NCBI RefSeq assembly: GCF_021389935.1
Contig: NZ_CP089979.1
Span: forward strand, 3,081,001 to 3,145,000
DNA: 64,000 nucleotides
Direction: 5' to 3'
From: Fulvivirga ligni
GTDB lineage: Bacteria; Bacteroidota; Bacteroidia; Cytophagales; Cyclobacteriaceae
Part shown: positions 1-64,000 of the stretch, piece after piece
How the letters are laid out: each line of letters starts with the position of its first letter
Numbering within the stretch: the first letter of the stretch is position 1
Position numbers and translations under genes: made by a program
The notes under the pieces: generated by a model
Database searches by the model: none
Seen by the model: only the letters and a program-made list of their open reading frames with translations
Told to the model about the DNA's origin: nothing

Positions 1-560
1 GATTAGGCTGGTGGTTTGAAGAGATGACTGCTCTTTTTCTGGTGGCTTCATTAGTTATAGGGCTGATACAGAGAATTAATGAAAGAGATTTTGTGAAAGT
101 ATTCATTGCTGGCGCTCAGGAGCTTTTAGGTGTATCATTTATTGTGGGTGTGGCTCGTGGAGTTACTTTTATCTTAAATGAAGGCCATATTAGCGACACT
201 ATTCTTTATTATGCCACCGGTGTGGTGGAAGGTATGCCAGCTATGGCTTTCATACCAGCATTGATGGGTGTTTTTGCTGTAATGACCTTATTTATTAGTT
301 CTACATCTGGTCTGGCGGTGGTGAGTATGCCAATACTTAGTGCATTAGGCCCGGTGGTGGGAGTGCCTCAGGAAGAAATAGTAAATGCCTATTTATTTGG
401 TTGCGGGCTTATGACCTTTGTAACACCTACAGGACTTATTTTGCCTTCATTGGCTATGGTAAATGTTAACTACAACACGTGGCTAAAATTTATATGGCCA
501 CTACTACTCATGTTAGCAATAGTGGCCATAGGAATACTCTGGATCGGAGTGTTATTTTAA
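1..560 (+). CDS. YfcC/DcuC-type membrane transporter, C-terminal part (truncated by window edge)
   Basis: The reading frame is open to the left edge (it reads LGWWFEEM before the first ATG at 24), so this is the C-terminal end of a longer gene. About 185 residues are visible and contain four to five hydrophobic membrane segments, with the glycine/serine/proline-rich loop [20 protein letters not shown] and the late motif [14 protein letters not shown]. This pattern is typical of the YfcC/DcuC (C4-dicarboxylate anaerobic carrier, also arginine/ornithine antiporter-like) superfamily of inner-membrane carriers. The substrate cannot be told from this fragment. The stop overlaps the end of the convergent guaC gene by four bases. 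Confidence 0.75.
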
Positions 561-1597
561 TCCTCCAACCACTGGTTATGCTGCTCTTCCACACGTATGA
601 ATGTGGTTCTTTTTGTTAGCTCCTTAAGCTGTTGAGCGCCTACATAAGTACAAGTAGATCTTATTCCACCCAAAATATCAGTTACGGTAGCTTTTACATC
701 TCCTTTGTAAGGGATTTTTACGGTTTTACCTTCTGATGCACGATATTCTGCAACACCACCTACGTGTTTGTTCATGGCCGTTTCAGAGCTCATACCGTAA
801 AACAGCTTGTATTGCTTGCCATTCTCTTCAATAAGATCACCGCCACTTTCAGAGTGGCCAGCCAGCATTCCACCTAACATTACAAAATCAGCGCCGGCAC
901 CAAAAGCCTTAGCTACATCACCAGGAGCCTTGCAGCCACCATCAGATATAACGTGTCCACCAAGTCCGTGAGCTGCATCTGCGCATTCTATGATGGCAGA
1001 CAGTTGAGGGTAGCCTACACCTGTTTTTATTCTTGTAGTACATACAGAGCCAGGGCCAATACCTACCTTCACTATGTCTGCACCCGAAAGCAGTAGTTCC
1101 TCTACCATTTCACCTGTAACCACATTTCCAGCCATGATGATCTTGTCAGGATATTGATCTCTGGTTTGCTTTACAAAGTCTACAAAATGCTCTGAGTAGC
1201 CGTTAGCCACATCTATACAGATAAACCTTAGGTCTGGAAATTCAGAAAGGATGGTATTTAACTTTTTAGCATCCTCTTTTCCGGTACCAGTACTAATGGC
1301 TATTCTGTCATATATTTTACTCTCAGCTTGGTTAAGAAATGCTCTCCACTCATCGTTAGAGTAGTGCTTATGGATGGCTGTAAGCAGATCGTGCTCAGCC
1401 AGTGCTGTGGCCATTTCAAAGGTGCCCACGGTGTCCATATTTGCAGCGATTACAGGAATGCCTTCCCATTCGCCATTACCATGAAGAAATTTATATTTTC
1501 TGGATAATGAAACCTCAGATCTGGACTTCAATGTAGACCTTTTAGGCCTTATCATCACATCTTTGAAACCCAACTTAACATCCAGTTCTATTCGCAT
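557..1597 (-). CDS. guaC: GMP reductase
   Basis: GuaC catalyses NADPH-dependent reductive deamination of GMP to IMP and links guanine to adenine nucleotide pools in the cytoplasm. The 346-residue length matches the E. coli enzyme. The catalytic loop [11 protein letters not shown] places the nucleophilic Cys at residue 186, the position known for E. coli GuaC. The [13 protein letters not shown] segment near residue 51 and the [14 protein letters not shown] phosphate-binding region near residue 218 fit the IMPDH/GMPR TIM barrel. No CBS domain pair is present, which argues for GMP reductase over IMP dehydrogenase. It is a single gene, convergent with the transporter on its left. Confidence 0.95.
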
Positions 1598-1687
1598 ATT
1601 GATTATGATTTTATTATTTCAAAACCAGTAAAATAGACCAGAAGCGTTGCTTTAGCAACTAAAAGATCATAAATAAATTGGCTTGAA

Positions 1688-2689
1688 CTATTTTTTTTCC
1701 ATCACCTCCGAAAGCGAGATGTGACCATCCTGAACTACCGTTTCTCTGTAGTTTGTTTTGTCCACCAAAACAGGAGTCAGAAGGATGGCATTTACAGTGA
1801 TATCACCATTTTTGAGTGGCACAATATCTTCGTTAGTCGGTTGCTCATCTTTACCTAACATCATGGCAATTTCAGCTGCTTTGAAAGCTAATGGCTGAAT
1901 TGGCTTATAAATAGTCATACTCTGTTTACCACTGATGATGTTCTTAATGGCTTCTAATTCAGCATCTTGTCCTGTAATAATAACGTGTTTTAACATTTCT
2001 GGCGGCAAAGCCTGCATGGTTCCTCGTGCCAGGGCGTCATTGGCAGCTATGATCGCATCTGGCTTTTTATTGAGGTTGGCGAATATCTCATCTATCTTGA
2101 TCAAAGCCTCTAGCTCACTCCAGTTATCCAGCACTACATCAGAGATTACTTTTACCTTGCCAACTTTTATGTATGGTTGTAGCGCCTCCAACTGCCCTTC
2201 TCTAAACAGAATGGCATTGTTATCTGAGGTAGGCCCGTTGATCAATAGGTAATTTCCACCTTTGGCGTGATCTACAGCATACTGTGCTTGCATTTTACCT
2301 ACTGTGAGGTTATCATAAGAAATATAATAATCTATCTTATCTGAGAGCACTAGCCTGTCATAGGAGATTACAGGCACGCCGGCACTTTTTGCATAACCAA
2401 CAATCTCTACGGCTTTCTTGGCATCTGTTGGTACCATAACCAATACATCTATTCCTTCATCAACCAGCTTTTTTCCTAATTTCACCTGTTCATCTGCATC
2501 ACCATAAGGTACTTCTACAAGGCACTGGCCGCCTAGCTCTTCTATTTTCTTTTGAAATAATCGCTGATCTAAGTACCATCTGTCTATAACGTAACTATCC
2601 ATGAGCAGCCCCACTTTTTGTGACCATGCGGGAATACTTAAGGATGAGATAAATAGTAGAAATAGAGCGAGTTTGATTGACTTATTCAT
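1688..2689 (-). CDS. Periplasmic sugar-binding protein, D-xylose (XylF) type
   Basis: A 333-residue protein with an N-terminal signal peptide ending near PAWSQ, followed by a type I periplasmic-binding-protein fold (Peripla_BP_4). The opening KVGLLMDSYVIDRWYLDQ and the segments VPTDAKKAVE, VPVISYDRLV, INGPTSDNNA and AANDALARGTMQAL match the xylose/ribose-binding family. Such proteins usually feed an ABC sugar importer, but no ATPase or permease gene lies next to it: its neighbours are guaC and pyrR. It may therefore work with a transporter encoded elsewhere or as the sensing partner of a kinase. The specific sugar is inferred only from family resemblance. Confidence 0.85.
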   Translation of the reverse strand: MNKSIKLALFLLFISSLSIPAWSQKVGLLMDSYVIDRWYLDQRLFQKKIEELGGQCLVEVPYGDADEQVKLGKKLVDEGIDVLVMVPTDAKKAVEIVGYAKSAGVPVISYDRLVLSDKIDYYISYDNLTVGKMQAQYAVDHAKGGNYLLINGPTSDNNAILFREGQLEALQPYIKVGKVKVISDVVLDNWSELEALIKIDEIFANLNKKPDAIIAANDALARGTMQALPPEMLKHVIITGQDAELEAIKNIISGKQSMTIYKPIQPLAFKAAEIAMMLGKDEQPTNEDIVPLKNGDITVNAILLTPVLVDKTNYRETVVQDGHISLSEVMEKK

Positions 2690-2844
2690 GAGTAGTAGCG
2701 TTTTAAATTGATGACATTAACATTTTAATATACTTAAATATCGGAATCTTTGGAAGTTTCTAATATGAATATTGATGCTGTAGATATGAGTTATTCTTAT
2801 GGAAAGAATGAGGCAATCTTTTCACCTCCATTAAAACTTTTATA

Positions 2845-2852
2845 TATATTTG
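2845..2852 (+). promoter_or_regulatory. Candidate Bacteroidota -7 promoter element for pyrRB
   Basis: TATATTTG matches the TAnnTTTG -7 consensus of Bacteroidota primary sigma promoters. It lies so close to the first ATG of pyrR (2854) that the transcript would begin around that codon, which favours the second ATG at 2866. No convincing -33 TTTG was seen at the right distance, so support is partial. Confidence 0.4.
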
Positions 2853-2865
2853 CATGAGTTTGGCC

Positions 2866-3408
2866 ATGCAAAAAAAACTAATACTCGATACTCACCTCCT
2901 GCACATCACAGTGGACAGGCTTTGCCAGCAGCTGATTGAAGCTCATGGTAATTTCGATGGTACTGCTATTATAGGCATGCAGCCTCGCGGTATTCACTTA
3001 GCAGAAATGATTCACCAAAAATTAGAAGAGGATCTAAAGACCAAGATTGATCTGGGTTATTTAGATACTACCTTTTATCGTGATGACTTTAGAAGAAGAG
3101 ATACGCCCGTAAAGGCCAATGCTACCAAGGTGCCTTTTATTATTGAAAATAGAAATGTAGTGCTTATTGATGATGTGCTTTTTACAGGTAGATCAGTGAG
3201 AGCAGCATTAGATGCTATGATAGCATTTGGAAGGCCCAAAAAAGTAGAATTACTAGTTCTTGTAAATAGAAAATATTCCAGAGACCTGCCTATTGAACCC
3301 GATTATATAGGGAAGGACGTAAATACCCTTGAATCTCAACGTGTTTTAGTAGAGTTAGAGGGCGGAAAGCATAATAAAATTTGGTTGATAAATAAGGAAG
3401 AAAAATAG
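2866..3408 (+). CDS. pyrR: PyrR-type uracil phosphoribosyltransferase / pyr regulator
   Basis: PyrR family proteins have a type I phosphoribosyltransferase fold, make UMP from uracil and PRPP and, in many Gram-positive bacteria, bind pyr mRNA. The PRPP-binding signature VVLIDDVLFTGRSVRAALD is intact, as are GMQPRGIHLAE near the N-terminus and DYIGKDVNT near the C-terminus. An ATG at 2854 would add MSLA; 2866 (MQKKLILD) is preferred because family members commonly start there and a -7-like element sits just upstream of 2854. The stop codon is directly followed by the pyrB ATG with no gap, so the two are certainly co-transcribed. No leader with attenuator hairpins was seen, so the RNA-binding role is not evident from this locus. 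Confidence 0.9.
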   Translation: MQKKLILDTHLLHITVDRLCQQLIEAHGNFDGTAIIGMQPRGIHLAEMIHQKLEEDLKTKIDLGYLDTTFYRDDFRRRDTPVKANATKVPFIIENRNVVLIDDVLFTGRSVRAALDAMIAFGRPKKVELLVLVNRKYSRDLPIEPDYIGKDVNTLESQRVLVELEGGKHNKIWLINKEEK

Positions 3409-4335
3409 ATGTCACAATTAAGTCAAAAACACCTTCTTGGCATTAAAAATTTAACAGAAAAAGACATTCAACTTATTTATGAGACCGCTAAGACCTTTAA
3501 AGATGTAATTAACAGACCTATTAAAAAGGTCCCATCTTTAAGAGACATTACCATTGCTAACATCTTTTTTGAAAACTCTACCAGAACCAGACTTTCGTTT
3601 GAGCTGGCTGAAAAGCGTTTGTCGGCTGATGTTGTAAACTTCTCTTCATCAAATAGTTCTGTGAAAAAAGGGGAGACCTTGCTGGATACCGTGAATAACA
3701 TCCTTGCCATGAAAGTAGATATGGTAGTGATGAGGCACAGCAGCCCTGGAGCGCCACATTTTCTTTCAAAACATATAGACGCTAACATTGTAAACGCTGG
3801 AGACGGTACTCATGAGCACCCAACGCAAGCGTTATTAGATACCTATTCTATCTTAGAAAAGCATGGTAAGCTGCAAGGTCTTAAAGTGGCTATCATCGGA
3901 GATATTTTACATTCCAGAGTGGCCATATCTAATATATTTGCCCTACAGAAAATGGGAGCAGAGGTGATGGTTTGCGGACCTAATACATTATTACCTAAAT
4001 ACATCAGTTCACTAGGTGTGAAAGTAGAGCTAGATGTAATGAAAGCACTACAGTGGTGTGATGTAGCTAACGTATTAAGGATTCAGCTGGAAAGACAGCA
4101 GATCAAGTATTTCCCTTCTTTAAGAGAGTATTCACTTTACTACGGCATCGATAGAAAAATGCTGGATAAGCTAGATAAGAAGATCACGATTATGCACCCA
4201 GGGCCAATAAACAGAGGTGTGGAATTGAATAGTGATGTGGCTGATTCTGAGCATGCTATTATCCTTGATCAGGTTGAAAATGGTGTGGCTGTGAGAATGG
4301 CTGTGCTTTACCTTTTAGCTGGCGTACATAATTAA
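3409..4335 (+). CDS. pyrB: Aspartate carbamoyltransferase, catalytic subunit
   Basis: PyrB condenses carbamoyl phosphate with aspartate in the committed step of pyrimidine synthesis. At 308 residues it has the usual length of the catalytic chain. The carbamoyl-phosphate motif FFENSTRTRLSFE has STRT at residues 57-60, KKGE follows near residue 87, HEHPTQALLD is present in the middle, and the aspartate-binding HPGPINRGVE motif lies near the C-terminus. No pyrI regulatory subunit follows, and the next gene is convergent, so the enzyme is probably of the unregulated or otherwise complexed type. The start codon abuts the pyrR stop, indicating translational coupling. Confidence 0.97.
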   Translation: MSQLSQKHLLGIKNLTEKDIQLIYETAKTFKDVINRPIKKVPSLRDITIANIFFENSTRTRLSFELAEKRLSADVVNFSSSNSSVKKGETLLDTVNNILAMKVDMVVMRHSSPGAPHFLSKHIDANIVNAGDGTHEHPTQALLDTYSILEKHGKLQGLKVAIIGDILHSRVAISNIFALQKMGAEVMVCGPNTLLPKYISSLGVKVELDVMKALQWCDVANVLRIQLERQQIKYFPSLREYSLYYGIDRKMLDKLDKKITIMHPGPINRGVELNSDVADSEHAIILDQVENGVAVRMAVLYLLAGVHN

Positions 4336-4339
4336 AAGA

Positions 4340-4371
4340 GATTGCTCCAGAGGCGAACCCCTGAAGCAATC
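4340..4371 (-). terminator. Candidate terminator hairpin between pyrB and the GH87 gene
   Basis: GATTGCT and AGCAATC form an outer stem, continued by a GC-rich inner stem with two mismatches and a GCGAAC apical loop. Read on the minus strand the hairpin is followed by CTCTTTTAATT, so it more probably ends the GH87 transcript; it may also block read-through from pyrB. Confidence 0.55.
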
Positions 4372-4386
4372 CTCCTAACTTAAACC

Positions 4387-7300
4387 CTACTTAATAGAGA
4401 TTTTTGAATGCATGATACTATCTCCTGAAATTACTTTCAGTAGATAGATTCCTGCCGTCATATTATCTGTGTCCACCTGAGTGTGACTTCCCGTTAAGGC
4501 ACCTTCTTTTACTGATGTGCCTGATAGGTTATAGATTACAAATGATGCATCATCACGGATATCACTATCTACGGCTATGGTAAACTCATTTTCTGCCGGA
4601 TTAGGATATACATTGAAAGCCTCAGAAAGCATGCTATCTGATGAGCCAACTCTGGCTGATATGCTTACAGGTTCCAATACCCACTGAGCGCTTTCCCACT
4701 GAGGATAGATAGTGCCATGTTGAGCATTTCCTTGAAGGTTCTCTACATTAATGTATTGATTACCCTGCCATACATTTCTGATTCTTACAAATCCGCCACC
4801 TGCGTCTTCCATAGCCCATCTTGAGCTCTGCCATCCGAAAGTTCTTGGCGTACATTGCACCTGTCCTGTCAGATTCTCAATATGCATGTAATGACCTGTA
4901 GCCACATTTCTGATTTCCTGACCGTTATTTACATCTTCAAGCACCCATAGATAAGAATCACCAGATGAAGAATTAGTGTACTGTACTCTATCACCACCAT
5001 CTCTCAGGTAAGTGTTCTGCCATCTGTTCTTAATTCTATAGGCAGTAGAGCCGGTGTTGTCAGGAGTTACAGTAATAGTTACATCATCAGTGCTGCTTAG
5101 AGAACCATCGCTCACCGTTAACCTGAATACATAGCTGTTTCCGCTGGCCAGGCCATTCACGGAAGTGCTTGCTGCGTTAGCATTGCTGATAGATACAGAA
5201 GGTCCATTGATTTGGCTCCAGCTGTAAGTTAAGCTGTTGCCATCAGGGTCAGTACCTGAACCAGATAAATTCGCACTTCCTGTACCGGCAGGTAGATTTT
5301 GATCATTTCCTGCATTAGCAGTAGGAGCCTGGTTCGTATTGCCTTGCTGCACTGTGATAGAAACATCATCGCTGCTGCTCAATACTCCGTCACTCACGGT
5401 TAGACTGAATACATAAGTGTTGCCGTTTGATAAACCGGAAGCGGAAGCATTTGCTGCCTGAGCATTATTTAAGGTAGCCGCAGGACCACTAATCTGACTC
5501 CAGCTGAAAGAAACATTATCTCCGTCAGGGTCTGTTCCAGAACCACTTAAGTTGGCTGTGGTTGTTCCTGAAGATAATGATTGATCGCTGCCAGCATTAG
5601 CCGTAGGAGCCTGATTAGATGGATTACCATCAATTCTCACTTCAAAATCACCATTGTTGTTGAAGAAAGCGATGTCTTCACCCGCAATGTTGGTGAAAGT
5701 GGTGTTTGACAATTCCATCCATCCGTCAAAGGTATTAGTAGGAGAGAAGTTCGCTACATAAATTCCATGACCTCCTGATTCTCCTGAGCCTGTGGTGTAC
5801 TGAGGTCCGTTGTTTACATCTAGGGCAACTCCGGTTCCATCAATATGTACATTGTTGAAAAAGATATTATCAATCACTCGGTCATTGTTAGAAGGCATGT
5901 AAGAGTGTACAAAAACAGCATCATGCTGAGAGTTGATTACATCTATATTGGTAAAATTGGCATATTGAAGATCATAAGCCTGACCTTGTGTAGGTTCAGG
6001 TAGTTCCAGCTCAATGGCTCCAAATCTGTACGTCCAGATGTTCTTGGTGGTACCGCAACCAATAACGGTAACATCATGAATGTTTATGGCTTCAGAAGCA
6101 TTTGATCCAAACGGGTAAGCCGGGAACTGGGTGTTTAACCTAATACCAGGGCCGGCGAAGTTATCCTTAATGATCAGGTGATGTGCCTCATGGCTATGAC
6201 CACCGAAGAAGCCTAAACCAGCTGCTCTTAAGTTATTCTCAACAGTGTTATATCTGAAAATATTACCATAACTAGGAGTTGGAGGTACAGCTTCAAGATA
6301 ATTTACTGACCATGTCGCCATGGCATCATCAATACAGTTTCTAAAACTGGTATGCTCTACCACAGTGTTACGGGTTCCTTTGGCCAGATTCACACCATCG
6401 GCATATACGTTTCTGATTCGGCAGTTACTGATGACCAATCCATCAGTCACATTCCATCCTCCAGACTGCATGGAAGATATCCAGAAGCCTGTTTCAAAGT
6501 GCTCAGCCCAGACATTTGTAATGGTAGAACCAGATCCTACACTTCCGTTCACTGCTTTGTTACCAGGTATACGAGAGTTGGTAGCACTGTTCATATAGAA
6601 GTCTTGAAGGTGGATGTTATTCGCATCGAACAAGAATCCTGCACCATTTTGCGAGGTGCTGCTGAAGTATATTTCAGTATGCCACATACCAGCTCCCTGG
6701 ATGGTTAGACCATCGTTAGGGACCCACATGTTACCAGAAGGAGAACCGTTTCCTTGACCATTAATAAATCTACCTGCTGGAATATAAATACCTTGAATGC
6801 TAGGATCACCATTGGCTAAATCAAGACACGTTCTAAAGGCTGCCGCATCATTGGTTTCATCATTTGGTGTGGCTCCATAGTCCATAATATTAAGATATCC
6901 GGCTGGTTGACTGATTGGTGCGGGCACATTTTCAAGTTCAATGAAGTCGATGCCATAAGCGCCGCCACCACCATCTTTCTGCAATCTGATCACATCTCCT
7001 GAATTCAGAGCATTTGCTAGTACCACGTGCACTTCATCAAACCTCATTCTTGGCTCAGGGTTTGATCCTTGAGGAGTATTTGACGGGGTTCCTGTAGTAG
7101 ATGGGCTGATATCAAAATATTGCCATGCCCAGTATGAGCTTAAGCTAATATCTCTTACCTTACTTCCATTTACATAAACGCCCATAGTTCCGGTGCTATT
7201 GTCTGATAATGAGAATCTTAAGTTAAGTCCATTAAGGCCTGAGCTAGAAACAGTCCACTCTACATAGCTGCCATTTGAAGGTAAGCTTACAAACTTTCTG

Positions 7301-10300
7301 TCGCTGGCTTCTGAGGCTAGCTGTGCCATATCATAAGTAGGTCCTTGTACAGAAGCACCATTACCAAGTGTGGCATTTTCTGACTCATAGCGAGTATAAG
7401 GAGCATCATAGTCACCACGGTCAGTTGGGTAAACTGGCTCTGAGCTCACTGTAAGCAGTACTTCATCACTAGCGGATGCGTTGTTATTATCCGTGGCTGT
7501 TAACCTGAATACATAACTACCTTCTACAAGATTGGAAGCGTTCAATACTGCTGTGTTTTGTCCGGTTAAGCTGGCGTTTGAAGGGCCGCTCACCTGTGTC
7601 CATGCGTAAGAACTGATGGTGCCATCACTGTCAGTGGCAGATCCGCTCAAAGTGGCGCTGTTGGTAGGTAGCTGAATGCTTAGGTTATTACCGGCATTTA
7701 CCACCGGTGGCTGATTAGAGCCAATGCTTATAGCTACCACATCTGTGGCAGTGGTTCCGTTGCTACTCACCGCTAGTTGGAAAGTGTAGCTATTGCCATC
7801 ACTTAGACCACTAACGGTTGTATTTACAGCATTAGCATTTGCAATACTTACCGAAGGACCATTTACCTGAGTCCATGCATAGCTTAAAGTGCCAGGACCA
7901 GAGCTTCCTGCACCTGATAAATTAGCTGAGGTTGTACCTTTTGGAAGAGACTGATCTGTTCCGGCGTTGGCCACCACTACATCACCACACGTGGTTAAGT
8001 AAACAGTACCAAACAAACTAGGGTTTGACCAGGCCATCTCAGAGGTAGAGAAGGCTGCGATCTGCGCATCTCTGGCGCCACCGCCATCATCGTCATCAAT
8101 TTGCACATCTATACCAATTTGGTTACCGATGGCTGGTGTTACGCCAATGGTAGACCATGGAATAGAAACTTCCATAGCATATCCATTACCGGTACTGTAC
8201 ATCGAGTGGTTAATGCCTGAAGCGTTTTGAACAGAGTTGCCACCCAGGTGAACAGTGCCATCATTCCAACGGAAACCTAACTGGAAGTCATTCTGCCCGT
8301 CATAACTGGAACCTTTGCTGTTATCGCCATCAATGAAGATGTTCATAACGTCGTCATTCCACCATTCACCACCAGAATCATTGTTAAGTGAATTGTCAGT
8401 AGACTGGACTAATAGATACAGGTTATTGTTGTCGTAAAGTGCTTTATAGCTTCCGCTGAAATCTCCAGGCATGCCGCCCAAAGTCACATTTGAAATGTTC
8501 ACAGCACCTACATTATTCCAAACAGCATCTACATTTTGATCGATGGTTGGAGGCGTACTGGTAAGTCCAATATTCGGAGCAGAACAAGGTGCATTATCAT
8601 TATCGGTAATGGAAATGGATGCGGATGTACTTCCTCCTAACTGATACCCAGAACCAGATTGAAGCGTAAGGGTAAGTGTTTCAGTATCTTCAAAGTCAGA
8701 ATCATCTAAAGGGGTTATAATAATGATTCTGGATGTATTTGAAGGTGTTAAAGTAATCGATCCACTTAGTGAAGGATTGGCCGAATAATCTGATGGTGAG
8801 GCTGTTCCACTGACAGAATAGTTCACCGTTACATTCTGGCTGGTTTCTGAAATACTGATGGTAAACTGTCCTGTGTCACCGTTTTCGTCTGCTTGATCGT
8901 CATTAGCCACAATGTTTACTGCAGAAACTACCGTTACCGTAATCTGTGCGGTATGTCCACCATCAGCAGAGGTTACAGTTAAAGTCGCTGTACCTGTGCC
9001 ATGCGCTACCACCTTACTTTCTACCTCATCATAAGTGGCTACTGAGGCATTAGAAGAGCTCCATGATACGGCCTTGTTAGTGGCGTTGGTAGGGCTATAA
9101 ATAACCGATAGCGAAGCACTTTGTCCCGCAGCTAGATTAAGGTTGTTTTCCGAAAGTGAAATACCTGTTAGTGGTACATTGATATTTTGTAGTATCAGAT
9201 TAAAATTTTGGTTAGCCTGGAAAATTGGAGGATCCCTTTCAATATTTTCCATACTGAGGTTATTGAAAACTGCTGTTCCCGAACCTCCAAAGGTAAGAAT
9301 AGCGGCTCCTTCTGAGGCTACTGTGTATAAGGATGCCGTGTAAGGATCTAAACCAGTGCCATTGACACTTATATTGTCAAAATGAAGGTCAGAGCCATTT
9401 CCACCAATTTGTATACCATGGCGCTGAGCATCAATTACATTGATATTTTCAAAATAAACACCTCTCACAGCTCCACCTGTAGAATTAACTTCGATAGCAC
9501 CACGATGGAAGTTCCAAAGGTCATTACTGGTTCCGCAGGCTATGATAGTGTTTTCATAAAAGCGAATCTGATTTGTATTGTCAAAGTGATATCCTGGGAA
9601 ATCAGTAGTAAGCCTAATACCTGATCCTGCCATGTTATCTTTGATAATACAATGGTGTACTTCATGACCATCACCACCAAAAATGGCAGCTCCACCGGCT
9701 CTGTATGTGTGCTCTACAGTGTTGTATCTGAAGATGTTGTTCACTGCCATAGGTGCTCCAAAGTCACTATTTGGCCACACAGCCATGGCGTCATCACCAT
9801 TACTTCGGAAGTTGTTCTGAGCCACAATAGTGTTAGAAGTTCCCTGACATAAATTGATTCCGTCAGCATAGTTATTCCTGATCCTGTTGTTGGAAAAGTT
9901 CAGATTCTGAGTGATATCAATAGGGTAGGGAGGATCATATCCTGCTATCCAGGCACCACACTCAAAGTGAGTAACCCATACATCATGGATGCTGGAATTA
10001 TTACCATAAGTTCCCATGAAGCCTTTGTAAGTAACATATTGGCCGTTAAGGAAACGCTGATTGTTAACCGTGTTTAGGTAGAAATGTGAGAACTCTACAT
10101 TTGAGCAACGAGCCAAAATACCTCCGCTAAATACAGCTTCAGTGGAAAAATAAAGTTCCGTGTGCCACATGCCAGCACCAGTTACGCCGATATTGTTTTC
10201 ATTTACGATCAACTTCTGACTAAGCATAAAGCGGCCTTGAGGAATGTAAACCCCTGTACCTGCATTCTGCGCAGCTGTTAAAGCAGACTGGAAAGCAGCT

Positions 10301-11007
10301 AAATCATCAGTTCCATCATTAGGAGTAGCTCCATAATCGGTTACAGAGACATAACCAGAAGGCTTTTGACGTGGCGCGGCTACATTTTCAATTTCAACGA
10401 AATCCACTCCATATTCAAATCCATCTCCATTGTTTTTCTGGATACGTAGCACGTCTCCTGGAGATAGTGGATTGTTAAGTAAGAAATGAACTTCATCAAA
10501 TCTCATTCTAGGCCTGTTTCCCGGATGATCTTCAGGTTCTGAGCCAGGGAAATATTGCCAGGCCCAGTAAGAAGTGAGGTTTACAGTCTGTGATAATGAT
10601 CCGTTTACGTAAACATCTAACGAACCATTGTTTCCTTCACCGCCCGGTGCATCCGGCATGGTGAATCGCATAGTTACACCATTGGCGTTTTGGTTTACGG
10701 TCCATTCTACGTAAGCTCCGTTATTAGGTAAGCCTACATACTTTTGATCAGAGGCTTCTGCTGCAATCTGATCTTGCAGAAAAGTGGGGTTTTGATAGTA
10801 ATTAGCTCCACCACCTCTACTTCCAGCTTCCGATTCATACCTTACATAAGGCATTTGAAAAGCGCCTCGTGGTAAGCCGTCGCTTTGCGCGAATGATAGT
10901 AAAGGGCTGAAAATCAGGGATAATAGCAGAATGTTGAGTATGCCTGGTGGTGAAAAAGTAAAAAGGTCTCCCCAGACCCTTTTGCAGGGTAGTTTTAGTT
11001 TTTCCAT
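4387..11007 (-). CDS. Giant secreted enzyme with two tandem GH87-type alpha-1,3-glucanase modules, T9SS type A
   Basis: A 2206-residue secreted protein (an ATG at 11052 exists, but the start at 11007 gives a clean signal peptide ending LLSFAQ). Visible order: CBM-like beta-sandwich ~50-215 (YVRYESE); first beta-helix ~222-610 starting VTDYGATPNDGTDD; Ig-like Big_2 ~612-693; Calx-beta ~697-803; CBM9-like ~806-1006; two PKD-like ~1009-1190; second beta-sandwich ~1196-1366; second beta-helix ~1368-1790; two more PKD-like ~1800-1983; ricin-type beta-trefoil ~1986-2113; T9SS type A sorting domain at the end. Both helices carry D-x22-D-D (D382/D405/D406 and D1537/D1560/D1561), the spacing of the catalytic aspartates that I recall for GH87 alpha-1,3-glucanases. 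The enzyme should be displayed on the cell surface and cut alpha-1,3-glucan or nigeran for the SusCD pair encoded just upstream. GH87 assignment rests on motif and architecture, not a search. Confidence 0.85.
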   Translation of the reverse strand: MEKLKLPCKRVWGDLFTFSPPGILNILLLSLIFSPLLSFAQSDGLPRGAFQMPYVRYESEAGSRGGGANYYQNPTFLQDQIAAEASDQKYVGLPNNGAYVEWTVNQNANGVTMRFTMPDAPGGEGNNGSLDVYVNGSLSQTVNLTSYWAWQYFPGSEPEDHPGNRPRMRFDEVHFLLNNPLSPGDVLRIQKNNGDGFEYGVDFVEIENVAAPRQKPSGYVSVTDYGATPNDGTDDLAAFQSALTAAQNAGTGVYIPQGRFMLSQKLIVNENNIGVTGAGMWHTELYFSTEAVFSGGILARCSNVEFSHFYLNTVNNQRFLNGQYVTYKGFMGTYGNNSSIHDVWVTHFECGAWIAGYDPPYPIDITQNLNFSNNRIRNNYADGINLCQGTSNTIVAQNNFRSNGDDAMAVWPNSDFGAPMAVNNIFRYNTVEHTYRAGGAAIFGGDGHEVHHCIIKDNMAGSGIRLTTDFPGYHFDNTNQIRFYENTIIACGTSNDLWNFHRGAIEVNSTGGAVRGVYFENINVIDAQRHGIQIGGNGSDLHFDNISVNGTGLDPYTASLYTVASEGAAILTFGGSGTAVFNNLSMENIERDPPIFQANQNFNLILQNINVPLTGISLSENNLNLAAGQSASLSVIYSPTNATNKAVSWSSSNASVATYDEVESKVVAHGTGTATLTVTSADGGHTAQITVTVVSAVNIVANDDQADENGDTGQFTISISETSQNVTVNYSVSGTASPSDYSANPSLSGSITLTPSNTSRIIIITPLDDSDFEDTETLTLTLQSGSGYQLGGSTSASISITDNDNAPCSAPNIGLTSTPPTIDQNVDAVWNNVGAVNISNVTLGGMPGDFSGSYKALYDNNNLYLLVQSTDNSLNNDSGGEWWNDDVMNIFIDGDNSKGSSYDGQNDFQLGFRWNDGTVHLGGNSVQNASGINHSMYSTGNGYAMEVSIPWSTIGVTPAIGNQIGIDVQIDDDDGGGARDAQIAAFSTSEMAWSNPSLFGTVYLTTCGDVVVANAGTDQSLPKGTTSANLSGAGSSGPGTLSYAWTQVNGPSVSIANANAVNTTVSGLSDGNSYTFQLAVSSNGTTATDVVAISIGSNQPPVVNAGNNLSIQLPTNSATLSGSATDSDGTISSYAWTQVSGPSNASLTGQNTAVLNASNLVEGSYVFRLTATDNNNASASDEVLLTVSSEPVYPTDRGDYDAPYTRYESENATLGNGASVQGPTYDMAQLASEASDRKFVSLPSNGSYVEWTVSSSGLNGLNLRFSLSDNSTGTMGVYVNGSKVRDISLSSYWAWQYFDISPSTTGTPSNTPQGSNPEPRMRFDEVHVVLANALNSGDVIRLQKDGGGGAYGIDFIELENVPAPISQPAGYLNIMDYGATPNDETNDAAAFRTCLDLANGDPSIQGIYIPAGRFINGQGNGSPSGNMWVPNDGLTIQGAGMWHTEIYFSSTSQNGAGFLFDANNIHLQDFYMNSATNSRIPGNKAVNGSVGSGSTITNVWAEHFETGFWISSMQSGGWNVTDGLVISNCRIRNVYADGVNLAKGTRNTVVEHTSFRNCIDDAMATWSVNYLEAVPPTPSYGNIFRYNTVENNLRAAGLGFFGGHSHEAHHLIIKDNFAGPGIRLNTQFPAYPFGSNASEAINIHDVTVIGCGTTKNIWTYRFGAIELELPEPTQGQAYDLQYANFTNIDVINSQHDAVFVHSYMPSNNDRVIDNIFFNNVHIDGTGVALDVNNGPQYTTGSGESGGHGIYVANFSPTNTFDGWMELSNTTFTNIAGEDIAFFNNNGDFEVRIDGNPSNQAPTANAGSDQSLSSGTTTANLSGSGTDPDGDNVSFSWSQISGPAATLNNAQAANASASGLSNGNTYVFSLTVSDGVLSSSDDVSITVQQGNTNQAPTANAGNDQNLPAGTGSANLSGSGTDPDGNSLTYSWSQINGPSVSISNANAASTSVNGLASGNSYVFRLTVSDGSLSSTDDVTITVTPDNTGSTAYRIKNRWQNTYLRDGGDRVQYTNSSSGDSYLWVLEDVNNGQEIRNVATGHYMHIENLTGQVQCTPRTFGWQSSRWAMEDAGGGFVRIRNVWQGNQYINVENLQGNAQHGTIYPQWESAQWVLEPVSISARVGSSDSMLSEAFNVYPNPAENEFTIAVDSDIRDDASFVIYNLSGTSVKEGALTGSHTQVDTDNMTAGIYLLKVISGDSIMHSKISIK

Positions 11008-11146
11008 GAGTAATAGGTTTAATGAACAAATTGATAAAAGCCAACTCATCAACTTGGGTGGTACAGTAGTGTCTCTAAATTTTGAGCATATTTATCCTTC
11101 CAATTAATGAGAATATTAAAAGTTAAAGCTCAGACAAGAAGTAAGA

Positions 11147-11174
11147 TCTGCCTGAAAGCGTTAATTCAGGCAGA
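11147..11174 (-). terminator. Perfect hairpin between susD and the GH87 gene
   Basis: TCTGCCTGAA and TTCAGGCAGA form a perfect 10-bp stem with an 8-nt loop in the gap between the susD stop and the GH87 start. It has no adjacent T run on the minus strand, so it may be a processing or attenuation element that lowers enzyme expression relative to susCD, not a full terminator. Confidence 0.5.
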
Positions 11175-11185
11175 CCTTTGTGGTA

Positions 11186-12730
11186 TTATTTAGCCATAGT
11201 GGCTGCGTCGAAATATTGCTGCAATTTTGGGTTTAGCGATATCTCTTGTTGTGGTATTGGGAATGTCCAGTTAGCAGGATCATTAGGATCACCTAAAGGC
11301 ATGATGTCATTGGCATCTTTAAGGTTGCTGGCATTAGCCACGCCTAACATTTCTCTTCGCTGTAAATCCCAGAATCTTGGACCTTCACCAGCTAGCTCTA
11401 GCATTCTTTCATTCAGAACGGCGTCTATGAATTCAGCTTTGCCCAAGCCAGGAGTTAGATCCGCAACTCCAGCTCGTGATCTCACCATGTTTACGGCATC
11501 ATAGGCAGCGGCTCCAGGTCCATTTACTTCAGCTTCCGCCTCAGCGTATAAGAGAAGCAAATCGGCATATCTGAAAACCATCAGATTTCTAAACATCACG
11601 TTTTGATCTCCTACTTTTTGTGCAATGGAAGTCCATTTTTTATAAGTAGGTTTTTTATAACGAGAGTTTTCGAATGAAACCACATTACCATTGTTATCGG
11701 CACTAGGCCATTCTGTAAGGAATGTGATTTCCTTTCTAGGGTCAGTGTCAGGATATCTATTGTAAAATCCTATCTCTGCATTATGATCTTGCCAGCCAGG
11801 AGCATTATCTCCTGTTGATAAATCTTCAGGGAACATTCCTTGGGCTAGCATTGGCCCTAATGAGGATACCCCAGATTCAACTTCTGCCGCGGAGAACATG
11901 AATTCAAAGATTGATTCGCCATTGGCATCATACATCTCGTTGTTATTCCAAAGCGCTGCAAAGTCATCAGTATCTTCGTCACCATCAGCGTCTACATCCA
12001 GGCTGAACGGACCATTTACGATTTCCTGAGCATATTGTCTGGCTAACTCATATTTGCTGTTATCCTTTACTGGCCAGCCAGCCCAGGATATATACAAATA
12101 AGTTAGGCCGGCCTTACCAGCCCATGTAGTTGGTCTACCGATATCCGCCCCATAATTATCTCTAGAGTGCTCTACTACATATTGAAAATCTTCTTCAATG
12201 AGTTTGTAAATATCTACTGTAGAAGCTCTTAAGTCACTTCCGTCGGTTTGAGGGGTGGTAATTAATGGCACAGAACCAAAATTTCTGGCTAATACCAGGT
12301 AAGCATAACCTCTTAAGAATCTCATCTGTGCTGTTTTCTCCATGAGCATTTCAGGGCTCACTTCAGCATCAGCAGATTCGGCCAGGAAGGTATTCACGTT
12401 GTAAATAGCATGCCAATACTCACGCCATGTTTTCTTATAGAAAGCATCAGCTTCGTCAGTAGGTGCATTGAAGGCATCTACATTAATTCTGAAGGTTTTC
12501 CCTGTTCGGGTAGATAGATCATCACCCATCAGAAACTGATAGAAGTAGTGATTCATCATGGTGTGATAAGTGAAATCTTTATAAGCACCACTAATGGCAG
12601 CATCCAGATCTTCTTCGGTTTCGTAGAAGTAGGCTGTAACCATGTCATACTCAGGCTCATAGTCCATGTCGCATGATGTAGTGGTGATTGTTAGTGCTGT
12701 AAGAAGGTATATATATATCTTTTTCATCAT
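11186..12730 (-). CDS. SusD/RagB-family glycan-binding lipoprotein
   Basis: A 514-residue surface lipoprotein: the N-terminus MMKKIYIYLLTALTITTTSC has a lipobox-like TTSC with the lipidated Cys at residue 20. The segment RFLRGYAYLVLARNFGSVPLI around residue 137 is the SusD family signature (TPR-like helices), and the C-terminal MFRNLMVFRYADLLLLYAEA with ELAGEGPRFWDLQR is equally typical. SusD lids the SusC transporter and captures oligosaccharides at the cell surface. It starts nine bases after the susC stop, so the two are one transcriptional unit. From context the ligand should be alpha-1,3-gluco-oligosaccharide, which is inference from the GH87 gene downstream. Confidence 0.95.
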   Translation of the reverse strand: MMKKIYIYLLTALTITTTSCDMDYEPEYDMVTAYFYETEEDLDAAISGAYKDFTYHTMMNHYFYQFLMGDDLSTRTGKTFRINVDAFNAPTDEADAFYKKTWREYWHAIYNVNTFLAESADAEVSPEMLMEKTAQMRFLRGYAYLVLARNFGSVPLITTPQTDGSDLRASTVDIYKLIEEDFQYVVEHSRDNYGADIGRPTTWAGKAGLTYLYISWAGWPVKDNSKYELARQYAQEIVNGPFSLDVDADGDEDTDDFAALWNNNEMYDANGESIFEFMFSAAEVESGVSSLGPMLAQGMFPEDLSTGDNAPGWQDHNAEIGFYNRYPDTDPRKEITFLTEWPSADNNGNVVSFENSRYKKPTYKKWTSIAQKVGDQNVMFRNLMVFRYADLLLLYAEAEAEVNGPGAAAYDAVNMVRSRAGVADLTPGLGKAEFIDAVLNERMLELAGEGPRFWDLQRREMLGVANASNLKDANDIMPLGDPNDPANWTFPIPQQEISLNPKLQQYFDAATMAK

Positions 12731-12739
12731 TCATCCATT

Positions 12740-15700
12740 TTAAAATGTAGCAACTAAACCGAAGATAAACGCCTTAGGCAGTGGTACTAGGCCGGTGGCG
12801 TGAATGCCCTGATCAATATCGCTAGGATTTGAAGGGTTAATCTGAGAAGAGATCTCAGGATCGTAGCCTTTAAAGCCAGTAAGCGTCACCAGATTGTTGG
12901 CTGATACATAAAATCTCAGTTGTGAGATCCTGGCCTTAGAGATGATGCCTTCTGGAATAGTGTATCCTAATGTGATATCTTTAATTCTTGTAAAGCTGGC
13001 ATCTTCAACATATTGGCTGGATAAAAGCTTGTTAGCATTGGCTGAAGTAGCTGTATAACCTGAGGTGGTATTGCTTGGGTTGGTCTCTGTCCAGCGGTCA
13101 AGAATGGATCTGTCTACTGGTTGTAATGTTTCAGGGAACCATCCTTGTCTTATGCCTTTTGAAAGATTATAGATCTGACCACCCACTTTACCATAGATAA
13201 CTATGTTTAAATCGAAGTTTTTGTAAGTCAATCCTCCTGTCAAGCCCCAGGTGAAATCAGGGTTAGCCGAGCCAATAATCGTTTTGTCATTGGCATCTAT
13301 ACCATTCTGCCCATCAATATCTACATAACGAGGATCTCCTGGGTTTAACCCGTACTGAGCAGCCTCATCAGCTTCGTCTGACTGATAGATTCCATCAAAT
13401 TGATAGCCATAGAACTGACCTAGAGGCTTACCAACTTCCAGGATAGTGGCTACACCACCACCAGAACCAGGGTAGAACTCACTGCCCAAAGACAGGCTTC
13501 TTTCTACGGGTATAAGGTTGCCATTTTCATCTACAATAGATCCCAGGTCTAATACCTTATTTCTGTTGACAGATATGTTTCCATTAACATTCCAGCTAAG
13601 TGCATGTGATGCATCACTTCTTACACCCAGGGCAATTTCAAAACCTTCATTTTGAATAGAACCAATGTTATCAGTGATATTAGCTACGCCCGCGTAGGAG
13701 GGAAGCTGTCTGGTAAGAATGAGGTCTTCTGATTTTTTGCGATAGTAATCAATACTAGCCGTAAATCTGCTGTTGAAGAATTCTGCATCTAAGCCAATAT
13801 CGAACTGCTTGTTAGATTCCCAGGTTAAACCATTGGCCCCGGCAGTAAGTGTAGGTACAAATCCTCTGATAGGTACACCATTCGAAATAGGATAGCTGTA
13901 GCTGGTTTCTGGCCAATCGGCTTTTACATCACCCCAGCCTGGGAATTCACTATAAAATGTAGTGTATAGCTGATTGGGATTACCCACGTTTTGATTACCT
14001 GTAACACCATATGAAGCCCTTAGTTTTAAGAAGTCCAGGCTCTGAACTGATTGCAGAAAGCTTTCTTCTGAAATAACCCACGAAGCACCGATAGAAGGGA
14101 AGAATCCCCATCGGTCTGACGGAGCAAAATTAGAAGAACCATCATATCTGCCAGTAGCAGTAAGGCTGTACTTGTTTTTGAATGAATAATTCATCCTAAA
14201 CATAAAGGAAGTAATCATTTCTTCCCATCCACCAGGGGTTGCGGTGATGCTTTTCGCGTATTTAAGACCATTCTCTTGCAATTTCTCTGAGATTAAGTCA
14301 GATCCGTTGGTATTTAAAGTCTCGATTTTGAGCTTCTGATATTCCTGAACGGCATCTACCTTCAGGCGATGATCATCATTAAGAGATAAGTCATAAGTTA
14401 GCTGATTAGTAATGTTGAATCTCGTATTTTGCCCATCAAACCATCTTATTGCTATTGATCCAGGCAGAATGCTTGGTGTAAAAGTCTTATTCTGACCGTT
14501 GTATAACTCGGTTCCTCCGGTTGTTCTCCAGGTAAGATTCTCAAGTAAGTTCACCTCAAAATAGGCGTTAGCGAATATTTTTCTCTGATCCGCAGTATAA
14601 ACAGTCTTGTCTGCAATGATTAGCTCATTGGGGTTGATGTTCCCAACACTTTTTGGACTACCTAGGCTGGTATTTAATGACTCCTGATAGGTAGTAGTAG
14701 GGTCAAATGTTAATGCATTATCCATTTGAACCAATGTGCCGTCTACCAGCTCTCTGTTGATAGAGATATTAGTACCAATTTTAACCGCATCGCTCATTTG
14801 TGAAGCTACATTGGCTCTCAGGCCATAGCGATCATAAGTTCTGTTTTTTACTACACCCTCTTTATCCAGGTAATTAGCGGATACAAAATAAGTAGTTTTA
14901 GAGGATCCTCCGCTCACTGATAAGTTAAAGTTCTTATTCCAAACATCATGGTTAAGCGCATCGTCTTGCCAGTCAGTACCACCGCCGTTTCTTAAAGCTT
15001 GTATTTCAGCATCAGAATAGATTGCGTTGGCACCCAGAGCCTGGTTTTTGGTGTTAGCCTGCTCTGCAAATTCTGATGGAGAAAGCAAATCCACTGTACG
15101 GCCGGGGTTAGTTACACTGTAAAATCCTCTGAAATTGATGTTGAAGCTATCTTCTTTCCCTTTTTTAGTGGTAATGAGTATAACACCATTGGCACCACGA
15201 GATCCATAAATGGCTGTGGCAGAGGCGTCTTTAAGAATCTCCATAGATTCAATGTCGTTAGGGTTAAGCACATTGATATCTCCGATCACCACACCATCCA
15301 AAACATAGAGAGGGCCATTGGAGAAGTTTATGGAGTTGTTACCTCTTATTCTTATTTTCATGCCAGCAGCAGGATCTCCTGTAGTTTGGGTAAGCTCTAA
15401 ACCAGGAGTTCTACCTTGAAGTGCATTATCCACATTTGTAACAGGTAAGTTTTCATAACTTTCGCTGCTTACAGAGACGATTGAGCCAGAAATATCACTC
15501 TTTTCCTGTGATCCGTAACCTACAATTACTACTTCATTCAGGCTTGTGATGTCGGCCTCAAGCGTGATGTCAATGCGTGCCCTACCAACGATAGACACTT
15601 CCTTTGAGGAGTATCCAACATAGGATATGACCAATGTCTCTGCATCATCCGGCACGTTGATGCTAAAATCTCCCATGGCATCTGTTACCGCACCAATGGA

Positions 15701-16177
15701 TGTGCCTTTCAGCATAATAGTGGCTCCAGGAAGTCCTTCACCAGCTTCATCTTTTACTGATCCGGTAATAGTTCTTTCAGGTTGAAGGCTCACAGTCACT
15801 TTTTCGGCCTCCTTCTTCAATCCTTTTTTTACACTTATGCTTTTATTGACCTGCCTAAACTCCAAATTGGTTTGCTTGGCAATTTCAAGCAGAATATCTC
15901 CGACACTTTGCGTAGAGGTGGAGAGCTTCACCTTGGTGTGATTGTCAATTTCTTTAGAATAGAAAAAGCTATAATAGGTCTGACCTTCAATGTCAGAAAA
16001 TATTTCTTTTATAGTAGCATCTGTAACGTTTAGCTTTATACTTACCTCCTGTACGCTCTTTACTTGAGCAGTAGTACCCTCAGCTAACACGGAGGATAGC
16101 GTGAGGTAGATAAGGGAAAGGCTATACAGAAAATATTTTGTTACCATTATAATGGTCTGTAAAATTTGATATTTCAT
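12740..16177 (-). CDS. SusC/RagA TonB-dependent transporter with STN signalling domain
   Basis: A 1145-residue outer-membrane transporter. A signal sequence (ATG at 16177 or 16147) is followed by a secretin/TonB short N-terminal (STN) domain at ~44-118, a carboxypeptidase-regulatory-like domain at ~136-222 (TITGSVKDEAGEGLPGATI), the plug at ~228-350 (VVIVGYGSQEKSDISGSI, then DASATAIYGSRGANGVILITT) and a 22-strand-type barrel ending in the aromatic residue of LVATF. The STN domain is known to contact FecR-type anti-sigma factors, matching the FecR/ECF pair encoded immediately upstream. It imports oligosaccharides together with SusD, and sensing of transported substrate is inferred to release the sigma factor. 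Confidence 0.95.
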   Translation of the reverse strand: MKYQILQTIIMVTKYFLYSLSLIYLTLSSVLAEGTTAQVKSVQEVSIKLNVTDATIKEIFSDIEGQTYYSFFYSKEIDNHTKVKLSTSTQSVGDILLEIAKQTNLEFRQVNKSISVKKGLKKEAEKVTVSLQPERTITGSVKDEAGEGLPGATIMLKGTSIGAVTDAMGDFSINVPDDAETLVISYVGYSSKEVSIVGRARIDITLEADITSLNEVVIVGYGSQEKSDISGSIVSVSSESYENLPVTNVDNALQGRTPGLELTQTTGDPAAGMKIRIRGNNSINFSNGPLYVLDGVVIGDINVLNPNDIESMEILKDASATAIYGSRGANGVILITTKKGKEDSFNINFRGFYSVTNPGRTVDLLSPSEFAEQANTKNQALGANAIYSDAEIQALRNGGGTDWQDDALNHDVWNKNFNLSVSGGSSKTTYFVSANYLDKEGVVKNRTYDRYGLRANVASQMSDAVKIGTNISINRELVDGTLVQMDNALTFDPTTTYQESLNTSLGSPKSVGNINPNELIIADKTVYTADQRKIFANAYFEVNLLENLTWRTTGGTELYNGQNKTFTPSILPGSIAIRWFDGQNTRFNITNQLTYDLSLNDDHRLKVDAVQEYQKLKIETLNTNGSDLISEKLQENGLKYAKSITATPGGWEEMITSFMFRMNYSFKNKYSLTATGRYDGSSNFAPSDRWGFFPSIGASWVISEESFLQSVQSLDFLKLRASYGVTGNQNVGNPNQLYTTFYSEFPGWGDVKADWPETSYSYPISNGVPIRGFVPTLTAGANGLTWESNKQFDIGLDAEFFNSRFTASIDYYRKKSEDLILTRQLPSYAGVANITDNIGSIQNEGFEIALGVRSDASHALSWNVNGNISVNRNKVLDLGSIVDENGNLIPVERSLSLGSEFYPGSGGGVATILEVGKPLGQFYGYQFDGIYQSDEADEAAQYGLNPGDPRYVDIDGQNGIDANDKTIIGSANPDFTWGLTGGLTYKNFDLNIVIYGKVGGQIYNLSKGIRQGWFPETLQPVDRSILDRWTETNPSNTTSGYTATSANANKLLSSQYVEDASFTRIKDITLGYTIPEGIISKARISQLRFYVSANNLVTLTGFKGYDPEISSQINPSNPSDIDQGIHATGLVPLPKAFIFGLVATF

Positions 16178-16209
16178 ATATTTATAGTTGAGTAAAACAT
16201 ATATACTGG

Positions 16210-16242
16210 GGCATTATACAGGTGGCGGCCTGGGAAAATGCC
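16210..16242 (-). promoter_or_regulatory. Second hairpin in the susC leader
   Basis: GGCATT/AATGCC and CAGG/CCTG stack into a stem with a small internal loop and a six-base apex (TGGCGG). It lies 33-65 bases ahead of the susC ATG, inside its probable 5' untranslated region, so it could influence susC translation or be the lower part of a composite structure with the neighbouring hairpin. Confidence 0.4.
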
Positions 16243-16257
16243 TTTAAAATTATGTTC

Positions 16258-16284
16258 ACCGGGGGCCTTGCTCCCGGTTTTTTG
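16258..16284. terminator. Strong hairpin between fecR and susC
   Basis: ACCGGGGGC pairs with GCTCCCGGT around a three-base loop (nine pairs, one G-U). A T run follows it on the plus strand; on the minus strand, where the genes lie, the following sequence is only AT-rich (GAACATAATTTT). It probably weakens or separates transcription of the sigma/anti-sigma unit from the susCD-GH87 unit, allowing susC to have its own promoter. Confidence 0.5.
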
Positions 16285-16322
16285 TTTATAAGAGGGTTTT
16301 AAGTAATCATGTTAAGCCAGTT

Positions 16323-17375
16323 TTAAGGGTTAAAGTGTATGTTAACTACATTGTTATCTATAGTGTAAGTAAAGTCTAAGGAGAAGCCGATGCTATGTAA
16401 AACATTGCTGAGATACTCATTTTTGAACCTCCCGGAGCATATCAGCTCTCTGTCAGGCATATTTTCCACCTGAATATCTACATCATACCACCTCTCCAGT
16501 GTATGTATAACTTTCTTAAAATCAGTATCCTTGAAATACAGTATTCCATCTTTCCATAGAATGGCCTCAGGTTCATTAAATTTTGATTTCTCAAAGTGAT
16601 TGTCACTCTTCAGTTCTACCTGGAATCCGGGCTCAAGTAAAATTTTGCTGGCATTAGTGTTGTTTACTACTTCCACACTGCCATTGATCAATGTAACCTG
16701 AGTGGGAACATCTTCATAAGATCTTACATTAAAGGCTGTACCCAGCGCGGTAGTACTAATCTTACCCGACCTTACTGTAAAAGGGCGTGACTTATCATGA
16801 GCTACTTCAAAGAAAGCCTCTCCTGCTAGCTCTACTTCGCGGAAAGTTTTACCAAAATCTTTATTGTAGGCGATTGAACTTTCGGAGTTGAGGTTAACCA
16901 CAGTGCCATCTGGAAGGATAACTTTTGATTTTTGACCCTTTGGATTTTGCTTAGTAATAAATTGAATGGTGGAGGCAGGTGTTGGCTCATCATTTAAGTT
17001 GAAATATATTGCAGAGCCTGAAATTACGAGCAATACGATGACACTCGCCACCTTGAGTAAAGTAGTAGGACGTTTCTTAGTAGCCACATCTTCTTGTAGC
17101 GGTAATACTTTTTGTTGAGGTTTAGTAGAATCAATTTCATTGGAAATTCTATTCCATAACTGATTCTCTTGTTCAGTAGTGAATGGCGCCTCAGAAAAGC
17201 GAATGTTCTGAAGGATCAATTTGGCCTCTTTAATGGTCTCGGATTTTTCCGGATTCTGTAAAAGCCATTTTTCCCAAAAGAAATTCGTTTCAGGATCAGT
17301 GTTTAAAACCCATTTCCTGAAGCGCTCATCATGTATAAATTCTTCTGTAGTAAAGTCTTTGTAACTCATAACCAA
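16323..17375 (-). CDS. FecR-family anti-sigma factor
   Basis: A 350-residue inner-membrane protein with a cytoplasmic N-terminal region of about 105 residues, one transmembrane segment (VASVIVLLVISGSAIYF, ~109-126) and a periplasmic FecR domain with the hallmark segments KVILPDGTVVNLNSESSI, GEAFFEVAHDKSRPF and VLINGSVEVV-like strands, then a C-terminal DUF4974-type domain (YFKDTDFKKVIHTLERWYDV). It should hold the ECF sigma factor encoded upstream until the STN domain of SusC signals substrate. Translation may start at the second ATG (17369). It follows the sigma gene by 93 bases and precedes susC. Confidence 0.93.
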   Translation of the reverse strand: MVMSYKDFTTEEFIHDERFRKWVLNTDPETNFFWEKWLLQNPEKSETIKEAKLILQNIRFSEAPFTTEQENQLWNRISNEIDSTKPQQKVLPLQEDVATKKRPTTLLKVASVIVLLVISGSAIYFNLNDEPTPASTIQFITKQNPKGQKSKVILPDGTVVNLNSESSIAYNKDFGKTFREVELAGEAFFEVAHDKSRPFTVRSGKISTTALGTAFNVRSYEDVPTQVTLINGSVEVVNNTNASKILLEPGFQVELKSDNHFEKSKFNEPEAILWKDGILYFKDTDFKKVIHTLERWYDVDIQVENMPDRELICSGRFKNEYLSNVLHSIGFSLDFTYTIDNNVVNIHFNP

Positions 17376-17468
17376 TAGTTGGTAACGATTGCAGTTTTAA
17401 TAATAGAGACAGAGACTTATTTGATCTTATCAAAAAGAGGAGAAAAAATTAAAATAAATTTCAAAAAC

Positions 17469-18089
17469 TTAGCTGAAGCAGTAGAAAAGGCCAATTAAAA
17501 GAATAATATAAGGTAAAATTTCCTTCAAACTTTTGATCGACTTGGAGGTGAGTACATAAATAGAATCAACAGAAATTTCCATGATAGAGGCTATTTCTTC
17601 GTATTCAAGTCCTTGGAAAAATCGCAGATAAATGACTTCTCGCTGTCTTTTGGTGAGTTTTTTTAAAGCGTTTTGAACCCGCTTCTTGAGAGCAGCGTTT
17701 TCATTTTCATTTATGATCACATCTTCTCTGCTTTCACACTGGAATTCAAAGTTATGAAGTGATTCAGGGATTTTCTTTCTGGTATTGGTAATGACCCGAA
17801 AAAGACGCCTTCTAAATGAGGATATGAGGTAAAATCTGAGAGAGGAGGTTATTTCAATGTGATTTTTCTTGTTCCATAAATCCACAAATAGATCATGGAT
17901 ATTATCTTCCACCAAAAGCTTATCCTGAGATAGCTTCATCCCATATTGATATAGGATTTTTACATATTTCTTATAAATATCAGAGAAAGCCTTTCTATCT
18001 CCACTAGTTACTTTCTGCCATAGAAGTAACTCAGGAGAATCATTCTCCTTAGCGTTGGAAAGGTTGCTATGAGATAAGTATAGGTTCAC
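17469..18089 (-). CDS. ECF RNA polymerase sigma factor (PUL regulator)
   Basis: A 206-residue sigma-70 family protein of the extracytoplasmic-function class. Region 2 spans ~32-80 (AFSDIYKKYVKILYQYGMK, then VEDNIHDLFVDLWNKK) and region 4 spans ~136-190 (LTKRQREVIYLRFFQG, YEEIASIMEISVDSIY). The C-terminus ends in a short hydrophobic stretch, LPYIILLIGLFYCFS, seen in some Bacteroidota ECF factors, which might tether it to the membrane. As first gene of the sigma-FecR-SusC-SusD-GH87 series it is the expected activator of this locus. No canonical promoter was seen upstream of it. Confidence 0.93.
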   Translation of the reverse strand: MNLYLSHSNLSNAKENDSPELLLWQKVTSGDRKAFSDIYKKYVKILYQYGMKLSQDKLLVEDNIHDLFVDLWNKKNHIEITSSLRFYLISSFRRRLFRVITNTRKKIPESLHNFEFQCESREDVIINENENAALKKRVQNALKKLTKRQREVIYLRFFQGLEYEEIASIMEISVDSIYVLTSKSIKSLKEILPYIILLIGLFYCFS

Positions 18090-18255
18090 GTTGAGGTTGG
18101 TCGATTTTATAAATTTATTAAAATAAATAGCAGTATTCCAAATTCATTGAGTTTTAAAGTGTTAAATCAATGTCAATATTGTAATTATCAATCGTTTTCA
18201 GGTTTTATATTCACTCCGTGCGAATGGCGAGTGTGACATTCATCAGATAATCTGT

Positions 18256-18263
18256 TAGCTTTG
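18256..18263 (+). promoter_or_regulatory. Candidate -7 promoter element for the DoxX-like gene
   Basis: TAGCTTTG fits TAnnTTTG and ends five bases before the ATG at 18268. If functional, the mRNA is almost leaderless, or translation starts at the second ATG (18280). No -33 element was recognised. Confidence 0.35.
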
Positions 18264-18267
18264 ATAT

Positions 18268-18603
18268 ATGTTATATCTCATGGCTTCCTTATACTGCATT
18301 GCAGGAGTGCTGCATTTTATAAAACCTAAAATGTATAGAGGAATTATTCCTCCGTATTTTCCTTCGAAACAACTGTTGGTTTATCTCAGTGGTGTGGCTG
18401 AAATTGTGCTTGGTGCGGGCCTGTTTTTTGAGGCGACTCGTTCTATTTCTGCCTGGGGAATTATACTTATGTTGCTAGCTTTTATGCCCGTTCACATCTA
18501 CATGTTAAGGTCTGATAAGTTTGCTCACCTTCCACAATGGCTTTTATGGCTGAGACTGCCAATTCAGCTTATTTTGATGTATTGGGCGTATTTATATGTA
18601 TAA
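18268..18603 (+). CDS. Small DoxX-like membrane protein
   Basis: A 111-residue protein with four hydrophobic helices and the DoxX-like features HFIKPKMYRGIIPPYFP after helix 1 and YLSGVAEIVLGAGLFF in helix 2. DoxX-family proteins are small integral membrane proteins of poorly defined, possibly redox-related role. An internal ATG at 18280 could be the true start because a -7-like promoter element lies only five bases ahead of the first ATG. It is monocistronic and convergent with the following small gene. Confidence 0.75.
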   Translation: MLYLMASLYCIAGVLHFIKPKMYRGIIPPYFPSKQLLVYLSGVAEIVLGAGLFFEATRSISAWGIILMLLAFMPVHIYMLRSDKFAHLPQWLLWLRLPIQLILMYWAYLYV

Positions 18604-18620
18604 ATTAACTCGAGTAAAGT

Positions 18621-18866
18621 TTATTTTTTGAATTTATCTTCCCAATAACTGGCTTCTTGCCCTAACTTTATTTTGCTTTTGTTATCAGATGACTTTAGGC
18701 TATTGTGCACATCACCTTTAGAGGTAAGATGGTAAGCATGGCAGTAGTCACATCTATAAAAATTCACTGGACCTTGATGGTGTTGATACTGCATGTGTGA
18801 TCTTAGCAAGGCATCTTCTGCCTGCTCCGCAGTGTCGTAACATCTTTTGTTTGAAATACAGTCCAT
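18621..18866 (-). CDS. Small cysteine-containing protein of unknown function
   Basis: An 81-residue protein with cysteines at 3, 9, 39 and 42 and several histidines; the core FYRCDYCHAYHLTSKG looks like half of a zinc knuckle (CxxCxxxH). No signal peptide is evident, so it is probably cytoplasmic. Small proteins with this CDYC-HAYHLTSK-like core occur in Bacteroidota, but no function is known to me. Its basic, serine-rich tail might bind nucleic acid; that is speculation. Confidence 0.65.
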   Translation of the reverse strand: MDCISNKRCYDTAEQAEDALLRSHMQYQHHQGPVNFYRCDYCHAYHLTSKGDVHNSLKSSDNKSKIKLGQEASYWEDKFKK

Positions 18867-18936
18867 CCGTTTAAATTTTACTGTGAAATAATAAACAAAT
18901 CAAATTCATTAGAGTTAGTGGATATAAATTCGATTT

Positions 18937-19860
18937 ATGAATACAGGTTCTTCAAAGTTACCCATTTATGGCGCATTAGCAGCCAATTTACTTATTGCCA
19001 TAACAAAATTTGTAGCTGCAGGATTCACTGGTAGTTCGGCTATGATATCTGAGGGTATACATTCAGTGGTAGATACTGGTAATCAATTGCTTATACTGTT
19101 AGGCCTGAGTAAGTCGCAGAAGCCAGCAGATAAGAAACATCCCTTTGGGTATGGGAAAGAACTTTATTTTTGGTCATTAATAGTAGCAATATTGCTGTTT
19201 GCCATAGGAGGAGGAATGTCACTATATGAAGGTATACATCATATGGGGCAGCCAACAGAGCAGACAGACCCCACCTGGAATTATGGTGTGCTGGCTGCCG
19301 CTTTTTTGTTTGAAGGTACATCGTGGGTAATAGCCATGAAGAACTTTTTAAAGAAGAAGTCTAAGCTAAGCTTCTGGAGGCGAATACAAAACAGTAAGGA
19401 CCCTTCAATCTTCGTAATCATTCTAGAAGATTCAGCCGCGTTGTTAGGTATAATTGTGGCCTTTGCTGGTGTTTATTTAGGACACACCTACGAAAATCCG
19501 ATGTGGGATGGTATTGCTTCAATAACCATCGGTGGTATACTTGCTCTTGTGGCTATATTCTTAGTTATAGAAAGTAAGGGCCTTCTTTTGGGAGAGGGAG
19601 CCAGTCCGCTAGTGATTGATGGTGTGAAGAAAATATTTCAGGAGAATGCATCAGTAGATAGTTTGGAAGAGCCACTTACCATGCACTTTGGGCCTCATGA
19701 AGTTTTGCTGGCCGTGAACGTTCAGTTTAAAACTGGCCTTTCAGCAGAAGAGATTGAGCACAGTGTAGATGATTTAGAGACCACCATAAAGAAGGAATTC
19801 CCCATTATTAGAAGAATATTTATTGAAGCGGAGTCAATATCCAGAAGTATTAAGAAATAA
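18937..19860 (+). CDS. Cation diffusion facilitator (zinc/divalent metal exporter, ZnT9-like)
   Basis: A 307-residue inner-membrane transporter of the CDF family. Helix 2 carries the metal-site pattern SEGIHSVVDTGNQ (H42, D46) and helix 5 carries ILEDSAALLG, the acidic version seen in the SLC30A9-like branch in place of HxxxD. HPFGYGKELYFWSL between helices 2 and 3 is also characteristic. A cytoplasmic C-terminal domain follows (residues ~210-300). Members export Zn2+ or related ions by proton exchange; the exact metal is not determinable. The last 11 bases overlap the convergent peroxiredoxin-like gene. Confidence 0.92.
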   Translation: MNTGSSKLPIYGALAANLLIAITKFVAAGFTGSSAMISEGIHSVVDTGNQLLILLGLSKSQKPADKKHPFGYGKELYFWSLIVAILLFAIGGGMSLYEGIHHMGQPTEQTDPTWNYGVLAAAFLFEGTSWVIAMKNFLKKKSKLSFWRRIQNSKDPSIFVIILEDSAALLGIIVAFAGVYLGHTYENPMWDGIASITIGGILALVAIFLVIESKGLLLGEGASPLVIDGVKKIFQENASVDSLEEPLTMHFGPHEVLLAVNVQFKTGLSAEEIEHSVDDLETTIKKEFPIIRRIFIEAESISRSIKK

Positions 19861-20410
19861 CGGGATTTAGTAATCCAAAACTTTTCACTTCTTCAATATC
19901 CAATCTTTCATTAAGTCTTTTCGAATAGAGAACCTTTTCTATTTTAAGATCATAACCTATTAAAAACTCGGCGGGCATAGTTTTTATAGACTCGTCAGCT
20001 GCCATCATGTGTATAGGAACGTTCGCCTTTCTTGCTTCCCAGGCGGTCTTGACAAATGATGATAAGTGGCTTATAGCAGATTGTGAACCAGATTCTTCCA
20101 ATCCATACCTCTTATACCATATCTTTTCAGGATCTGCAATTAATGGAATAGGAGATACTTCCTGGTGAAAACTACTGCGCAATAAAACTCTTTCAGGAGA
20201 TTCAAAGAAGAAAATCATTTCAGTGCCAGCTTCTTTTAATTCTTCATGAATCTTCGTTAATGCATGCACCCTAAGATTGCAAAATGGGCAGCCGGCATGT
20301 CTAAAGAAACCAATGAATAATTTTTTATTCCTGTAGTCATTAAGATCTATCTGGCGGCCAAAAATATCTTTGAGTTGAAAAATCGGAGCTTCTATATTGG
20401 TTGATAACAT
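19850..20410 (-). CDS. Peroxiredoxin-like (AhpC/TSA fold) protein
   Basis: A 186-residue thioredoxin-fold protein of the AhpC/TSA type. The strand KKLFIGFFRHAGCPFCNLRVH carries C41-P-F-C44, a CxxC pair at the peroxidatic position, and MIFFFESPERVLL, PLIADPEKIWYKRYG are typical later elements. It is probably a cytoplasmic thiol peroxidase or oxidoreductase; whether C44 acts as resolving cysteine is inferred. The central MMAADESIKTMPAEFLIG region corresponds to the cis-Pro/strand segment of the fold. It is convergent with the cation exporter with an 11-base overlap. Confidence 0.85.
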   Translation of the reverse strand: MLSTNIEAPIFQLKDIFGRQIDLNDYRNKKLFIGFFRHAGCPFCNLRVHALTKIHEELKEAGTEMIFFFESPERVLLRSSFHQEVSPIPLIADPEKIWYKRYGLEESGSQSAISHLSSFVKTAWEARKANVPIHMMAADESIKTMPAEFLIGYDLKIEKVLYSKRLNERLDIEEVKSFGLLNPVIS

Positions 20411-20671
20411 ATCTTTTTTGTTTATACCAAATACGAATTCTAACCAATCCCCGGATTTATAGGTACTTATTCCTCTCCCGTTGGTGCTTAATCTTAATCA
20501 GCTTAATTACCAATATGGCTTGATTATTTGCTGGAGATTAGTAAGACTTAGCTCAACGTTCGGCTTTTTAAAAGTTTAAATAAGTAAAGTTTTTCAGGTC
20601 ACATATTTGAATTATCTTGTATATAATTCAGGTTCTGGTTCAATTAAACTTACTTTTTTTAACTTTTTATT

Positions 20672-22588
20672 GTGTTTTACACTTGTTTGGCTTTCCGAAT
20701 TAAAGCAATATTTCTTCTTTTTATTGCTTCTACCGCTTGCTTAGCTCAGAAGATAGATCCTGAGAGAATAAAGCAGGCTAAAGATATTGCTGTAGATTAT
20801 GAAGATGCGTCTGTCGCAGCAATCACATCATTTCAAAATTTCACCTTTTTTCTGGATAAGAGAGAAAATAGTCTCAGAGTAAAAAATGAAGAGCTTGAGC
20901 GCCTTATTGCTTTGAAAGATGGTGAAAAGTTCATTAAGCGCATTTTTTACAATGATAAAATTGAATTAAATCACAGCGCGGTTTTAAATGAAAAAGGCAG
21001 ATCATATGACCATAATAAATTCTGTGGGCATTATCAGTCAGGAGATATATTTTACTCAGATGCTCAGATTTGTGCCTTCCGAATGCACATGGGGCAGCAA
21101 GGTCAGATTGTTGATTTTGAGGCCACCACTACCTATCTGGATCCTAAATACCTCACTTACGTTTTCTTTCATGAAGAAACTCCTGTATTAAAAAAGGAGA
21201 TTGTTTTTGAAATCCCGGTAGGGGTGGATGTAGAGCTTAAAGAGATGAACTTTGAGGGGTACAACATCACCAAAAAGACGGTAGGAAATAAATACATATT
21301 TACAGTCAATCAATTAGAACCAATTAAAGAGAATTCAAATGATCCTGGTCATTTACATTATCTGCCTCATATCCTGATCTTAACAAAGAGCTTTAAGGCA
21401 TCAGATGGCTCTAAAGTGCCAGTGCTTGCTTCTACCAATGATTTGTATAAATGGTATCACCATCTCACATTGAATCTTGACAATAAACCATCGGAGCTAA
21501 AACAGAAGGTGGCTGAAATAATTCAGGATAAGCAAACTGACGATGAGAAAATAAAGGCCATATATTATTGGGTGCAGGATAATATTAAATACATAGCCTT
21601 TGAGAATGGTCTTGCAGGATTTCAGCCAGACCCTGCCAGTAAAGTATTTTATAATAAGTATGGTGATTGTAAAGGAATGGCCAACCTTACCAAGGAAATG
21701 CTCAAATTGGCCGGTTATGATGCCAGGCTTACCTGGATAGGTACTAACAAAATTCCTTATACCTATGATATTCCTACCTTAGCTGTTGATAATCATATGG
21801 TTTGTACCGTCTTTTTGAATGGAAAGAAATTCATTTTAGATTCAACAGAAAAGTACAATCCTATGGGGTTCAATGCTGAGCGCATACAAGGAAAACAGGT
21901 TTTGATAGAGGATGGTGACAATTATATTATTGAAAAAGTAGATGAGCAACCTATTGAAGATTATCTGGTTGAGAACAGCTGGGATTATACAGTGAATGAA
22001 AATCAACTACAAGGTAGTGGTTCTGTAAAAGTGCGTGGCGAATACAAAAAGGTGCTTTTAAATTATATCAATACCGTTGATAAAAGTGATAAAGATAAGT
22101 TTTTGAAGGCAGTAGTCTCAGGTGATAGTGAGCCTGATTATTTCTCAATAAGTGACTATACCGGATTAGATAGGAAGAGTCCTACCTTGGTGAATTATGA
22201 TATGAATCTGGCGAATCAAGTAAGCAGTTTCGGTGCTGAAATGTATTTGGATATAGATTTCAATGACGACTATAAAGGATCCTTGATAGAGGATGATCGT
22301 AAGGTGCCATATTCCTTTGGAAGTAAAAAATTCAGTAAGACAACCGCTAAGTTGTCCATACCGGATGGGTACAAGGTAGAGTACCTTCCAGAGCCATTTC
22401 AAATGGCAAATGATTATTACTCATTTACCGCAAAATACGAGGTGCAACAGGGTAGAATACTTTACACAAAGGAAATCAAATTATTCAAGACCATTCTGCC
22501 TACAGATGGTTTCGGTCAATGGAACGAGACTATCAAAGACCTAACTAAATTTTATGATGACCAAATAATTCTTAAACGTGAGAACTAA
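20672..22588 (+). CDS. DUF3857 / transglutaminase-like secreted protein, active site intact
   Basis: A 638-residue exported protein (signal peptide ending CLAQ; GTG start at 20672 is the only clear option that keeps the signal). The N-terminal DUF3857 beta domain is followed by a transglutaminase-like core at ~290-400. The catalytic triad is visible: C333 in YGDCKGMAN, H375 in DNHMVC and D390 in ILDSTEKYN. A C-terminal DUF3858-like beta domain follows. These proteins are common in Bacteroidota next to outer-membrane genes, but their substrates are unknown; the fold is a cysteine protease or amide-transfer fold. The stop overlaps the next gene, a related paralogue, by 11 bases. Confidence 0.88.
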   Translation: MFYTCLAFRIKAIFLLFIASTACLAQKIDPERIKQAKDIAVDYEDASVAAITSFQNFTFFLDKRENSLRVKNEELERLIALKDGEKFIKRIFYNDKIELNHSAVLNEKGRSYDHNKFCGHYQSGDIFYSDAQICAFRMHMGQQGQIVDFEATTTYLDPKYLTYVFFHEETPVLKKEIVFEIPVGVDVELKEMNFEGYNITKKTVGNKYIFTVNQLEPIKENSNDPGHLHYLPHILILTKSFKASDGSKVPVLASTNDLYKWYHHLTLNLDNKPSELKQKVAEIIQDKQTDDEKIKAIYYWVQDNIKYIAFENGLAGFQPDPASKVFYNKYGDCKGMANLTKEMLKLAGYDARLTWIGTNKIPYTYDIPTLAVDNHMVCTVFLNGKKFILDSTEKYNPMGFNAERIQGKQVLIEDGDNYIIEKVDEQPIEDYLVENSWDYTVNENQLQGSGSVKVRGEYKKVLLNYINTVDKSDKDKFLKAVVSGDSEPDYFSISDYTGLDRKSPTLVNYDMNLANQVSSFGAEMYLDIDFNDDYKGSLIEDDRKVPYSFGSKKFSKTTAKLSIPDGYKVEYLPEPFQMANDYYSFTAKYEVQQGRILYTKEIKLFKTILPTDGFGQWNETIKDLTKFYDDQIILKREN

Positions 22589-24740
22589 ATTTTTTAAATC
22601 ATTATTACTTCTAGCATTTTTTTTAACCACTAATCTTTCTTCCCTTTATGCAGTAAATGATAACCCAAAGCGATCAGCTGAGGTAAGGGAATCTATGTGG
22701 AATGGAAAAGACGAATCTTTTTATGTAACTGATATTCCTGACAAATGGAAGGATGAGTCAGCTGTGATTATCGCCAAGCTTAATTTACTCAGTTACAAGA
22801 AATCTGTTATGGTGTCTAACTTAAGTTATGATAATTATAGTCATTACAGAATCAAACTTTTAGATAAAAAGGCAGTAGAAGAGTATTCTCAATTCACTAT
22901 ACCAGAAAGTAGTTCGGAATTAGGTAAGAGATCTGAAATATATGTAGGGTTTAAGGTGATTAAGGCTGATGGCACTGAAATGATTATCCCTATGTCACAA
23001 GCGGTGAAAGAGGAGGCTAACCTGGATAAGAAAGGCTATAATAGCCTGAAGTTGGCCATACCTAACCTGGAAGTAGGTGACATTATTGATTACTATATGG
23101 GAGAAGATTTGAATTTTAACCCTTATTCTCAATACTACAGCTTTGACCCAGTGATATTTCAGCTACATGATAGTTATCCCATTATGAAGCAAAAGATCTC
23201 GTTTGATGTAATGAGAAGGTGTTTCATTAATCTACGCACGCTAAATGGAGCCCCATCTTTCGAGTTTGTTGAAGACGAAGAAAACGACAAGAACTATTAC
23301 CTACTTGAGGATGGAAATAGGGAAAGTGTTGATGGTTTGAGATGGTTCTATCCATACAGACAGCTGCCAGCAGTGAAATTCAAGGTTATATATGCAGGCC
23401 CAAAAGCAGATTCGGGTCCTATGTTTTTGGGTAAACCAGGGGTTTTAAAATCTGAGATTTCTGAAATGGAAGTTTCTAAACTATGTAAGTACCTCTACAA
23501 TAGTATGTACCTCACAGGAGACTTTGCGGGTTATATGAAGGAGCATTTTAGAGATGAGAAGGATAAAGATAAACTGGCTAGAGAAGCCTATTATGTCTTA
23601 CGAGGCTTGAGGTATATCAATTATGAAGAAGATCGTACCATTCATAGGTTACGTTTTCCGAAGCAGGGTAGCCTAACAGAACATATTTTCATGTTGTCCA
23701 GATATTATAAAAGAGCGGGTATAAAACACGAAATGCTCATTGGCATTCCAAGAAGCATTTCCGCTATTGATGATTTAATATTAGAAAATGAGTTGGTCTT
23801 CATGCTTAAGGTGAATACTGAAAATCCCTTCTATGTGAGTGAATTTGGAGTGAATAGAAGTTTAGGCAACATCAATCCTATGATGGAAGGAACTAAGGTA
23901 TATACTTGGGATATGAATGATGAATACTCGGATTTTGGCTTTTTTAATGTTCCTGTAGCTCCATCTAGTGCTAATTTGACGAAATCTGAGACCAATGTAC
24001 AAATAATGGACTTCGATGAAGACAAAGTTCAGTTCCAGCTGAAAAGATCCGTCAGAGGAGAAAATAAATCCTATTATCAGGACTTACTGATGGACTTTTA
24101 TACTTATAAAAAGGAAGAAGCTAAGCGCTTTGAAATAAAAGATATTTATGATACCAAGAAGAAAGAGGCAGAACGATTAAAAGCAAAGAAGTCGAAGTAT
24201 ATGGAGGATCGTGAAGCCGAGCTTAATGAGGCCTTAAAAACTGCGATGGGCTATGATTATGACATGGAGCTGCTTACGGTGGATAGCCTTGAAGTACTTA
24301 AAACCGGTAGATATGGAAGCGATCAGGACTTTGTATACACCTGTAACGTAGAAGCAAAAGGTGCCGTGAAAAAAGCCGGTAGAAATTATCTTTTTGATAT
24401 CGGTAAGTTCATTGATATGCAGATTAAACTCACTGACGAGGATAGAAGTAGATTTTATGATATATACATGCCATACGCCAGGTCATTTGAGTATACTATC
24501 ACTTTTGATATTCCTGAAGGCTATTCTGTGGAAGGTGTTGAAGACCTTAATGTAGATGTTAACAATGAAGCTGGAGGATATTACAGCAAGGCCGAAGTAA
24601 AGGGTAATAAGTTGATCATCGATACTAAGAAATATTATAACCATAATTTCGAAAAAGCTGATCAGTGGGGAAATATGGTGGCATTTCTTGATGAAGCTTA
24701 TAACTTCACTCAAAAGAAAGTATTGCTAAAGAAGCTTTAA
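22578..24740 (+). CDS. DUF3857 protein with degenerate transglutaminase domain (probable pseudoenzyme)
   Basis: A 720-residue exported protein (signal peptide through SSLYA; GTG start inside the preceding gene). It repeats the layout of its upstream neighbour: DUF3857-like N-domain, transglutaminase-like core, C-terminal beta domain. At the position of the neighbour's YGDCKGMAN it reads QGSLTEHIF, so the catalytic Cys is gone, and no equivalent of DNHMVC or ILDSTEKYN is seen; the domain is predicted inactive. An acidic-basic coiled segment (~520-550, KKEEAKRFEIKD) interrupts the C-terminal part. Overlap and similarity suggest that the pair forms one complex in which this subunit is structural or regulatory. 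Confidence 0.82.
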   Translation: MRTKFFKSLLLLAFFLTTNLSSLYAVNDNPKRSAEVRESMWNGKDESFYVTDIPDKWKDESAVIIAKLNLLSYKKSVMVSNLSYDNYSHYRIKLLDKKAVEEYSQFTIPESSSELGKRSEIYVGFKVIKADGTEMIIPMSQAVKEEANLDKKGYNSLKLAIPNLEVGDIIDYYMGEDLNFNPYSQYYSFDPVIFQLHDSYPIMKQKISFDVMRRCFINLRTLNGAPSFEFVEDEENDKNYYLLEDGNRESVDGLRWFYPYRQLPAVKFKVIYAGPKADSGPMFLGKPGVLKSEISEMEVSKLCKYLYNSMYLTGDFAGYMKEHFRDEKDKDKLAREAYYVLRGLRYINYEEDRTIHRLRFPKQGSLTEHIFMLSRYYKRAGIKHEMLIGIPRSISAIDDLILENELVFMLKVNTENPFYVSEFGVNRSLGNINPMMEGTKVYTWDMNDEYSDFGFFNVPVAPSSANLTKSETNVQIMDFDEDKVQFQLKRSVRGENKSYYQDLLMDFYTYKKEEAKRFEIKDIYDTKKKEAERLKAKKSKYMEDREAELNEALKTAMGYDYDMELLTVDSLEVLKTGRYGSDQDFVYTCNVEAKGAVKKAGRNYLFDIGKFIDMQIKLTDEDRSRFYDIYMPYARSFEYTITFDIPEGYSVEGVEDLNVDVNNEAGGYYSKAEVKGNKLIIDTKKYYNHNFEKADQWGNMVAFLDEAYNFTQKKVLLKKL

Positions 24741-24744
24741 AACA

Positions 24745-24777
24745 AAAAAGAGCAGCCCGATTCAGGCTGCTCTTTTT
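24745..24777. terminator. Bidirectional rho-independent terminator
   Basis: GAGCAGCC and GGCTGCTC form a perfect stem with a 7-nt loop, flanked by an A run on one side and a T run on the other, so it works in both directions between the convergent DUF3857 gene and the MORN-tailed gene. Confidence 0.9.
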
Positions 24778-24797
24778 GCTTAATATTCATATAATTA

Positions 24798-26801
24798 TTA
24801 TTCTTCCTCTAACTTTCCTTCATCATATCTGAGCTTGGCTATGATGTCTCCCTCTTCATTATAAACCCTCCAGGTACCGTCTTTCTTATCATCTTTATAT
24901 CGGCCTTTAAACTGGGTTTCACCATTCTCGAAATAGCTTTCAAATTTGCCATGTTTCCAGCCATTTTTAATGCTGAAGTCATACTGTAATTTTCCATTTT
25001 CATAGTGAGATTGATATTTATCCTCAGAAAGATTGGGGATTACGATCTTATCAATCTCTTCAAGTGCTTTCATATACCTCTTATCCCAAGGGAGTTCTTC
25101 CTCAGGTATTCTTTGAATTTTGACTTTATAGGGTTGTGGACTGGGTTTAACTACTTTTCCATCAGCGGTTAATTCGGCTGGATTTTGAAACTGAGCCTGG
25201 AAGGTGGTTTCAAAAATATTATCTTCTTCTGGTGAAAGTTGTAAACTTAATTTTGAAAAGCATTTAATGTACTCCTGATTCTTCTGCATGCTTTTCCACT
25301 CCTGTATTTCCATTAAAGGTTTTAGATCGTTAAAGATCTCTATCATATTTACATAGGCATAAACAGCACTTTTATTACTAATCCTATCATAATGATCTCT
25401 AAATAAATCATCGTAATACAACGTGTGTTCTTCCTCTTTGGCATCTATAATGTTCTTAATGGTTTGAGGGTGATTTGAAAATACCACCCAATCATCTATT
25501 ATGCTATAATATGGTTTGTCAAATTTATCGAACAGCTTTCCTAGAAAGACTTTAAAGAAGCCTTTCATAGCCATGTAGTGAATAGGATGACCTTTGTAAT
25601 CAATACTTCTGATTTTAACAGGGGTCCTTTTTTTGATTTGCTCTCGTATAATGTCCAGACCTTCAGTGGCTTCACCTGCATCTTTAGCCTTGATTAATAA
25701 TGCATATTCCTGGAAACCAGACGAGCTGCTAGGCTCCGTTTGCAGCATTACTATTTCATTATCCACCCACTTTACGAAAGTCTCATCCAAATCAATTTTT
25801 AAGAATTTCTCAGTGAGATCTTTGTTTTCGGTGTAACTCTCTTTCTGTTCCGGATTGCTGCTCAGGGCGCCCTCCAGGTTCTCTACGAACTCAGGAAAGC
25901 TCTTAAACCCTAAAGAAATGAAATAAGGCGATTGTGTGGGTACCATTTCCAGGAAATCATGAGAGCCGTTGCCTGATGTGTACAAAGCTTTTAAGTAGGA
26001 ATTTACAGTATCATTGATGTTAGTATAGCCTTTCAGGTTAATGCCATCATTCTTTATTTCACCTTTGAAGCCGCTGTACCTTAATGACTGTTTTAGCATA
26101 TCTATGCCAGCATTATCCAGCGCAAACTGACCCAGGTAATCCATAAAGCTGCTATAATTAATGTAAGCCCTGATCATACCGCCATAGCCCAGCTCATTAG
26201 TCACTTCGCTGAGATAAAGATCTTCCGGCTCAGGAGCAACATACTGATCTACAATGTGCTCGATGGGGGTAGAACCCATGCTCATCACCAACAGGTTTTC
26301 TAAAAAGCATAAATGAATAGTTTGCTTGTAATAGCTATCATAAATTTCAGTGATGTCAGTGCCTTTGTAATTTCTATAAGTCACCTTATAGCCATCGTCA
26401 AGAATACTCTCTAAATAAAACTGGACACTTTTAAGACGTGATACCCGGCTGAGGTCCATGATGTACGCGTAATCATAGGTGTTTTGTACCGGTAGCGCCG
26501 CAATAAGCAATTCTTTATTACCCACATAATCAAGCCAGTCATTACTCTGCACCAGCGAATCCATATAGTTCGCATAGTCAGTGATTAAGGCAAATTCAGG
26601 GTTTTTCTTAAGATGCTTCCATACCTGACTGTTACTAATATCTTTCCAGCTTTTTATGGGTTGATCACTGGCAAGAACAAAGGCAGCGTTAGAAGGGAGT
26701 ACCTTCATGGGTTTAAGCCTGTAAACGGGTGACCAGTATAGATAATAAAATAATGCGCCGGCTACGATAACCAGAACGAGAGCAATAATGACTTTCTTCA
26801 T
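24798..26801 (-). CDS. Membrane-anchored DUF3352-like protein with C-terminal MORN repeats
   Basis: A 667-residue protein with one N-terminal membrane anchor (KKVIIALVLVIVAGALFYYLY) and a long soluble part resembling DUF3352-type proteins of Bacteroidota (opening LPSNAAFVLASDQPIKSWKDI). The last ~60 residues are three MORN/YwqK-type repeats with the GKxxxYFENGExxxxGxYKDDKKDGxW pattern. No enzymatic motif was recognised. The MORN tail usually makes an extended beta-hairpin platform for lipids or proteins. Function unknown; the anchor suggests action in the periplasm. It is a single gene ended by a bidirectional terminator. Confidence 0.7.
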   Translation of the reverse strand: MKKVIIALVLVIVAGALFYYLYWSPVYRLKPMKVLPSNAAFVLASDQPIKSWKDISNSQVWKHLKKNPEFALITDYANYMDSLVQSNDWLDYVGNKELLIAALPVQNTYDYAYIMDLSRVSRLKSVQFYLESILDDGYKVTYRNYKGTDITEIYDSYYKQTIHLCFLENLLVMSMGSTPIEHIVDQYVAPEPEDLYLSEVTNELGYGGMIRAYINYSSFMDYLGQFALDNAGIDMLKQSLRYSGFKGEIKNDGINLKGYTNINDTVNSYLKALYTSGNGSHDFLEMVPTQSPYFISLGFKSFPEFVENLEGALSSNPEQKESYTENKDLTEKFLKIDLDETFVKWVDNEIVMLQTEPSSSSGFQEYALLIKAKDAGEATEGLDIIREQIKKRTPVKIRSIDYKGHPIHYMAMKGFFKVFLGKLFDKFDKPYYSIIDDWVVFSNHPQTIKNIIDAKEEEHTLYYDDLFRDHYDRISNKSAVYAYVNMIEIFNDLKPLMEIQEWKSMQKNQEYIKCFSKLSLQLSPEEDNIFETTFQAQFQNPAELTADGKVVKPSPQPYKVKIQRIPEEELPWDKRYMKALEEIDKIVIPNLSEDKYQSHYENGKLQYDFSIKNGWKHGKFESYFENGETQFKGRYKDDKKDGTWRVYNEEGDIIAKLRYDEGKLEEE

Positions 26802-26867
26802 GTAAATGGTGTACTTATTCTATTAATATGAATAGTAACGGCCAATTTATCCTCATATTTTGGAAAA

Positions 26868-26905
26868 TAAAAACCCGAAGACTAAAAGCCCTCGGGTTCT
26901 TTATT
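26868..26905 (-). terminator. Rho-independent terminator after the PepSY-like gene
   Basis: AACCCGA and TCGGGTT pair around a 13-nt loop; on the minus strand the stem is followed by TTTTTATTTT. It ends transcription of the small secreted gene to its right. Confidence 0.75.
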
Positions 26906-26920
26906 TAATGCTATTAAATC

Positions 26921-27361
26921 TTAAGGATTCTTAATCAGATTTCCTGATTTGTCGAATCTCATAGGATCTTGACCATCTACGTTTACATCATAATATGTTT
27001 CATTATTGGTCTCTATCTTATGTATCCCTGAAATGGAGCTTGATTCGTACTCCCCTAAATTGTTTTTTAAATTTGTTGGCACAGTGGTCATATTCATGGG
27101 CTCTGAGGTTTGCATCCAGTTTCCATTTTCATCAAACTGGGTGGTTAGCTCTCTTCCCTGATAATTAAAGGATCCTTCATAATAACCATCAGTGGTACTT
27201 TGCCATTTGATGTTATTGAAATCAACCCCATTGTATCTGGTATTGATAGTGGTTTTCATTCTGCTGTTTTGCTTTTCATTAATAGTGGAGGTCTGAGCCA
27301 TTGAAAGGTTGACCATTAAAAAGCAAAAGGTTCCGGTTATTAAAATATTGCGAAGCTTCAT
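26921..27361 (-). CDS. Small secreted PepSY-like (BLIP-like) protein
   Basis: A 146-residue exported protein with a signal peptide ending NLSMAQ. It has two short repeats of the pattern W/Y-x-V/F-xxxG...-F-D-x-x-GN: TTQFDENGNWMQTSE and MRFDKSGNLIKNP, the hallmark of the PepSY-like/beta-lactamase-inhibitor-like family (PF11396) common in Bacteroidota. These proteins are periplasmic; their role, possibly binding or inhibition, is unknown. It is monocistronic with its own terminator. Confidence 0.75.
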   Translation of the reverse strand: MKLRNILITGTFCFLMVNLSMAQTSTINEKQNSRMKTTINTRYNGVDFNNIKWQSTTDGYYEGSFNYQGRELTTQFDENGNWMQTSEPMNMTTVPTNLKNNLGEYESSSISGIHKIETNNETYYDVNVDGQDPMRFDKSGNLIKNP

Positions 27362-27499
27362 GTGTTTAGTTGGTTTAGTTTAACATAAACTAAAGCAGGC
27401 AAATAACATGACAAACTTCAGAATGCTATTTAAAGCATTTCTATAGCAATATATTAAGAAGTGATGGGGTGTTTTTGTGAAAGGTGTGGAAAAACGAGT

Positions 27500-28363
27500 T
27501 TAATCGTATACACCATTCAGCCATGCCCAAAATCTTTTAATTGGATTTTTATGCTTTATAACTTCCTTTTTACTCTTTGCGAGCTGCTTTTTCTTTTTGG
27601 CTTTCTTTTTTCCTGCACTATTATTGGTGTTAACTTGAAGTTTTTCTTCGTAGTGCTTCTTTTTCTTCGCTTTCTCTTTTCTCTCTTTTTGCTTTTTCTT
27701 TCGAGCCTCTTCTCTAGCTAACTTTTTCTGCTTCTGTTCGTAAGTTTCGGGTCGTTTTCCTCTTCTGCTGTTTCCATTACGATTATCATAAGGTCGTTTT
27801 TTACGATCTCGGGATGTTTCGTTTTTTTCTTTTTCTTCGGCAGTCTTCTCTCTGACTACAGGTTCTGGCAACTCTATTTTACCGAGAACTTTAATACCTT
27901 CTAATTTTACCTTTTTAGCCCTGATAATCTTTACATTCGGCTTTTCTGCCTCTACTTCAGGATCATCTATTTGGTCTGGATCTAAATGTTCGATAGGCTC
28001 CGGTGCTGGAGGAGGCGTGATTTCAGCTTCTATGCTGGTGCTTTCTGAAACTTCCAGTTCTACTTCCACAACAGTTTCTTGTTCTGCTTCCTCTTCTACG
28101 ATCACATTGGCGGTAGCCATTATTGTTTCGGTAGTATCAGATTCAGGTTGAACATCTTCTACTGCGGGTTCTATTGTTTCAATTTCCAACTCAGCAGGGG
28201 TAGGGCTATCCTGATAATCGAAATGCTGATAAATGGAGGGAAGGGAGTCATCAGGAATTTTAGTGTTGCCGTGCAACTTTACTTCGATTCCCTGATCAGA
28301 TAGAAAGTCTACAATTTCCTGCTGTGATTTCCCCAGCTTGCGTGAGAGCTGCATCAATCTCAT
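27500..28363 (-). CDS. IF2_N-like domain protein with acidic middle and lysine-rich tail
   Basis: A 287-residue cytoplasmic protein. Residues ~1-48 (MRLMQLSRKLGKSQQEIVDFL, then GNTKIPDD) resemble the IF2_N winged-helix-like motif found at the N-terminus of bacterial translation initiation factor IF-2. A proline/glutamate-rich acidic segment follows (~50-150), then a strongly basic, low-complexity tail (KKRPYDNRNGNSRRGKRP, many KKK runs) likely to bind nucleic acid or ribosomes. It has no GTPase domain, so it is not IF-2. Its real role is unknown; an RNA-associated function is inferred from composition only. Confidence 0.7.
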   Translation of the reverse strand: MRLMQLSRKLGKSQQEIVDFLSDQGIEVKLHGNTKIPDDSLPSIYQHFDYQDSPTPAELEIETIEPAVEDVQPESDTTETIMATANVIVEEEAEQETVVEVELEVSESTSIEAEITPPPAPEPIEHLDPDQIDDPEVEAEKPNVKIIRAKKVKLEGIKVLGKIELPEPVVREKTAEEKEKNETSRDRKKRPYDNRNGNSRRGKRPETYEQKQKKLAREEARKKKQKERKEKAKKKKHYEEKLQVNTNNSAGKKKAKKKKQLAKSKKEVIKHKNPIKRFWAWLNGVYD

Positions 28364-28552
28364 ACTTACAAATAATTTTTAAAACAAAAATAGAATGTTT
28401 AATTATTTGATGCTACCATCCGGTTAATAAATTATCATTTTTTTTGATCTTTTCCGTTCTGATCTGTAATTAAAACGGAGGCTCATTATGTTTTTCTGAA
28501 AAAAAACTTATTATTGTTGAATTGTTGGCATTAAAAACCTTGTAAAATTAAC

Positions 28553-28894
28553 ATGTTAGACTCTATTCAACTTCAACATTTTAGAAACTTAGTTTCATTA
28601 GCAGCAGCAGACGGGAAGGTGCAGGAAATTGAAAGAATTACGTTATCAAAAATTGCTTATGACCAGGGAATACCGTTGGATAGGTTGAATATTATGTTGA
28701 AGAAGGCCGATGAGTACATCTACCTCATCCCTCAGAACAAGGAAGATAGAGAGAAGCAACTGAAGGATATGATAAAACTGGCCATGGTAGATGGTGACTT
28801 TGCCACAGCAGAGTATAATCTGATCCTTTTGGTGGGAAACCGCTTAGGTTATACTAAATCCGAAACGGAGTCCCTGATAGAAAAGTATCGTTAA
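28553..28894 (+). CDS. TerB-like small helical protein
   Basis: A 113-residue all-helical protein. The acidic motif LAAADGKVQEIE near residue 18 and LAMVDGDFATAEYNLI near residue 77 are the paired D-G-x(3)-E metal-binding repeats of the TerB/tellurite-resistance domain family. It lacks a signal or membrane segment. Stand-alone TerB-like proteins occur widely without tellurite genes, and none are nearby, so a tellurite role is not implied. Its last four bases overlap the convergent gene. Confidence 0.8.
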   Translation: MLDSIQLQHFRNLVSLAAADGKVQEIERITLSKIAYDQGIPLDRLNIMLKKADEYIYLIPQNKEDREKQLKDMIKLAMVDGDFATAEYNLILLVGNRLGYTKSETESLIEKYR

Positions 28895-29454
28895 TAATTT
28901 CTGGAATATATTTTCACATCTTTTAGTATACTCTTACTAAAAGCATATGATAATCCTTTATTGGTAAAAGATCTTGATGGTTGTTTAGCAAAGAATGACG
29001 CTGAATTAGGAACTTTTAATCCCCATGATCCTGAAGGTTGTAATGTGCCTGGCAGTATCATTACTACGTGGCCTACACCCTCTTGATTTACATACACCGC
29101 TACAACGGCCTTATTGCTGTTAGCATGCTGCTGTGCCTTGCTCAGCACATCCTGGCTGTAGGCAGGCCCCAGGTTAGTCCATGATTTGTCAGATGCTAAT
29201 AAATCATTAATTTCTCCCACACCCATATACTCTTTGGCGGCGTTATCATAAAAATCATTCAGTTGATAAACCGTATTGAGTGATTTCCCCATATACTGAT
29301 GACAATCCTCACTTGCTGATTCACAAGTTTGGAATGATGAAAAGTCTTTTTGTAAATCACTCTTCCAATTCTTGTTCACAGATTGGCCATAAGTGAATGA
29401 AATGCTAAAAATGAATAGAACAGGTAAGACTACCCCACGTTTTAATCTGCACAT
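28891..29454 (-). CDS. Secreted Cys/His protein of unknown function, possible papain-like amidase
   Basis: A 187-residue protein with an N-terminal signal (VLPVLFIFSISFTYGQS). After the signal it has two close cysteines (CESASEDCHQYMGKSLN) and later the motif VAVYVNQEGVGHVVMILPG followed by SWGLKVPNSASFF. A Cys near the start of a helix, a His opening a beta strand and a following polar residue is the order seen in NlpC/P60, CHAP and Tae-type peptidoglycan amidases, so a periplasmic or secreted cysteine amidase is possible. The residues are visible; the function is inference and could be wrong. No immunity-like gene sits beside it. Confidence 0.55.
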   Translation of the reverse strand: MCRLKRGVVLPVLFIFSISFTYGQSVNKNWKSDLQKDFSSFQTCESASEDCHQYMGKSLNTVYQLNDFYDNAAKEYMGVGEINDLLASDKSWTNLGPAYSQDVLSKAQQHANSNKAVVAVYVNQEGVGHVVMILPGTLQPSGSWGLKVPNSASFFAKQPSRSFTNKGLSYAFSKSILKDVKIYSRNY

Positions 29455-29650
29455 ATAAAAAAGGTTTCTTTCAAGTTAATACGATCTACGCCAAATTGGA
29501 CACTCCCTTAATAACTGTTTTTTGAGGTTGATGTAAGAATCACAGTCTAATTGCAGTATGTGGCGATGAATGGTAGTATATCACCGATGAAATAACTGTT
29601 AAATAATGGCTCATGTAAGTTTATAAATATTTATTATTCTTTAATAAATG

Positions 29651-29658
29651 TAATTTTG
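29651..29658 (+). promoter_or_regulatory. Candidate -7 promoter element for the T9SS type A protein
   Basis: TAATTTTG matches TAnnTTTG and would give a leader of roughly 90 bases before the ATG at 29752. No clear -33 element. The rest of the 297-base gap holds a ten-base direct repeat AATAACTGTT (29511 and 29591) but no gene. Confidence 0.4.
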
Positions 29659-29751
29659 GGTATATATTGTGTTGAATTCTTTAGAATACGTATTTCTATA
29701 GTGGATGTAAAGGATTCTAATTATTTAAATCTTAATCTGAACCAACAAATT

Positions 29752-32637
29752 ATGAAACGGCTGGCTTTAATTATCCTCATGAGTATTCCCTTGTGGGCTA
29801 ATGCTCAAATTATTTATAATCAAGAGTTTAATGATGAAACTGGGTGGGGTGTGCTAACAGAACCTTCCTCATATGATTACTTTTACATAAAAAATTTCGG
29901 AGGTGCATTGGGTAAAGTTTTCTATGTCAATGACACCAATGGCGAGGAAGGAGTCTGGCGATCTTCTGTTATAGATATTAGTAGTTATTCAGAGGTGGCG
30001 ATTAGCATAGGGCTTTTAGGTGTCTACTATACAGATCCGAATACCGATTACATACGTAGTTATTATGTGCTTAATAGCTCGGATACAGTGCTTTTTGATG
30101 AACAAGTTGGCCAAACCGATTTGCAGTATAATTCGGCAGCTAGTGCCATAGTTTCGGGCTCCACCTTGCAGATCATGATTGCAGTGAATGATGAATCTAC
30201 CGGAGTGGGAGGGCCATTCAACTTTGCCCGCTCTTTTGGTTTCGATAAAATTACAGTTTCCCCCATCACCTATCTGTATTCCCGTAATTCTGGTAACTGG
30301 AATAATGGTAACACCTGGTCTTATGAAAGCCATTCTGGAGTATCTTGTGGTTGTACACCAGATGAGGATACGCATGTTTTTGTAGGCGGTAATGATATAG
30401 TAAATCTAAATACCAACGCTACCAGTGCAGGTGTAACTATTGAAAATACGGGTAGAATTAATTATACCGCTAATGCCCAGTTAAATATCGTACGAAGTGG
30501 AGTGCTGGAAATAGAATTTGGTGCAGAACTCAATAAAAATGGTAAAAATGGTTCATCTCTTCGTTTCTCCGATTACAGCTATCATGTAGAAATAGATGGT
30601 GCGCTAAGCGTAGGTACCATCACAGTAGATGCGGCTGATTTGACTATTGAGGGAACAGGAACATTAACCACTAATGGAAATTTCACATTTAATAATTTAT
30701 CATCTAATAATATTCTCTTCGCAAGTGCTGGTGTAGCCATTGGGGGAGAGCTTATTTTTAGTTCTTCATCTAGTGATGTAGACTTTAACATTAATACTCA
30801 GCTTGCTATAAGTAATAGACTTAGGTTGGATGCTGAAGATGTAGTCATTTATAATTCTGGGCTTCTTCAATCCATCAATAATGGCATCTATGTTTCAGGT
30901 TCAGGTAACTCTATAACGAATGCAAGTACCTTTAATTTCAGCACGCTTAACCTTAATAATCAGGACTTTGCGTTGAATAATCTTGATGAGATAAGTCAGA
31001 CAGGTAATTTTTCTAACATGGGAGGCGCAGTGTCCTTAATAAATGGAGATGGGGCTGCCTGGTCTTACGGAGGTGCTTCTACACCTTCTCAGTTTGACCT
31101 TTCGGCTACAGGAAATACCTTCACTTATAACGGTACAGATCAATCTGTATTTACGCCAGCCAATGGATCATATGAGAATTTGACCATACAAAATACAGGC
31201 ACCAAGACCTTGCTAGCGCCTCTAGATATCAATGGCAACTTTAATATTAATGGTACTACCAATTTAGATGTTTCAGCTAATAATTATTCAATTAATTTAG
31301 GAGGCAACTGGACAGTAAGCTCAGTTCTGGATAGATTCATAGAGAGATCGGGTAGCATTACATTTGATGGCACCGCTGACCAAACCATAATTGTGGCCAA
31401 GGGAAATGAGACTTTCTATGATTTGGTAGTGAATAAAGCTTCAGGAAGATTACTTCTCGATGGTGCTACTACAAATCTGATTATTGGCAATAGTTTGAGC
31501 CTTGAAAATGGAGAGTTAAATAGTAATGGAAGAGATATAACCCTCAATAATGGCAGTCATTCCGCACTAAGTAGAACCAATGGTTATATAAAGAGTGAAA
31601 GTACTATATTTCCCTACAGTCCATTTAACTGGGTGGTGGGTAGTGGTACTGGTAACTTTGTTTTTCCTTTTGGAAAATCGGATTCCGAATATATCCCTTT
31701 CAGTTTTAATATTTCCGTACCCGGTGCAGTCGATACTCAAGTATCTGTGGCCACTTATGGAACGGGCTCTGATAATAATCCTTATCCGAATGGCGTAAGC
31801 AACCTTAATAGTTCTGATGGGGTGAATAATAGCTCCAATGTGGCTGACAGATTCTGGCAAATAGATGTGGCTAGTTCGGGAGCTACTCCTACAGCTGACA
31901 TTGTTTTTACAGCTACAGCCGGTGAAGTTGGAAGTTTGTCAGGCCTAAAAGCACAGCGATATAATGATTCTGGAGGCTATTGGGATCAGCCTTTAGGTGG
32001 GCAGAGTAACCCTACGCCGTATTCTGTTATGGTGCCTAATGTCACTCACTTTTCTCCCTGGACATTAGTGGATAGCAATAGTCCGCTGCCGGTTGAGCTT
32101 GTATACTTCAATGCTGAATTAGAAAGGGGAGGAGTGAACATCGAGTGGAAAACTGCCTCTGAGATTAACAATGATAAGTTTATAGTTGAAAAAACCATTG
32201 ATTTTAAAAATTATGTAGAGGTTGGGATCGAGAAAGGAAACGGTACCTCAGAGCAAGAACACAACTATCGTATTGTCGATTCTAAACCTTTTACAGGAGA
32301 ATCTTTCTATAGGCTTAAGCAGGTAGATTTTGATGGTACAATAACTATTTATAAGCCTGTGAGAGTGAAGAATCTTAATTCCTTTGATGAACTAAGAGTA
32401 TTTCCAAACCCTAATGATGGCGATAGCTTTACTATAGAAATGCCTGCCAATAATAGGGGTGAGGAAGTTAAAATTCAAATATTTACCTTAGCAGGGAAGT
32501 TGGTTGAAGGTAGGTCATTAGTTTCTAACTCAGATGAGCTGATCCAGTATACAATCGATTTTAAAGATACTTTGAGCCAGGGAGTTTATATGATAAAAGT
32601 AGGCTCGTATGCAATGCAAAAAATGGTAGTTCATTAA
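29752..32637 (+). CDS. Large secreted surface protein with T9SS type A sorting domain
   Basis: A 961-residue secreted protein. The start at 29752 gives a clean signal peptide MKRLALIILMSIPLWANAQ; a TTG at 29656 would put 32 poorly conserved residues before it and is rejected. The first ~190 residues form a beta-sandwich-like domain, followed by a long asparagine/glycine/serine-rich beta-solenoid-like middle (many NITIENTG-type strands, ~190-690), a fibronectin-like PLPVELVYFNAELERGGVNIEWKT segment near 780 and a C-terminal type A sorting domain with VFPNPNDGDSFTIEMP and GVYMIKVGS. It is exported by the type IX system and anchored or released at the surface. No catalytic motif recognised; adhesin or matrix protein is likely. 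Confidence 0.85.
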   Translation: MKRLALIILMSIPLWANAQIIYNQEFNDETGWGVLTEPSSYDYFYIKNFGGALGKVFYVNDTNGEEGVWRSSVIDISSYSEVAISIGLLGVYYTDPNTDYIRSYYVLNSSDTVLFDEQVGQTDLQYNSAASAIVSGSTLQIMIAVNDESTGVGGPFNFARSFGFDKITVSPITYLYSRNSGNWNNGNTWSYESHSGVSCGCTPDEDTHVFVGGNDIVNLNTNATSAGVTIENTGRINYTANAQLNIVRSGVLEIEFGAELNKNGKNGSSLRFSDYSYHVEIDGALSVGTITVDAADLTIEGTGTLTTNGNFTFNNLSSNNILFASAGVAIGGELIFSSSSSDVDFNINTQLAISNRLRLDAEDVVIYNSGLLQSINNGIYVSGSGNSITNASTFNFSTLNLNNQDFALNNLDEISQTGNFSNMGGAVSLINGDGAAWSYGGASTPSQFDLSATGNTFTYNGTDQSVFTPANGSYENLTIQNTGTKTLLAPLDINGNFNINGTTNLDVSANNYSINLGGNWTVSSVLDRFIERSGSITFDGTADQTIIVAKGNETFYDLVVNKASGRLLLDGATTNLIIGNSLSLENGELNSNGRDITLNNGSHSALSRTNGYIKSESTIFPYSPFNWVVGSGTGNFVFPFGKSDSEYIPFSFNISVPGAVDTQVSVATYGTGSDNNPYPNGVSNLNSSDGVNNSSNVADRFWQIDVASSGATPTADIVFTATAGEVGSLSGLKAQRYNDSGGYWDQPLGGQSNPTPYSVMVPNVTHFSPWTLVDSNSPLPVELVYFNAELERGGVNIEWKTASEINNDKFIVEKTIDFKNYVEVGIEKGNGTSEQEHNYRIVDSKPFTGESFYRLKQVDFDGTITIYKPVRVKNLNSFDELRVFPNPNDGDSFTIEMPANNRGEEVKIQIFTLAGKLVEGRSLVSNSDELIQYTIDFKDTLSQGVYMIKVGSYAMQKMVVH

Positions 32638-32746
32638 AATTTCTATGCTTTTTCACATCTTATAACCTTTTTTAACATTGTTAACTTTCATTCCAAACCA
32701 TTAAGCATTAGCATTGTGAAGATGATTTCTTCAAATGTTTTGTTAA

Positions 32747-32798
32747 GGTTTCTAAGTTTTAGAAACCGGTTTGGTGTTAACGAATTATACGTTAGCAC
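32747..32798. repeat. Two adjacent hairpin-forming inverted repeats
   Basis: GGTTTCTAA-GTT-TTAGAAACC (32747-32767) is a perfect nine-base inverted repeat. GTGTTAACG...CGTTAGCAC (32774-32798) is nearly perfect with one position that can form a G-U pair. Neither is followed by a T run. Both lie between convergent genes. Confidence 0.65.
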
Positions 32799-32817
32799 AA
32801 AGTTGATAAATTGGTTT

Positions 32818-32892
32818 TGAATCAGGATTACAGCCATATTTACAGTAAGTAGCTTTAGCTTTTACTATAAATATGGTTCTGTCCTGATGTCA
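32818..32892. repeat. Long imperfect palindrome, about 75 nt
   Basis: Arms 32818-32848 and 32862-32892 pair through TGA/TCA, ATCAGGA/TCCTGAT, CAG/CTG, CCATATTTA/TAAATATGG and AGTAA/TTACT, separated by small bulges, with a short AGC...GCT apical stem. Roughly 27 to 30 pairs form. It is the strongest hairpin in the window and lies in the gap left of the response regulator at 32933. Confidence 0.7.
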
Positions 32893-32932
32893 TCAAAAAC
32901 AATTGAATACCTAATAGCTTCTCAAGTAGAAT

Positions 32933-33316
32933 TTAGGCAAATGTAAAATATTGATTTATTATTCTATTAGAGAGAGGTTTTTCGATGTAAGCCACTACAT
33001 CTTCGAACATTCCAGCTCTATCTTTTTCCTTTTTACGGATAGAGGTGGTAAACATCATGATCTTTGAGGTTCCTTTGTATACACTGCTTTCATACCAGCT
33101 CAGAAACTCAAAACCATTCATCAGCGGCATGTTGATGTCTAAGAGTACATAGTCGGGTGATTCATTCGGATGTTTCTTGAAAAACTCTATTGCTTCCATG
33201 CCATTAGATACAGTCATTACCCTAACGTCACCGAAGCGAGCTTTAAGTGCTTGACTGGCAACATAATTACTCGTTTCGTCATCATCAATAATTAAAATGT
33301 TGCTTTTCTCCTTCAT
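32933..33316 (-). CDS. Single-domain response regulator
   Basis: A 127-residue stand-alone receiver. The acidic pocket DDD is at ~11-13 (ILIIDDDETSN), the phospho-acceptor lies in YVLLDINMPLMNG, the switch Thr/Ser in MMFTTSI and the conserved Lys in AYIEKPLS. It has no output domain, so it acts by protein contact or as a phosphorelay intermediate. A promoter-like TATTTTTG on the minus strand (33358-33365) and a 133-base gap separate it from the large kinase gene upstream, so it may be made independently, although it probably belongs to the same pathway. Confidence 0.93.
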   Translation of the reverse strand: MKEKSNILIIDDDETSNYVASQALKARFGDVRVMTVSNGMEAIEFFKKHPNESPDYVLLDINMPLMNGFEFLSWYESSVYKGTSKIMMFTTSIRKKEKDRAGMFEDVVAYIEKPLSNRIINQYFTFA

Positions 33317-33357
33317 ACGCTTTTTCCATTTGATTTTAGTATCATATATTAAGTAAG

Positions 33358-33365
33358 CAAAAATA
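33358..33365 (-). promoter_or_regulatory. Candidate -7 promoter element for the response regulator
   Basis: On the minus strand TATTTTTG fits TAnnTTTG and lies 42 bases ahead of the ATG at 33316. No -33 element was identified. Confidence 0.35.
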
Positions 33366-33449
33366 ACTGTATAATGCTATACCTTAATCTACGTATTTTT
33401 GAAAGAAAAGTGCTGTTTTATTAGTTAGAAGTATGATTTCATGTAAGTA

Positions 33450-36400
33450 TTAACGCTCTTTTAAATAAATTTGGAATGTCGTTCCTTTACCTTCTATACT
33501 AGAGACTTCAATTTTTCCTCCATATTTTTCAATGATTGACTTGGTGATGTGAAGGCCTATTCCTTTGCCTTCAATATCGAGGTGAAATCTTTGGAATAAC
33601 CCAAAGAGTTTATTGCCATAGTTTTCCAGATTAATACCACGACCATTATCCTGAATACTAATGCAACAGTAGCCAGCTTCCTTGCTACTAATGATATCTA
33701 TTTCGGGTTTCACCCCTAATTTTTTGTATTTGATGGCATTGGTAATCAGATTCTGCAAAATGTTATGCAAATGAACAGGAGGAAATAGGGCGGTGCTGCA
33801 TTGATCCAGGTTAATGTTAATATGGGCCTTGCTGCTTTTTATCTCTTCTTCTACATCTTCAAGAACATCATCTAGTAGCTTTTTCAGTTCTACCTTTTCC
33901 GATTTCAAGTCCAGATTTTTTTTAACCGCAATTACCTCATTAAGTGTAGAGATAGTTTTTTGCATCCTCTGAACTGCATTTTTTAGTTTAGAAAACACAT
34001 CATAACCATCTTTCTTCATAAAATCATTTTCCTCAATGATTTTCATTAAAGAATCCAGATTGGTAATGGGTGCTTTTAAGTCATGTGAAGCCAGGTAGGC
34101 AAACTGTTCAAGTTCTATATTGCTGCGCTCCAGCTCTTCCGCTTTGAGCATGAGTTGAGACTCTATTTTCTTTAATTGGTTAACATCTACAAATGTGAAT
34201 ACAACGCCTTTGATTTCTTTCTTTGATGTTACATAGGGTAATGCCTGCATCAAGAATACTTCATCTTTTTTAGTGACCACTTCTTTCTCTATAGCGGTGA
34301 AGTTTCTGAGTACTGATTGAGATATTTCAGATAAATTGAAATCTTTAAATTCATTGCTAAAATCACCAACGTATCTGCCTATATCGTTGCTGTTTAATTT
34401 GATTAAGCTAGTTATGGCATTAGTGAATCTCTTAATATTCAGATCGTTATCAAGGAAGAGGGTGGCGATGTGTGTACTTTGCAGGAAGTTTTTCAAGTCA
34501 TCATTGAGCTCTGTCATCTCAATGAGTTTATTTTCAAACTCATTATTCACCGTATATAACTCTTCATTAACACTTTGCAGCTCCTCATTACTACTTTGCA
34601 GCTCTTCATTGGCGGCCATTAATTCTTCATTGGTGGCTTGAAGTTCTTCGTTAGAGGTTTCCAGTTCTTCAATGGTGGATTGCAAATATTCTTTGGTTTC
34701 TTTTAGTTCTTCCTCAAGTCTTCTAATGTGAGCGTCCTTTTCCTTTGACTGGTCGGATTTTACACTTTTTGAATCACTGCTGGTGGAAATGGTAGTGGTG
34801 TGCTCTAACTCATTAAAGCTGACTATGATATATGAGTTTTTAGAATTTGGTTCGGTATAAGGTTTGGATACAATTTTAATGTATTTCTTTTCATCATTAT
34901 AGTTGTACTCAACTAATGGTGAGATGAATTTTTTCTTATGTGATTTTACTTTTGAGATGGCATTGCTAAGACTCACATAGATCTGCTCGTCTACCATTTT
35001 TAATACATTCAGTGTAAGTTGTTTACGAGGTAGTTTTATGTATTTGTCTACATCTCCGGCCACGTGAACGACATCCATACTCTCGTTTATAAAAACTGTG
35101 GCAGGAATCATGTCTTCCAAAAGAGCGTCTTTAAAGTTTGATACTATTTTGGTTTCATTCAGTAATCTGGGAGAGGTTTTCTTTATAGGCTCAAGAGTTG
35201 GTTTTTTACTCTTCTCAAAAGGATTAAGACGATGGACATCTATAATCCTTGTGGTCATACAGTTTTTATAGATTTTATACTTTTTGTTAACCTCTTCAAA
35301 AGCGTTTGATAACATTCCGGGAGTTTCGCTACTGCCCAGGAATAAGTAGCTGTTGGCATTGAGAGAGAAATGGATATAGGTTAAAATTTTCTCTTGCAGT
35401 GGTGGTTCAATGTAGATTAGTAGGTTTCTGCAGCAAGCAAGATCAATGTTATTAAATGGAGGATCTTTGGAAATATCATGTCTGGCAAAGATCACCATTT
35501 GTCGGAGCTCTTTTTTTACATGGTATGTTTCATTCACTTTTGTGAAGTATTTGAGTAACAGTGGTTTGGGTATTTCTTCTATCACTGTTTCTGCATATAT
35601 CCCTTTGCTGGCTCTATCTATGGCTCGCTGATCAATATCTGTGGCAAATATTTTTACGCTTGGCGATTTTCGCTGTTTCCTAAACTGCTCTTTCAAAAGC
35701 ATAGCAAGAGAGTAAACCTCCTGTCCGGTTGAGCAGCCTACTACCCAAATTCTGATGTCTTTGTCTACGGCATCTTTTACAAGCTGGTATAAAACCAGTT
35801 TATCCAAAGATTCAAAGGCTTTGGTGTCTCTGAAAAACCCTGTAACACCTATCAGAATGTCGTTACCAAGTAGATCGAGTTCATCAGGGTCATCTTTCAG
35901 GTAGCGCAGGTATAAATCCTTATTGAGTATATTTCTAATGCTCATACGGCGCTCTATGCGGCGTATTACAGTAGCTTTTTTGTACAATCTGAAGTCTAAC
36001 CTTGTTTTTTGATGTAGTAAGGTTAATATCTGATGTAAAATATCTCCTTTGTCTCCATCATCACCACTAAGATGTTTTAATTCCTTAATGTAGGGATGTT
36101 TTACGTACTTAATAATGGCATCTGGCATTCTGCTGGGGTGGAGAATAAAATCCACCAGGCCAGTGGCTATGGCACTTTTAGGCATGTTGTCAAAAGCTGC
36201 ACTGTTGGGGTCTTGGGCCATTACCATGCCGCCATTTTCCTTTACAGATTCTATTCCTAAAGTACCATCACTGCCGGTCCCGGAAAGTACTACTGCAATG
36301 GCTCGTTCTTTTTGATCTTCTGCCAGAGACTTTAGAAAGTTGTTAATAGGAAGGTTTAATGATTTTGGGTTGCCTCTGGCTTCAAGATAAAGCCTGCCTT

Positions 36401-36860
36401 TATTTATGAATATGTTATTATCAGGAGGTAAAGTGTATATGCAGTTTTGTTCTACTTGCATATTATTCACCACCTTGGAAATTTTCAATTTGGTATGCTT
36501 GGCCAGAAGCTCAGGCATCATTGATTTATAGTCTGGACTAAGATGTTGTACCAAAACAAAACTTAAACCGGGGTTATCAGGAACTTTATCAAAAAAAGCA
36601 TTGATGGCCTCTAATCCTCCAGCGGAGGCTCCTATACATACTACATTTAGCTTTTCTGTGTTGCTGCTGCTTCTTTTTGATTTCTTTGTAGGTAATTTTT
36701 GACCGTTTTCTGTTCCATCATCAGCTTTTGTATCATTATCGTCTGCTACATCTAAATGATCCTCATTAATGGCAACTTTAGCTTCATTAGGTTCAACGGT
36801 TTTTTCTATTTTTTTATCCTCAGTTTTTGTTTGTTTTGGGGCTTTTTCTTTCATGGTCAA
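33450..36860 (-). CDS. CheB-CheR-PAS-histidine kinase fusion protein
   Basis: A 1136-residue cytoplasmic multidomain protein. After a charged ~70-residue linker comes a CheB methylesterase domain (~72-265) with the full catalytic triad: S79 in GASAGG, H106 in VQHLSPD and D198 in SGTGSDGT. A CheR methyltransferase domain (~270-520) follows, with RRIERRMSIR and the SAM-binding WVVGCSTGQEVYSL. A long coiled coil of NEEL heptads (~724-772) leads to a PAS_10-like domain, then HisKA (H in YLASHDLKAPITNL) and HATPase (DNGRGINLENYG). It combines receptor methylation chemistry with kinase signalling; no chemoreceptor gene lies in the window. It follows the response regulator gene by 12 bases. Confidence 0.93.
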   Translation of the reverse strand: MTMKEKAPKQTKTEDKKIEKTVEPNEAKVAINEDHLDVADDNDTKADDGTENGQKLPTKKSKRSSSNTEKLNVVCIGASAGGLEAINAFFDKVPDNPGLSFVLVQHLSPDYKSMMPELLAKHTKLKISKVVNNMQVEQNCIYTLPPDNNIFINKGRLYLEARGNPKSLNLPINNFLKSLAEDQKERAIAVVLSGTGSDGTLGIESVKENGGMVMAQDPNSAAFDNMPKSAIATGLVDFILHPSRMPDAIIKYVKHPYIKELKHLSGDDGDKGDILHQILTLLHQKTRLDFRLYKKATVIRRIERRMSIRNILNKDLYLRYLKDDPDELDLLGNDILIGVTGFFRDTKAFESLDKLVLYQLVKDAVDKDIRIWVVGCSTGQEVYSLAMLLKEQFRKQRKSPSVKIFATDIDQRAIDRASKGIYAETVIEEIPKPLLLKYFTKVNETYHVKKELRQMVIFARHDISKDPPFNNIDLACCRNLLIYIEPPLQEKILTYIHFSLNANSYLFLGSSETPGMLSNAFEEVNKKYKIYKNCMTTRIIDVHRLNPFEKSKKPTLEPIKKTSPRLLNETKIVSNFKDALLEDMIPATVFINESMDVVHVAGDVDKYIKLPRKQLTLNVLKMVDEQIYVSLSNAISKVKSHKKKFISPLVEYNYNDEKKYIKIVSKPYTEPNSKNSYIIVSFNELEHTTTISTSSDSKSVKSDQSKEKDAHIRRLEEELKETKEYLQSTIEELETSNEELQATNEELMAANEELQSSNEELQSVNEELYTVNNEFENKLIEMTELNDDLKNFLQSTHIATLFLDNDLNIKRFTNAITSLIKLNSNDIGRYVGDFSNEFKDFNLSEISQSVLRNFTAIEKEVVTKKDEVFLMQALPYVTSKKEIKGVVFTFVDVNQLKKIESQLMLKAEELERSNIELEQFAYLASHDLKAPITNLDSLMKIIEENDFMKKDGYDVFSKLKNAVQRMQKTISTLNEVIAVKKNLDLKSEKVELKKLLDDVLEDVEEEIKSSKAHININLDQCSTALFPPVHLHNILQNLITNAIKYKKLGVKPEIDIISSKEAGYCCISIQDNGRGINLENYGNKLFGLFQRFHLDIEGKGIGLHITKSIIEKYGGKIEVSSIEGKGTTFQIYLKER
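34548..34690 (-). repeat. Heptad repeat tract in the CheB-CheR-kinase gene
   Basis: Seven near-copies of a 21-base unit encode the heptads NEELQ-x-x / SNEELQS / VNEELYT. It is a protein-level coiled coil linking the methylation and kinase halves of the protein. Confidence 0.8.
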
Positions 36861-36872
36861 TCGATTTTAAGA

Positions 36873-37475
36873 TTAAGCATTGTCGTCGTCTTCCGAGATG
36901 AAATCTTCATGAAGATCTCGGAGATCATTTAGTGTGGTAGTTAAATCATCGGAAATTTCCAGAGGTGTGGTTTCATGAACTTTTAAAAAGTCCTGAATTC
37001 GATCCAGGGCTTCAATGTTTTTCTGTATCCTTTTGTGAATTCTTCTGCTTACCCATTCCAGGCGTTTGCTATACCATTTTCCCCTCTCATCTAGTATGCT
37101 TTGTACCACGGCAGGAAGCTTGTTTAAATTAGATTTTAATACTAGACCTGAGGCGCCATTAAGAATGGTTTCAGCGGCTATTTCTTCACCTATGGTTCCG
37201 GTTACGAATACAAAGGGGATGTCAGGATATTCCTCTTTTACAATAGCAAGGGCTTCAATTCCGTTAATTTCAGGTAAACTGTAATCTGCCAGGACTATAT
37301 CAGGGCTAAAATGTATGAGTTTATCTGTAAAGCTGGGTCGATTGTCCGTGATTTCAGCTTCTATGTGCATACCTACTCTATCTAATTCATCGAGAATTAA
37401 TTCTGCATCTTCTGGAGAGTCTTCTAACACTAGCACCCTCAAATTCTTGTACTCATCAAAAGCATTTACTTTCAT
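36873..37475 (-). CDS. Response regulator with helical C-terminal extension
   Basis: A 200-residue protein: receiver domain at ~10-130 with acidic residues in LVLEDSPEDAEL, phospho-acceptor Asp in IVLADYSLPEINGIEAL, Thr in FVFVTGTIG and Lys in GLVLKSNLNKL. The remaining ~70 residues are charged helices (RRIHKRIQKNIEALDRIQDF, then an acidic tail) without a DNA-binding motif. It lies two bases after the upstream receiver gene and 12 bases before the CheB-CheR-kinase gene, so it is part of one operon and probably exchanges phosphate with one of the two flanking kinases. Confidence 0.92.
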   Translation of the reverse strand: MKVNAFDEYKNLRVLVLEDSPEDAELILDELDRVGMHIEAEITDNRPSFTDKLIHFSPDIVLADYSLPEINGIEALAIVKEEYPDIPFVFVTGTIGEEIAAETILNGASGLVLKSNLNKLPAVVQSILDERGKWYSKRLEWVSRRIHKRIQKNIEALDRIQDFLKVHETTPLEISDDLTTTLNDLRDLHEDFISEDDDNA

Positions 37476-37477
37476 AA

Positions 37478-37915
37478 TTAGTTTTTTACAGGTTTATTCA
37501 GTAGTAGCCAGTATAAGGCCATTTTGCTTATTGTTTCTGTGAATTGCATGAAGTTCACAGGTTTTACTACATAACTATTGGCGCCAAATCTATAAGCGTC
37601 TACTATATCAGAGTTTTCGTTAGATGAAGTGAGTATTATTACTGGTACATCTTTATATTTCTCTGATTTTTTCAGTTCTCTTAGTACTTCAAGACCATTT
37701 ACTTTTGGAAGCTTGAGGTCTAAGACAATAAATTTAGGATTTGGTCTGTTGTTCTCAGGTTGATTGAAGAAGTAGTCCAGGGCTTGTTGGCCATCTTCCA
37801 GCACATGAATTGGACCCTGAACCTTGTTGATCTCTAATAACGAATCAATAGTCAGCTCCATATCTGTGGGGTTGTCTTCAATAAGGATTATTTCATTGTA
37901 TTCTTGTTCTCTCAC
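37478..37915 (-). CDS. Rcp1-like single-domain response regulator
   Basis: A 145-residue receiver of the Rcp1 type that typically partners phytochrome-like kinases: EIILIEDNPTDMELTIDSL, the phospho-acceptor in KFIVLDLKLPKVNGLEVL, VIILTSSNENSDI and the Lys in YVVKPVNFMQF. No output domain is present. It starts three bases after the stop of the upstream PAS kinase and ends two bases before the next regulator, so the three are translated from one mRNA. The C-terminal YWLLLNKPVKN is typical of this subfamily. Confidence 0.93.
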   Translation of the reverse strand: MREQEYNEIILIEDNPTDMELTIDSLLEINKVQGPIHVLEDGQQALDYFFNQPENNRPNPKFIVLDLKLPKVNGLEVLRELKKSEKYKDVPVIILTSSNENSDIVDAYRFGANSYVVKPVNFMQFTETISKMALYWLLLNKPVKN

Positions 37916-37918
37916 GGT

Positions 37919-40606
37919 TTAAGTGTTAATGGTGAAATAAAAGGTGGCACCTTTGCCAGGCTCACCTATGCCCCAAATCCTCCCGTCATGTTTATTTATT
38001 ATAAGCTGAGCAATGGCTAGGCCTACGCCTGTACCCTCAAATTGGCTGTCACTATGTAATCTTTGGAATACTCCAAACAGCTTATCTTTATGTCTCATGT
38101 CGAAGCCTACGCCATTATCCTTGACATAGAAGGCATTTTTTGCCTCAATGCTATTATAACCTACTTCTATAATGCTGTATTCTCTTGTCTTGGTGTATTT
38201 TAAGGCATTAGAGATTAGATTACTTATTACTTGTCTTAACATTACCTCATCACCTATGATCTCAGGTAATGGATCTATGAATATTTCAATGTTTCGGGTT
38301 GGTTTTTGAATCTGCTTCAGCTCATTATAAATATGAGAAAACAGCTGATGCATGTTTATTTTGGATAACGCAATATTTTCTCTAGTAATTCGCGAAAAGG
38401 CCAAAATATCATTGATAAGGTTGTCCATCTGTGTAGTGTTCTTGATGATGATATCAAGAAGTCTTTTACCTTCATCATTCAACTGATGACCCTCTTTCCT
38501 TAATAATTTATTACTAAATCCGGTTATGGCTCTTAATGGTGCCCGTAAATCATGTGATACTGAATAGCTAAAAGCTTCCAGTTCTTTGTTGGATTTTAGT
38601 AGATCATCATTCAGTTTGTTTATCTTCTTCTCATTATGTTTTTCCTGAGAAACATCTTGCTTTAAGCCAATAGCCTTTATGGCTCTGTTGTTTTTAAACT
38701 GGAAATAACAACTGTTTTTTATGTATAAAACTTTTTTGCTTATTGGATTATAGACACGGTATTCTGCAGTGAAGGAAACGTCCTTTCTTTGCGCTTGTTC
38801 AAACTTTCTTATTAGTTTAGAAACATCATCATTGTGAACATATTGAACCAATTCTGAAACTGGCATCTCTTTTTTCGAGATGCCAAACAGCCTCATGTAA
38901 TTTTCAGAGAGATACATGATGTCCTTTTCTAAATCGGTTTCATAATACCCCATTTTTCCGATAACTTGAGACAGTTCTAAATTTCTGAGGTATTCGCGAT
39001 TTTCCTCCTCTCTTTTTAATCGCTCTGTAATATCTCTTATAGCTGCTACTACTTCTGTTTGATCGGTATCTTCAATGGGCGCCAATGAAACTTCTACTGG
39101 AAACTCGACCTGATTTTTCCTAACACCTTTAAGAGGCAATCCATTGCCCATATTTCTTATTTGAGGGTCTTTTATGTACTTTTTCAGATGCTGCTGATGA
39201 TTATATCTTAGCGGTTTAGGCAGTAGCATTTCCACAGGCGAGTTGATCAGTTCCTCTTTGTTATAGCCAAAAGTATTTTCAGACATATTATTCGCATAGG
39301 TTATTATACCATCTGCATTAGAAATGATCATAGCGTCTGGCGTAGAATTTAATAGTTTGCGAAATCTTTTTTCTGAAGTTGCCAGTTTTTCTTCTGTAGC
39401 CTTTTTCTCAGTCAGATCTTGAGTCACTTTCACAAAACCTGTAAGAATTTCATCGGCATCGTATAGAGGAACTATTGTCGTATGAACCCAATATTTTTCG
39501 CCATTCTTCTTGATCCGCCAGCCATCATCAGACGACCGGCCTTCTGCTAGCGCTTCGGTGAGTAATATTTGAGGTTTGGTTTTGTTATCTTCTGGATAAA
39601 ATATCGAAAATGATTTTCCTACAATCTCTTTTTCCTGATAGCCTGTGATGGCTTCAGCACCTTTATTCCATACATCTATTTTTCCATTCAGATCGAGACG
39701 TATGATGGCGTAGTCTTCTATCTGATTTACCAGCTGATGATACTTTTTCTCTGAATCAGTTAGAGCCTTGATGAGACCTTCGTTCTTAATCTCCTGTATG
39801 CGGATAACCTTTACAGTGTAGGTTACAACCACCGTAGTCAGCGCGCTAAGAAGGGCGAATGAGGAAATGACCTTCAGAGCTATATTGGGAGTGTTGTCAT
39901 GAAGATGAATCCCTATAAAGCCGCTAAAAGCCAAAGGAAGTAAAATGGTGAACGGGAGTAATATTCTCAGGATTTTTCCACCTAGAGATTGAGTTCTTAA
40001 AATAGAAATGACCCCCATGGTAGAGGTGCTATCGATAATGGCTAAAAAAATCATTAGAAAGGCAGCCATGGTAATAGGAGACATACCAATGCCTGATGAG
40101 GGGGCAAAAGAGTAAAAGGGTATAATTATTCCAAGGTAGCCATAAAGGGCAATCCATGGAATACATAATCCTGCAATACTTAAGATTATAGAGATTGTAT
40201 TGAGCTTCTTATTACTAAAAGAAGATAGTACGAGTGCAATGGCTGCTAATGATAATGCTGCCAAAGTACGAGGAGAGGGGCGCCCAGGATATAATGCTAA
40301 ATGCTTTTTGTTAAGAGGCCCAAAAATAAGATTTTCTAGTGCGGGAATCTTATCATAAACATACTCCAGGGAAATCCAAATGGTGAAAAGTAAAACTATA
40401 ACACAGCAAATGGGAATATACTTCCTTTCCTTCAAAGTTAGGGATATGCCCAAAAATGAAATGAGCAATGCCGTCATAGGCACGGTTCTAGGATAGGCCT
40501 CACTAATACTAGTTAATGCACCTATATTGAAAACCCAACCGATCAATACCAATAGACTCAATGCGATCACAGACCAGCCGAGTATAAATATATGGTGAAA
40601 TTTCAT
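37919..40606 (-). CDS. Membrane histidine kinase with multi-TM sensor region and three PAS domains
   Basis: An 895-residue inner-membrane kinase. About eight hydrophobic segments occupy residues ~1-275 (MASE-like integral sensor region), followed by three PAS/PAC units (~290-400 DYAIIRLDLNGKIDVWN; ~410-530 DAMIISNADGIITYAN; ~545-655 GYYETDLEKDIMYLSEN), then HisKA with the phospho-His in FSYSVSHDLRAPLRAITG and a HATPase domain (NALKYTK, VKDNGVGFDM, EGTGVGLAIA). The HisKA type is that of phytochrome-like kinases, matching the Rcp1-like regulator encoded directly downstream. The ligand of the membrane region is unknown. First gene of the four-gene operon. Confidence 0.92.
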   Translation of the reverse strand: MKFHHIFILGWSVIALSLLVLIGWVFNIGALTSISEAYPRTVPMTALLISFLGISLTLKERKYIPICCVIVLLFTIWISLEYVYDKIPALENLIFGPLNKKHLALYPGRPSPRTLAALSLAAIALVLSSFSNKKLNTISIILSIAGLCIPWIALYGYLGIIIPFYSFAPSSGIGMSPITMAAFLMIFLAIIDSTSTMGVISILRTQSLGGKILRILLPFTILLPLAFSGFIGIHLHDNTPNIALKVISSFALLSALTTVVVTYTVKVIRIQEIKNEGLIKALTDSEKKYHQLVNQIEDYAIIRLDLNGKIDVWNKGAEAITGYQEKEIVGKSFSIFYPEDNKTKPQILLTEALAEGRSSDDGWRIKKNGEKYWVHTTIVPLYDADEILTGFVKVTQDLTEKKATEEKLATSEKRFRKLLNSTPDAMIISNADGIITYANNMSENTFGYNKEELINSPVEMLLPKPLRYNHQQHLKKYIKDPQIRNMGNGLPLKGVRKNQVEFPVEVSLAPIEDTDQTEVVAAIRDITERLKREEENREYLRNLELSQVIGKMGYYETDLEKDIMYLSENYMRLFGISKKEMPVSELVQYVHNDDVSKLIRKFEQAQRKDVSFTAEYRVYNPISKKVLYIKNSCYFQFKNNRAIKAIGLKQDVSQEKHNEKKINKLNDDLLKSNKELEAFSYSVSHDLRAPLRAITGFSNKLLRKEGHQLNDEGKRLLDIIIKNTTQMDNLINDILAFSRITRENIALSKINMHQLFSHIYNELKQIQKPTRNIEIFIDPLPEIIGDEVMLRQVISNLISNALKYTKTREYSIIEVGYNSIEAKNAFYVKDNGVGFDMRHKDKLFGVFQRLHSDSQFEGTGVGLAIAQLIINKHDGRIWGIGEPGKGATFYFTINT

Positions 40607-40849
40607 TGATATAGGTTAAGTATAATTAATGCATGAAGTTAATGATTTTTTCTCATATATGCTTCTATTTCATTAAGGTGAAATGTGAAGGTGTATTTTT
40701 TATATGAATTGTCACATGAGTGGATTTTACCAATAAAATTTTATAATTTATATAAAGATATACTTAAGTGAAAGGGGTGGACACTTACTGTATTATACTT
40801 AGAATGGTTGCTTGTACTAGTTAATCGATTAAGCATCAATTAATTGCAT

Positions 40850-42619
40850 ATGATAGTTGAAGATGAACGTATCCATGAGGAACACTCCTTGCTTAAAATG
40901 GTAGCAGACAATACTACTAATTTAATAATTTTTACAGATGCCGCTGGGTACATTACCTGGGTAAATAAAACTTTTGAAAAGGTAACAGAATATAGATCTG
41001 CAGAGGTTCTTGGGAAAAAACCAGGACATTTTTTGCAAGGACCATTAACGAACCCGGATACCCAAGACTACATAAGAAATAATTTACAAAGACAGGTTCG
41101 TTTCAAAGCAGATATTGTCAATTATACCAAGAGTGGTAAGGATTACTGGGTAGAACTAGACATAATGCCTTTAAAGACGGTTGAGAAGAAATTGATTGGT
41201 TACATGTCTGTACAGAGTAATGTTTCCAATGTAAAGATGATGATTGGAGAGATGCTTAGTGCAAAAGGCATTTTAAGAACCGTGCTGGATACGGTGCCAT
41301 TTCATGTGTCAGTAAAAGACCCCCAAGGAAGATTTATATTTTATAATAAAGCTTTTAGTAAGGATTTTAGACATAATGAAAACGGGAATGATTATGCTAA
41401 GGGGTTGAACAAACAAGAGAAGGAAGTTCTTAAGGGAAGAAGGTTGGTGTTTGATCAAAGTATGAGAATTAACGATCAGGTACGTACATTTCTGACTTTA
41501 AAATTCCCAGTTGAAAATTCCGGAGGCCAAACCTATGCTGTAGGCAGGGTTTCTATTGATTTTACAGAGCTTAAACATGCCAGAGAGAATCTGCGAGAGC
41601 GAGAGCAACTATATTTCTCTACGGTAAAATCTATAAATGACGCTGCTATAACGGTGGGCAAAGATTTTAAGATCATCTTCCTGAATAATAGTGCTGAACG
41701 TCTCACCGGGTTTAATCTGAAGAACGCTAGATCAAAGCTTATTCATGATGTTTTTAAAGTACAGTCATTAGATCGAAATATAGCTATCAATCCCTTGCAA
41801 TGTATGATTCAGGAGCACACGGACATTCTCAATGAAGAGTTGCTGATGATATCTAAAGATGGTAGAAAGATACCTATAGAAGGTAGCCTTACCGAAATGC
41901 AAGATTCAAATGATGATTTTGCAGGCATAGCTATTTTCTTCAAAGATGTATCAGACCGGTTTGAAAGGAGGAAGCTCGAACGAGATATGGAGGTAAGGCG
42001 TATCTCAGCTGTAATTGAGGGGCAGGAAAGCGAGAGAGATCGCATTTCTAAGGAGTTGCACGATGGGCTGGGGCAAATGCTTAACCTGGTGAAGATGAGG
42101 GTATATGTAAATCTTGAAGATAAAGAGCCAGAGCTTACAGAGTTAATGGATGAAGCTATCCAGGAGGTTAGACGCATGTCAGAAAACTTAATGCCTGCCA
42201 AACTCAGGGATTTTGATCTGCCTACGGCTTTAAATTCTTTAGTGAAGCAGCTCAAAAGAATTTATGATATAGATATATCCTTCTATTCTTATCTTTCAGA
42301 AGACCTCGATGATAGTAGAAAAATCAATCTCTACAGAATAGCACAAGAAGCCATTAATAACGCACTGAAACACGCAGAGGCCAATCATATTTCTGTATCA
42401 CTTATAGAAGATGAAGATAAAATTAGATTAGCCATAGAAGATAATGGTATAGGGCTTAATAGTGAAGATAATAATAATACGTCGGCCAAAAGTACCAGAC
42501 ACGGACTAATAAATATGCGAGAGCGGGCCAATATTATGGATGGCTATCTCATTATTGAGTCCAACCCAGGATTAGGAACATTGATTATAGTTGAAATTCC
42601 CAAATACGATAGGAAATGA
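40850..42619 (+). CDS. PAS-containing NarL-type sensor kinase (HisKA_3)
   Basis: A 589-residue cytoplasmic kinase. The ATG at 40850 (MIVEDERIHEEHS) is preferred over a TTG two codons upstream. Three PAS units: ~12-130 (IIFTDAAGYITWVNKTFEKV, then GKKPGHFLQGPLTNP, a loop like that of LOV domains but without the flavin-binding Cys), ~140-250 and ~255-375. HisKA_3 dimerisation with ERDRISKELHDGLGQML carries the phospho-His, and HATPase shows QEAINNALKHAEANH and IEDNGIGLN. Its stop overlaps the ATG of the LuxR-type regulator (ATGA), so the two form a classical two-component pair. Confidence 0.92.
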   Translation: MIVEDERIHEEHSLLKMVADNTTNLIIFTDAAGYITWVNKTFEKVTEYRSAEVLGKKPGHFLQGPLTNPDTQDYIRNNLQRQVRFKADIVNYTKSGKDYWVELDIMPLKTVEKKLIGYMSVQSNVSNVKMMIGEMLSAKGILRTVLDTVPFHVSVKDPQGRFIFYNKAFSKDFRHNENGNDYAKGLNKQEKEVLKGRRLVFDQSMRINDQVRTFLTLKFPVENSGGQTYAVGRVSIDFTELKHARENLREREQLYFSTVKSINDAAITVGKDFKIIFLNNSAERLTGFNLKNARSKLIHDVFKVQSLDRNIAINPLQCMIQEHTDILNEELLMISKDGRKIPIEGSLTEMQDSNDDFAGIAIFFKDVSDRFERRKLERDMEVRRISAVIEGQESERDRISKELHDGLGQMLNLVKMRVYVNLEDKEPELTELMDEAIQEVRRMSENLMPAKLRDFDLPTALNSLVKQLKRIYDIDISFYSYLSEDLDDSRKINLYRIAQEAINNALKHAEANHISVSLIEDEDKIRLAIEDNGIGLNSEDNNNTSAKSTRHGLINMRERANIMDGYLIIESNPGLGTLIIVEIPKYDRK

Positions 42620-43263
42620 AAAGATATAAAGTGATAGTTGCTGATGATCATGATTTATTCAGAGAAGGGATAAAGACCCTGCTGAAAAAAATGAATAACA
42701 TAGTGGTGGAAGGCGAAGCAAAAAAAGGCTCACAGGTAGTTGAGTTGTATAAGAAGGCGAGTCCGGATGTGGTGATTATGGATATTTCTATGCCTGGTCT
42801 CAATGGCATAGAGGCTACGAAGGAGATTTTGAAATACGATTCGACTGCAAAAATAATAATCCTGTCCATGCACGATGATGAAGAATATATTGGCCGATGT
42901 CTTGATGCGGGGGTGAAGGGGTATGTCATAAAAAGTGAAAGTGGAATGGAACTGAGGCATACTATAGAGCTGGTACTACAGGGTAAAAGTTACTTCAGTC
43001 ATTACGCTCAGGATGTGGTGCTGAACCGCCTTAAAAATTTCAGAACACAGAAAAACACATCGGTGGATCATCCTCACATAACCAAAAGAGAGTATCAAAT
43101 ATTATCATTAATAGCACAAGGGCTTACTAGTAATGCCATTGCTGAAAAGCTTTTTATAAGCATAAGAACGGTGGAAACGCATAGGACCAACATTATGAGG
43201 AAGTTAGGGGTGAAGAATGTAGTGGAGCTTATTAATAAAGCCTCTGACCTGAAGTTAGTGTAA
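42616..43263 (+). CDS. NarL/LuxR-family response regulator
   Basis: A 215-residue DNA-binding regulator: receiver at ~1-120 (VIVADDHDLFREGIKTLL, phospho-Asp in VVIMDISMPGLNGIEA, KGYVIKSE) and a C-terminal LuxR helix-turn-helix (ITKREYQILSLIAQGLTSN, FISIRTVETHRTNIMRKLGV). It overlaps the preceding kinase by four bases, which points to translational coupling and a dedicated pairing. The targets cannot be seen from the sequence; nearby genes are candidates only. Confidence 0.96.
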   Translation: MKRYKVIVADDHDLFREGIKTLLKKMNNIVVEGEAKKGSQVVELYKKASPDVVIMDISMPGLNGIEATKEILKYDSTAKIIILSMHDDEEYIGRCLDAGVKGYVIKSESGMELRHTIELVLQGKSYFSHYAQDVVLNRLKNFRTQKNTSVDHPHITKREYQILSLIAQGLTSNAIAEKLFISIRTVETHRTNIMRKLGVKNVVELINKASDLKLV

Positions 43264-43379
43264 GAGTATACTCGTAGAGAATTTTAAGTAACATCACCCA
43301 TAATAATATACAACCAATTTGCGATTGTCGGAATATAGATAGAGGTCTACCTTTATATAAGATATAATGGAAATTGTCT

Positions 43380-44885
43380 ATGAATGTTCTGCCAAATAGT
43401 AATGAATTTCAGGGAAAGCAAGAAAAGGAGATCTTTCAAACGATTCTTCAAAACGAGAAATTTGGCGTTGTCATCCTTAAAGAAAACAGAGAAGTAATCG
43501 ATTATAATGAACAGTTTTTCGAGCTTTTTGGGGAAATTGAAACCATCGATGAAATTTTGCACAACCCTTTTCAAAATCAGTCTTTAGAAAAAATAGAGGA
43601 GTTTTTCTTTGCCTCGGATCAAGGTAGGTCCAGAAGCTTCAATATCATCATTAACGGAGGTTATATAAAACTCAACCTGAGTTGCTTTAAAGATGATGAG
43701 GGCAAGGTTTTTATCGGGGTTACAGAGAAGGCGGAAAGCCATCCTATAAACAGTTTGGTGAAAGAATCTTTAGCCTTTTCCAAGCTGATAGCCAGTAGTA
43801 CTTTTGAACTAATATTTCGTTGTGATGAACAAGGGAAGTTGATCTATTTTAACCGCCTTTTTGCCAGAAGTTTGAATTATCCCTCCTTATTGGCAGCGAG
43901 AAAAGATGGAATTAAAGATATTCTTAGTGGCGACTTTGAACGCATAAAAGGTGAGCTGGAGTCTATAGAGGGAAATATACTTACAGAACAAGTGTGGCTC
44001 AGGAAACATAGTGGAGGTTTAATGCGTGGACTGGCCAATATCAGTATCCATAGAAATCGACAAGGCGAATACATCTATAACTGGGTAGTGCTGGATTTAA
44101 CACAGTATACAGAATATGAAAAGTATCTGAAAGCTACCAATACACAGTTAAAGCGTGTTAGTTTTCAATTAGAGCAATTTTTATACAGTACCTCGCATGA
44201 TTTAAGGTCACCATTGACTTCAATCATGGGCTTAGTAAATTTGATTAAAGGCGAAGTGAAAAATGAGGTGGTAGAAAAATATGTTAATCTCATAGAACAG
44301 ACAGCCCATGGACTGGACACGGTAATCAAGAATATTGCATACTTAACCAGAATCAATTACTACGAGTCTAACTACGAAAGAATTGACATGAGTCAACTGA
44401 TCTGGAAGGTAATTAGTGAATACTCAAAGGACCCTACAACGCAGCATATTAAGTGGGAGGTAAACGTAGATGAGAGCTTCTACTTTTATTCTGATGAGGA
44501 GAAAGTTGAGATTGTGCTTGACCAGCTTATAAAAAATTCAATTGCCTTTAGAGATTCTACCAAAGATAAGTCTATCATAGAAATTACCGTGGCTGAGCAG
44601 AATGATAATGTCATCATCACGGTATATGATAACGGAATAGGGATAGATGACAAACACATTAAGCGCGTTTGTAATCTGTTTTATAAAGCTACACCAGTAT
44701 CCTCAGGCTCAGGTTTAGGACTCTTCATAGTGAAGGAAGCTCTTGATAATCTGGATGGTCAACTCAATGTGGTTTCCAAGCTAGGAGTGGGTTGCTGGAT
44801 AACTATGGAAATACCTAATCAGAAACGGAAACACCTTACAAATGATAGGCCTGATAGGCATCAGGCTGCTTACGCAAGAAAGTAA
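43380..44885 (+). CDS. Cytoplasmic PAS histidine kinase
   Basis: A 501-residue kinase without membrane segments. The ATG at 43380 is preferred over an upstream TTG. Two PAS-like domains (~10-115 FGVVILKENREVIDYNEQFF; ~135-245 FELIFRCDEQGKLIYFNRLF) precede HisKA with the phospho-His in YSTSHDLRSPLTSIMGL and a HATPase domain (LIKNSIAFRDS, VYDNGIGIDDKH, GSGLGLFIVKEAL). No regulator gene follows, so it is an orphan in position; a free receiver from the neighbouring cluster could serve it. It lies 116 bases after the LuxR regulator, possibly read from the same transcript. Confidence 0.9.
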   Translation: MNVLPNSNEFQGKQEKEIFQTILQNEKFGVVILKENREVIDYNEQFFELFGEIETIDEILHNPFQNQSLEKIEEFFFASDQGRSRSFNIIINGGYIKLNLSCFKDDEGKVFIGVTEKAESHPINSLVKESLAFSKLIASSTFELIFRCDEQGKLIYFNRLFARSLNYPSLLAARKDGIKDILSGDFERIKGELESIEGNILTEQVWLRKHSGGLMRGLANISIHRNRQGEYIYNWVVLDLTQYTEYEKYLKATNTQLKRVSFQLEQFLYSTSHDLRSPLTSIMGLVNLIKGEVKNEVVEKYVNLIEQTAHGLDTVIKNIAYLTRINYYESNYERIDMSQLIWKVISEYSKDPTTQHIKWEVNVDESFYFYSDEEKVEIVLDQLIKNSIAFRDSTKDKSIIEITVAEQNDNVIITVYDNGIGIDDKHIKRVCNLFYKATPVSSGSGLGLFIVKEALDNLDGQLNVVSKLGVGCWITMEIPNQKRKHLTNDRPDRHQAAYARK

Positions 44886-44941
44886 ATTTCAAATCCGAAT
44901 TCACACCTGGATTTTGCTATATGTAAATCTGTACTTCTTAA

Positions 44942-45012
44942 AAACTACGAGTTTTCTCTGACGCTACGTAGTTTCCACTAGTTCCAATATACACCCTTTT
45001 CTCGATTGAGAA
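44942..45012 (+). promoter_or_regulatory. Inverted repeats ahead of the large adhesin gene
   Basis: AAACTACG...CGTAGTTT (44942-44974, 17-base spacer) and TTCTC-GATT-GAGAA (44999-45012, with outer ACCC/GGGT) sit in the 198-base gap before the adhesin start. They may be an operator, a leader structure or a weak terminator of the kinase gene. Confidence 0.35.
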
Positions 45013-45083
45013 GTAATGGGTTCATTGATAGATTTACTATATAACGAAGCACCTAAAACTCATTTTTTAAAAAAATTGATAGC

Positions 45084-48000
45084 ATGGCTTTCTTTCTACA
45101 TAACAAGATTTCTGGGATTTTTAACCTGCTGGTTATCATTCTGTTAGCTGCTAATTTTAGTTATGCTCAAAACCGACCCAACAGCACTATCAGTACTAAC
45201 ACCGGAGGAATTTGTGTGTTATGTGGTGTAAACAATCCTGATAGAGCCTGGGATACAGATGAAAATTCATTTGGTTCTATTCTATTCGGAGTTTTGGGTG
45301 TGGCTGGTTTTGGAGAAGTTACCTATGGCTTTGCTAGCCCAGTGGCGGATAATAATATTGTAGCTATAGATCTGGAGTTTGACGGTTCAGTTTTATCACT
45401 ATTAGCTGCTGATGTATTTCAAAGGCTTCAAATAAATTTCTATGATAACTCTGGCGCCTTGTTAGAGTCTTTTGATGATGGTAATCTGCTAGACCTTCGG
45501 ATAGATGTGCTCAGTGCTTCGGATAACCGTTTTAGACTATATATCCTCAACAATAATCCCACCATGCAGCGTATCCGCATCCGGTCAGGAGATTTGGTTT
45601 CTCTTGGTCTGGTGGCTCATGATCTTCGCATTTTCGATATTCAAACCTTTGGTGATCAGGAAGCAATATACAGTGTTGAGCCCTTCAAACCTGTAAATGA
45701 TTATGTAGATAGTGAGGTAATTGCCACAGCCACTGATGCTGACGGTGATATTGTAGCCGCCACCGTTACTTCTGGCTCTTTACCGCCAGGCACCGTTTTA
45801 GAAAGTGACGGAACTATTCGTGTGAATGACGCTTCGTCACTAGTGGCCGGTTCTTACGCCTTCGAAGTAACTACTACAGATGAGCACGCCGGAACTACAG
45901 TTACTGAGCTTACCATCATTATTAATCCCACAGATATTGAAGCCATTTATATAGTAGCACGAGCTAAGCCGGTGAATGATTATACTAACGGGAATGTGCT
46001 GGCATCAGCTACAGATGCCAATGGAGATATCATATCAGCCAGTGTAAGTAGTGGTAGTTTGCCGCCAGGAACTACCATGCTTTCAGATGGCACTATTTCA
46101 GTGAGTAATGCCAATGCTCTGGTGGTGGGAAGCACTACCTTTCAGGTCACTACCACAGATGAAAACGGAGGCCAGACCGTAACAGAATTGACCATTATTA
46201 TTAATTCTGCCGATATAGAAGCAGTATACGTTGTTGAGCCTGCAAAGCCTGTAAATGACTATGCTAATTCAGATATTTTGGCCACAGCTACAGATGCCAA
46301 CGGGGATATTGTGGCGGCTTCTGTTACTAATGGAAGCCTTCCTCCGGGACTAACTTTAGCTTCGGATGGTACCATTTCCGTTTCTGATGCTAATGCTTTG
46401 GTGGCCGGAAGCTACACTTTTGAAGTGACCACTATTGATGAAAATGGAGGTGAAACAGCCACTGAACTTACGTTAATCATCAATCCTGCGGATATAGAGG
46501 CTGTATACACTATTGCGGACCCCAAGCCAGTGAATGACTATGCAAACTCAGATGTACTGGCTAGTGCTACAGATGCCAATGGAGACATCGTTTCGGCCAC
46601 GGTAACTAATGGCTCTTTGCCTCCGGGTACATCGCTGGCTGCTGATGGAACGGTTACTGTTTCAAATGCTGGTAACTTATCTCCAGGAGATTATACATTT
46701 GAAGTAACCACGGTAGATGAAAACGGAGGCGAAACCAGCAGTGAACTTACCATAACCATTAATCCGGCAGACGTGGAGGCGGTTTATGTGGTAGAAGATC
46801 CAAAACCTGTGGATGAATATGCTGATAATGATGTATTGGCCACTGTTACAGATGCTAATGGAGATATTGTAGATGCCGTGGTAACAGGGGGTACTTTGCC
46901 TCTCGGTGTTGATTTGGCCACAGATGGCACCATTACCGTAGATGATGCTGATAATCTGGTAGATGGCAGCTATACTTTCGAGGTAACTACCACGGATGAG
47001 AATGGTGGGCAAACATCTACAGATGTTACGATTATCATCGGATCTCCTGATAATGAGGCTGTTTATGTGGTTATGGATGCGAAACCGGTAAACGATTATG
47101 CTAATTCTGATGTGGTGGCTACGGTCACTGATGCCGACGGAGCAATTGTTTCTGCTACCGTTACCTCAGGCTCATTGCCAGCAGGTTTAAGTATTGCTTC
47201 GGATGGTACAATAACAGCATCTAACTCAGGTAGCTTAGTTCCTGGATCTTATGCTCTGGGCATTACTACTGTAGATGAGAAAAATGGTACTACAGTGAGC
47301 AATATCACCATAGAGATTAATCCGGCAGATATTGAAGCAGTATATGTGGTAGAAGATGCTAAGCCGGTAAATGACTATGTGGCGGCCGAAGTGTTAGCCA
47401 GTGCCACTGATGCCAATGGTGATATAGTTTCCGCTACTGTTACTGACGGTTCATTGCCTCCCGGATTAGTGCTGGCTCCTGATGGAACAGTATCTGTCTC
47501 CAATCCGGGCCTTTTGGTGCCGGGTAGCTATACTTTCGAGGTGACTACAGTTGATGAATTTGGAGGGGAAACTACCACGGAATTAAATATTAATATCAAT
47601 CCTGCTGATGCAGAGGCGGTTTATGTTGTCAATCCTTTCAAGCCCAGAAATGATTATAGCAATTCAGATATTCTGGCTACCGTGACAGATGCTGACGGGC
47701 CTATAGTTTCTGCAACCATTGTGTCTGGCACTTTGCCACCGGGTACCACCTTATTGGCGGATGGTACCATTCAGGTTACTAATGCCTCTTTGTTGGTGAG
47801 TGGTGTTTATAATGTAGATATAAGAACCACTGATGATAAGAATGGAACCACTCTCAGTAATCTGGTTCTCAAAATTAACCCGAACGATATAGAGGCCATT
47901 TATACGGTGGCCACTGCCAAACCAGTTAACAACTATACCGCGGGTGAATCCATCGCTACGGTTACTGATGCTAACGGAGCCATAGTATCTGCTACAGTAA

Positions 48001-51000
48001 CTTCTGGTGTGCTGCCTCCGGGGACTATTTTGGCTTCAAATGGAGAAATTACAGTTAACAACACCGGCCTTTTAGCGGCTGGAACCTATAGCCTTCAAAT
48101 AACAACTCAAGATATATTAGGGGGCGAAACTACCAGTAGTATTACCATTGTGTTCAATCCCTTCTCAGATCCTGATAATGAATCAGAGTATACGGTTTTT
48201 CCCTCAAAGCCTGCTAATGAGTATGAGAGTGATGATGTGCTAGCAGAAGCCTCGGATCCTGATGGCGATATTGTAAGCGCAGTGGTAACTACTGGTAGCC
48301 TTCCTAGCGGAGTAATTATTGAAAGTGACGGTACCATAGTGGTAGATGATCCTTCGCAGGTAGTGGAGGGGACATATCCTGTTACTATTACCACCACTGA
48401 TGAGTTTGGTGGAGTAACTATCAGCAATGTAACATTGGTTATAGATGCTCCACATATTGATAATATCACCGTGGGTTTGGCCAAGTCTGTCAGTACTCCA
48501 CAGTCGCAAAGCTCAGGTAATTATCGGGTCACAATTACTTTTGTGGTGGAGAATATGGGTGATGTTCTTATAGATAAGCTGAAACTCAATGATGACCTCT
48601 CGCAAACATTTCCATCTCCGGCTACTTTCCAGATTACCTCTTTGGTAACTACGGGTCAGTTAGTAGCTAATCCTGCTTATGATGGTTCTTCAGATGTTAA
48701 TTTGTTGAGTAGCAGTAGTAAAATAGACGTTGGTCAGCAGAGAACGGTGGTATTAACACTACTTGTAAATGCTAATGGTGGCGATACCAGCTTTAGTAAT
48801 TCAGCTACCATTGAGGCTGAAGACAGTAAAGGAAATACGTTTACTGACATTTCAGATGATGGTAATGAGCCAGATGCCAATAACAACGGAGATCCTACAG
48901 AAGTAGGTGAGAATGATCCTACCATAATTAACCTAAATGCTGTGCCTCAAATTGGAGCCGCCAAGAGCTCAGCAGCACCCCAGTTTCTGGATGATGGTAG
49001 TTATTTGGTGAACTACACAATTACAGTAGAGAATTTGGGTAACGTCAATCTGCAAAACGTTCAGGTTCAGGATAATCTGGAGCTTACTTATCCGGCACCT
49101 GTTTCTTTTGAAGTAAGTTCAATCTCAGCTACAGGATCATTAATAGTGAGCAATACCTACAATGGACACAGTGATATTGATCTGTTAGAGAATAACAGCA
49201 CTTTAGGTATAGGAGATAAGGAAACCATAAGTCTGAGTCTTATAGTATTTCCAAATGGAGCAGTAGGACCTTTTGTAAATTCAGCCATAGCTAGTGGAAA
49301 TGGTGCTGGTGGCACAGGAAGTACCACTGATACCTCAGCTCCCGGCAGTGATCCTGATCCGAATGGCAATGGATATCCTGGTGATCCTGGTGAAGATGGA
49401 GGAACAACTACTTACTTAAGCCTTTCACCAGTAATAGGTGTGGCAAAGGCTGCTGGAGCACCGCAGCCAATGGAAAACGGCCATTTTTCAGTGACTTACC
49501 TTATTAATGTGAAAAATCTGGGTAATACTTCACTTCATAATGTTTCGGTTTTCGATGCCTTAGCGTCCTTTACATTTCCACCTGATGTTCATTACAGTGT
49601 AACTGATCTGAAATCAGAGGGAACTTTGGTAGTGAATCCAAATTACAATGGAGATGATGATATCAACCTGTTAGATCCCCTGGTAAGTACTCTTGCGCTG
49701 GGGGCTGCGGATTTGATTACTCTGACCATTGATATTGATAATGGCAATAAGGTAGGGCCATTTCTAAATTCCGCCATAGCATTTGCCTACAATGCGGATA
49801 GAACAGTGAGCTACAGTGATGTGTCAGTAAACGGGATAAATCCTGATCCTAATGGTAATGGAAATCCGAATGATGAAAATGAAAGTACCCCAACACCAAT
49901 ACTATTAAAAGTGCTTCCTAACATAGGAATAGCCAATAATGCTGCAACGCCTGAATATCAAACGGATGGTACATATCTGATAGATTTCACTATTACAGTT
50001 CAGAACTATGGCAATGAGTCACTGCAGGATCTTGAAGTAATATCTGACCTGCGAAATGCTTTACCCGATCCTATGACTATAGCTATAGAAAGTGCTCCAA
50101 CATCATCTTCTGATAATCTATCCATTAATCCAAGTTATGACGGAGTTACCAATAAGGTGCTCATTAGTGCTGGCACCCTGGATATAGATGAAAGTCAGGA
50201 GATCAGTTTTACGGTGAGGTTAGATGCAAAAGGTGCTTATGGCCTTTATCTACATCAATCATCAGTAGCAGCCACAGGTAGCATTAGTACCGAGAAGACC
50301 TCAGATCTATCGCAAGATGGTCTTGATCCTGATCCTGACGGAGATGAAAGGCCAGACGAAAATGAACCCACTCCAATAAGAATTGAACCTAATAATATAC
50401 TTGGTATCGGTACATACATTGAATCTTCAGAATGGCTCTCCACATGTGAGCTAGAGTTGGAAATGGTAGTAGTTGTGAAGAATTTTGGTATCGACGTATT
50501 GGAGCACCTGCAGCTTACCACGGACCTGAGAAGCATATTCCCTTCACCAATAGAGTTCACTATCACCTCTTTAGAATCAGATGATGTTGCTGTTAATCCT
50601 GACTTTGATGGCGCCATAGATATAGAGCTTTTAGATAAGGTGATTGACCTGGAGAGTGGCGAAAGCTTTAGGATCTCTTATACCATTCAGGTAGCGCCAT
50701 CAGGCTCATTTGGAGATTTCTTAAATGTGGTGAGAGGTTCGGCCAGCTATTTAGGTGACCCGGTTACTGCCGTGTCATTTCATATAGATCCTGATGAGGA
50801 GTTTAATGGAGTACCTGCCGAGAGAGATGTAACGGTAATTACGATCAATCCTCCAGAGCAATTCATTCCCGATGGATTTTCGCCCAATGGTGATGGTATT
50901 CAAGATGCTTTTGTCATTCAATTGGCATGCGGACTCACGGCACAGTTGGATATATTCAATAGATGGGGAGATGTGGTTTATCACAGTGAGACCTACAATA

Positions 51001-51129
51001 ACGATTGGGAAGGGGGAGACCAACCAGGGTACGCTGATTGGGAATACTTTGCCTAACGGAGTGTATTACTACTCTATTAAGATTAGCAACGGTCAAACTC
51101 TAAAGAGCTTTTTAGTTATTAACCGATGA
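45084..51129 (+). CDS. Very large T9SS type B repeat adhesin, interrupted by a frameshift near its end
   Basis: As sequenced the frame stops at 51056 (1990 residues); with one G removed from the run at 51012-51016 it reads on to 51129 (2014 residues). Signal peptide ends ANFSYAQN. A ~190-residue N-domain is followed by ten ~93-residue modules (EAVYVVEDAKPVNDY ... INPADI; residues ~193-1125), then five DUF11-like modules of ~160 residues joined by Asp/Asn/Gly linkers such as DPNGNGNPNDENE that look calcium-binding. The C-terminus has the type B sorting domain (FIPDGFSPNGDGIQDAF, FNRWGDVVYHS) whose last strands, NGVYYYSIKISNGQTLKSF, are only reached after the frame correction. It resembles SprB-like gliding or attachment adhesins and is followed by its PorP/SprF and OmpA partners. 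Confidence 0.85.
45660..48459 (+). repeat. Ten-unit intragenic repeat array, about 280 bp per unit
   Basis: Ten consecutive units of about 93 codons encode Ig-like modules beginning EA[IV]Y and sharing KPVNDY, TDANGDIV, LPPG, DGTI and GSYTFEVTT. Codons differ widely between units, so the array is old and kept at protein level. Confidence 0.9.
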
Positions 51130-51133
51130 AATT

Positions 51134-52057
51134 ATGTTAAAACTCTACAGACATATCTTACTGCTGACATGGTTACTCATCATGAGTGGCACCGCCGTTA
51201 ATGCCCAGCAGGACCCAATATATTCACAGTATATGTTTAATATGCTCACCATAAATCCGGCTTATGCTGGTAATAGAGAGGTGCTGAGTGCTACTTGTCT
51301 ATACCGCTCGCAGTGGAGGAAGATTGAGGGCGGTCCCAGCACCCAATTATTCACGGCAGATATGGAGCTGAGAAATAAGAGAGTAGGTCTGGGCGTGCAG
51401 ATATTTAATGATAATGTGGAGGTGATTAACAATACCGGATTTTATGGAATGTACTCCTACAAGGTTTATTTCAATAAGGGAATATTAAGCCTGGGACTAC
51501 AGGCCGGCCTTTTAAAATTTAAAGCTAATTACAGTCAGCTGGCCCTTTATGATTACAATGACCCTGCTTTTATGGCTAACCAAAATGAGTTTAGATTCAA
51601 CTTTGGAGCGGGTGCTTTATATAACACAGATCGATTTTATATAGGATTTTCAGTGCCACATTTAGCCGGACAAGGTAAAGTAAATGCTGCGGAGGGTAAT
51701 AAAAACCTCTATGAACAGAATAATCACTGGTTTCTTACATCCGGTTATGTGTTTGATGTAAGTCCTGATATTGACCTGAAGCCTTCCTTCTTGATGAGAG
51801 CGGTTAATGGTGCCCCTTTACATTACGATGTAAGTTTAAACGTATGGTTATTGAATCTGGCGGCGGTAGGAGTTTCGTATAGATCTAGTGAGGCGGTAGT
51901 AGGAATGCTAGAGTTACAGGTGCTTCCACAGCTAAGAATTGGTTACTCATATGATCTTACTTTATCAGAGCTGGGGCAGCAGAGTACTAATGAATTTATG
52001 TTACGCTACGAGTTTGGGTATTCTAAAAAGGACTTGGTATCGCCGAGGTATTTTTAA
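51134..52057 (+). CDS. PorP/SprF-family T9SS outer-membrane protein
   Basis: A 307-residue outer-membrane beta-barrel protein with a signal peptide ending AVNAQQ and the family opening QDPIYSQYMFNMLTINPAYAGNRE. Later strands and the end ELGQQSTNEFMLRYEFGY also fit PorP/SprF. Proteins of this family anchor type B T9SS cargo on the cell surface, and genes for them are typically next to the cargo gene, as here: it begins four bases after the frame-corrected end of the adhesin and 22 bases before the OmpA gene. One copy per adhesin is usual, implying a dedicated pair. Confidence 0.95.
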   Translation: MLKLYRHILLLTWLLIMSGTAVNAQQDPIYSQYMFNMLTINPAYAGNREVLSATCLYRSQWRKIEGGPSTQLFTADMELRNKRVGLGVQIFNDNVEVINNTGFYGMYSYKVYFNKGILSLGLQAGLLKFKANYSQLALYDYNDPAFMANQNEFRFNFGAGALYNTDRFYIGFSVPHLAGQGKVNAAEGNKNLYEQNNHWFLTSGYVFDVSPDIDLKPSFLMRAVNGAPLHYDVSLNVWLLNLAAVGVSYRSSEAVVGMLELQVLPQLRIGYSYDLTLSELGQQSTNEFMLRYEFGYSKKDLVSPRYF

Positions 52058-52068
52058 TGAAGATTAAA

Positions 52069-52076
52069 AAGGAGGT
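52069..52076 (+). promoter_or_regulatory. Strong Shine-Dalgarno site before the OmpA gene
   Basis: AAGGAGGT lies four bases from the ATG at 52080. Such a full match is unusual in Bacteroidota, where most mRNAs lack a Shine-Dalgarno sequence. Confidence 0.75.
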
Positions 52077-52079
52077 AAA

Positions 52080-54392
52080 ATGAAAAATTCAATTAGAATA
52101 ACATGTACAGTGATACTAGCCATGTTGGCCTTCGAAACTGTTTGGGCACAATCGGTGGCTAAGAAAATAGCTAATAGAAAGTTCGAGCAGAAAGGATATG
52201 CCGAGGCAGCCTCTTTGTATGAAGATATAATTAAAAGTCATCCGGATGATCAAGAATCGTTGTTGAAATTAGCAGAATGCTATCGTGCTACAAATAATTC
52301 TGCTAAAGCATTAAGTCTGTATGCAAAATTGGCTAATGTGGAAAATCCTGAACCAGGTAATGTTTGGTACTATGCTTCCATGTTAGCAGAATCTGGAGAT
52401 TATGAAAGTGCGAAGGAATGGTATTCTAAATACTCAGATCTTGTTCCTGAGGACACCCGGGGGCGGAAGTTTGCACGAGCTTATGCGTCTATGAACGAAT
52501 TTTATAAGGATTCTACTAAATATTCCGTGAGATACCTGCACGGAGTTAATTCCTGGCAATCAGATTTCAGTCCATTCTTTTATGGAAAGGGGCTTGTGTT
52601 TTGCTCAAATAGAAGTGAAGATGTGGGGGTGAGAAAAGTATCAGGTTATGACAAAACCCCGATTGTAGAATGGTACATTATTCCAGATACCAGCGCATTG
52701 CATAATGATATATCTTCAGGCCTTCAGAGCGCACAGTATACTGTAGAAACGAAGAATGCTAAAAACGCCAATTTTACCAAAGCCAGCAGTGTGGAAGCAG
52801 ACGTTATAGCTACCTACGGTTCTACTTTTATGCATGATAGCGTACGTTACAATATTCGCCCGTCGGCGAAGGTCAAAAAATTCGTGTCCCCTTCTAAAGG
52901 TATGCACATAGGACCCGCTTGCTATTCAGATGATCTGGAAAGACTCATATTCACCGCAAATGAGAGAGGAGAGAAGATCAAGAGGCTTCACTTGTTTTCG
53001 GCCAAAGTTAAAAACCATACATTGTCTGATGTTCAGGAGTTACCATTTAATAATCCAAACTATTCTGTCGGACACCCATCATTTACTCCTGACAGCAAGC
53101 GGTTATATTTTGCTTCTGATATGCCTGGTGGCATGGGTGGAGCGGATATTTATTATTCAGATTATACTAATGGTGCCTGGTCAGATCCTGTAAATGTTAC
53201 AGAGATTAATACTGCCGGTGATGAGCTCTTCCCTTATGTAAGAGGAAATGGAGACCTTTATTTTTCATCAGACGGTCACCCCGGTCTTGGAGGTTTGGAT
53301 GTATTCATGGCTAATTTTACTAATGACAAGATCACCGAATTCAAGAATGTAGGTGCTCCTATAAACTCCGAAAAGGATGACTTCGGTATCATCTATCTGA
53401 GTTCTACGCATGGATACTTCAGTTCAAACAGAAAAAGAGGACTATCAGATGATGATCTTTATTATTTTAAGAAACAATGTTTTCCTATAGAGCTTACCGT
53501 GTACAATGGTGAAAATAACCGAGTACTGGAAGACGCTTCAGTGAAGATCAATGATATTGAAACTCACAGGACTAATTATAACGGTAAGTTAGAGCTCTGT
53601 GTAGATGATGGTAATAATAGTTTTGTAGTAAGCAAAGAAGGGTTTGAGTTTCAGAATATTACCAGCAATGATTCTTATGTAAGCGTCATGCTAAAACCAT
53701 TGGTGTTCAATGTTAGTGGCAATGTACTTAGCGATGCTACGCGACAAAATATGACAGGTGTGCAGGTGCAGCTCATAGAAAGTAACGGAAATGTGCTCAG
53801 AGAAGAGTTTACCACTGCGGAAGATGGTAAATACAATTTCTCCTTAGAGCCTCAGAAAGACTATGAAATAGTGGCCACTAAAAAAGATTGTGGCATAAAC
53901 TCTATTAGAATTAGCACTAAAGGAGTGCATAAATCAACCAATTATAAGGAAGATTTAATTATGCTTTGTACTGGCGATGTGGTGCAGGTAAATAATATCT
54001 ATTACGAATTGAATAAAGCGGAAATTACAGAGCAAGCAGCAGAAGAGCTGGATAAATTAGCAGACCTCATGTATAAGTATCCAGATATGAGAATAGAACT
54101 GAGAGCTCATACTGACAGCCGTGCAGACTCAGATTTTAATCTAAGACTATCTGCAATGAGGGCACAGGCAGTGGTGGACTACCTCACCGGAAAAGGTATT
54201 GTTCCCTACAGAATGAGAGCTTCCGGATATGGAGAATCCCAGCTGCTTAATGACTGTGGTGATAATGAAGATTGCTCAGAATTTGAACATCAACAAAATA
54301 GAAGAACCGAGTTTAAAGTGTTATCAATCAATCAGGGCATATTAGATGTAGACGGAAATCAAAACTTCCACATCGGTAAGTCCACTAATTAA
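52080..54392 (+). CDS. PorE-like OmpA-family protein with TPR and PD40 repeats
   Basis: A 770-residue exported protein (signal through TVWAQS). Order: TPR-like helices ~25-140 (FEQKGYAEAASLYEDIIKSH), a PD40/WD40-like propeller ~150-470 (PSFTPDSKRLYFASDMPGGM, GDLYFSSDGHPGLGGLDVF), two carboxypeptidase-regulatory-like beta domains ~475-640 and a C-terminal OmpA peptidoglycan-binding domain ~650-750 (IYYELNKAEITEQAAEELD, LRAHTDSRADSDFN, NRRTEFKVL). This architecture is that of PorE-type proteins linking T9SS or surface adhesin complexes to the cell wall. It follows the PorP/SprF gene and ends at a terminator, closing the operon. Confidence 0.93.
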   Translation: MKNSIRITCTVILAMLAFETVWAQSVAKKIANRKFEQKGYAEAASLYEDIIKSHPDDQESLLKLAECYRATNNSAKALSLYAKLANVENPEPGNVWYYASMLAESGDYESAKEWYSKYSDLVPEDTRGRKFARAYASMNEFYKDSTKYSVRYLHGVNSWQSDFSPFFYGKGLVFCSNRSEDVGVRKVSGYDKTPIVEWYIIPDTSALHNDISSGLQSAQYTVETKNAKNANFTKASSVEADVIATYGSTFMHDSVRYNIRPSAKVKKFVSPSKGMHIGPACYSDDLERLIFTANERGEKIKRLHLFSAKVKNHTLSDVQELPFNNPNYSVGHPSFTPDSKRLYFASDMPGGMGGADIYYSDYTNGAWSDPVNVTEINTAGDELFPYVRGNGDLYFSSDGHPGLGGLDVFMANFTNDKITEFKNVGAPINSEKDDFGIIYLSSTHGYFSSNRKRGLSDDDLYYFKKQCFPIELTVYNGENNRVLEDASVKINDIETHRTNYNGKLELCVDDGNNSFVVSKEGFEFQNITSNDSYVSVMLKPLVFNVSGNVLSDATRQNMTGVQVQLIESNGNVLREEFTTAEDGKYNFSLEPQKDYEIVATKKDCGINSIRISTKGVHKSTNYKEDLIMLCTGDVVQVNNIYYELNKAEITEQAAEELDKLADLMYKYPDMRIELRAHTDSRADSDFNLRLSAMRAQAVVDYLTGKGIVPYRMRASGYGESQLLNDCGDNEDCSEFEHQQNRRTEFKVLSINQGILDVDGNQNFHIGKSTN

Positions 54393-54462
54393 CATTTACG
54401 ATGCTTGATAGTAGATGAATAGTAGTTTAAGTTAGATAACTGATTTTTTGCTGAAGAATAAG

Positions 54463-54492
54463 ATCCCGGGCTTTTTGGCCGCGGGATTTTTT
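54463..54492 (+). terminator. Rho-independent terminator after the adhesin-PorP-OmpA operon
   Basis: ATCCCGGGC pairs with GCCGCGGGAT around a TTTTTG loop with one bulged base, followed by a six-T run. Confidence 0.85.
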
Positions 54493-54617
54493 ATGCCGTC
54501 CGATATCGGAATTGTGAATGTTCGAAAAGGAACGTCTATATCTCTCAGTTGCCTTATTTTGATGATTACTGAGATGGCATCTGCTTTGTAAACAGTTGAT
54601 TACCTTTACAAAACAGA

Positions 54618-57011
54618 ATGGATATGATCAAAAATTACCTGACCTCCGCACTTAGATATTTTCTTCGACATAAATTCTTTACCGTTATTAACATACTTGG
54701 CCTGGCTGTTGGCTTTGCCAGTGCTTTGCTGCTATCTATTTTCGTATGGCAGGAGACTAGCTATGATAAGTTTCACGAAAATAAGGAGCGAATAGCTCGC
54801 GTAGTGATGGAGTATTCATTCTCGGGAGAGAAAAGCAAGCATGCTGTAAATGGATCCATAGTAGGTCCCACTTTTTCCAGAGAATTTCCTGAAGTAAAAG
54901 CAGCTGTTAGGTTTGATGTATATCCGCGAACAGTTAAGTACAAGGACAAACTGTATGAGGAAACTAAATTTCTCCATGCAGATTCTACCTTTTTTGAGGC
55001 ATTCTCTTTCGATCTGATTTCGGGTAATGAAAAAACTGCACTCGCTAGCCCTAATAAGGTGGTGCTCACACCTGAGTCTGCTAACAAATATTTCGGAACC
55101 ACAGATGTGCTGGGCGAAACTATAAAGGTAGGAACCAAAGATTATGAAATCACTGGTGTTATTAAGCCAGCGCCAGCTACATCTCAAATAAAATATGATT
55201 TCATAGGCTCCTTTTCGTCATTATGGGCTTACCAAAACGAACAATGGAGCTCTGCTAATTATCCTACCTATCTATTGCTCAACCAGGCTGGGGACTTCGC
55301 AACCCTTCAACAAAAGATAGATGACTACATGCTGAGCAAGAGACAGGAAATGCGAATGGATGCTGAAAATCATTTGGGCTTTATATTAGAGCCGCTCATT
55401 GACGTGCATTTAAAGTCTGAAGTATCCGGTTTAGAGCCAAATGTAAATATCACGTATATCTACCTTTTCAGCGTAGTGGCTTTCCTTATCCTTTTAGTGG
55501 CCTGTGTCAACTATGTGAATCTGGCTACAGCCCGATCTGTTGAAAGAGGCACTGAAGTAGGCGTGAGGAAGGTGCTTGGAGCTAGTAAAGGGCAGTTGTT
55601 TGTTCAATATATCAATGAATCAGTACTCAGCGTATTTTCTGCCGCTGTGTTAGGTATAGCTTTAACCACGGCTGTTTTACCTTTCTTTAACCAAACGCTT
55701 AATAAAACCTATTCAATTGGGCTGATCATGGAGCCACAGGTGATAGCTGTTATCTTAGCTGTATTGGTGGTAGTGGCAATTTTAGCTGGAGTATACCCGG
55801 CATTTGTATTATCTAGGTTTGCCCCGGCTAAAACCCTGAAGGGAGCGGTAAAAAGTTCTAAAGGCGGTGTGGTTTTAAGACGTTCATTGATTGTTTTTCA
55901 ATTCATTGTATCAGCCATGCTTATTATCTCTTCTTTAGGTATTTATAAGCAGCTTAACTATATCAAAACCACAGACCTGGGGTATCAAAGGGATCATGTC
56001 ATCGCCTTGTCTATCAGTGGAAAGGATTCAAGGAAATTTCAGACGTTAAAATCACAGCTTATCCAATTTCCTCAGATTGAATCCATGACTATGGCCTATG
56101 AAACTCCTACCGAGATAGGCTGGGGAGATGGCATAGAAACCTCTGATGGTAACAGTCTCATGATTACCGCCAATCCGGTAGAATATAATTATCTCAAAAC
56201 GCTTAATATCAAGCTATTGGCAGGCAGAGATTTTGATGAAAGAGATCAGAAACAGGCCTTTGCACCAAATTCAGATTCACTTCAGGCGCTTCATATGAAT
56301 GTAATATTTAATGAGGAAGCAGTAAAGCAGCTTGGCTGGACAGCGGAGGAAGCCGTGGGGCAGGTGATCAATTATAAATCTGAAAACACTGAAATTATAG
56401 GAGTGATGGATGATTTTCATTTCGCTGCCTTACATGAGAAAGTGGGGCCACTGGCACTGTTTGTAGATGATATTTATGGACAGGTAATGATAAGAATTAA
56501 TGGAGATGATGTGAGTGGTGCACTTGCCAATATCGGAAATGTTTGGTCACAGGTGTATCCAGACTTACCTTATAGTCCTATTTTCTTGAACGATGAATAT
56601 AACGGACTCTATGAAACTGAGCAGCAATTAGGGAAGTTGTTCGTGTTTTTTACCTCATTAGCTATCTTTTTGGGCTGTATTGGTTTATTAGGCTTATCAG
56701 CGCTTATGATCAGTCATAGAATAAAAGAAATAGGTATAAGAAAGGTGTTGGGAGCGTCTTTAAGTAGCATTGTTACGCTTCTGTCAGCAGACTTTGCCAA
56801 GCTGATTTTGGTAGCTGTGGTAATAGCCGCACCGCTGAGCTGGTATATTATGAGCAGATGGCTTCAAGGCTTTGCTTATCACATAGATATGCCTTGGGAG
56901 GTGTTTATTATCTCGGGTGTGGTTTTGGTGGCTGTATCGTTACTTACCATTAGTACTCAAACTATTGGTGCTGCCATGCGAAACCCTTCAGATGTAATTC
57001 GCAATGATTAA
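54618..57011 (+). CDS. MacB/FtsX-type ABC transporter permease
   Basis: A 797-residue inner-membrane protein with the Bacteroidota double FtsX layout. An N-terminal helix (FTVINILGLAVGFASALLLSIF) is followed by a MacB_PCD periplasmic domain (to ~280), an FtsX triplet of helices near 285-400 (ERGTEVGVRKVLGAS motif), a second MacB-like periplasmic domain and a second FtsX triplet (RIKEIGIRKVLGASLSSIV) at the end. No ATP-binding subunit gene lies next to it, so the ATPase is encoded elsewhere. Such permeases export peptides, antibiotics or lipoproteins by mechanotransmission; the substrate here is unknown. Its end overlaps the convergent AraC gene by four bases. Confidence 0.92.
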   Translation: MDMIKNYLTSALRYFLRHKFFTVINILGLAVGFASALLLSIFVWQETSYDKFHENKERIARVVMEYSFSGEKSKHAVNGSIVGPTFSREFPEVKAAVRFDVYPRTVKYKDKLYEETKFLHADSTFFEAFSFDLISGNEKTALASPNKVVLTPESANKYFGTTDVLGETIKVGTKDYEITGVIKPAPATSQIKYDFIGSFSSLWAYQNEQWSSANYPTYLLLNQAGDFATLQQKIDDYMLSKRQEMRMDAENHLGFILEPLIDVHLKSEVSGLEPNVNITYIYLFSVVAFLILLVACVNYVNLATARSVERGTEVGVRKVLGASKGQLFVQYINESVLSVFSAAVLGIALTTAVLPFFNQTLNKTYSIGLIMEPQVIAVILAVLVVVAILAGVYPAFVLSRFAPAKTLKGAVKSSKGGVVLRRSLIVFQFIVSAMLIISSLGIYKQLNYIKTTDLGYQRDHVIALSISGKDSRKFQTLKSQLIQFPQIESMTMAYETPTEIGWGDGIETSDGNSLMITANPVEYNYLKTLNIKLLAGRDFDERDQKQAFAPNSDSLQALHMNVIFNEEAVKQLGWTAEEAVGQVINYKSENTEIIGVMDDFHFAALHEKVGPLALFVDDIYGQVMIRINGDDVSGALANIGNVWSQVYPDLPYSPIFLNDEYNGLYETEQQLGKLFVFFTSLAIFLGCIGLLGLSALMISHRIKEIGIRKVLGASLSSIVTLLSADFAKLILVAVVIAAPLSWYIMSRWLQGFAYHIDMPWEVFIISGVVLVAVSLLTISTQTIGAAMRNPSDVIRND

Positions 57012-57925
57012 TTATTCTGCTGATAGCTTTTAGGGGTGCAACCCACTTCTTGCTTGAAGGCGCGAATAAAATGAGATAGATTTTCAAAGCCCGAAGAGAA
57101 GCATACTTCTGTTATATTCTTGTCAGAAGATTCTAAATCTCTTTGGGCTAGCTTTATTCTTTCTTTCAAAATGTACTGACTAGGTGTTTCACCCATGGTC
57201 TCTTTGAATTTCTGGAAAAAGCTGGTTCTGCTCATGCAAGCAATTTTGGCTACTTCATCCAAGCTTATTTTTCCTCTTAAATTCTGTTTCATATATTGGA
57301 TGGCGGCAGCCAGAGGATTTTGGTTAGACCATAAAGAGTGAGAAGATTCAAACAAGGATCTGGCCTGGGTCTGCATCAGTCTGATCAGCATTTCCTGTAA
57401 GGTGAGCTGCACCATGATGTCCTTTACCTTTCCCTGCTCGCTCTTGGTTATCTTAATGATCCTGTCAATAGTGTCGGCCAATTCCTGGGTATTGTTTAGG
57501 TGTAACGAAGCTAAATTGATTTCCCACTCACCCCAACCATCAGCTTTTGGGTGATATTCTGCGAGACGGTTTACCGTGTTTTTTATAACATCCTGCGAAA
57601 TGGTTAAAGCAATACATCGGGTAGGAGTATCCATTTCAGCATCTGGAAAATCTATATGCATATGTTCACCAGGAGGTAAAATCACTGACTCTCCGGGCAG
57701 ATATTCAAAGGCTGGAGTTGAATCCAGCTTCATTATTTTTCTACCACTGAGCATACTTGTTAGTACAAAGTCATTGAACATAAGGTCCACATTATGAGCC
57801 GTTTGGTGCGTTTCAAACAAATTTAGCTCACATACATCGAAAGAATAAGAGCTGCGGTTTTCCACTAAAGTGAATAATGACTTCTCTTTTCTATCCGGGA
57901 GGGTGTTGATCAGGTTCTTGTTCAT
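57008..57925 (-). CDS. AraC-family transcriptional regulator
   Basis: A 305-residue regulator. The N-terminal ~160 residues are a cupin-like AraC_N sensor (FNDFVLTSMLSGRKIMKL, PGESVILPPGEHMHIDFP) and the C-terminal ~100 residues carry two helix-turn-helix units (KISLDEVAKIACMSRTSFFQ, NITEVCFSSGFENLSHFI, PKSYQ). It is divergent from the aldehyde dehydrogenase-DUF779 pair, the common layout for a local regulator of those genes, probably sensing an aldehyde or alcohol. A palindrome-like CAAAC-TG-GTTTG (58040-58051) lies between the two starts. Confidence 0.92.
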   Translation of the reverse strand: MNKNLINTLPDRKEKSLFTLVENRSSYSFDVCELNLFETHQTAHNVDLMFNDFVLTSMLSGRKIMKLDSTPAFEYLPGESVILPPGEHMHIDFPDAEMDTPTRCIALTISQDVIKNTVNRLAEYHPKADGWGEWEINLASLHLNNTQELADTIDRIIKITKSEQGKVKDIMVQLTLQEMLIRLMQTQARSLFESSHSLWSNQNPLAAAIQYMKQNLRGKISLDEVAKIACMSRTSFFQKFKETMGETPSQYILKERIKLAQRDLESSDKNITEVCFSSGFENLSHFIRAFKQEVGCTPKSYQQNN

Positions 57926-58039
57926 AGTGGTAGCAGTAGGGGAGTTTGTATGAAGTTAATCAATATTGGCATGATTTCGAACTCATTTCTATACTTTCAA
58001 TCGTTTACGAAGCTTAAAAGTTTGGTTTTGTACACACAG

Positions 58040-58051
58040 CAAACTGGTTTG
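58040..58051. promoter_or_regulatory. Candidate operator between AraC and aldehyde dehydrogenase genes
   Basis: CAAAC and GTTTG flank a two-base centre, forming a short palindrome in the divergent intergenic region. A further GTTTGG-like stretch precedes it. The link to the AraC protein is inferred from position only. Confidence 0.3.
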
Positions 58052-58117
58052 AACGCTCGGCAAAGATTTTTTGATATAAAATTAGCAGCTTGGACTTATT
58101 GAATAAACCCCGCTACT

Positions 58118-59641
58118 ATGGATACTTTAACAAAAGAAAGTAAGGCCGTAAAATGGCCAGAATTTAAACCCCACTATGATCATTTCATTGGAGGCAAATG
58201 GGTTGCCCCCAGCAGTGGAGAGTATTTCGATAATATAAGTCCTATTAATGGACAACCATTTACAAGATCTGCCAGAGGTAATAAAGAAGATATTGAAAAG
58301 GCACTGGATGCCGCTCATAAGGCTTTTCCAAAATGGTCTAAAACAGCTGCTGCTGAAAGAAGCAGAGTACTACTGAGAATAGCAGATATCATAGAGGATA
58401 ATCTTGAGTATTTGGCTCAGGTAGAAACCGTTGATAATGGTAAAGCCATCAGAGAAACACGTGCGGCCGACCTACCGTTATGCGTAGACCATTTCAGATA
58501 CTTTGCCGGAGTAATCAGAGGTGATGAAAGCAGCATGTCTGAGCACGATGCCAATACAATAAGCATTAACCTTCAGGAGCCGCTAGGTGTGGTGGGTCAG
58601 ATCATACCATGGAACTTCCCGCTACTGATGGCCACCTGGAAAATAGCTCCGGCTTTGGCCGCTGGATGTTGTACCGTGGTGAAACCAGCTGAGCAGACAC
58701 CTACAAGTATTATGGTGCTGATGGAGCTCATTCAAGAAGTGGTGCCAGAAGGTGTAATCAATATAGTAACAGGCTATGGTCCAGAGGCAGGTAAGCCATT
58801 GGCAACATCACCAAGAGTGGCCAAAGTGGCATTTACCGGTGAAACTACTACTGGTAGACTGATCATGCAATATGCTTCAGAAAACCTCATTCCAGTGACC
58901 ATGGAATTAGGAGGAAAATCACCTAATATATTCATGCCGAGCATTTTAGAAGCTGATGATGAGTTTTTTGATAAATGTATAGAAGGAGCTGTTATGTTCG
59001 CCCTAAATCAAGGTGAAGTATGTACTTGCCCTTCAAGAGTTTTAGTGCATGAATCTATCGCTGATCAGTTTTTAGAAAGAGTGATCGAGCGAACCAAGGC
59101 CATAAAAATGGGACATCCACTGGCTGATGATACTATGATGGGAGCGCAGGCTTCTAATGATCAGTTTGAAAAGATACTCTCGTACCTTGATATAGGTAAA
59201 AAAGAAGGTGCTGAGGTACTTTGTGGAGGTGAAGCAGCCAAGCTGAATTCCGGATTGGAAAATGGCTACTACGTACAGCCTACCATTTTCAAAGGCCATA
59301 ATAAAATGAGGGTTTTTCAAGAAGAGATATTCGGACCGGTAACCTCTGTTACCACCTTTAAAGATGTAGATGAAGCATTGACCATAGCCAATGACACGCT
59401 GTATGGCCTGGGAGCTGGTTTGTGGACTCGCGATGCTCATGAAATATACCAAATGCCAAGAGCTATTAAGGCTGGCCGTGTATGGGTAAACTGTTATCAC
59501 GCTTATCCGGCACATGCACCATTTGGAGGTTATAAAAAGTCAGGTTTTGGAAGAGAGAATCATAAAATGATGTTAAACCATTACAGGAACACCAAAAATA
59601 TGCTGATCTCTTATGATAAGAAGAAGTTAGGCTTCTTTTAG
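58118..59641 (+). CDS. NAD-dependent aldehyde dehydrogenase (ExaC/AldB-like)
   Basis: A 507-residue ALDH-superfamily enzyme that oxidises aldehydes to acids with NAD(P)+. Visible elements: [22 protein letters not shown], the catalytic Glu in [10 protein letters not shown] and the catalytic Cys in [11 protein letters not shown] (two Cys; the first is the usual nucleophile). Cofactor residues KPAEQTP follow the standard pattern. The C-terminal [30 protein letters not shown] is typical of acetaldehyde/ExaC-AldB enzymes, a group whose genes are often adjacent to DUF779 genes, as here. Substrate is inferred as short-chain aldehyde. It is divergent from the AraC regulator. Confidence 0.93.
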
Positions 59642-59755
59642 TGTAGGGGTAAAATGATATGAGATTGTTCAGGCTCTATCATTAACGTAGATGGTATGCC
59701 GGTGAGGGTTGATCTGCAGGTCAATCCTGCACCGGTATATTTGATTTTAAAGGTT

Positions 59756-60133
59756 ATGGAAGTTAAAAAAGTAAGTAGAATAGATATTACACCTACTGCC
59801 CTGGAGGTAGTAGATCAACTCAAGCATAAATACGGCCCCCTGATGTTTCATCAAAGTGGAGGCTGTTGTGACGGTTCGTCCCCCATGTGTTTTGAAGATG
59901 GAGAATTCAGAATAGGTGACAGCGATGTGAAGCTGGGAGAGGTGAGAGGCTGCCCATTCTATATGTCAAGAGATCAGTTTGAATACTGGAAGCACACCCA
60001 CCTTACTTTAGATGTAACGCCTGGGCGTGGTTCCAGCTTTTCATTAGAGATACCGCTCGGTATCAGGTTCATTATCCGCTCTCGCCTTTTTACAGATGAG
60101 GAGTGGGAGGTGCTAGAAAAGAATCCGATTTAG
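59756..60133 (+). CDS. DUF779 family protein, partner of the aldehyde dehydrogenase
   Basis: A 125-residue protein of the DUF779 family with the motif HQSGGCCDGSSPMCFEDGEF and the later GCPFYMSRDQFEYWKHTHLTLDVTPGRG. The paired cysteines suggest metal binding. The ATG at 59756 (MEVKKVSRIDITP) is preferred over 59696, which would add a non-conserved leader. Genes for this family sit beside ALDH genes in many bacteria; its role is not established. The end overlaps the alpha-2-macroglobulin gene on the other strand by four bases. Confidence 0.85.
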   Translation: MEVKKVSRIDITPTALEVVDQLKHKYGPLMFHQSGGCCDGSSPMCFEDGEFRIGDSDVKLGEVRGCPFYMSRDQFEYWKHTHLTLDVTPGRGSSFSLEIPLGIRFIIRSRLFTDEEWEVLEKNPI

Positions 60134-63100
60134 TGAACTGTTACCGAACTCCCTTTCTCCCAATCTTTAAATTCTTCAGTATAATATAAATAGGCGGAGC
60201 TGGCAGGTGCAGTGAAAGTACCTTTCAGTTCGGCTTTTAAATCAAGGTCTACAGATTTGGTTTCAGCAGGTCCCATTTCTGTGTAGTAAAGAATCAGGTT
60301 GTCATTGATGATCTCATAAAAATCAAACACTTCTTTTTCCTGTAGTTCTTTCAGTTGCCATGGTTGCAAGCTCAACCCCGCCGGAATGCCGATGTTGGCA
60401 ATAGTCATAGGTAGGCCATTTTGCTTTTTGTTTTTAATTTCGATGTGAAGCCTTACCGTCTCATTCATGTTCACATCATTCGCTTGAAGCTGTTGTTTTA
60501 GGGCTACGCTGCAGTTTTTATCAGATACCGGTGTTTTCGTATGCCATACAAAGTTTAAACCATATGGAATAGCCTTGCCGGTTTCACTAAACTTTACTCG
60601 TATCGGCGTTGCTCCTTTACTGGATAACTGATGCTGATCAATGTCAAAATGTACCAACTGCATGCTTTCTTCCTTATATTTTTGTGTATTAAGCAACTGA
60701 TTCTGAGCATAAAGCTCAATCACGCCATCAGAATTCTGAGTGTTTAAGAGTTTCGCATATTGGGTAAAGGCCATTAATGTGAGGGTAGTAGCCTGTGTAC
60801 TGCCATAGCCGTAATAACCTCTTTGAGATACTAAAAACTGAATACATTCATTGATCAGATTGAGATTGTGTTGATTGTTTTTGAGCAAAGCAACGGTCCA
60901 AAAAGCTACAGTTTCAACCTTCAGAGATTTGCCATAGCTTCTAACTATTGATTCATTTGCTTTGAGTTCGCCAATACCTTGAGTAGCCACTGCCTCTTGA
61001 AATTTATCCACCAGAAACTGATAGTCTTTCATTAGGTTAAAGTTGTAAGCTGCACTAGCTAGCAGCGCCATTTTATACATGTCCTTGCTTTTGAGAGCTT
61101 CTTTTAAGGCAGTATCATATTCATCCTTTACAGATTCAAGGCTCCCTGTTTCACTCATTACATATACGATGTAAGCGTTGTTCACTTCCTTGGAGGCGGC
61201 AGAAAAACCATATTTGCCATGCTTCTGTTTGAAGCCCCCTTTTCCATCTTTTCTGCTCATTAGCCAATCCTGGGTTCTCTTTATCATGCTGCTGCTAACT
61301 CCGGAATATACTTTAGCCATTTCATGAAATTCTAACAAACCATAGGCTGATAGGGCTTCATGGGCTGCCGGGTGACCGAACCACTCGAAACCACCACCTT
61401 TAATTTCATAAGCCATTAATCGCCTGTAACCATCTTGAATAAGTCGAGTGGCCCTATTCCTTACTTCCATATTAAAGCTACCCGTTTCTTCCATAAACTG
61501 TAATGCCAAGATATTGGGGAACGTGCTGGAGGAAACCTGTTCAAAACACCCATGTGGAGTTCTCAATATGGATTCAATGCCCTGGGAGATATCATTTAAC
61601 AGGCTAGGGTAAGCATTTAATTCGGCCTTGAAAGTGCCTTTTTCTATTTCGCCTAAGTCTATCATGTATGTGCTGTCCATTACACTGGCTGCATGGCTAA
61701 GGTGTCTGGGGAATCCCACAGATTTAATGTTCAGCTTCTGATGGATTTTGTCTGAATAGCTACCACAATCTAGGGTTATGTCTATCAGGTATTGACCTTC
61801 CATTTGGTTGGTTAGCAAAGTGTACCACACTGTAACTACCTCATTTGGTGGAACATTGATCGACTGAGATGCATCTTCAAGTAAATGAAAACCATTCGAC
61901 GCATTCACCTTTAATGTGGCTTCTTTTATCTTTTTGGTTTCATTTTTTACCTGCACAGGTATTCTTAGGGTATCTTCAAAACCTAAATATTGAGGAAGTT
62001 TCGCATATAATGACATGGGTAACTGAGTAAAATAGCTTTTCTCAGCTCTACCTATCTCACCTGTAGTGCTAAAACCTTCTGCGGTAATCTTAAAACTGCT
62101 CACCTCATCATTGTTGTAAAATGATACTTCAGCTTCACCTTTTGTATTGGTAATAATGTTGGGGTTCCAGTAAATGGTGCTTCTGAAATCACTTCTTTCT
62201 TCTTCTTTTGATGGGGGCGCTACATAAAACTCCCTTGAAGCGGAGAATTTTTTAGGTCCTATGCTGATATGATTGTAAACGGCCTTTTTCTTTTCTGACT
62301 TCAGGTTATAGTATGGGGTGGACTTCAATGTTATGAGAAGTGCCCCATTGGCTCCACGGCTACCATAAAGAGCTGAGGCCATTTGCGGACTCAATATCTC
62401 AACGCTCTGAATATCAGTGCTATTGATAAAGCTGCTATTAAGAAAATTTTGATTTGCACTAGAAGCCAATGGATGCCCATTAATAACATAAAGTGGCTCT
62501 GTTTCTCCAGAAATTGAGCCTACTCCTCTAATTCTTATATTCGGGGTGGGCATTGGTTCCTGCCTGGTTATCTGAACACCGGCTACCTGACCTTGCAGCG
62601 CCTGGGCTACATTGGTGATTTCAGGGTTAGTATAATTTACTACAGATACAGACCCCGTTAAACTGGATTTTGTCACTGTCGCATATCCAGTAACTACCAC
62701 CTCGCTAAGCTGCTGTACATCAGAAGATAAACTAATATCTAATTGGTCAGATTGAGGTGTACCCACTACCTTATTCCTTTTTTTAGATTCTGGGGTTAAG
62801 ATTTCTCTATCTTCATAGTCAAATTGGAAAGAGCTATTATCTGATGAGCCAAAATCATTGTTCTCTTGCTCATCTAATATTATCTTATTGGGCTGCTTGG
62901 TAAGGAGCATTTTTCTTACCGTAGCATCAGCATTCTTAAAAAGAAAGTGGCCTTCCGTGGTAGTAGTAACATTGATGATTCGATATGCGTTGCCCAGCTC
63001 CATAAGCGTTACCTCTCCATGGATAGGTTTGTCATGTTTATCCACAATCCTACCTGCAACATTCTTCGCTTTTTCAGGGATATAAGTGATGCTTTTATTA

Positions 63101-63999
63101 GGATTTTGAACCTCGGCCCACTTGAACCTTCTCCAGCCCTGTGTGAGTAAGAGGTAGTCCATGGCTTCCGTTGCTTTTGGTTCATCGGGGTCAAAATAGA
63201 AAGAGGGCTCCTGTATTTCTCCCTTTAGTTCTGAAGATAATAACAGTGACGAAAGGATGTTATCCTGCTTATCATCTGCAAAGGTCAGCAGCTTGTCGTC
63301 TACCACGGCTAACGAAAGCTTTCCCTGCACAGGCTGGTTGTCACTATCCAATGTTCTGATTTTGAGCTTAACTTTCTCCCGAGGCTGATAGTCATCATGA
63401 TTGGTTTCCAGTTGTATTTTAAGGGTTTTGTGAGGGTTGATGAATACCAGGCGTTCGCACTGCTCCAGGTGTTTTTCATTAAACAGTGTGAATACTGCTA
63501 TGCCTGCAGGAAAGTCTTCCGTGTTTACTTTTATACTATTTGAGCCAGCGGATAAGCTGATCATTTCTGAATAGTATAAAGCGCCATGTGCCTGACCTAC
63601 CAAATATCCCTGGGTTTTGTCGGGAGAATAAATCTCCCACTGCAGCTGAGTATCATCATGATTTTTCAATTGCAGCGTGTACCCACCTGATTTGGTTGTT
63701 GGTAATGGTAAATGATCTTCATTACCACTTGGTGAGCTGATTTTAGCAAAGTATTGCTTTCCCGCTCTAGGAGTGAACTCAAAAGCGCCCATTCCCATAT
63801 GAAAGCTTTGGAAACTAGTAACTAAAAGCCCATCATTATCAATGATTTCACCACTTATATCAGCTCCTTTATTCATTTCATTTAAAGCCTTGAAGCCCAT
63901 CTTAGTCGGTTGATTGACTACCATGTCACCACCTTCCGGAAAGAACTGAACTGTCACCTTATTCAAAACAATGGGGATAGATCTTGAAATAGATTCTTC
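60130..63999 (-). CDS. Alpha-2-macroglobulin-like protein with embedded carboxypeptidase-regulatory and TonB plug domains (N-terminus beyond window)
   Basis: At least 1289 residues; the frame is still open at the right edge (reads EESISRSIPIVLNKVTVQFF), so the start is missing. Near the visible N-terminus is FFPEGGDMVV, an MG-type beginning. MG domains are followed by a carboxypeptidase-regulatory-like unit (VAGRIVDKHDKPIHGEVTL), then a SusC-type plug (VVVTGYATVTKSSLTGSV ... YGSRGANGALLITL, about 62330-62710), further MG domains, and the thioester loop GCFEQ (61537-61551) in HGCFEQVSSSTFPN with the following alpha/alpha toroid (GGGFEWFGHPAAHEALSAYG). No beta-barrel follows the plug. Alpha-2-macroglobulins trap proteases by covalent thioester; the plug may serve as a protein-docking module. 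The mixture is the notable point. Confidence 0.85.
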   Translation of the reverse strand, partial: EESISRSIPIVLNKVTVQFFPEGGDMVVNQPTKMGFKALNEMNKGADISGEIIDNDGLLVTSFQSFHMGMGAFEFTPRAGKQYFAKISSPSGNEDHLPLPTTKSGGYTLQLKNHDDTQLQWEIYSPDKTQGYLVGQAHGALYYSEMISLSAGSNSIKVNTEDFPAGIAVFTLFNEKHLEQCERLVFINPHKTLKIQLETNHDDYQPREKVKLKIRTLDSDNQPVQGKLSLAVVDDKLLTFADDKQDNILSSLLLSSELKGEIQEPSFYFDPDEPKATEAMDYLLLTQGWRRFKWAEVQNPNKSITYIPEKAKNVAGRIVDKHDKPIHGEVTLMELGNAYRIINVTTTTEGHFLFKNADATVRKMLLTKQPNKIILDEQENNDFGSSDNSSFQFDYEDREILTPESKKRNKVVGTPQSDQLDISLSSDVQQLSEVVVTGYATVTKSSLTGSVSVVNYTNPEITNVAQALQGQVAGVQITRQEPMPTPNIRIRGVGSISGETEPLYVINGHPLASSANQNFLNSSFINSTDIQSVEILSPQMASALYGSRGANGALLITLKSTPYYNLKSEKKKAVYNHISIGPKKFSASREFYVAPPSKEEERSDFRSTIYWNPNIITNTKGEAEVSFYNNDEVSSFKITAEGFSTTGEIGRAEKSYFTQLPMSLYAKLPQYLGFEDTLRIPVQVKNETKKIKEATLKVNASNGFHLLEDASQSINVPPNEVVTVWYTLLTNQMEGQYLIDITLDCGSYSDKIHQKLNIKSVGFPRHLSHAASVMDSTYMIDLGEIEKGTFKAELNAYPSLLNDISQGIESILRTPHGCFEQVSSSTFPNILALQFMEETGSFNMEVRNRATRLIQDGYRRLMAYEIKGGGFEWFGHPAAHEALSAYGLLEFHEMAKVYSGVSSSMIKRTQDWLMSRKDGKGGFKQKHGKYGFSAASKEVNNAYIVYVMSETGSLESVKDEYDTALKEALKSKDMYKMALLASAAYNFNLMKDYQFLVDKFQEAVATQGIGELKANESIVRSYGKSLKVETVAFWTVALLKNNQHNLNLINECIQFLVSQRGYYGYGSTQATTLTLMAFTQYAKLLNTQNSDGVIELYAQNQLLNTQKYKEESMQLVHFDIDQHQLSSKGATPIRVKFSETGKAIPYGLNFVWHTKTPVSDKNCSVALKQQLQANDVNMNETVRLHIEIKNKKQNGLPMTIANIGIPAGLSLQPWQLKELQEKEVFDFYEIINDNLILYYTEMGPAETKSVDLDLKAELKGTFTAPASSAYLYYTEEFKDWEKGSSVTVH

Positions 64000-64000
64000 A

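Follow-up and report, generated by a model that had tools for sequence, protein, structure and literature searches.

A Sus-type locus of Fulvivirga ligni encoding a tandem GH87 protein, predicted to act on alpha-1,3-glucan

Gene content and layout of the locus

The locus lies in a stretch of 64,000 nucleotides that was analysed as a whole and is called the window here (NZ_CP089979.1, positions 3081001-3145000, from a 6.52 Mb single-contig genome); all coordinates below are positions within it. A first-pass annotation, made from the DNA letters, had described five minus-strand genes at 4387-18089, and we found all five at these places as intact open reading frames (ORFs) (Table 1). The proposed identities of the ECF sigma factor, the FecR anti-sigma factor, the SusD-type protein and the T9SS-tailed GH87 enzyme are each backed by Pfam or NCBIfam profiles. 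The fifth protein had been read as a SusC with an STN domain; the SusC part holds, whereas the STN part is doubtful, as its match (1.3e-5) scores 25.3 bits against a Pfam cut-off of 28.4. The parts for signalling across the envelope thus comprise ECF and FecR genes and this sub-threshold STN region. SusC, SusD and a glycan-active enzyme are adjacent, which is the gene content of a Sus-type locus.

There are 50 ORFs of at least 100 aa in the window, of which 37 were scanned against Pfam, the other 13 being short ORFs that overlap other genes. At the thresholds used, none of the 36 scanned ORFs besides the GH87 protein matched a glycosidase, in agreement with the first-pass annotation, which had seen no alpha-glucosidase in the window; in particular, neither GH97 nor GH99-like genes occur among the 37. 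The window likewise gave no Rfam match at the gathering score and no tRNA, and no mobile-element ends were recognised among the flanking repeats listed (20 of at least 60 direct families and 25 of 71 inverted pairs).

The gap between the SusD gene and the GH87 gene, 133 bases when counted to the TTG, contains a hairpin (-23.7 kcal/mol for 91 nt, z -4.97 in the fold), and since its tail is T-poor, partial read-through into the GH87 gene is possible. Scanning of the region for terminator-like sites gave 19 against 9.5 expected. We regard the five-gene set as a candidate operon.

The order of domains in the enzyme is signal peptide, GH87 module 1, Big_2, Calx-beta-like, CBM9, PKD, GH87 module 2, PKD, lectin-like domain and T9SS tail. 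The signal peptide, judged by eye, favours the ATG at 11007 over the TTG at 11052 as the likely start codon. The homologue of the lectin-like domain in locus L015 has a RicinB_lectin_2 match below the cut-off. A type A sorting domain of T9SS cargo is present, with TIGR04183 at 41.8 bits against a cut-off of 23.

Table 1. Features of the locus and of the tandem GH87 protein, with the matches or observations behind each assignment
Feature	Positions	Strand	Evidence
ECF sigma factor	17469..18089	-	Sigma70_r4_2 6.1e-13; sigma70-ECF TIGR02937 3.8e-24
FecR anti-sigma factor	16323..17375	-	FecR 1.1e-18; FecR_C 6e-18
SusC-type TonB-dependent transporter, STN-like N terminus	12740..16177	-	SusC/RagA TIGR04056 1.2e-261
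SusD-type glycan-binding protein	11186..12730	-	SusD_RagB 1.8e-35; SusD-like_3 4.3e-15
Hairpin, 14 pairs, between SusD and GH87 gene	11143..11178	-	terminator-like by scan; tail T-poor
Tandem GH87 protein, 2221 residues	4387..11052	-	intact ORF
Signal peptide, hydrophobic stretch ending SFA-QS	10888..11007	-	by eye
GH87 module 1, residues 62-623, N slot	9184..10869	-	CatAgl_D1/D2; 5zru 1e-165; model TM 0.96
Module 1 Asp 397, aligns with Agl-KA D1067	9862..9864	-	alignment; role per available text of PMC6814745
Module 1 Asp pair 420/421, aligns with Agl-KA D1090/D1091	9790..9795	-	alignment
Big_2 Ig-like domain	8935..9168	-	6.2e-12
Calx-beta-like domain	8596..8895	-	22.5 bits, below cut-off 27
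CBM9 carbohydrate-binding domain	7993..8544	-	6.7e-41
PKD domains preceding module 2	7429..7977	-	K319L-like_PKD, four stretches over whole protein
GH87 module 2, residues 1205-1800, C slot	5653..7440	-	5zru 2.3e-109; model TM 0.86
Module 2 Asp 1552, equivalent of Asp 397	6397..6399	-	alignment
Module 2 Ile 1574, Gly in all but four modules read	6331..6333	-	alignment
Module 2 Asp pair 1575/1576	6325..6330	-	alignment
PKD domains past module 2	5044..5655	-	profile matches
C-terminal lectin-like domain, probably beta-trefoil	4657..5043	-	1ups C-terminal part, 6e-8
T9SS C-terminal sorting domain	4393..4611	-	Por_Secre_tail 8.1e-13; TIGR04183 7.6e-11
Hairpin, 15 pairs, directly past GH87 gene	4339..4372	-	terminator-like by scan

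Family assignment of the two catalytic modules

The two helices that the first-pass annotation had read as GH87-type (residues 222-612 and 1368-1790) both proved to belong to this family by profile search, CatAgl_D1 (5.9e-93) and CatAgl_D2 (1.2e-38) of Pfam each matching in two stretches. The best PDB match by sequence was 5zru, the catalytic domain of Agl-KA, for both modules, and the same entry came first for both AlphaFold models (pLDDT 89.7 for module 1 and 87.9 for module 2; E-values and TM scores, the latter by query length, are in Table 1). Any other hydrolase or lyase family was ruled out for either helix, since GH87 entries came first by sequence and by fold. In the fold alignments, modules 1 and 2 are 48% and 37% identical to Agl-KA, and they are 48% identical to each other in a two-row alignment. 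Both retain the trio of aspartates, 397/420/421 and 1552/1575/1576, whose counterparts D1067, D1090 and D1091 are essential in Agl-KA by mutation according to the available text of PMC6814745. The trio is kept in 96 of 97 GH87 modules, the first Asp being absent from one module in L084. Judged by profiles and models, both modules are GH87 modules of the alpha-1,3-glucanase-like kind, with activity predicted accordingly.

Tandem GH87 proteins and the residue preceding the Asp pair

Proteins with two modules account for four of the 92 GH87 ORFs in our first set, in which the window was counted and the third GH87 gene of its own genome was left out: those of the window, L011, L014 (Marinoscillum pacificum) and L016 (Reichenbachiella faecimaris). 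Two more tandem proteins, those of G103 and G572, joined the set afterwards. The literature searched, outside which most subscription papers lie, gave no description of a tandem GH87 protein.

We compared the modules in two unrooted trees, the first of 31 chosen modules and the second, again of 31, without the long branches L050_12406 and L067 but with the two modules of G572; the long branches of L011 module 2 and L012 are unsure in placement. In the second tree, the N-slot modules of the six tandem proteins fall in one clade (93/86, not starred) along with single-module proteins, and the C-slot modules belong to at least three lineages. One change suffices there to separate the six N-slot from the six C-slot modules, a result that shuffled labels equalled in 5 and 0 of 500 cases. 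In Flavobacterium sp. P3160, two adjacent genes follow the same division, the first falling in the N-slot clade and the second beside C-slot modules, those of L014 and G572. For groups named after the first tree was seen, AU tests rejected one clade of the four N-slot modules of the window, L014, L016 and G103 (p 0.0004) as well as one clade of their four C-slot modules (p 0.0019); with the second tree, the N set plus G572 (4.4e-5) and the C set (0.0039) were rejected again. In the second tree, the neighbours of the Ile-type C-slot clade are uncertain.

Of 97 modules, 94 have Gly at the position preceding the Asp pair, and the three exceptions are the C-slot modules of the window (Ile), L016 (Ile) and L014 (Leu). 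The C-slot module of G103 has Ile too, so that Ile or Leu occupies the position in four of the six tandem C-slot modules. Gly is kept in the G103 N-slot module, the modules of G189, G123, G210 and G161, both modules of G572, the L011 C-slot module and the other order-level modules with a readable motif (fragments lacking it left uncounted), and it also stands in the alignments of 5zru, 7c7d and 6k0m. Since the Ile and Leu modules do not form one clade in the AU tests, the change probably arose twice, and its effect could be retuned cleavage or weakened catalysis.

Most likely, the two modules are complementary rather than redundant, with a catalyst from one clade in the N slot and, in the C slot, a module from a different lineage whose residue next to the catalytic pair is changed. 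Going further, we tentatively suggest, at somewhat less than even confidence, that tandem GH87 enzymes are two-slot machines, in which an N slot served by one clade and a C slot served by several other lineages have had their catalysts swapped between genomes within a conserved scaffold and the C-slot Gly has been retuned twice independently, leading to a division of labour. If so, such a protein would combine cutting with holding, or endo-cutting with product trimming, on insoluble alpha-1,3-glucan. Unlikely, though the strongest of the competing explanations, is that module 2 no longer acts as a normal catalyst but grips glucan or slowly trims products, leaving one main working engine. The replacement of Gly by Ile or Leu in the C slot, probably on two occasions, would fit such a loss of function; however, all three catalytic Asp are kept, the three Ile modules, at 79-81% identity to one another, seem to be under constraint, and the C-slot modules of G572 and L011 retain Gly.

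Relationships among the modules

The two modules of the window resemble different proteins. Module 1 is 78% identical to the single-module enzyme of G123 and 73% to that of L009, but only 46% to its counterpart in L016, whereas module 2 is 80% identical to that of L016 and 79% to that of G103. A similar patchwork is seen in L016 itself: its module 1 is 91% identical to that of L014 and 49% to that of G103, whereas for the Calx-CBM9 part, module 2 and the lectin-like domain the identity to G103, which belongs to the same genus, is 82-86%. These identities suggest that modules may have been exchanged between genes inside a conserved scaffold. That the patchwork arose instead by differential loss of old paralogues, with no exchange between genes, is rather improbable in our view: old, diverse clades and unrooted trees would allow such a history, but the contrast within L016 between module 1 and the other parts argues against it, as does the rejection of a tree joining module 1 of L016 with that of G103.

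Related GH87 loci and the SusC/SusD cassette

Related loci were collected by a scan of species genomes with both modules and two peptide patterns, which yielded 130 stretches and, taking the best 80 of 85 confirmed, 79 loci. Because the sample was drawn by two peptide patterns, it leans towards relatives of this enzyme. All counts give presence in the examined stretch, not adjacency, and those for SusC and GH97 are lower bounds because 35 of the 79 loci are shorter than 19 kb. Among the 79 loci (best 80 of 85), SusC occurs in at least 44, SusD in 40 by a model built from few sequences, GH97 in at least 36, and SusC together with GH97 in 35. ECF was found in four of these loci, FecR in three and GH99-like genes in three, the last by a model that matched in only these three; only three (again of the best 80 of 85) combine ECF, FecR and SusC. 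Many of the loci are from Bacteroidales, with SusC/SusD on the strand opposite GH87. The genes for ECF, FecR, SusC and SusD stand in line ahead of GH87 in L010, L014, L067 and L111, some of these loci having additional genes. For R. faecimaris and G103, which are nearest by module 2, the gene preceding SusC gave no match to the FecR model, a point against a conserved control scheme.

A GH99/71-like gene lies in the GH87 stretch of R. faecimaris, M. pacificum, G103, G123, G189, G210 and G572, and G161 has its match on a different contig from GH87. The first-pass annotation had regarded the five genes as a complete path. GH97 is present in many related loci, and a GH99/71-like gene in these seven of near kin; as the window has neither, we consider the path incomplete. 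The annotation had also supposed that GH87-centred loci are rarely described in this phylum. Given the number of loci with SusC nearby and one predicted locus in print (PMC13421300), the locus type is known and common in genomes, though hardly studied.

When the window SusC was compared with those of 12 GH87 loci, 11 were 27-33% identical over long alignments and that of L012 gave a short weak match; for L014, L111 and L112, SusC identity to the L014 protein is 63-70%. Thus, the window cassette is not close kin of those compared, SusC specificity is not transferable from other GH87 loci, and the pairing with GH87 could be recent or loose. Joint inheritance of SusC/SusD with GH87 from the compared loci was ruled out (12 distinct SusC and 9 SusD, hand-chosen). 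A search of 23 genomes with 31 candidates each returned, among the matches listed, no SusC from an examined GH87 locus; one SusC match, at 35% (G210:C5:1724400-1727651), lies just outside the stretch examined for G210. It might then be argued that the SusC/SusD/FecR/ECF cassette serves another glycan and that the GH87 gene is no more than its neighbour, to which the low SusC identity, the 23-38% identity of SusD to those of other GH87 loci (partly over short stretches) and the terminator-like hairpin ahead of the GH87 gene would lend weight. We hold this to be less probable still than differential loss of modules, as the cassette and the GH87 gene share strand and order, SusC recurs near GH87 in over half of the sampled loci, and the same four-gene order precedes GH87 in four others.

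Distribution in the genome and the lineage

The genome has a third GH87 gene (L007 9654-11402), some 0.76 Mb from the locus and next to genes for lipoprotein diacylglyceryl transferase and NamZ; its nine scanned neighbours showed neither SusC nor SusD. Outside the locus there are also five matches to GH97 and five to GH31, four of the latter full and one partial, in keeping with the proposal of the first-pass annotation that imported oligosaccharides are broken down by genes elsewhere. Since the GH97 gene in L118 is grouped with GH13, SusE, SusD and SusC, it probably belongs to a starch locus. The GH97 protein in L119 is 47% and 46% identical to the GH97 proteins in the GH87 loci of R. faecimaris and G103, and no SusC or SusD is labelled within its 15.5 kb stretch. 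The GH99 profile gave no match in this genome and was also silent in the controls; a search with the R. faecimaris protein, which matched in seven of the nine GH87-bearing family genomes, found no GH99-like gene here, the two misses being this genome and G166.

GH87, as CatAgl_D1, occurs in one of 58 near relatives, namely this genome, and in nine of 390 family genomes and seven of 390 order genomes, with this genome counted in each. A genus trait was ruled out, as none of 14 other genomes of the same genus has GH87; within its genus, the locus has so far been seen only in this lineage. For the two genomes of the genus whose pyrB is most like that of the window, DNA similarity to the window stops at 4335, the pyrB stop, within the 18 kb examined. 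The right-flank gene tested is separated from pyrB by 1.2 Mb in one of the two and sits on a different contig in the second; therefore, the locus begins at a break in synteny. The GC content of 4-16 kb is somewhat above that of the right flank, an observation that says little.

Substrate and proposed mechanism

Alpha-1,3-glucan is insoluble and is a component of fungal walls and dental biofilms. We consider it very probable that the locus is a Sus-type utilisation locus for this polymer, from the fungal cell wall or as streptococcal-type mutan. The first-pass annotation had named alpha-1,3-glucan or nigeran; the former stands as the best guess, and nigeran or another mixed alpha-glucan, calling for an enzyme of mycodextranase type, is the least probable of the alternatives, because although both activities occur within GH87 (available text of PMC13421300), the best matches of the modules are alpha-1,3-glucanases, in a comparison set that holds no mycodextranase. 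GH18 is next to GH87 in L009 and GH3 is next to it in L110 and L112, neighbours that would fit a fungal-wall setting.

In the mechanism that we propose, T9SS would carry the large enzyme to the cell exterior, where CBM9 and the lectin-like domain may anchor it on insoluble glucan. The two GH87 modules on one chain would then cleave alpha-1,3 bonds by means of the Asp trio, presumably with inversion by analogy with GH28/GH49 (available text of PMC6814745). The resulting nigero-oligosaccharides would be bound and imported by SusD and SusC, and final breakdown would fall to GH97 or GH31 alpha-glucosidases encoded elsewhere. A signal to transcription could be relayed by the STN region, FecR and ECF; it is from gene content alone that we infer self-regulation and substrate sensing.

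Comparison with known systems

The window modules share fold, catalytic trio and family with Agl-KA of Bacillus circulans (5zru) and AglFH1 of Paenibacillus glycanilyticus (6k0m). To our knowledge, each of these two enzymes has one catalytic module, without T9SS and without a Sus-type locus. A further related enzyme is Agl-EK14 of Flavobacterium sp. EK-14, a Bacteroidota GH87 enzyme active on fungal wall alpha-1,3-glucan which shares with the window protein its Ig-like domains, a secretion domain at the C terminus and a domain of ricin B-like type; however, it has 980 residues and one catalytic domain, and CBM9 is absent from its domain list in the available text (PMC10696023).

At the level of the locus, the closest precedent in print is the predicted GH87/GH97/GH99 locus of Prevotella melaninogenica, where GH87 also lies in a predicted Sus-type locus; its partner genes, GH97 and GH99-like, are seen again in loci related to that of the window (available text of PMC13421300). 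The window locus differs from it in its tandem GH87, T9SS tail and ECF/FecR genes and in having neither GH97 nor GH99. According to the same text, no GH87-containing locus had been experimentally characterised to its authors' knowledge. What is new here is not the type of locus but its enzyme, which is tandem and asymmetric and bears signs that modules have been exchanged.

The enzymes of R. faecimaris and M. pacificum are built alike, with two GH87 modules around CBM9 and PKD/Ig domains, a lectin-like domain, a T9SS tail (0.4 bits under the Pfam cut-off in M. pacificum) and SusC/SusD neighbours, but they carry other pairings of catalytic modules. Their loci also hold genes that the window lacks, GH99-like and GH97 in R. 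faecimaris and GH99-like and a SusE/F-like gene in M. pacificum. Together with these relatives, the locus offers a natural series of module pairings for asking whether two GH87 catalysts cooperate, and the comparison singles out one precise residue, Gly changed to Ile or Leu.

Further GH87 genes

The genome that carries the window has a third GH87 gene, whose product is divergent at the sequence level, its highest identity to any module within the compared set being 34%, and which retains the three catalytic aspartates aligned with Agl-KA D1067, D1090 and D1091. Genes for a prolipoprotein diacylglyceryl transferase and a NamZ muramidase lie near it. Outside Bacteroidota, the gammaproteobacterium Teredinibacter encodes a tandem GH87 protein with two CBM9 domains; in the tree, its module 1 falls within the Bacteroidota clade of first (N-slot) modules, and its module 2 forms a long branch tentatively grouped with Gram-positive or proteobacterial modules. 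Multiple copies were also seen, with four consecutive GH87 genes in a Bacteroidales MAG and four inside 17 kb in G499, a genome of the window's order. In the GH87-bearing genome G210, a SusC gene slightly outside the fetched GH87 stretch adjoins that locus's own SusC and GH97 genes.

Features described in this section
Feature	Location	Strand	Remark
Third GH87 gene, window's genome	L007 9654-11402	-	
Tandem GH87, Teredinibacter	L011 9881-16252	+	
Four GH87 genes, Bacteroidales MAG	L050 5555-16458	+	
Four GH87 genes, G499	L191 1180-17934	-	
SusC gene, G210	G210:C5:1724400-1727651	-	35% identity to window's SusC, among the matches listed
Histidine kinase and response regulator cluster	window 32933-44885		
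Repeat protein with CHU_C tail, then PorP/SprF and OmpA-family genes	window 45084-54392	+	repeat protein 1990 residues
A2M, TED and Plug protein	window 60130-63966	-	1278 residues

Other genes in the window

The signalling cluster includes a CheB-CheR-PAS-kinase hybrid. One ORF unites a TonB-receptor Plug domain with alpha-2-macroglobulin A2M and TED domains. The gene set beginning with the repeat protein has the typical appearance of a T9SS-linked surface-adhesin operon.
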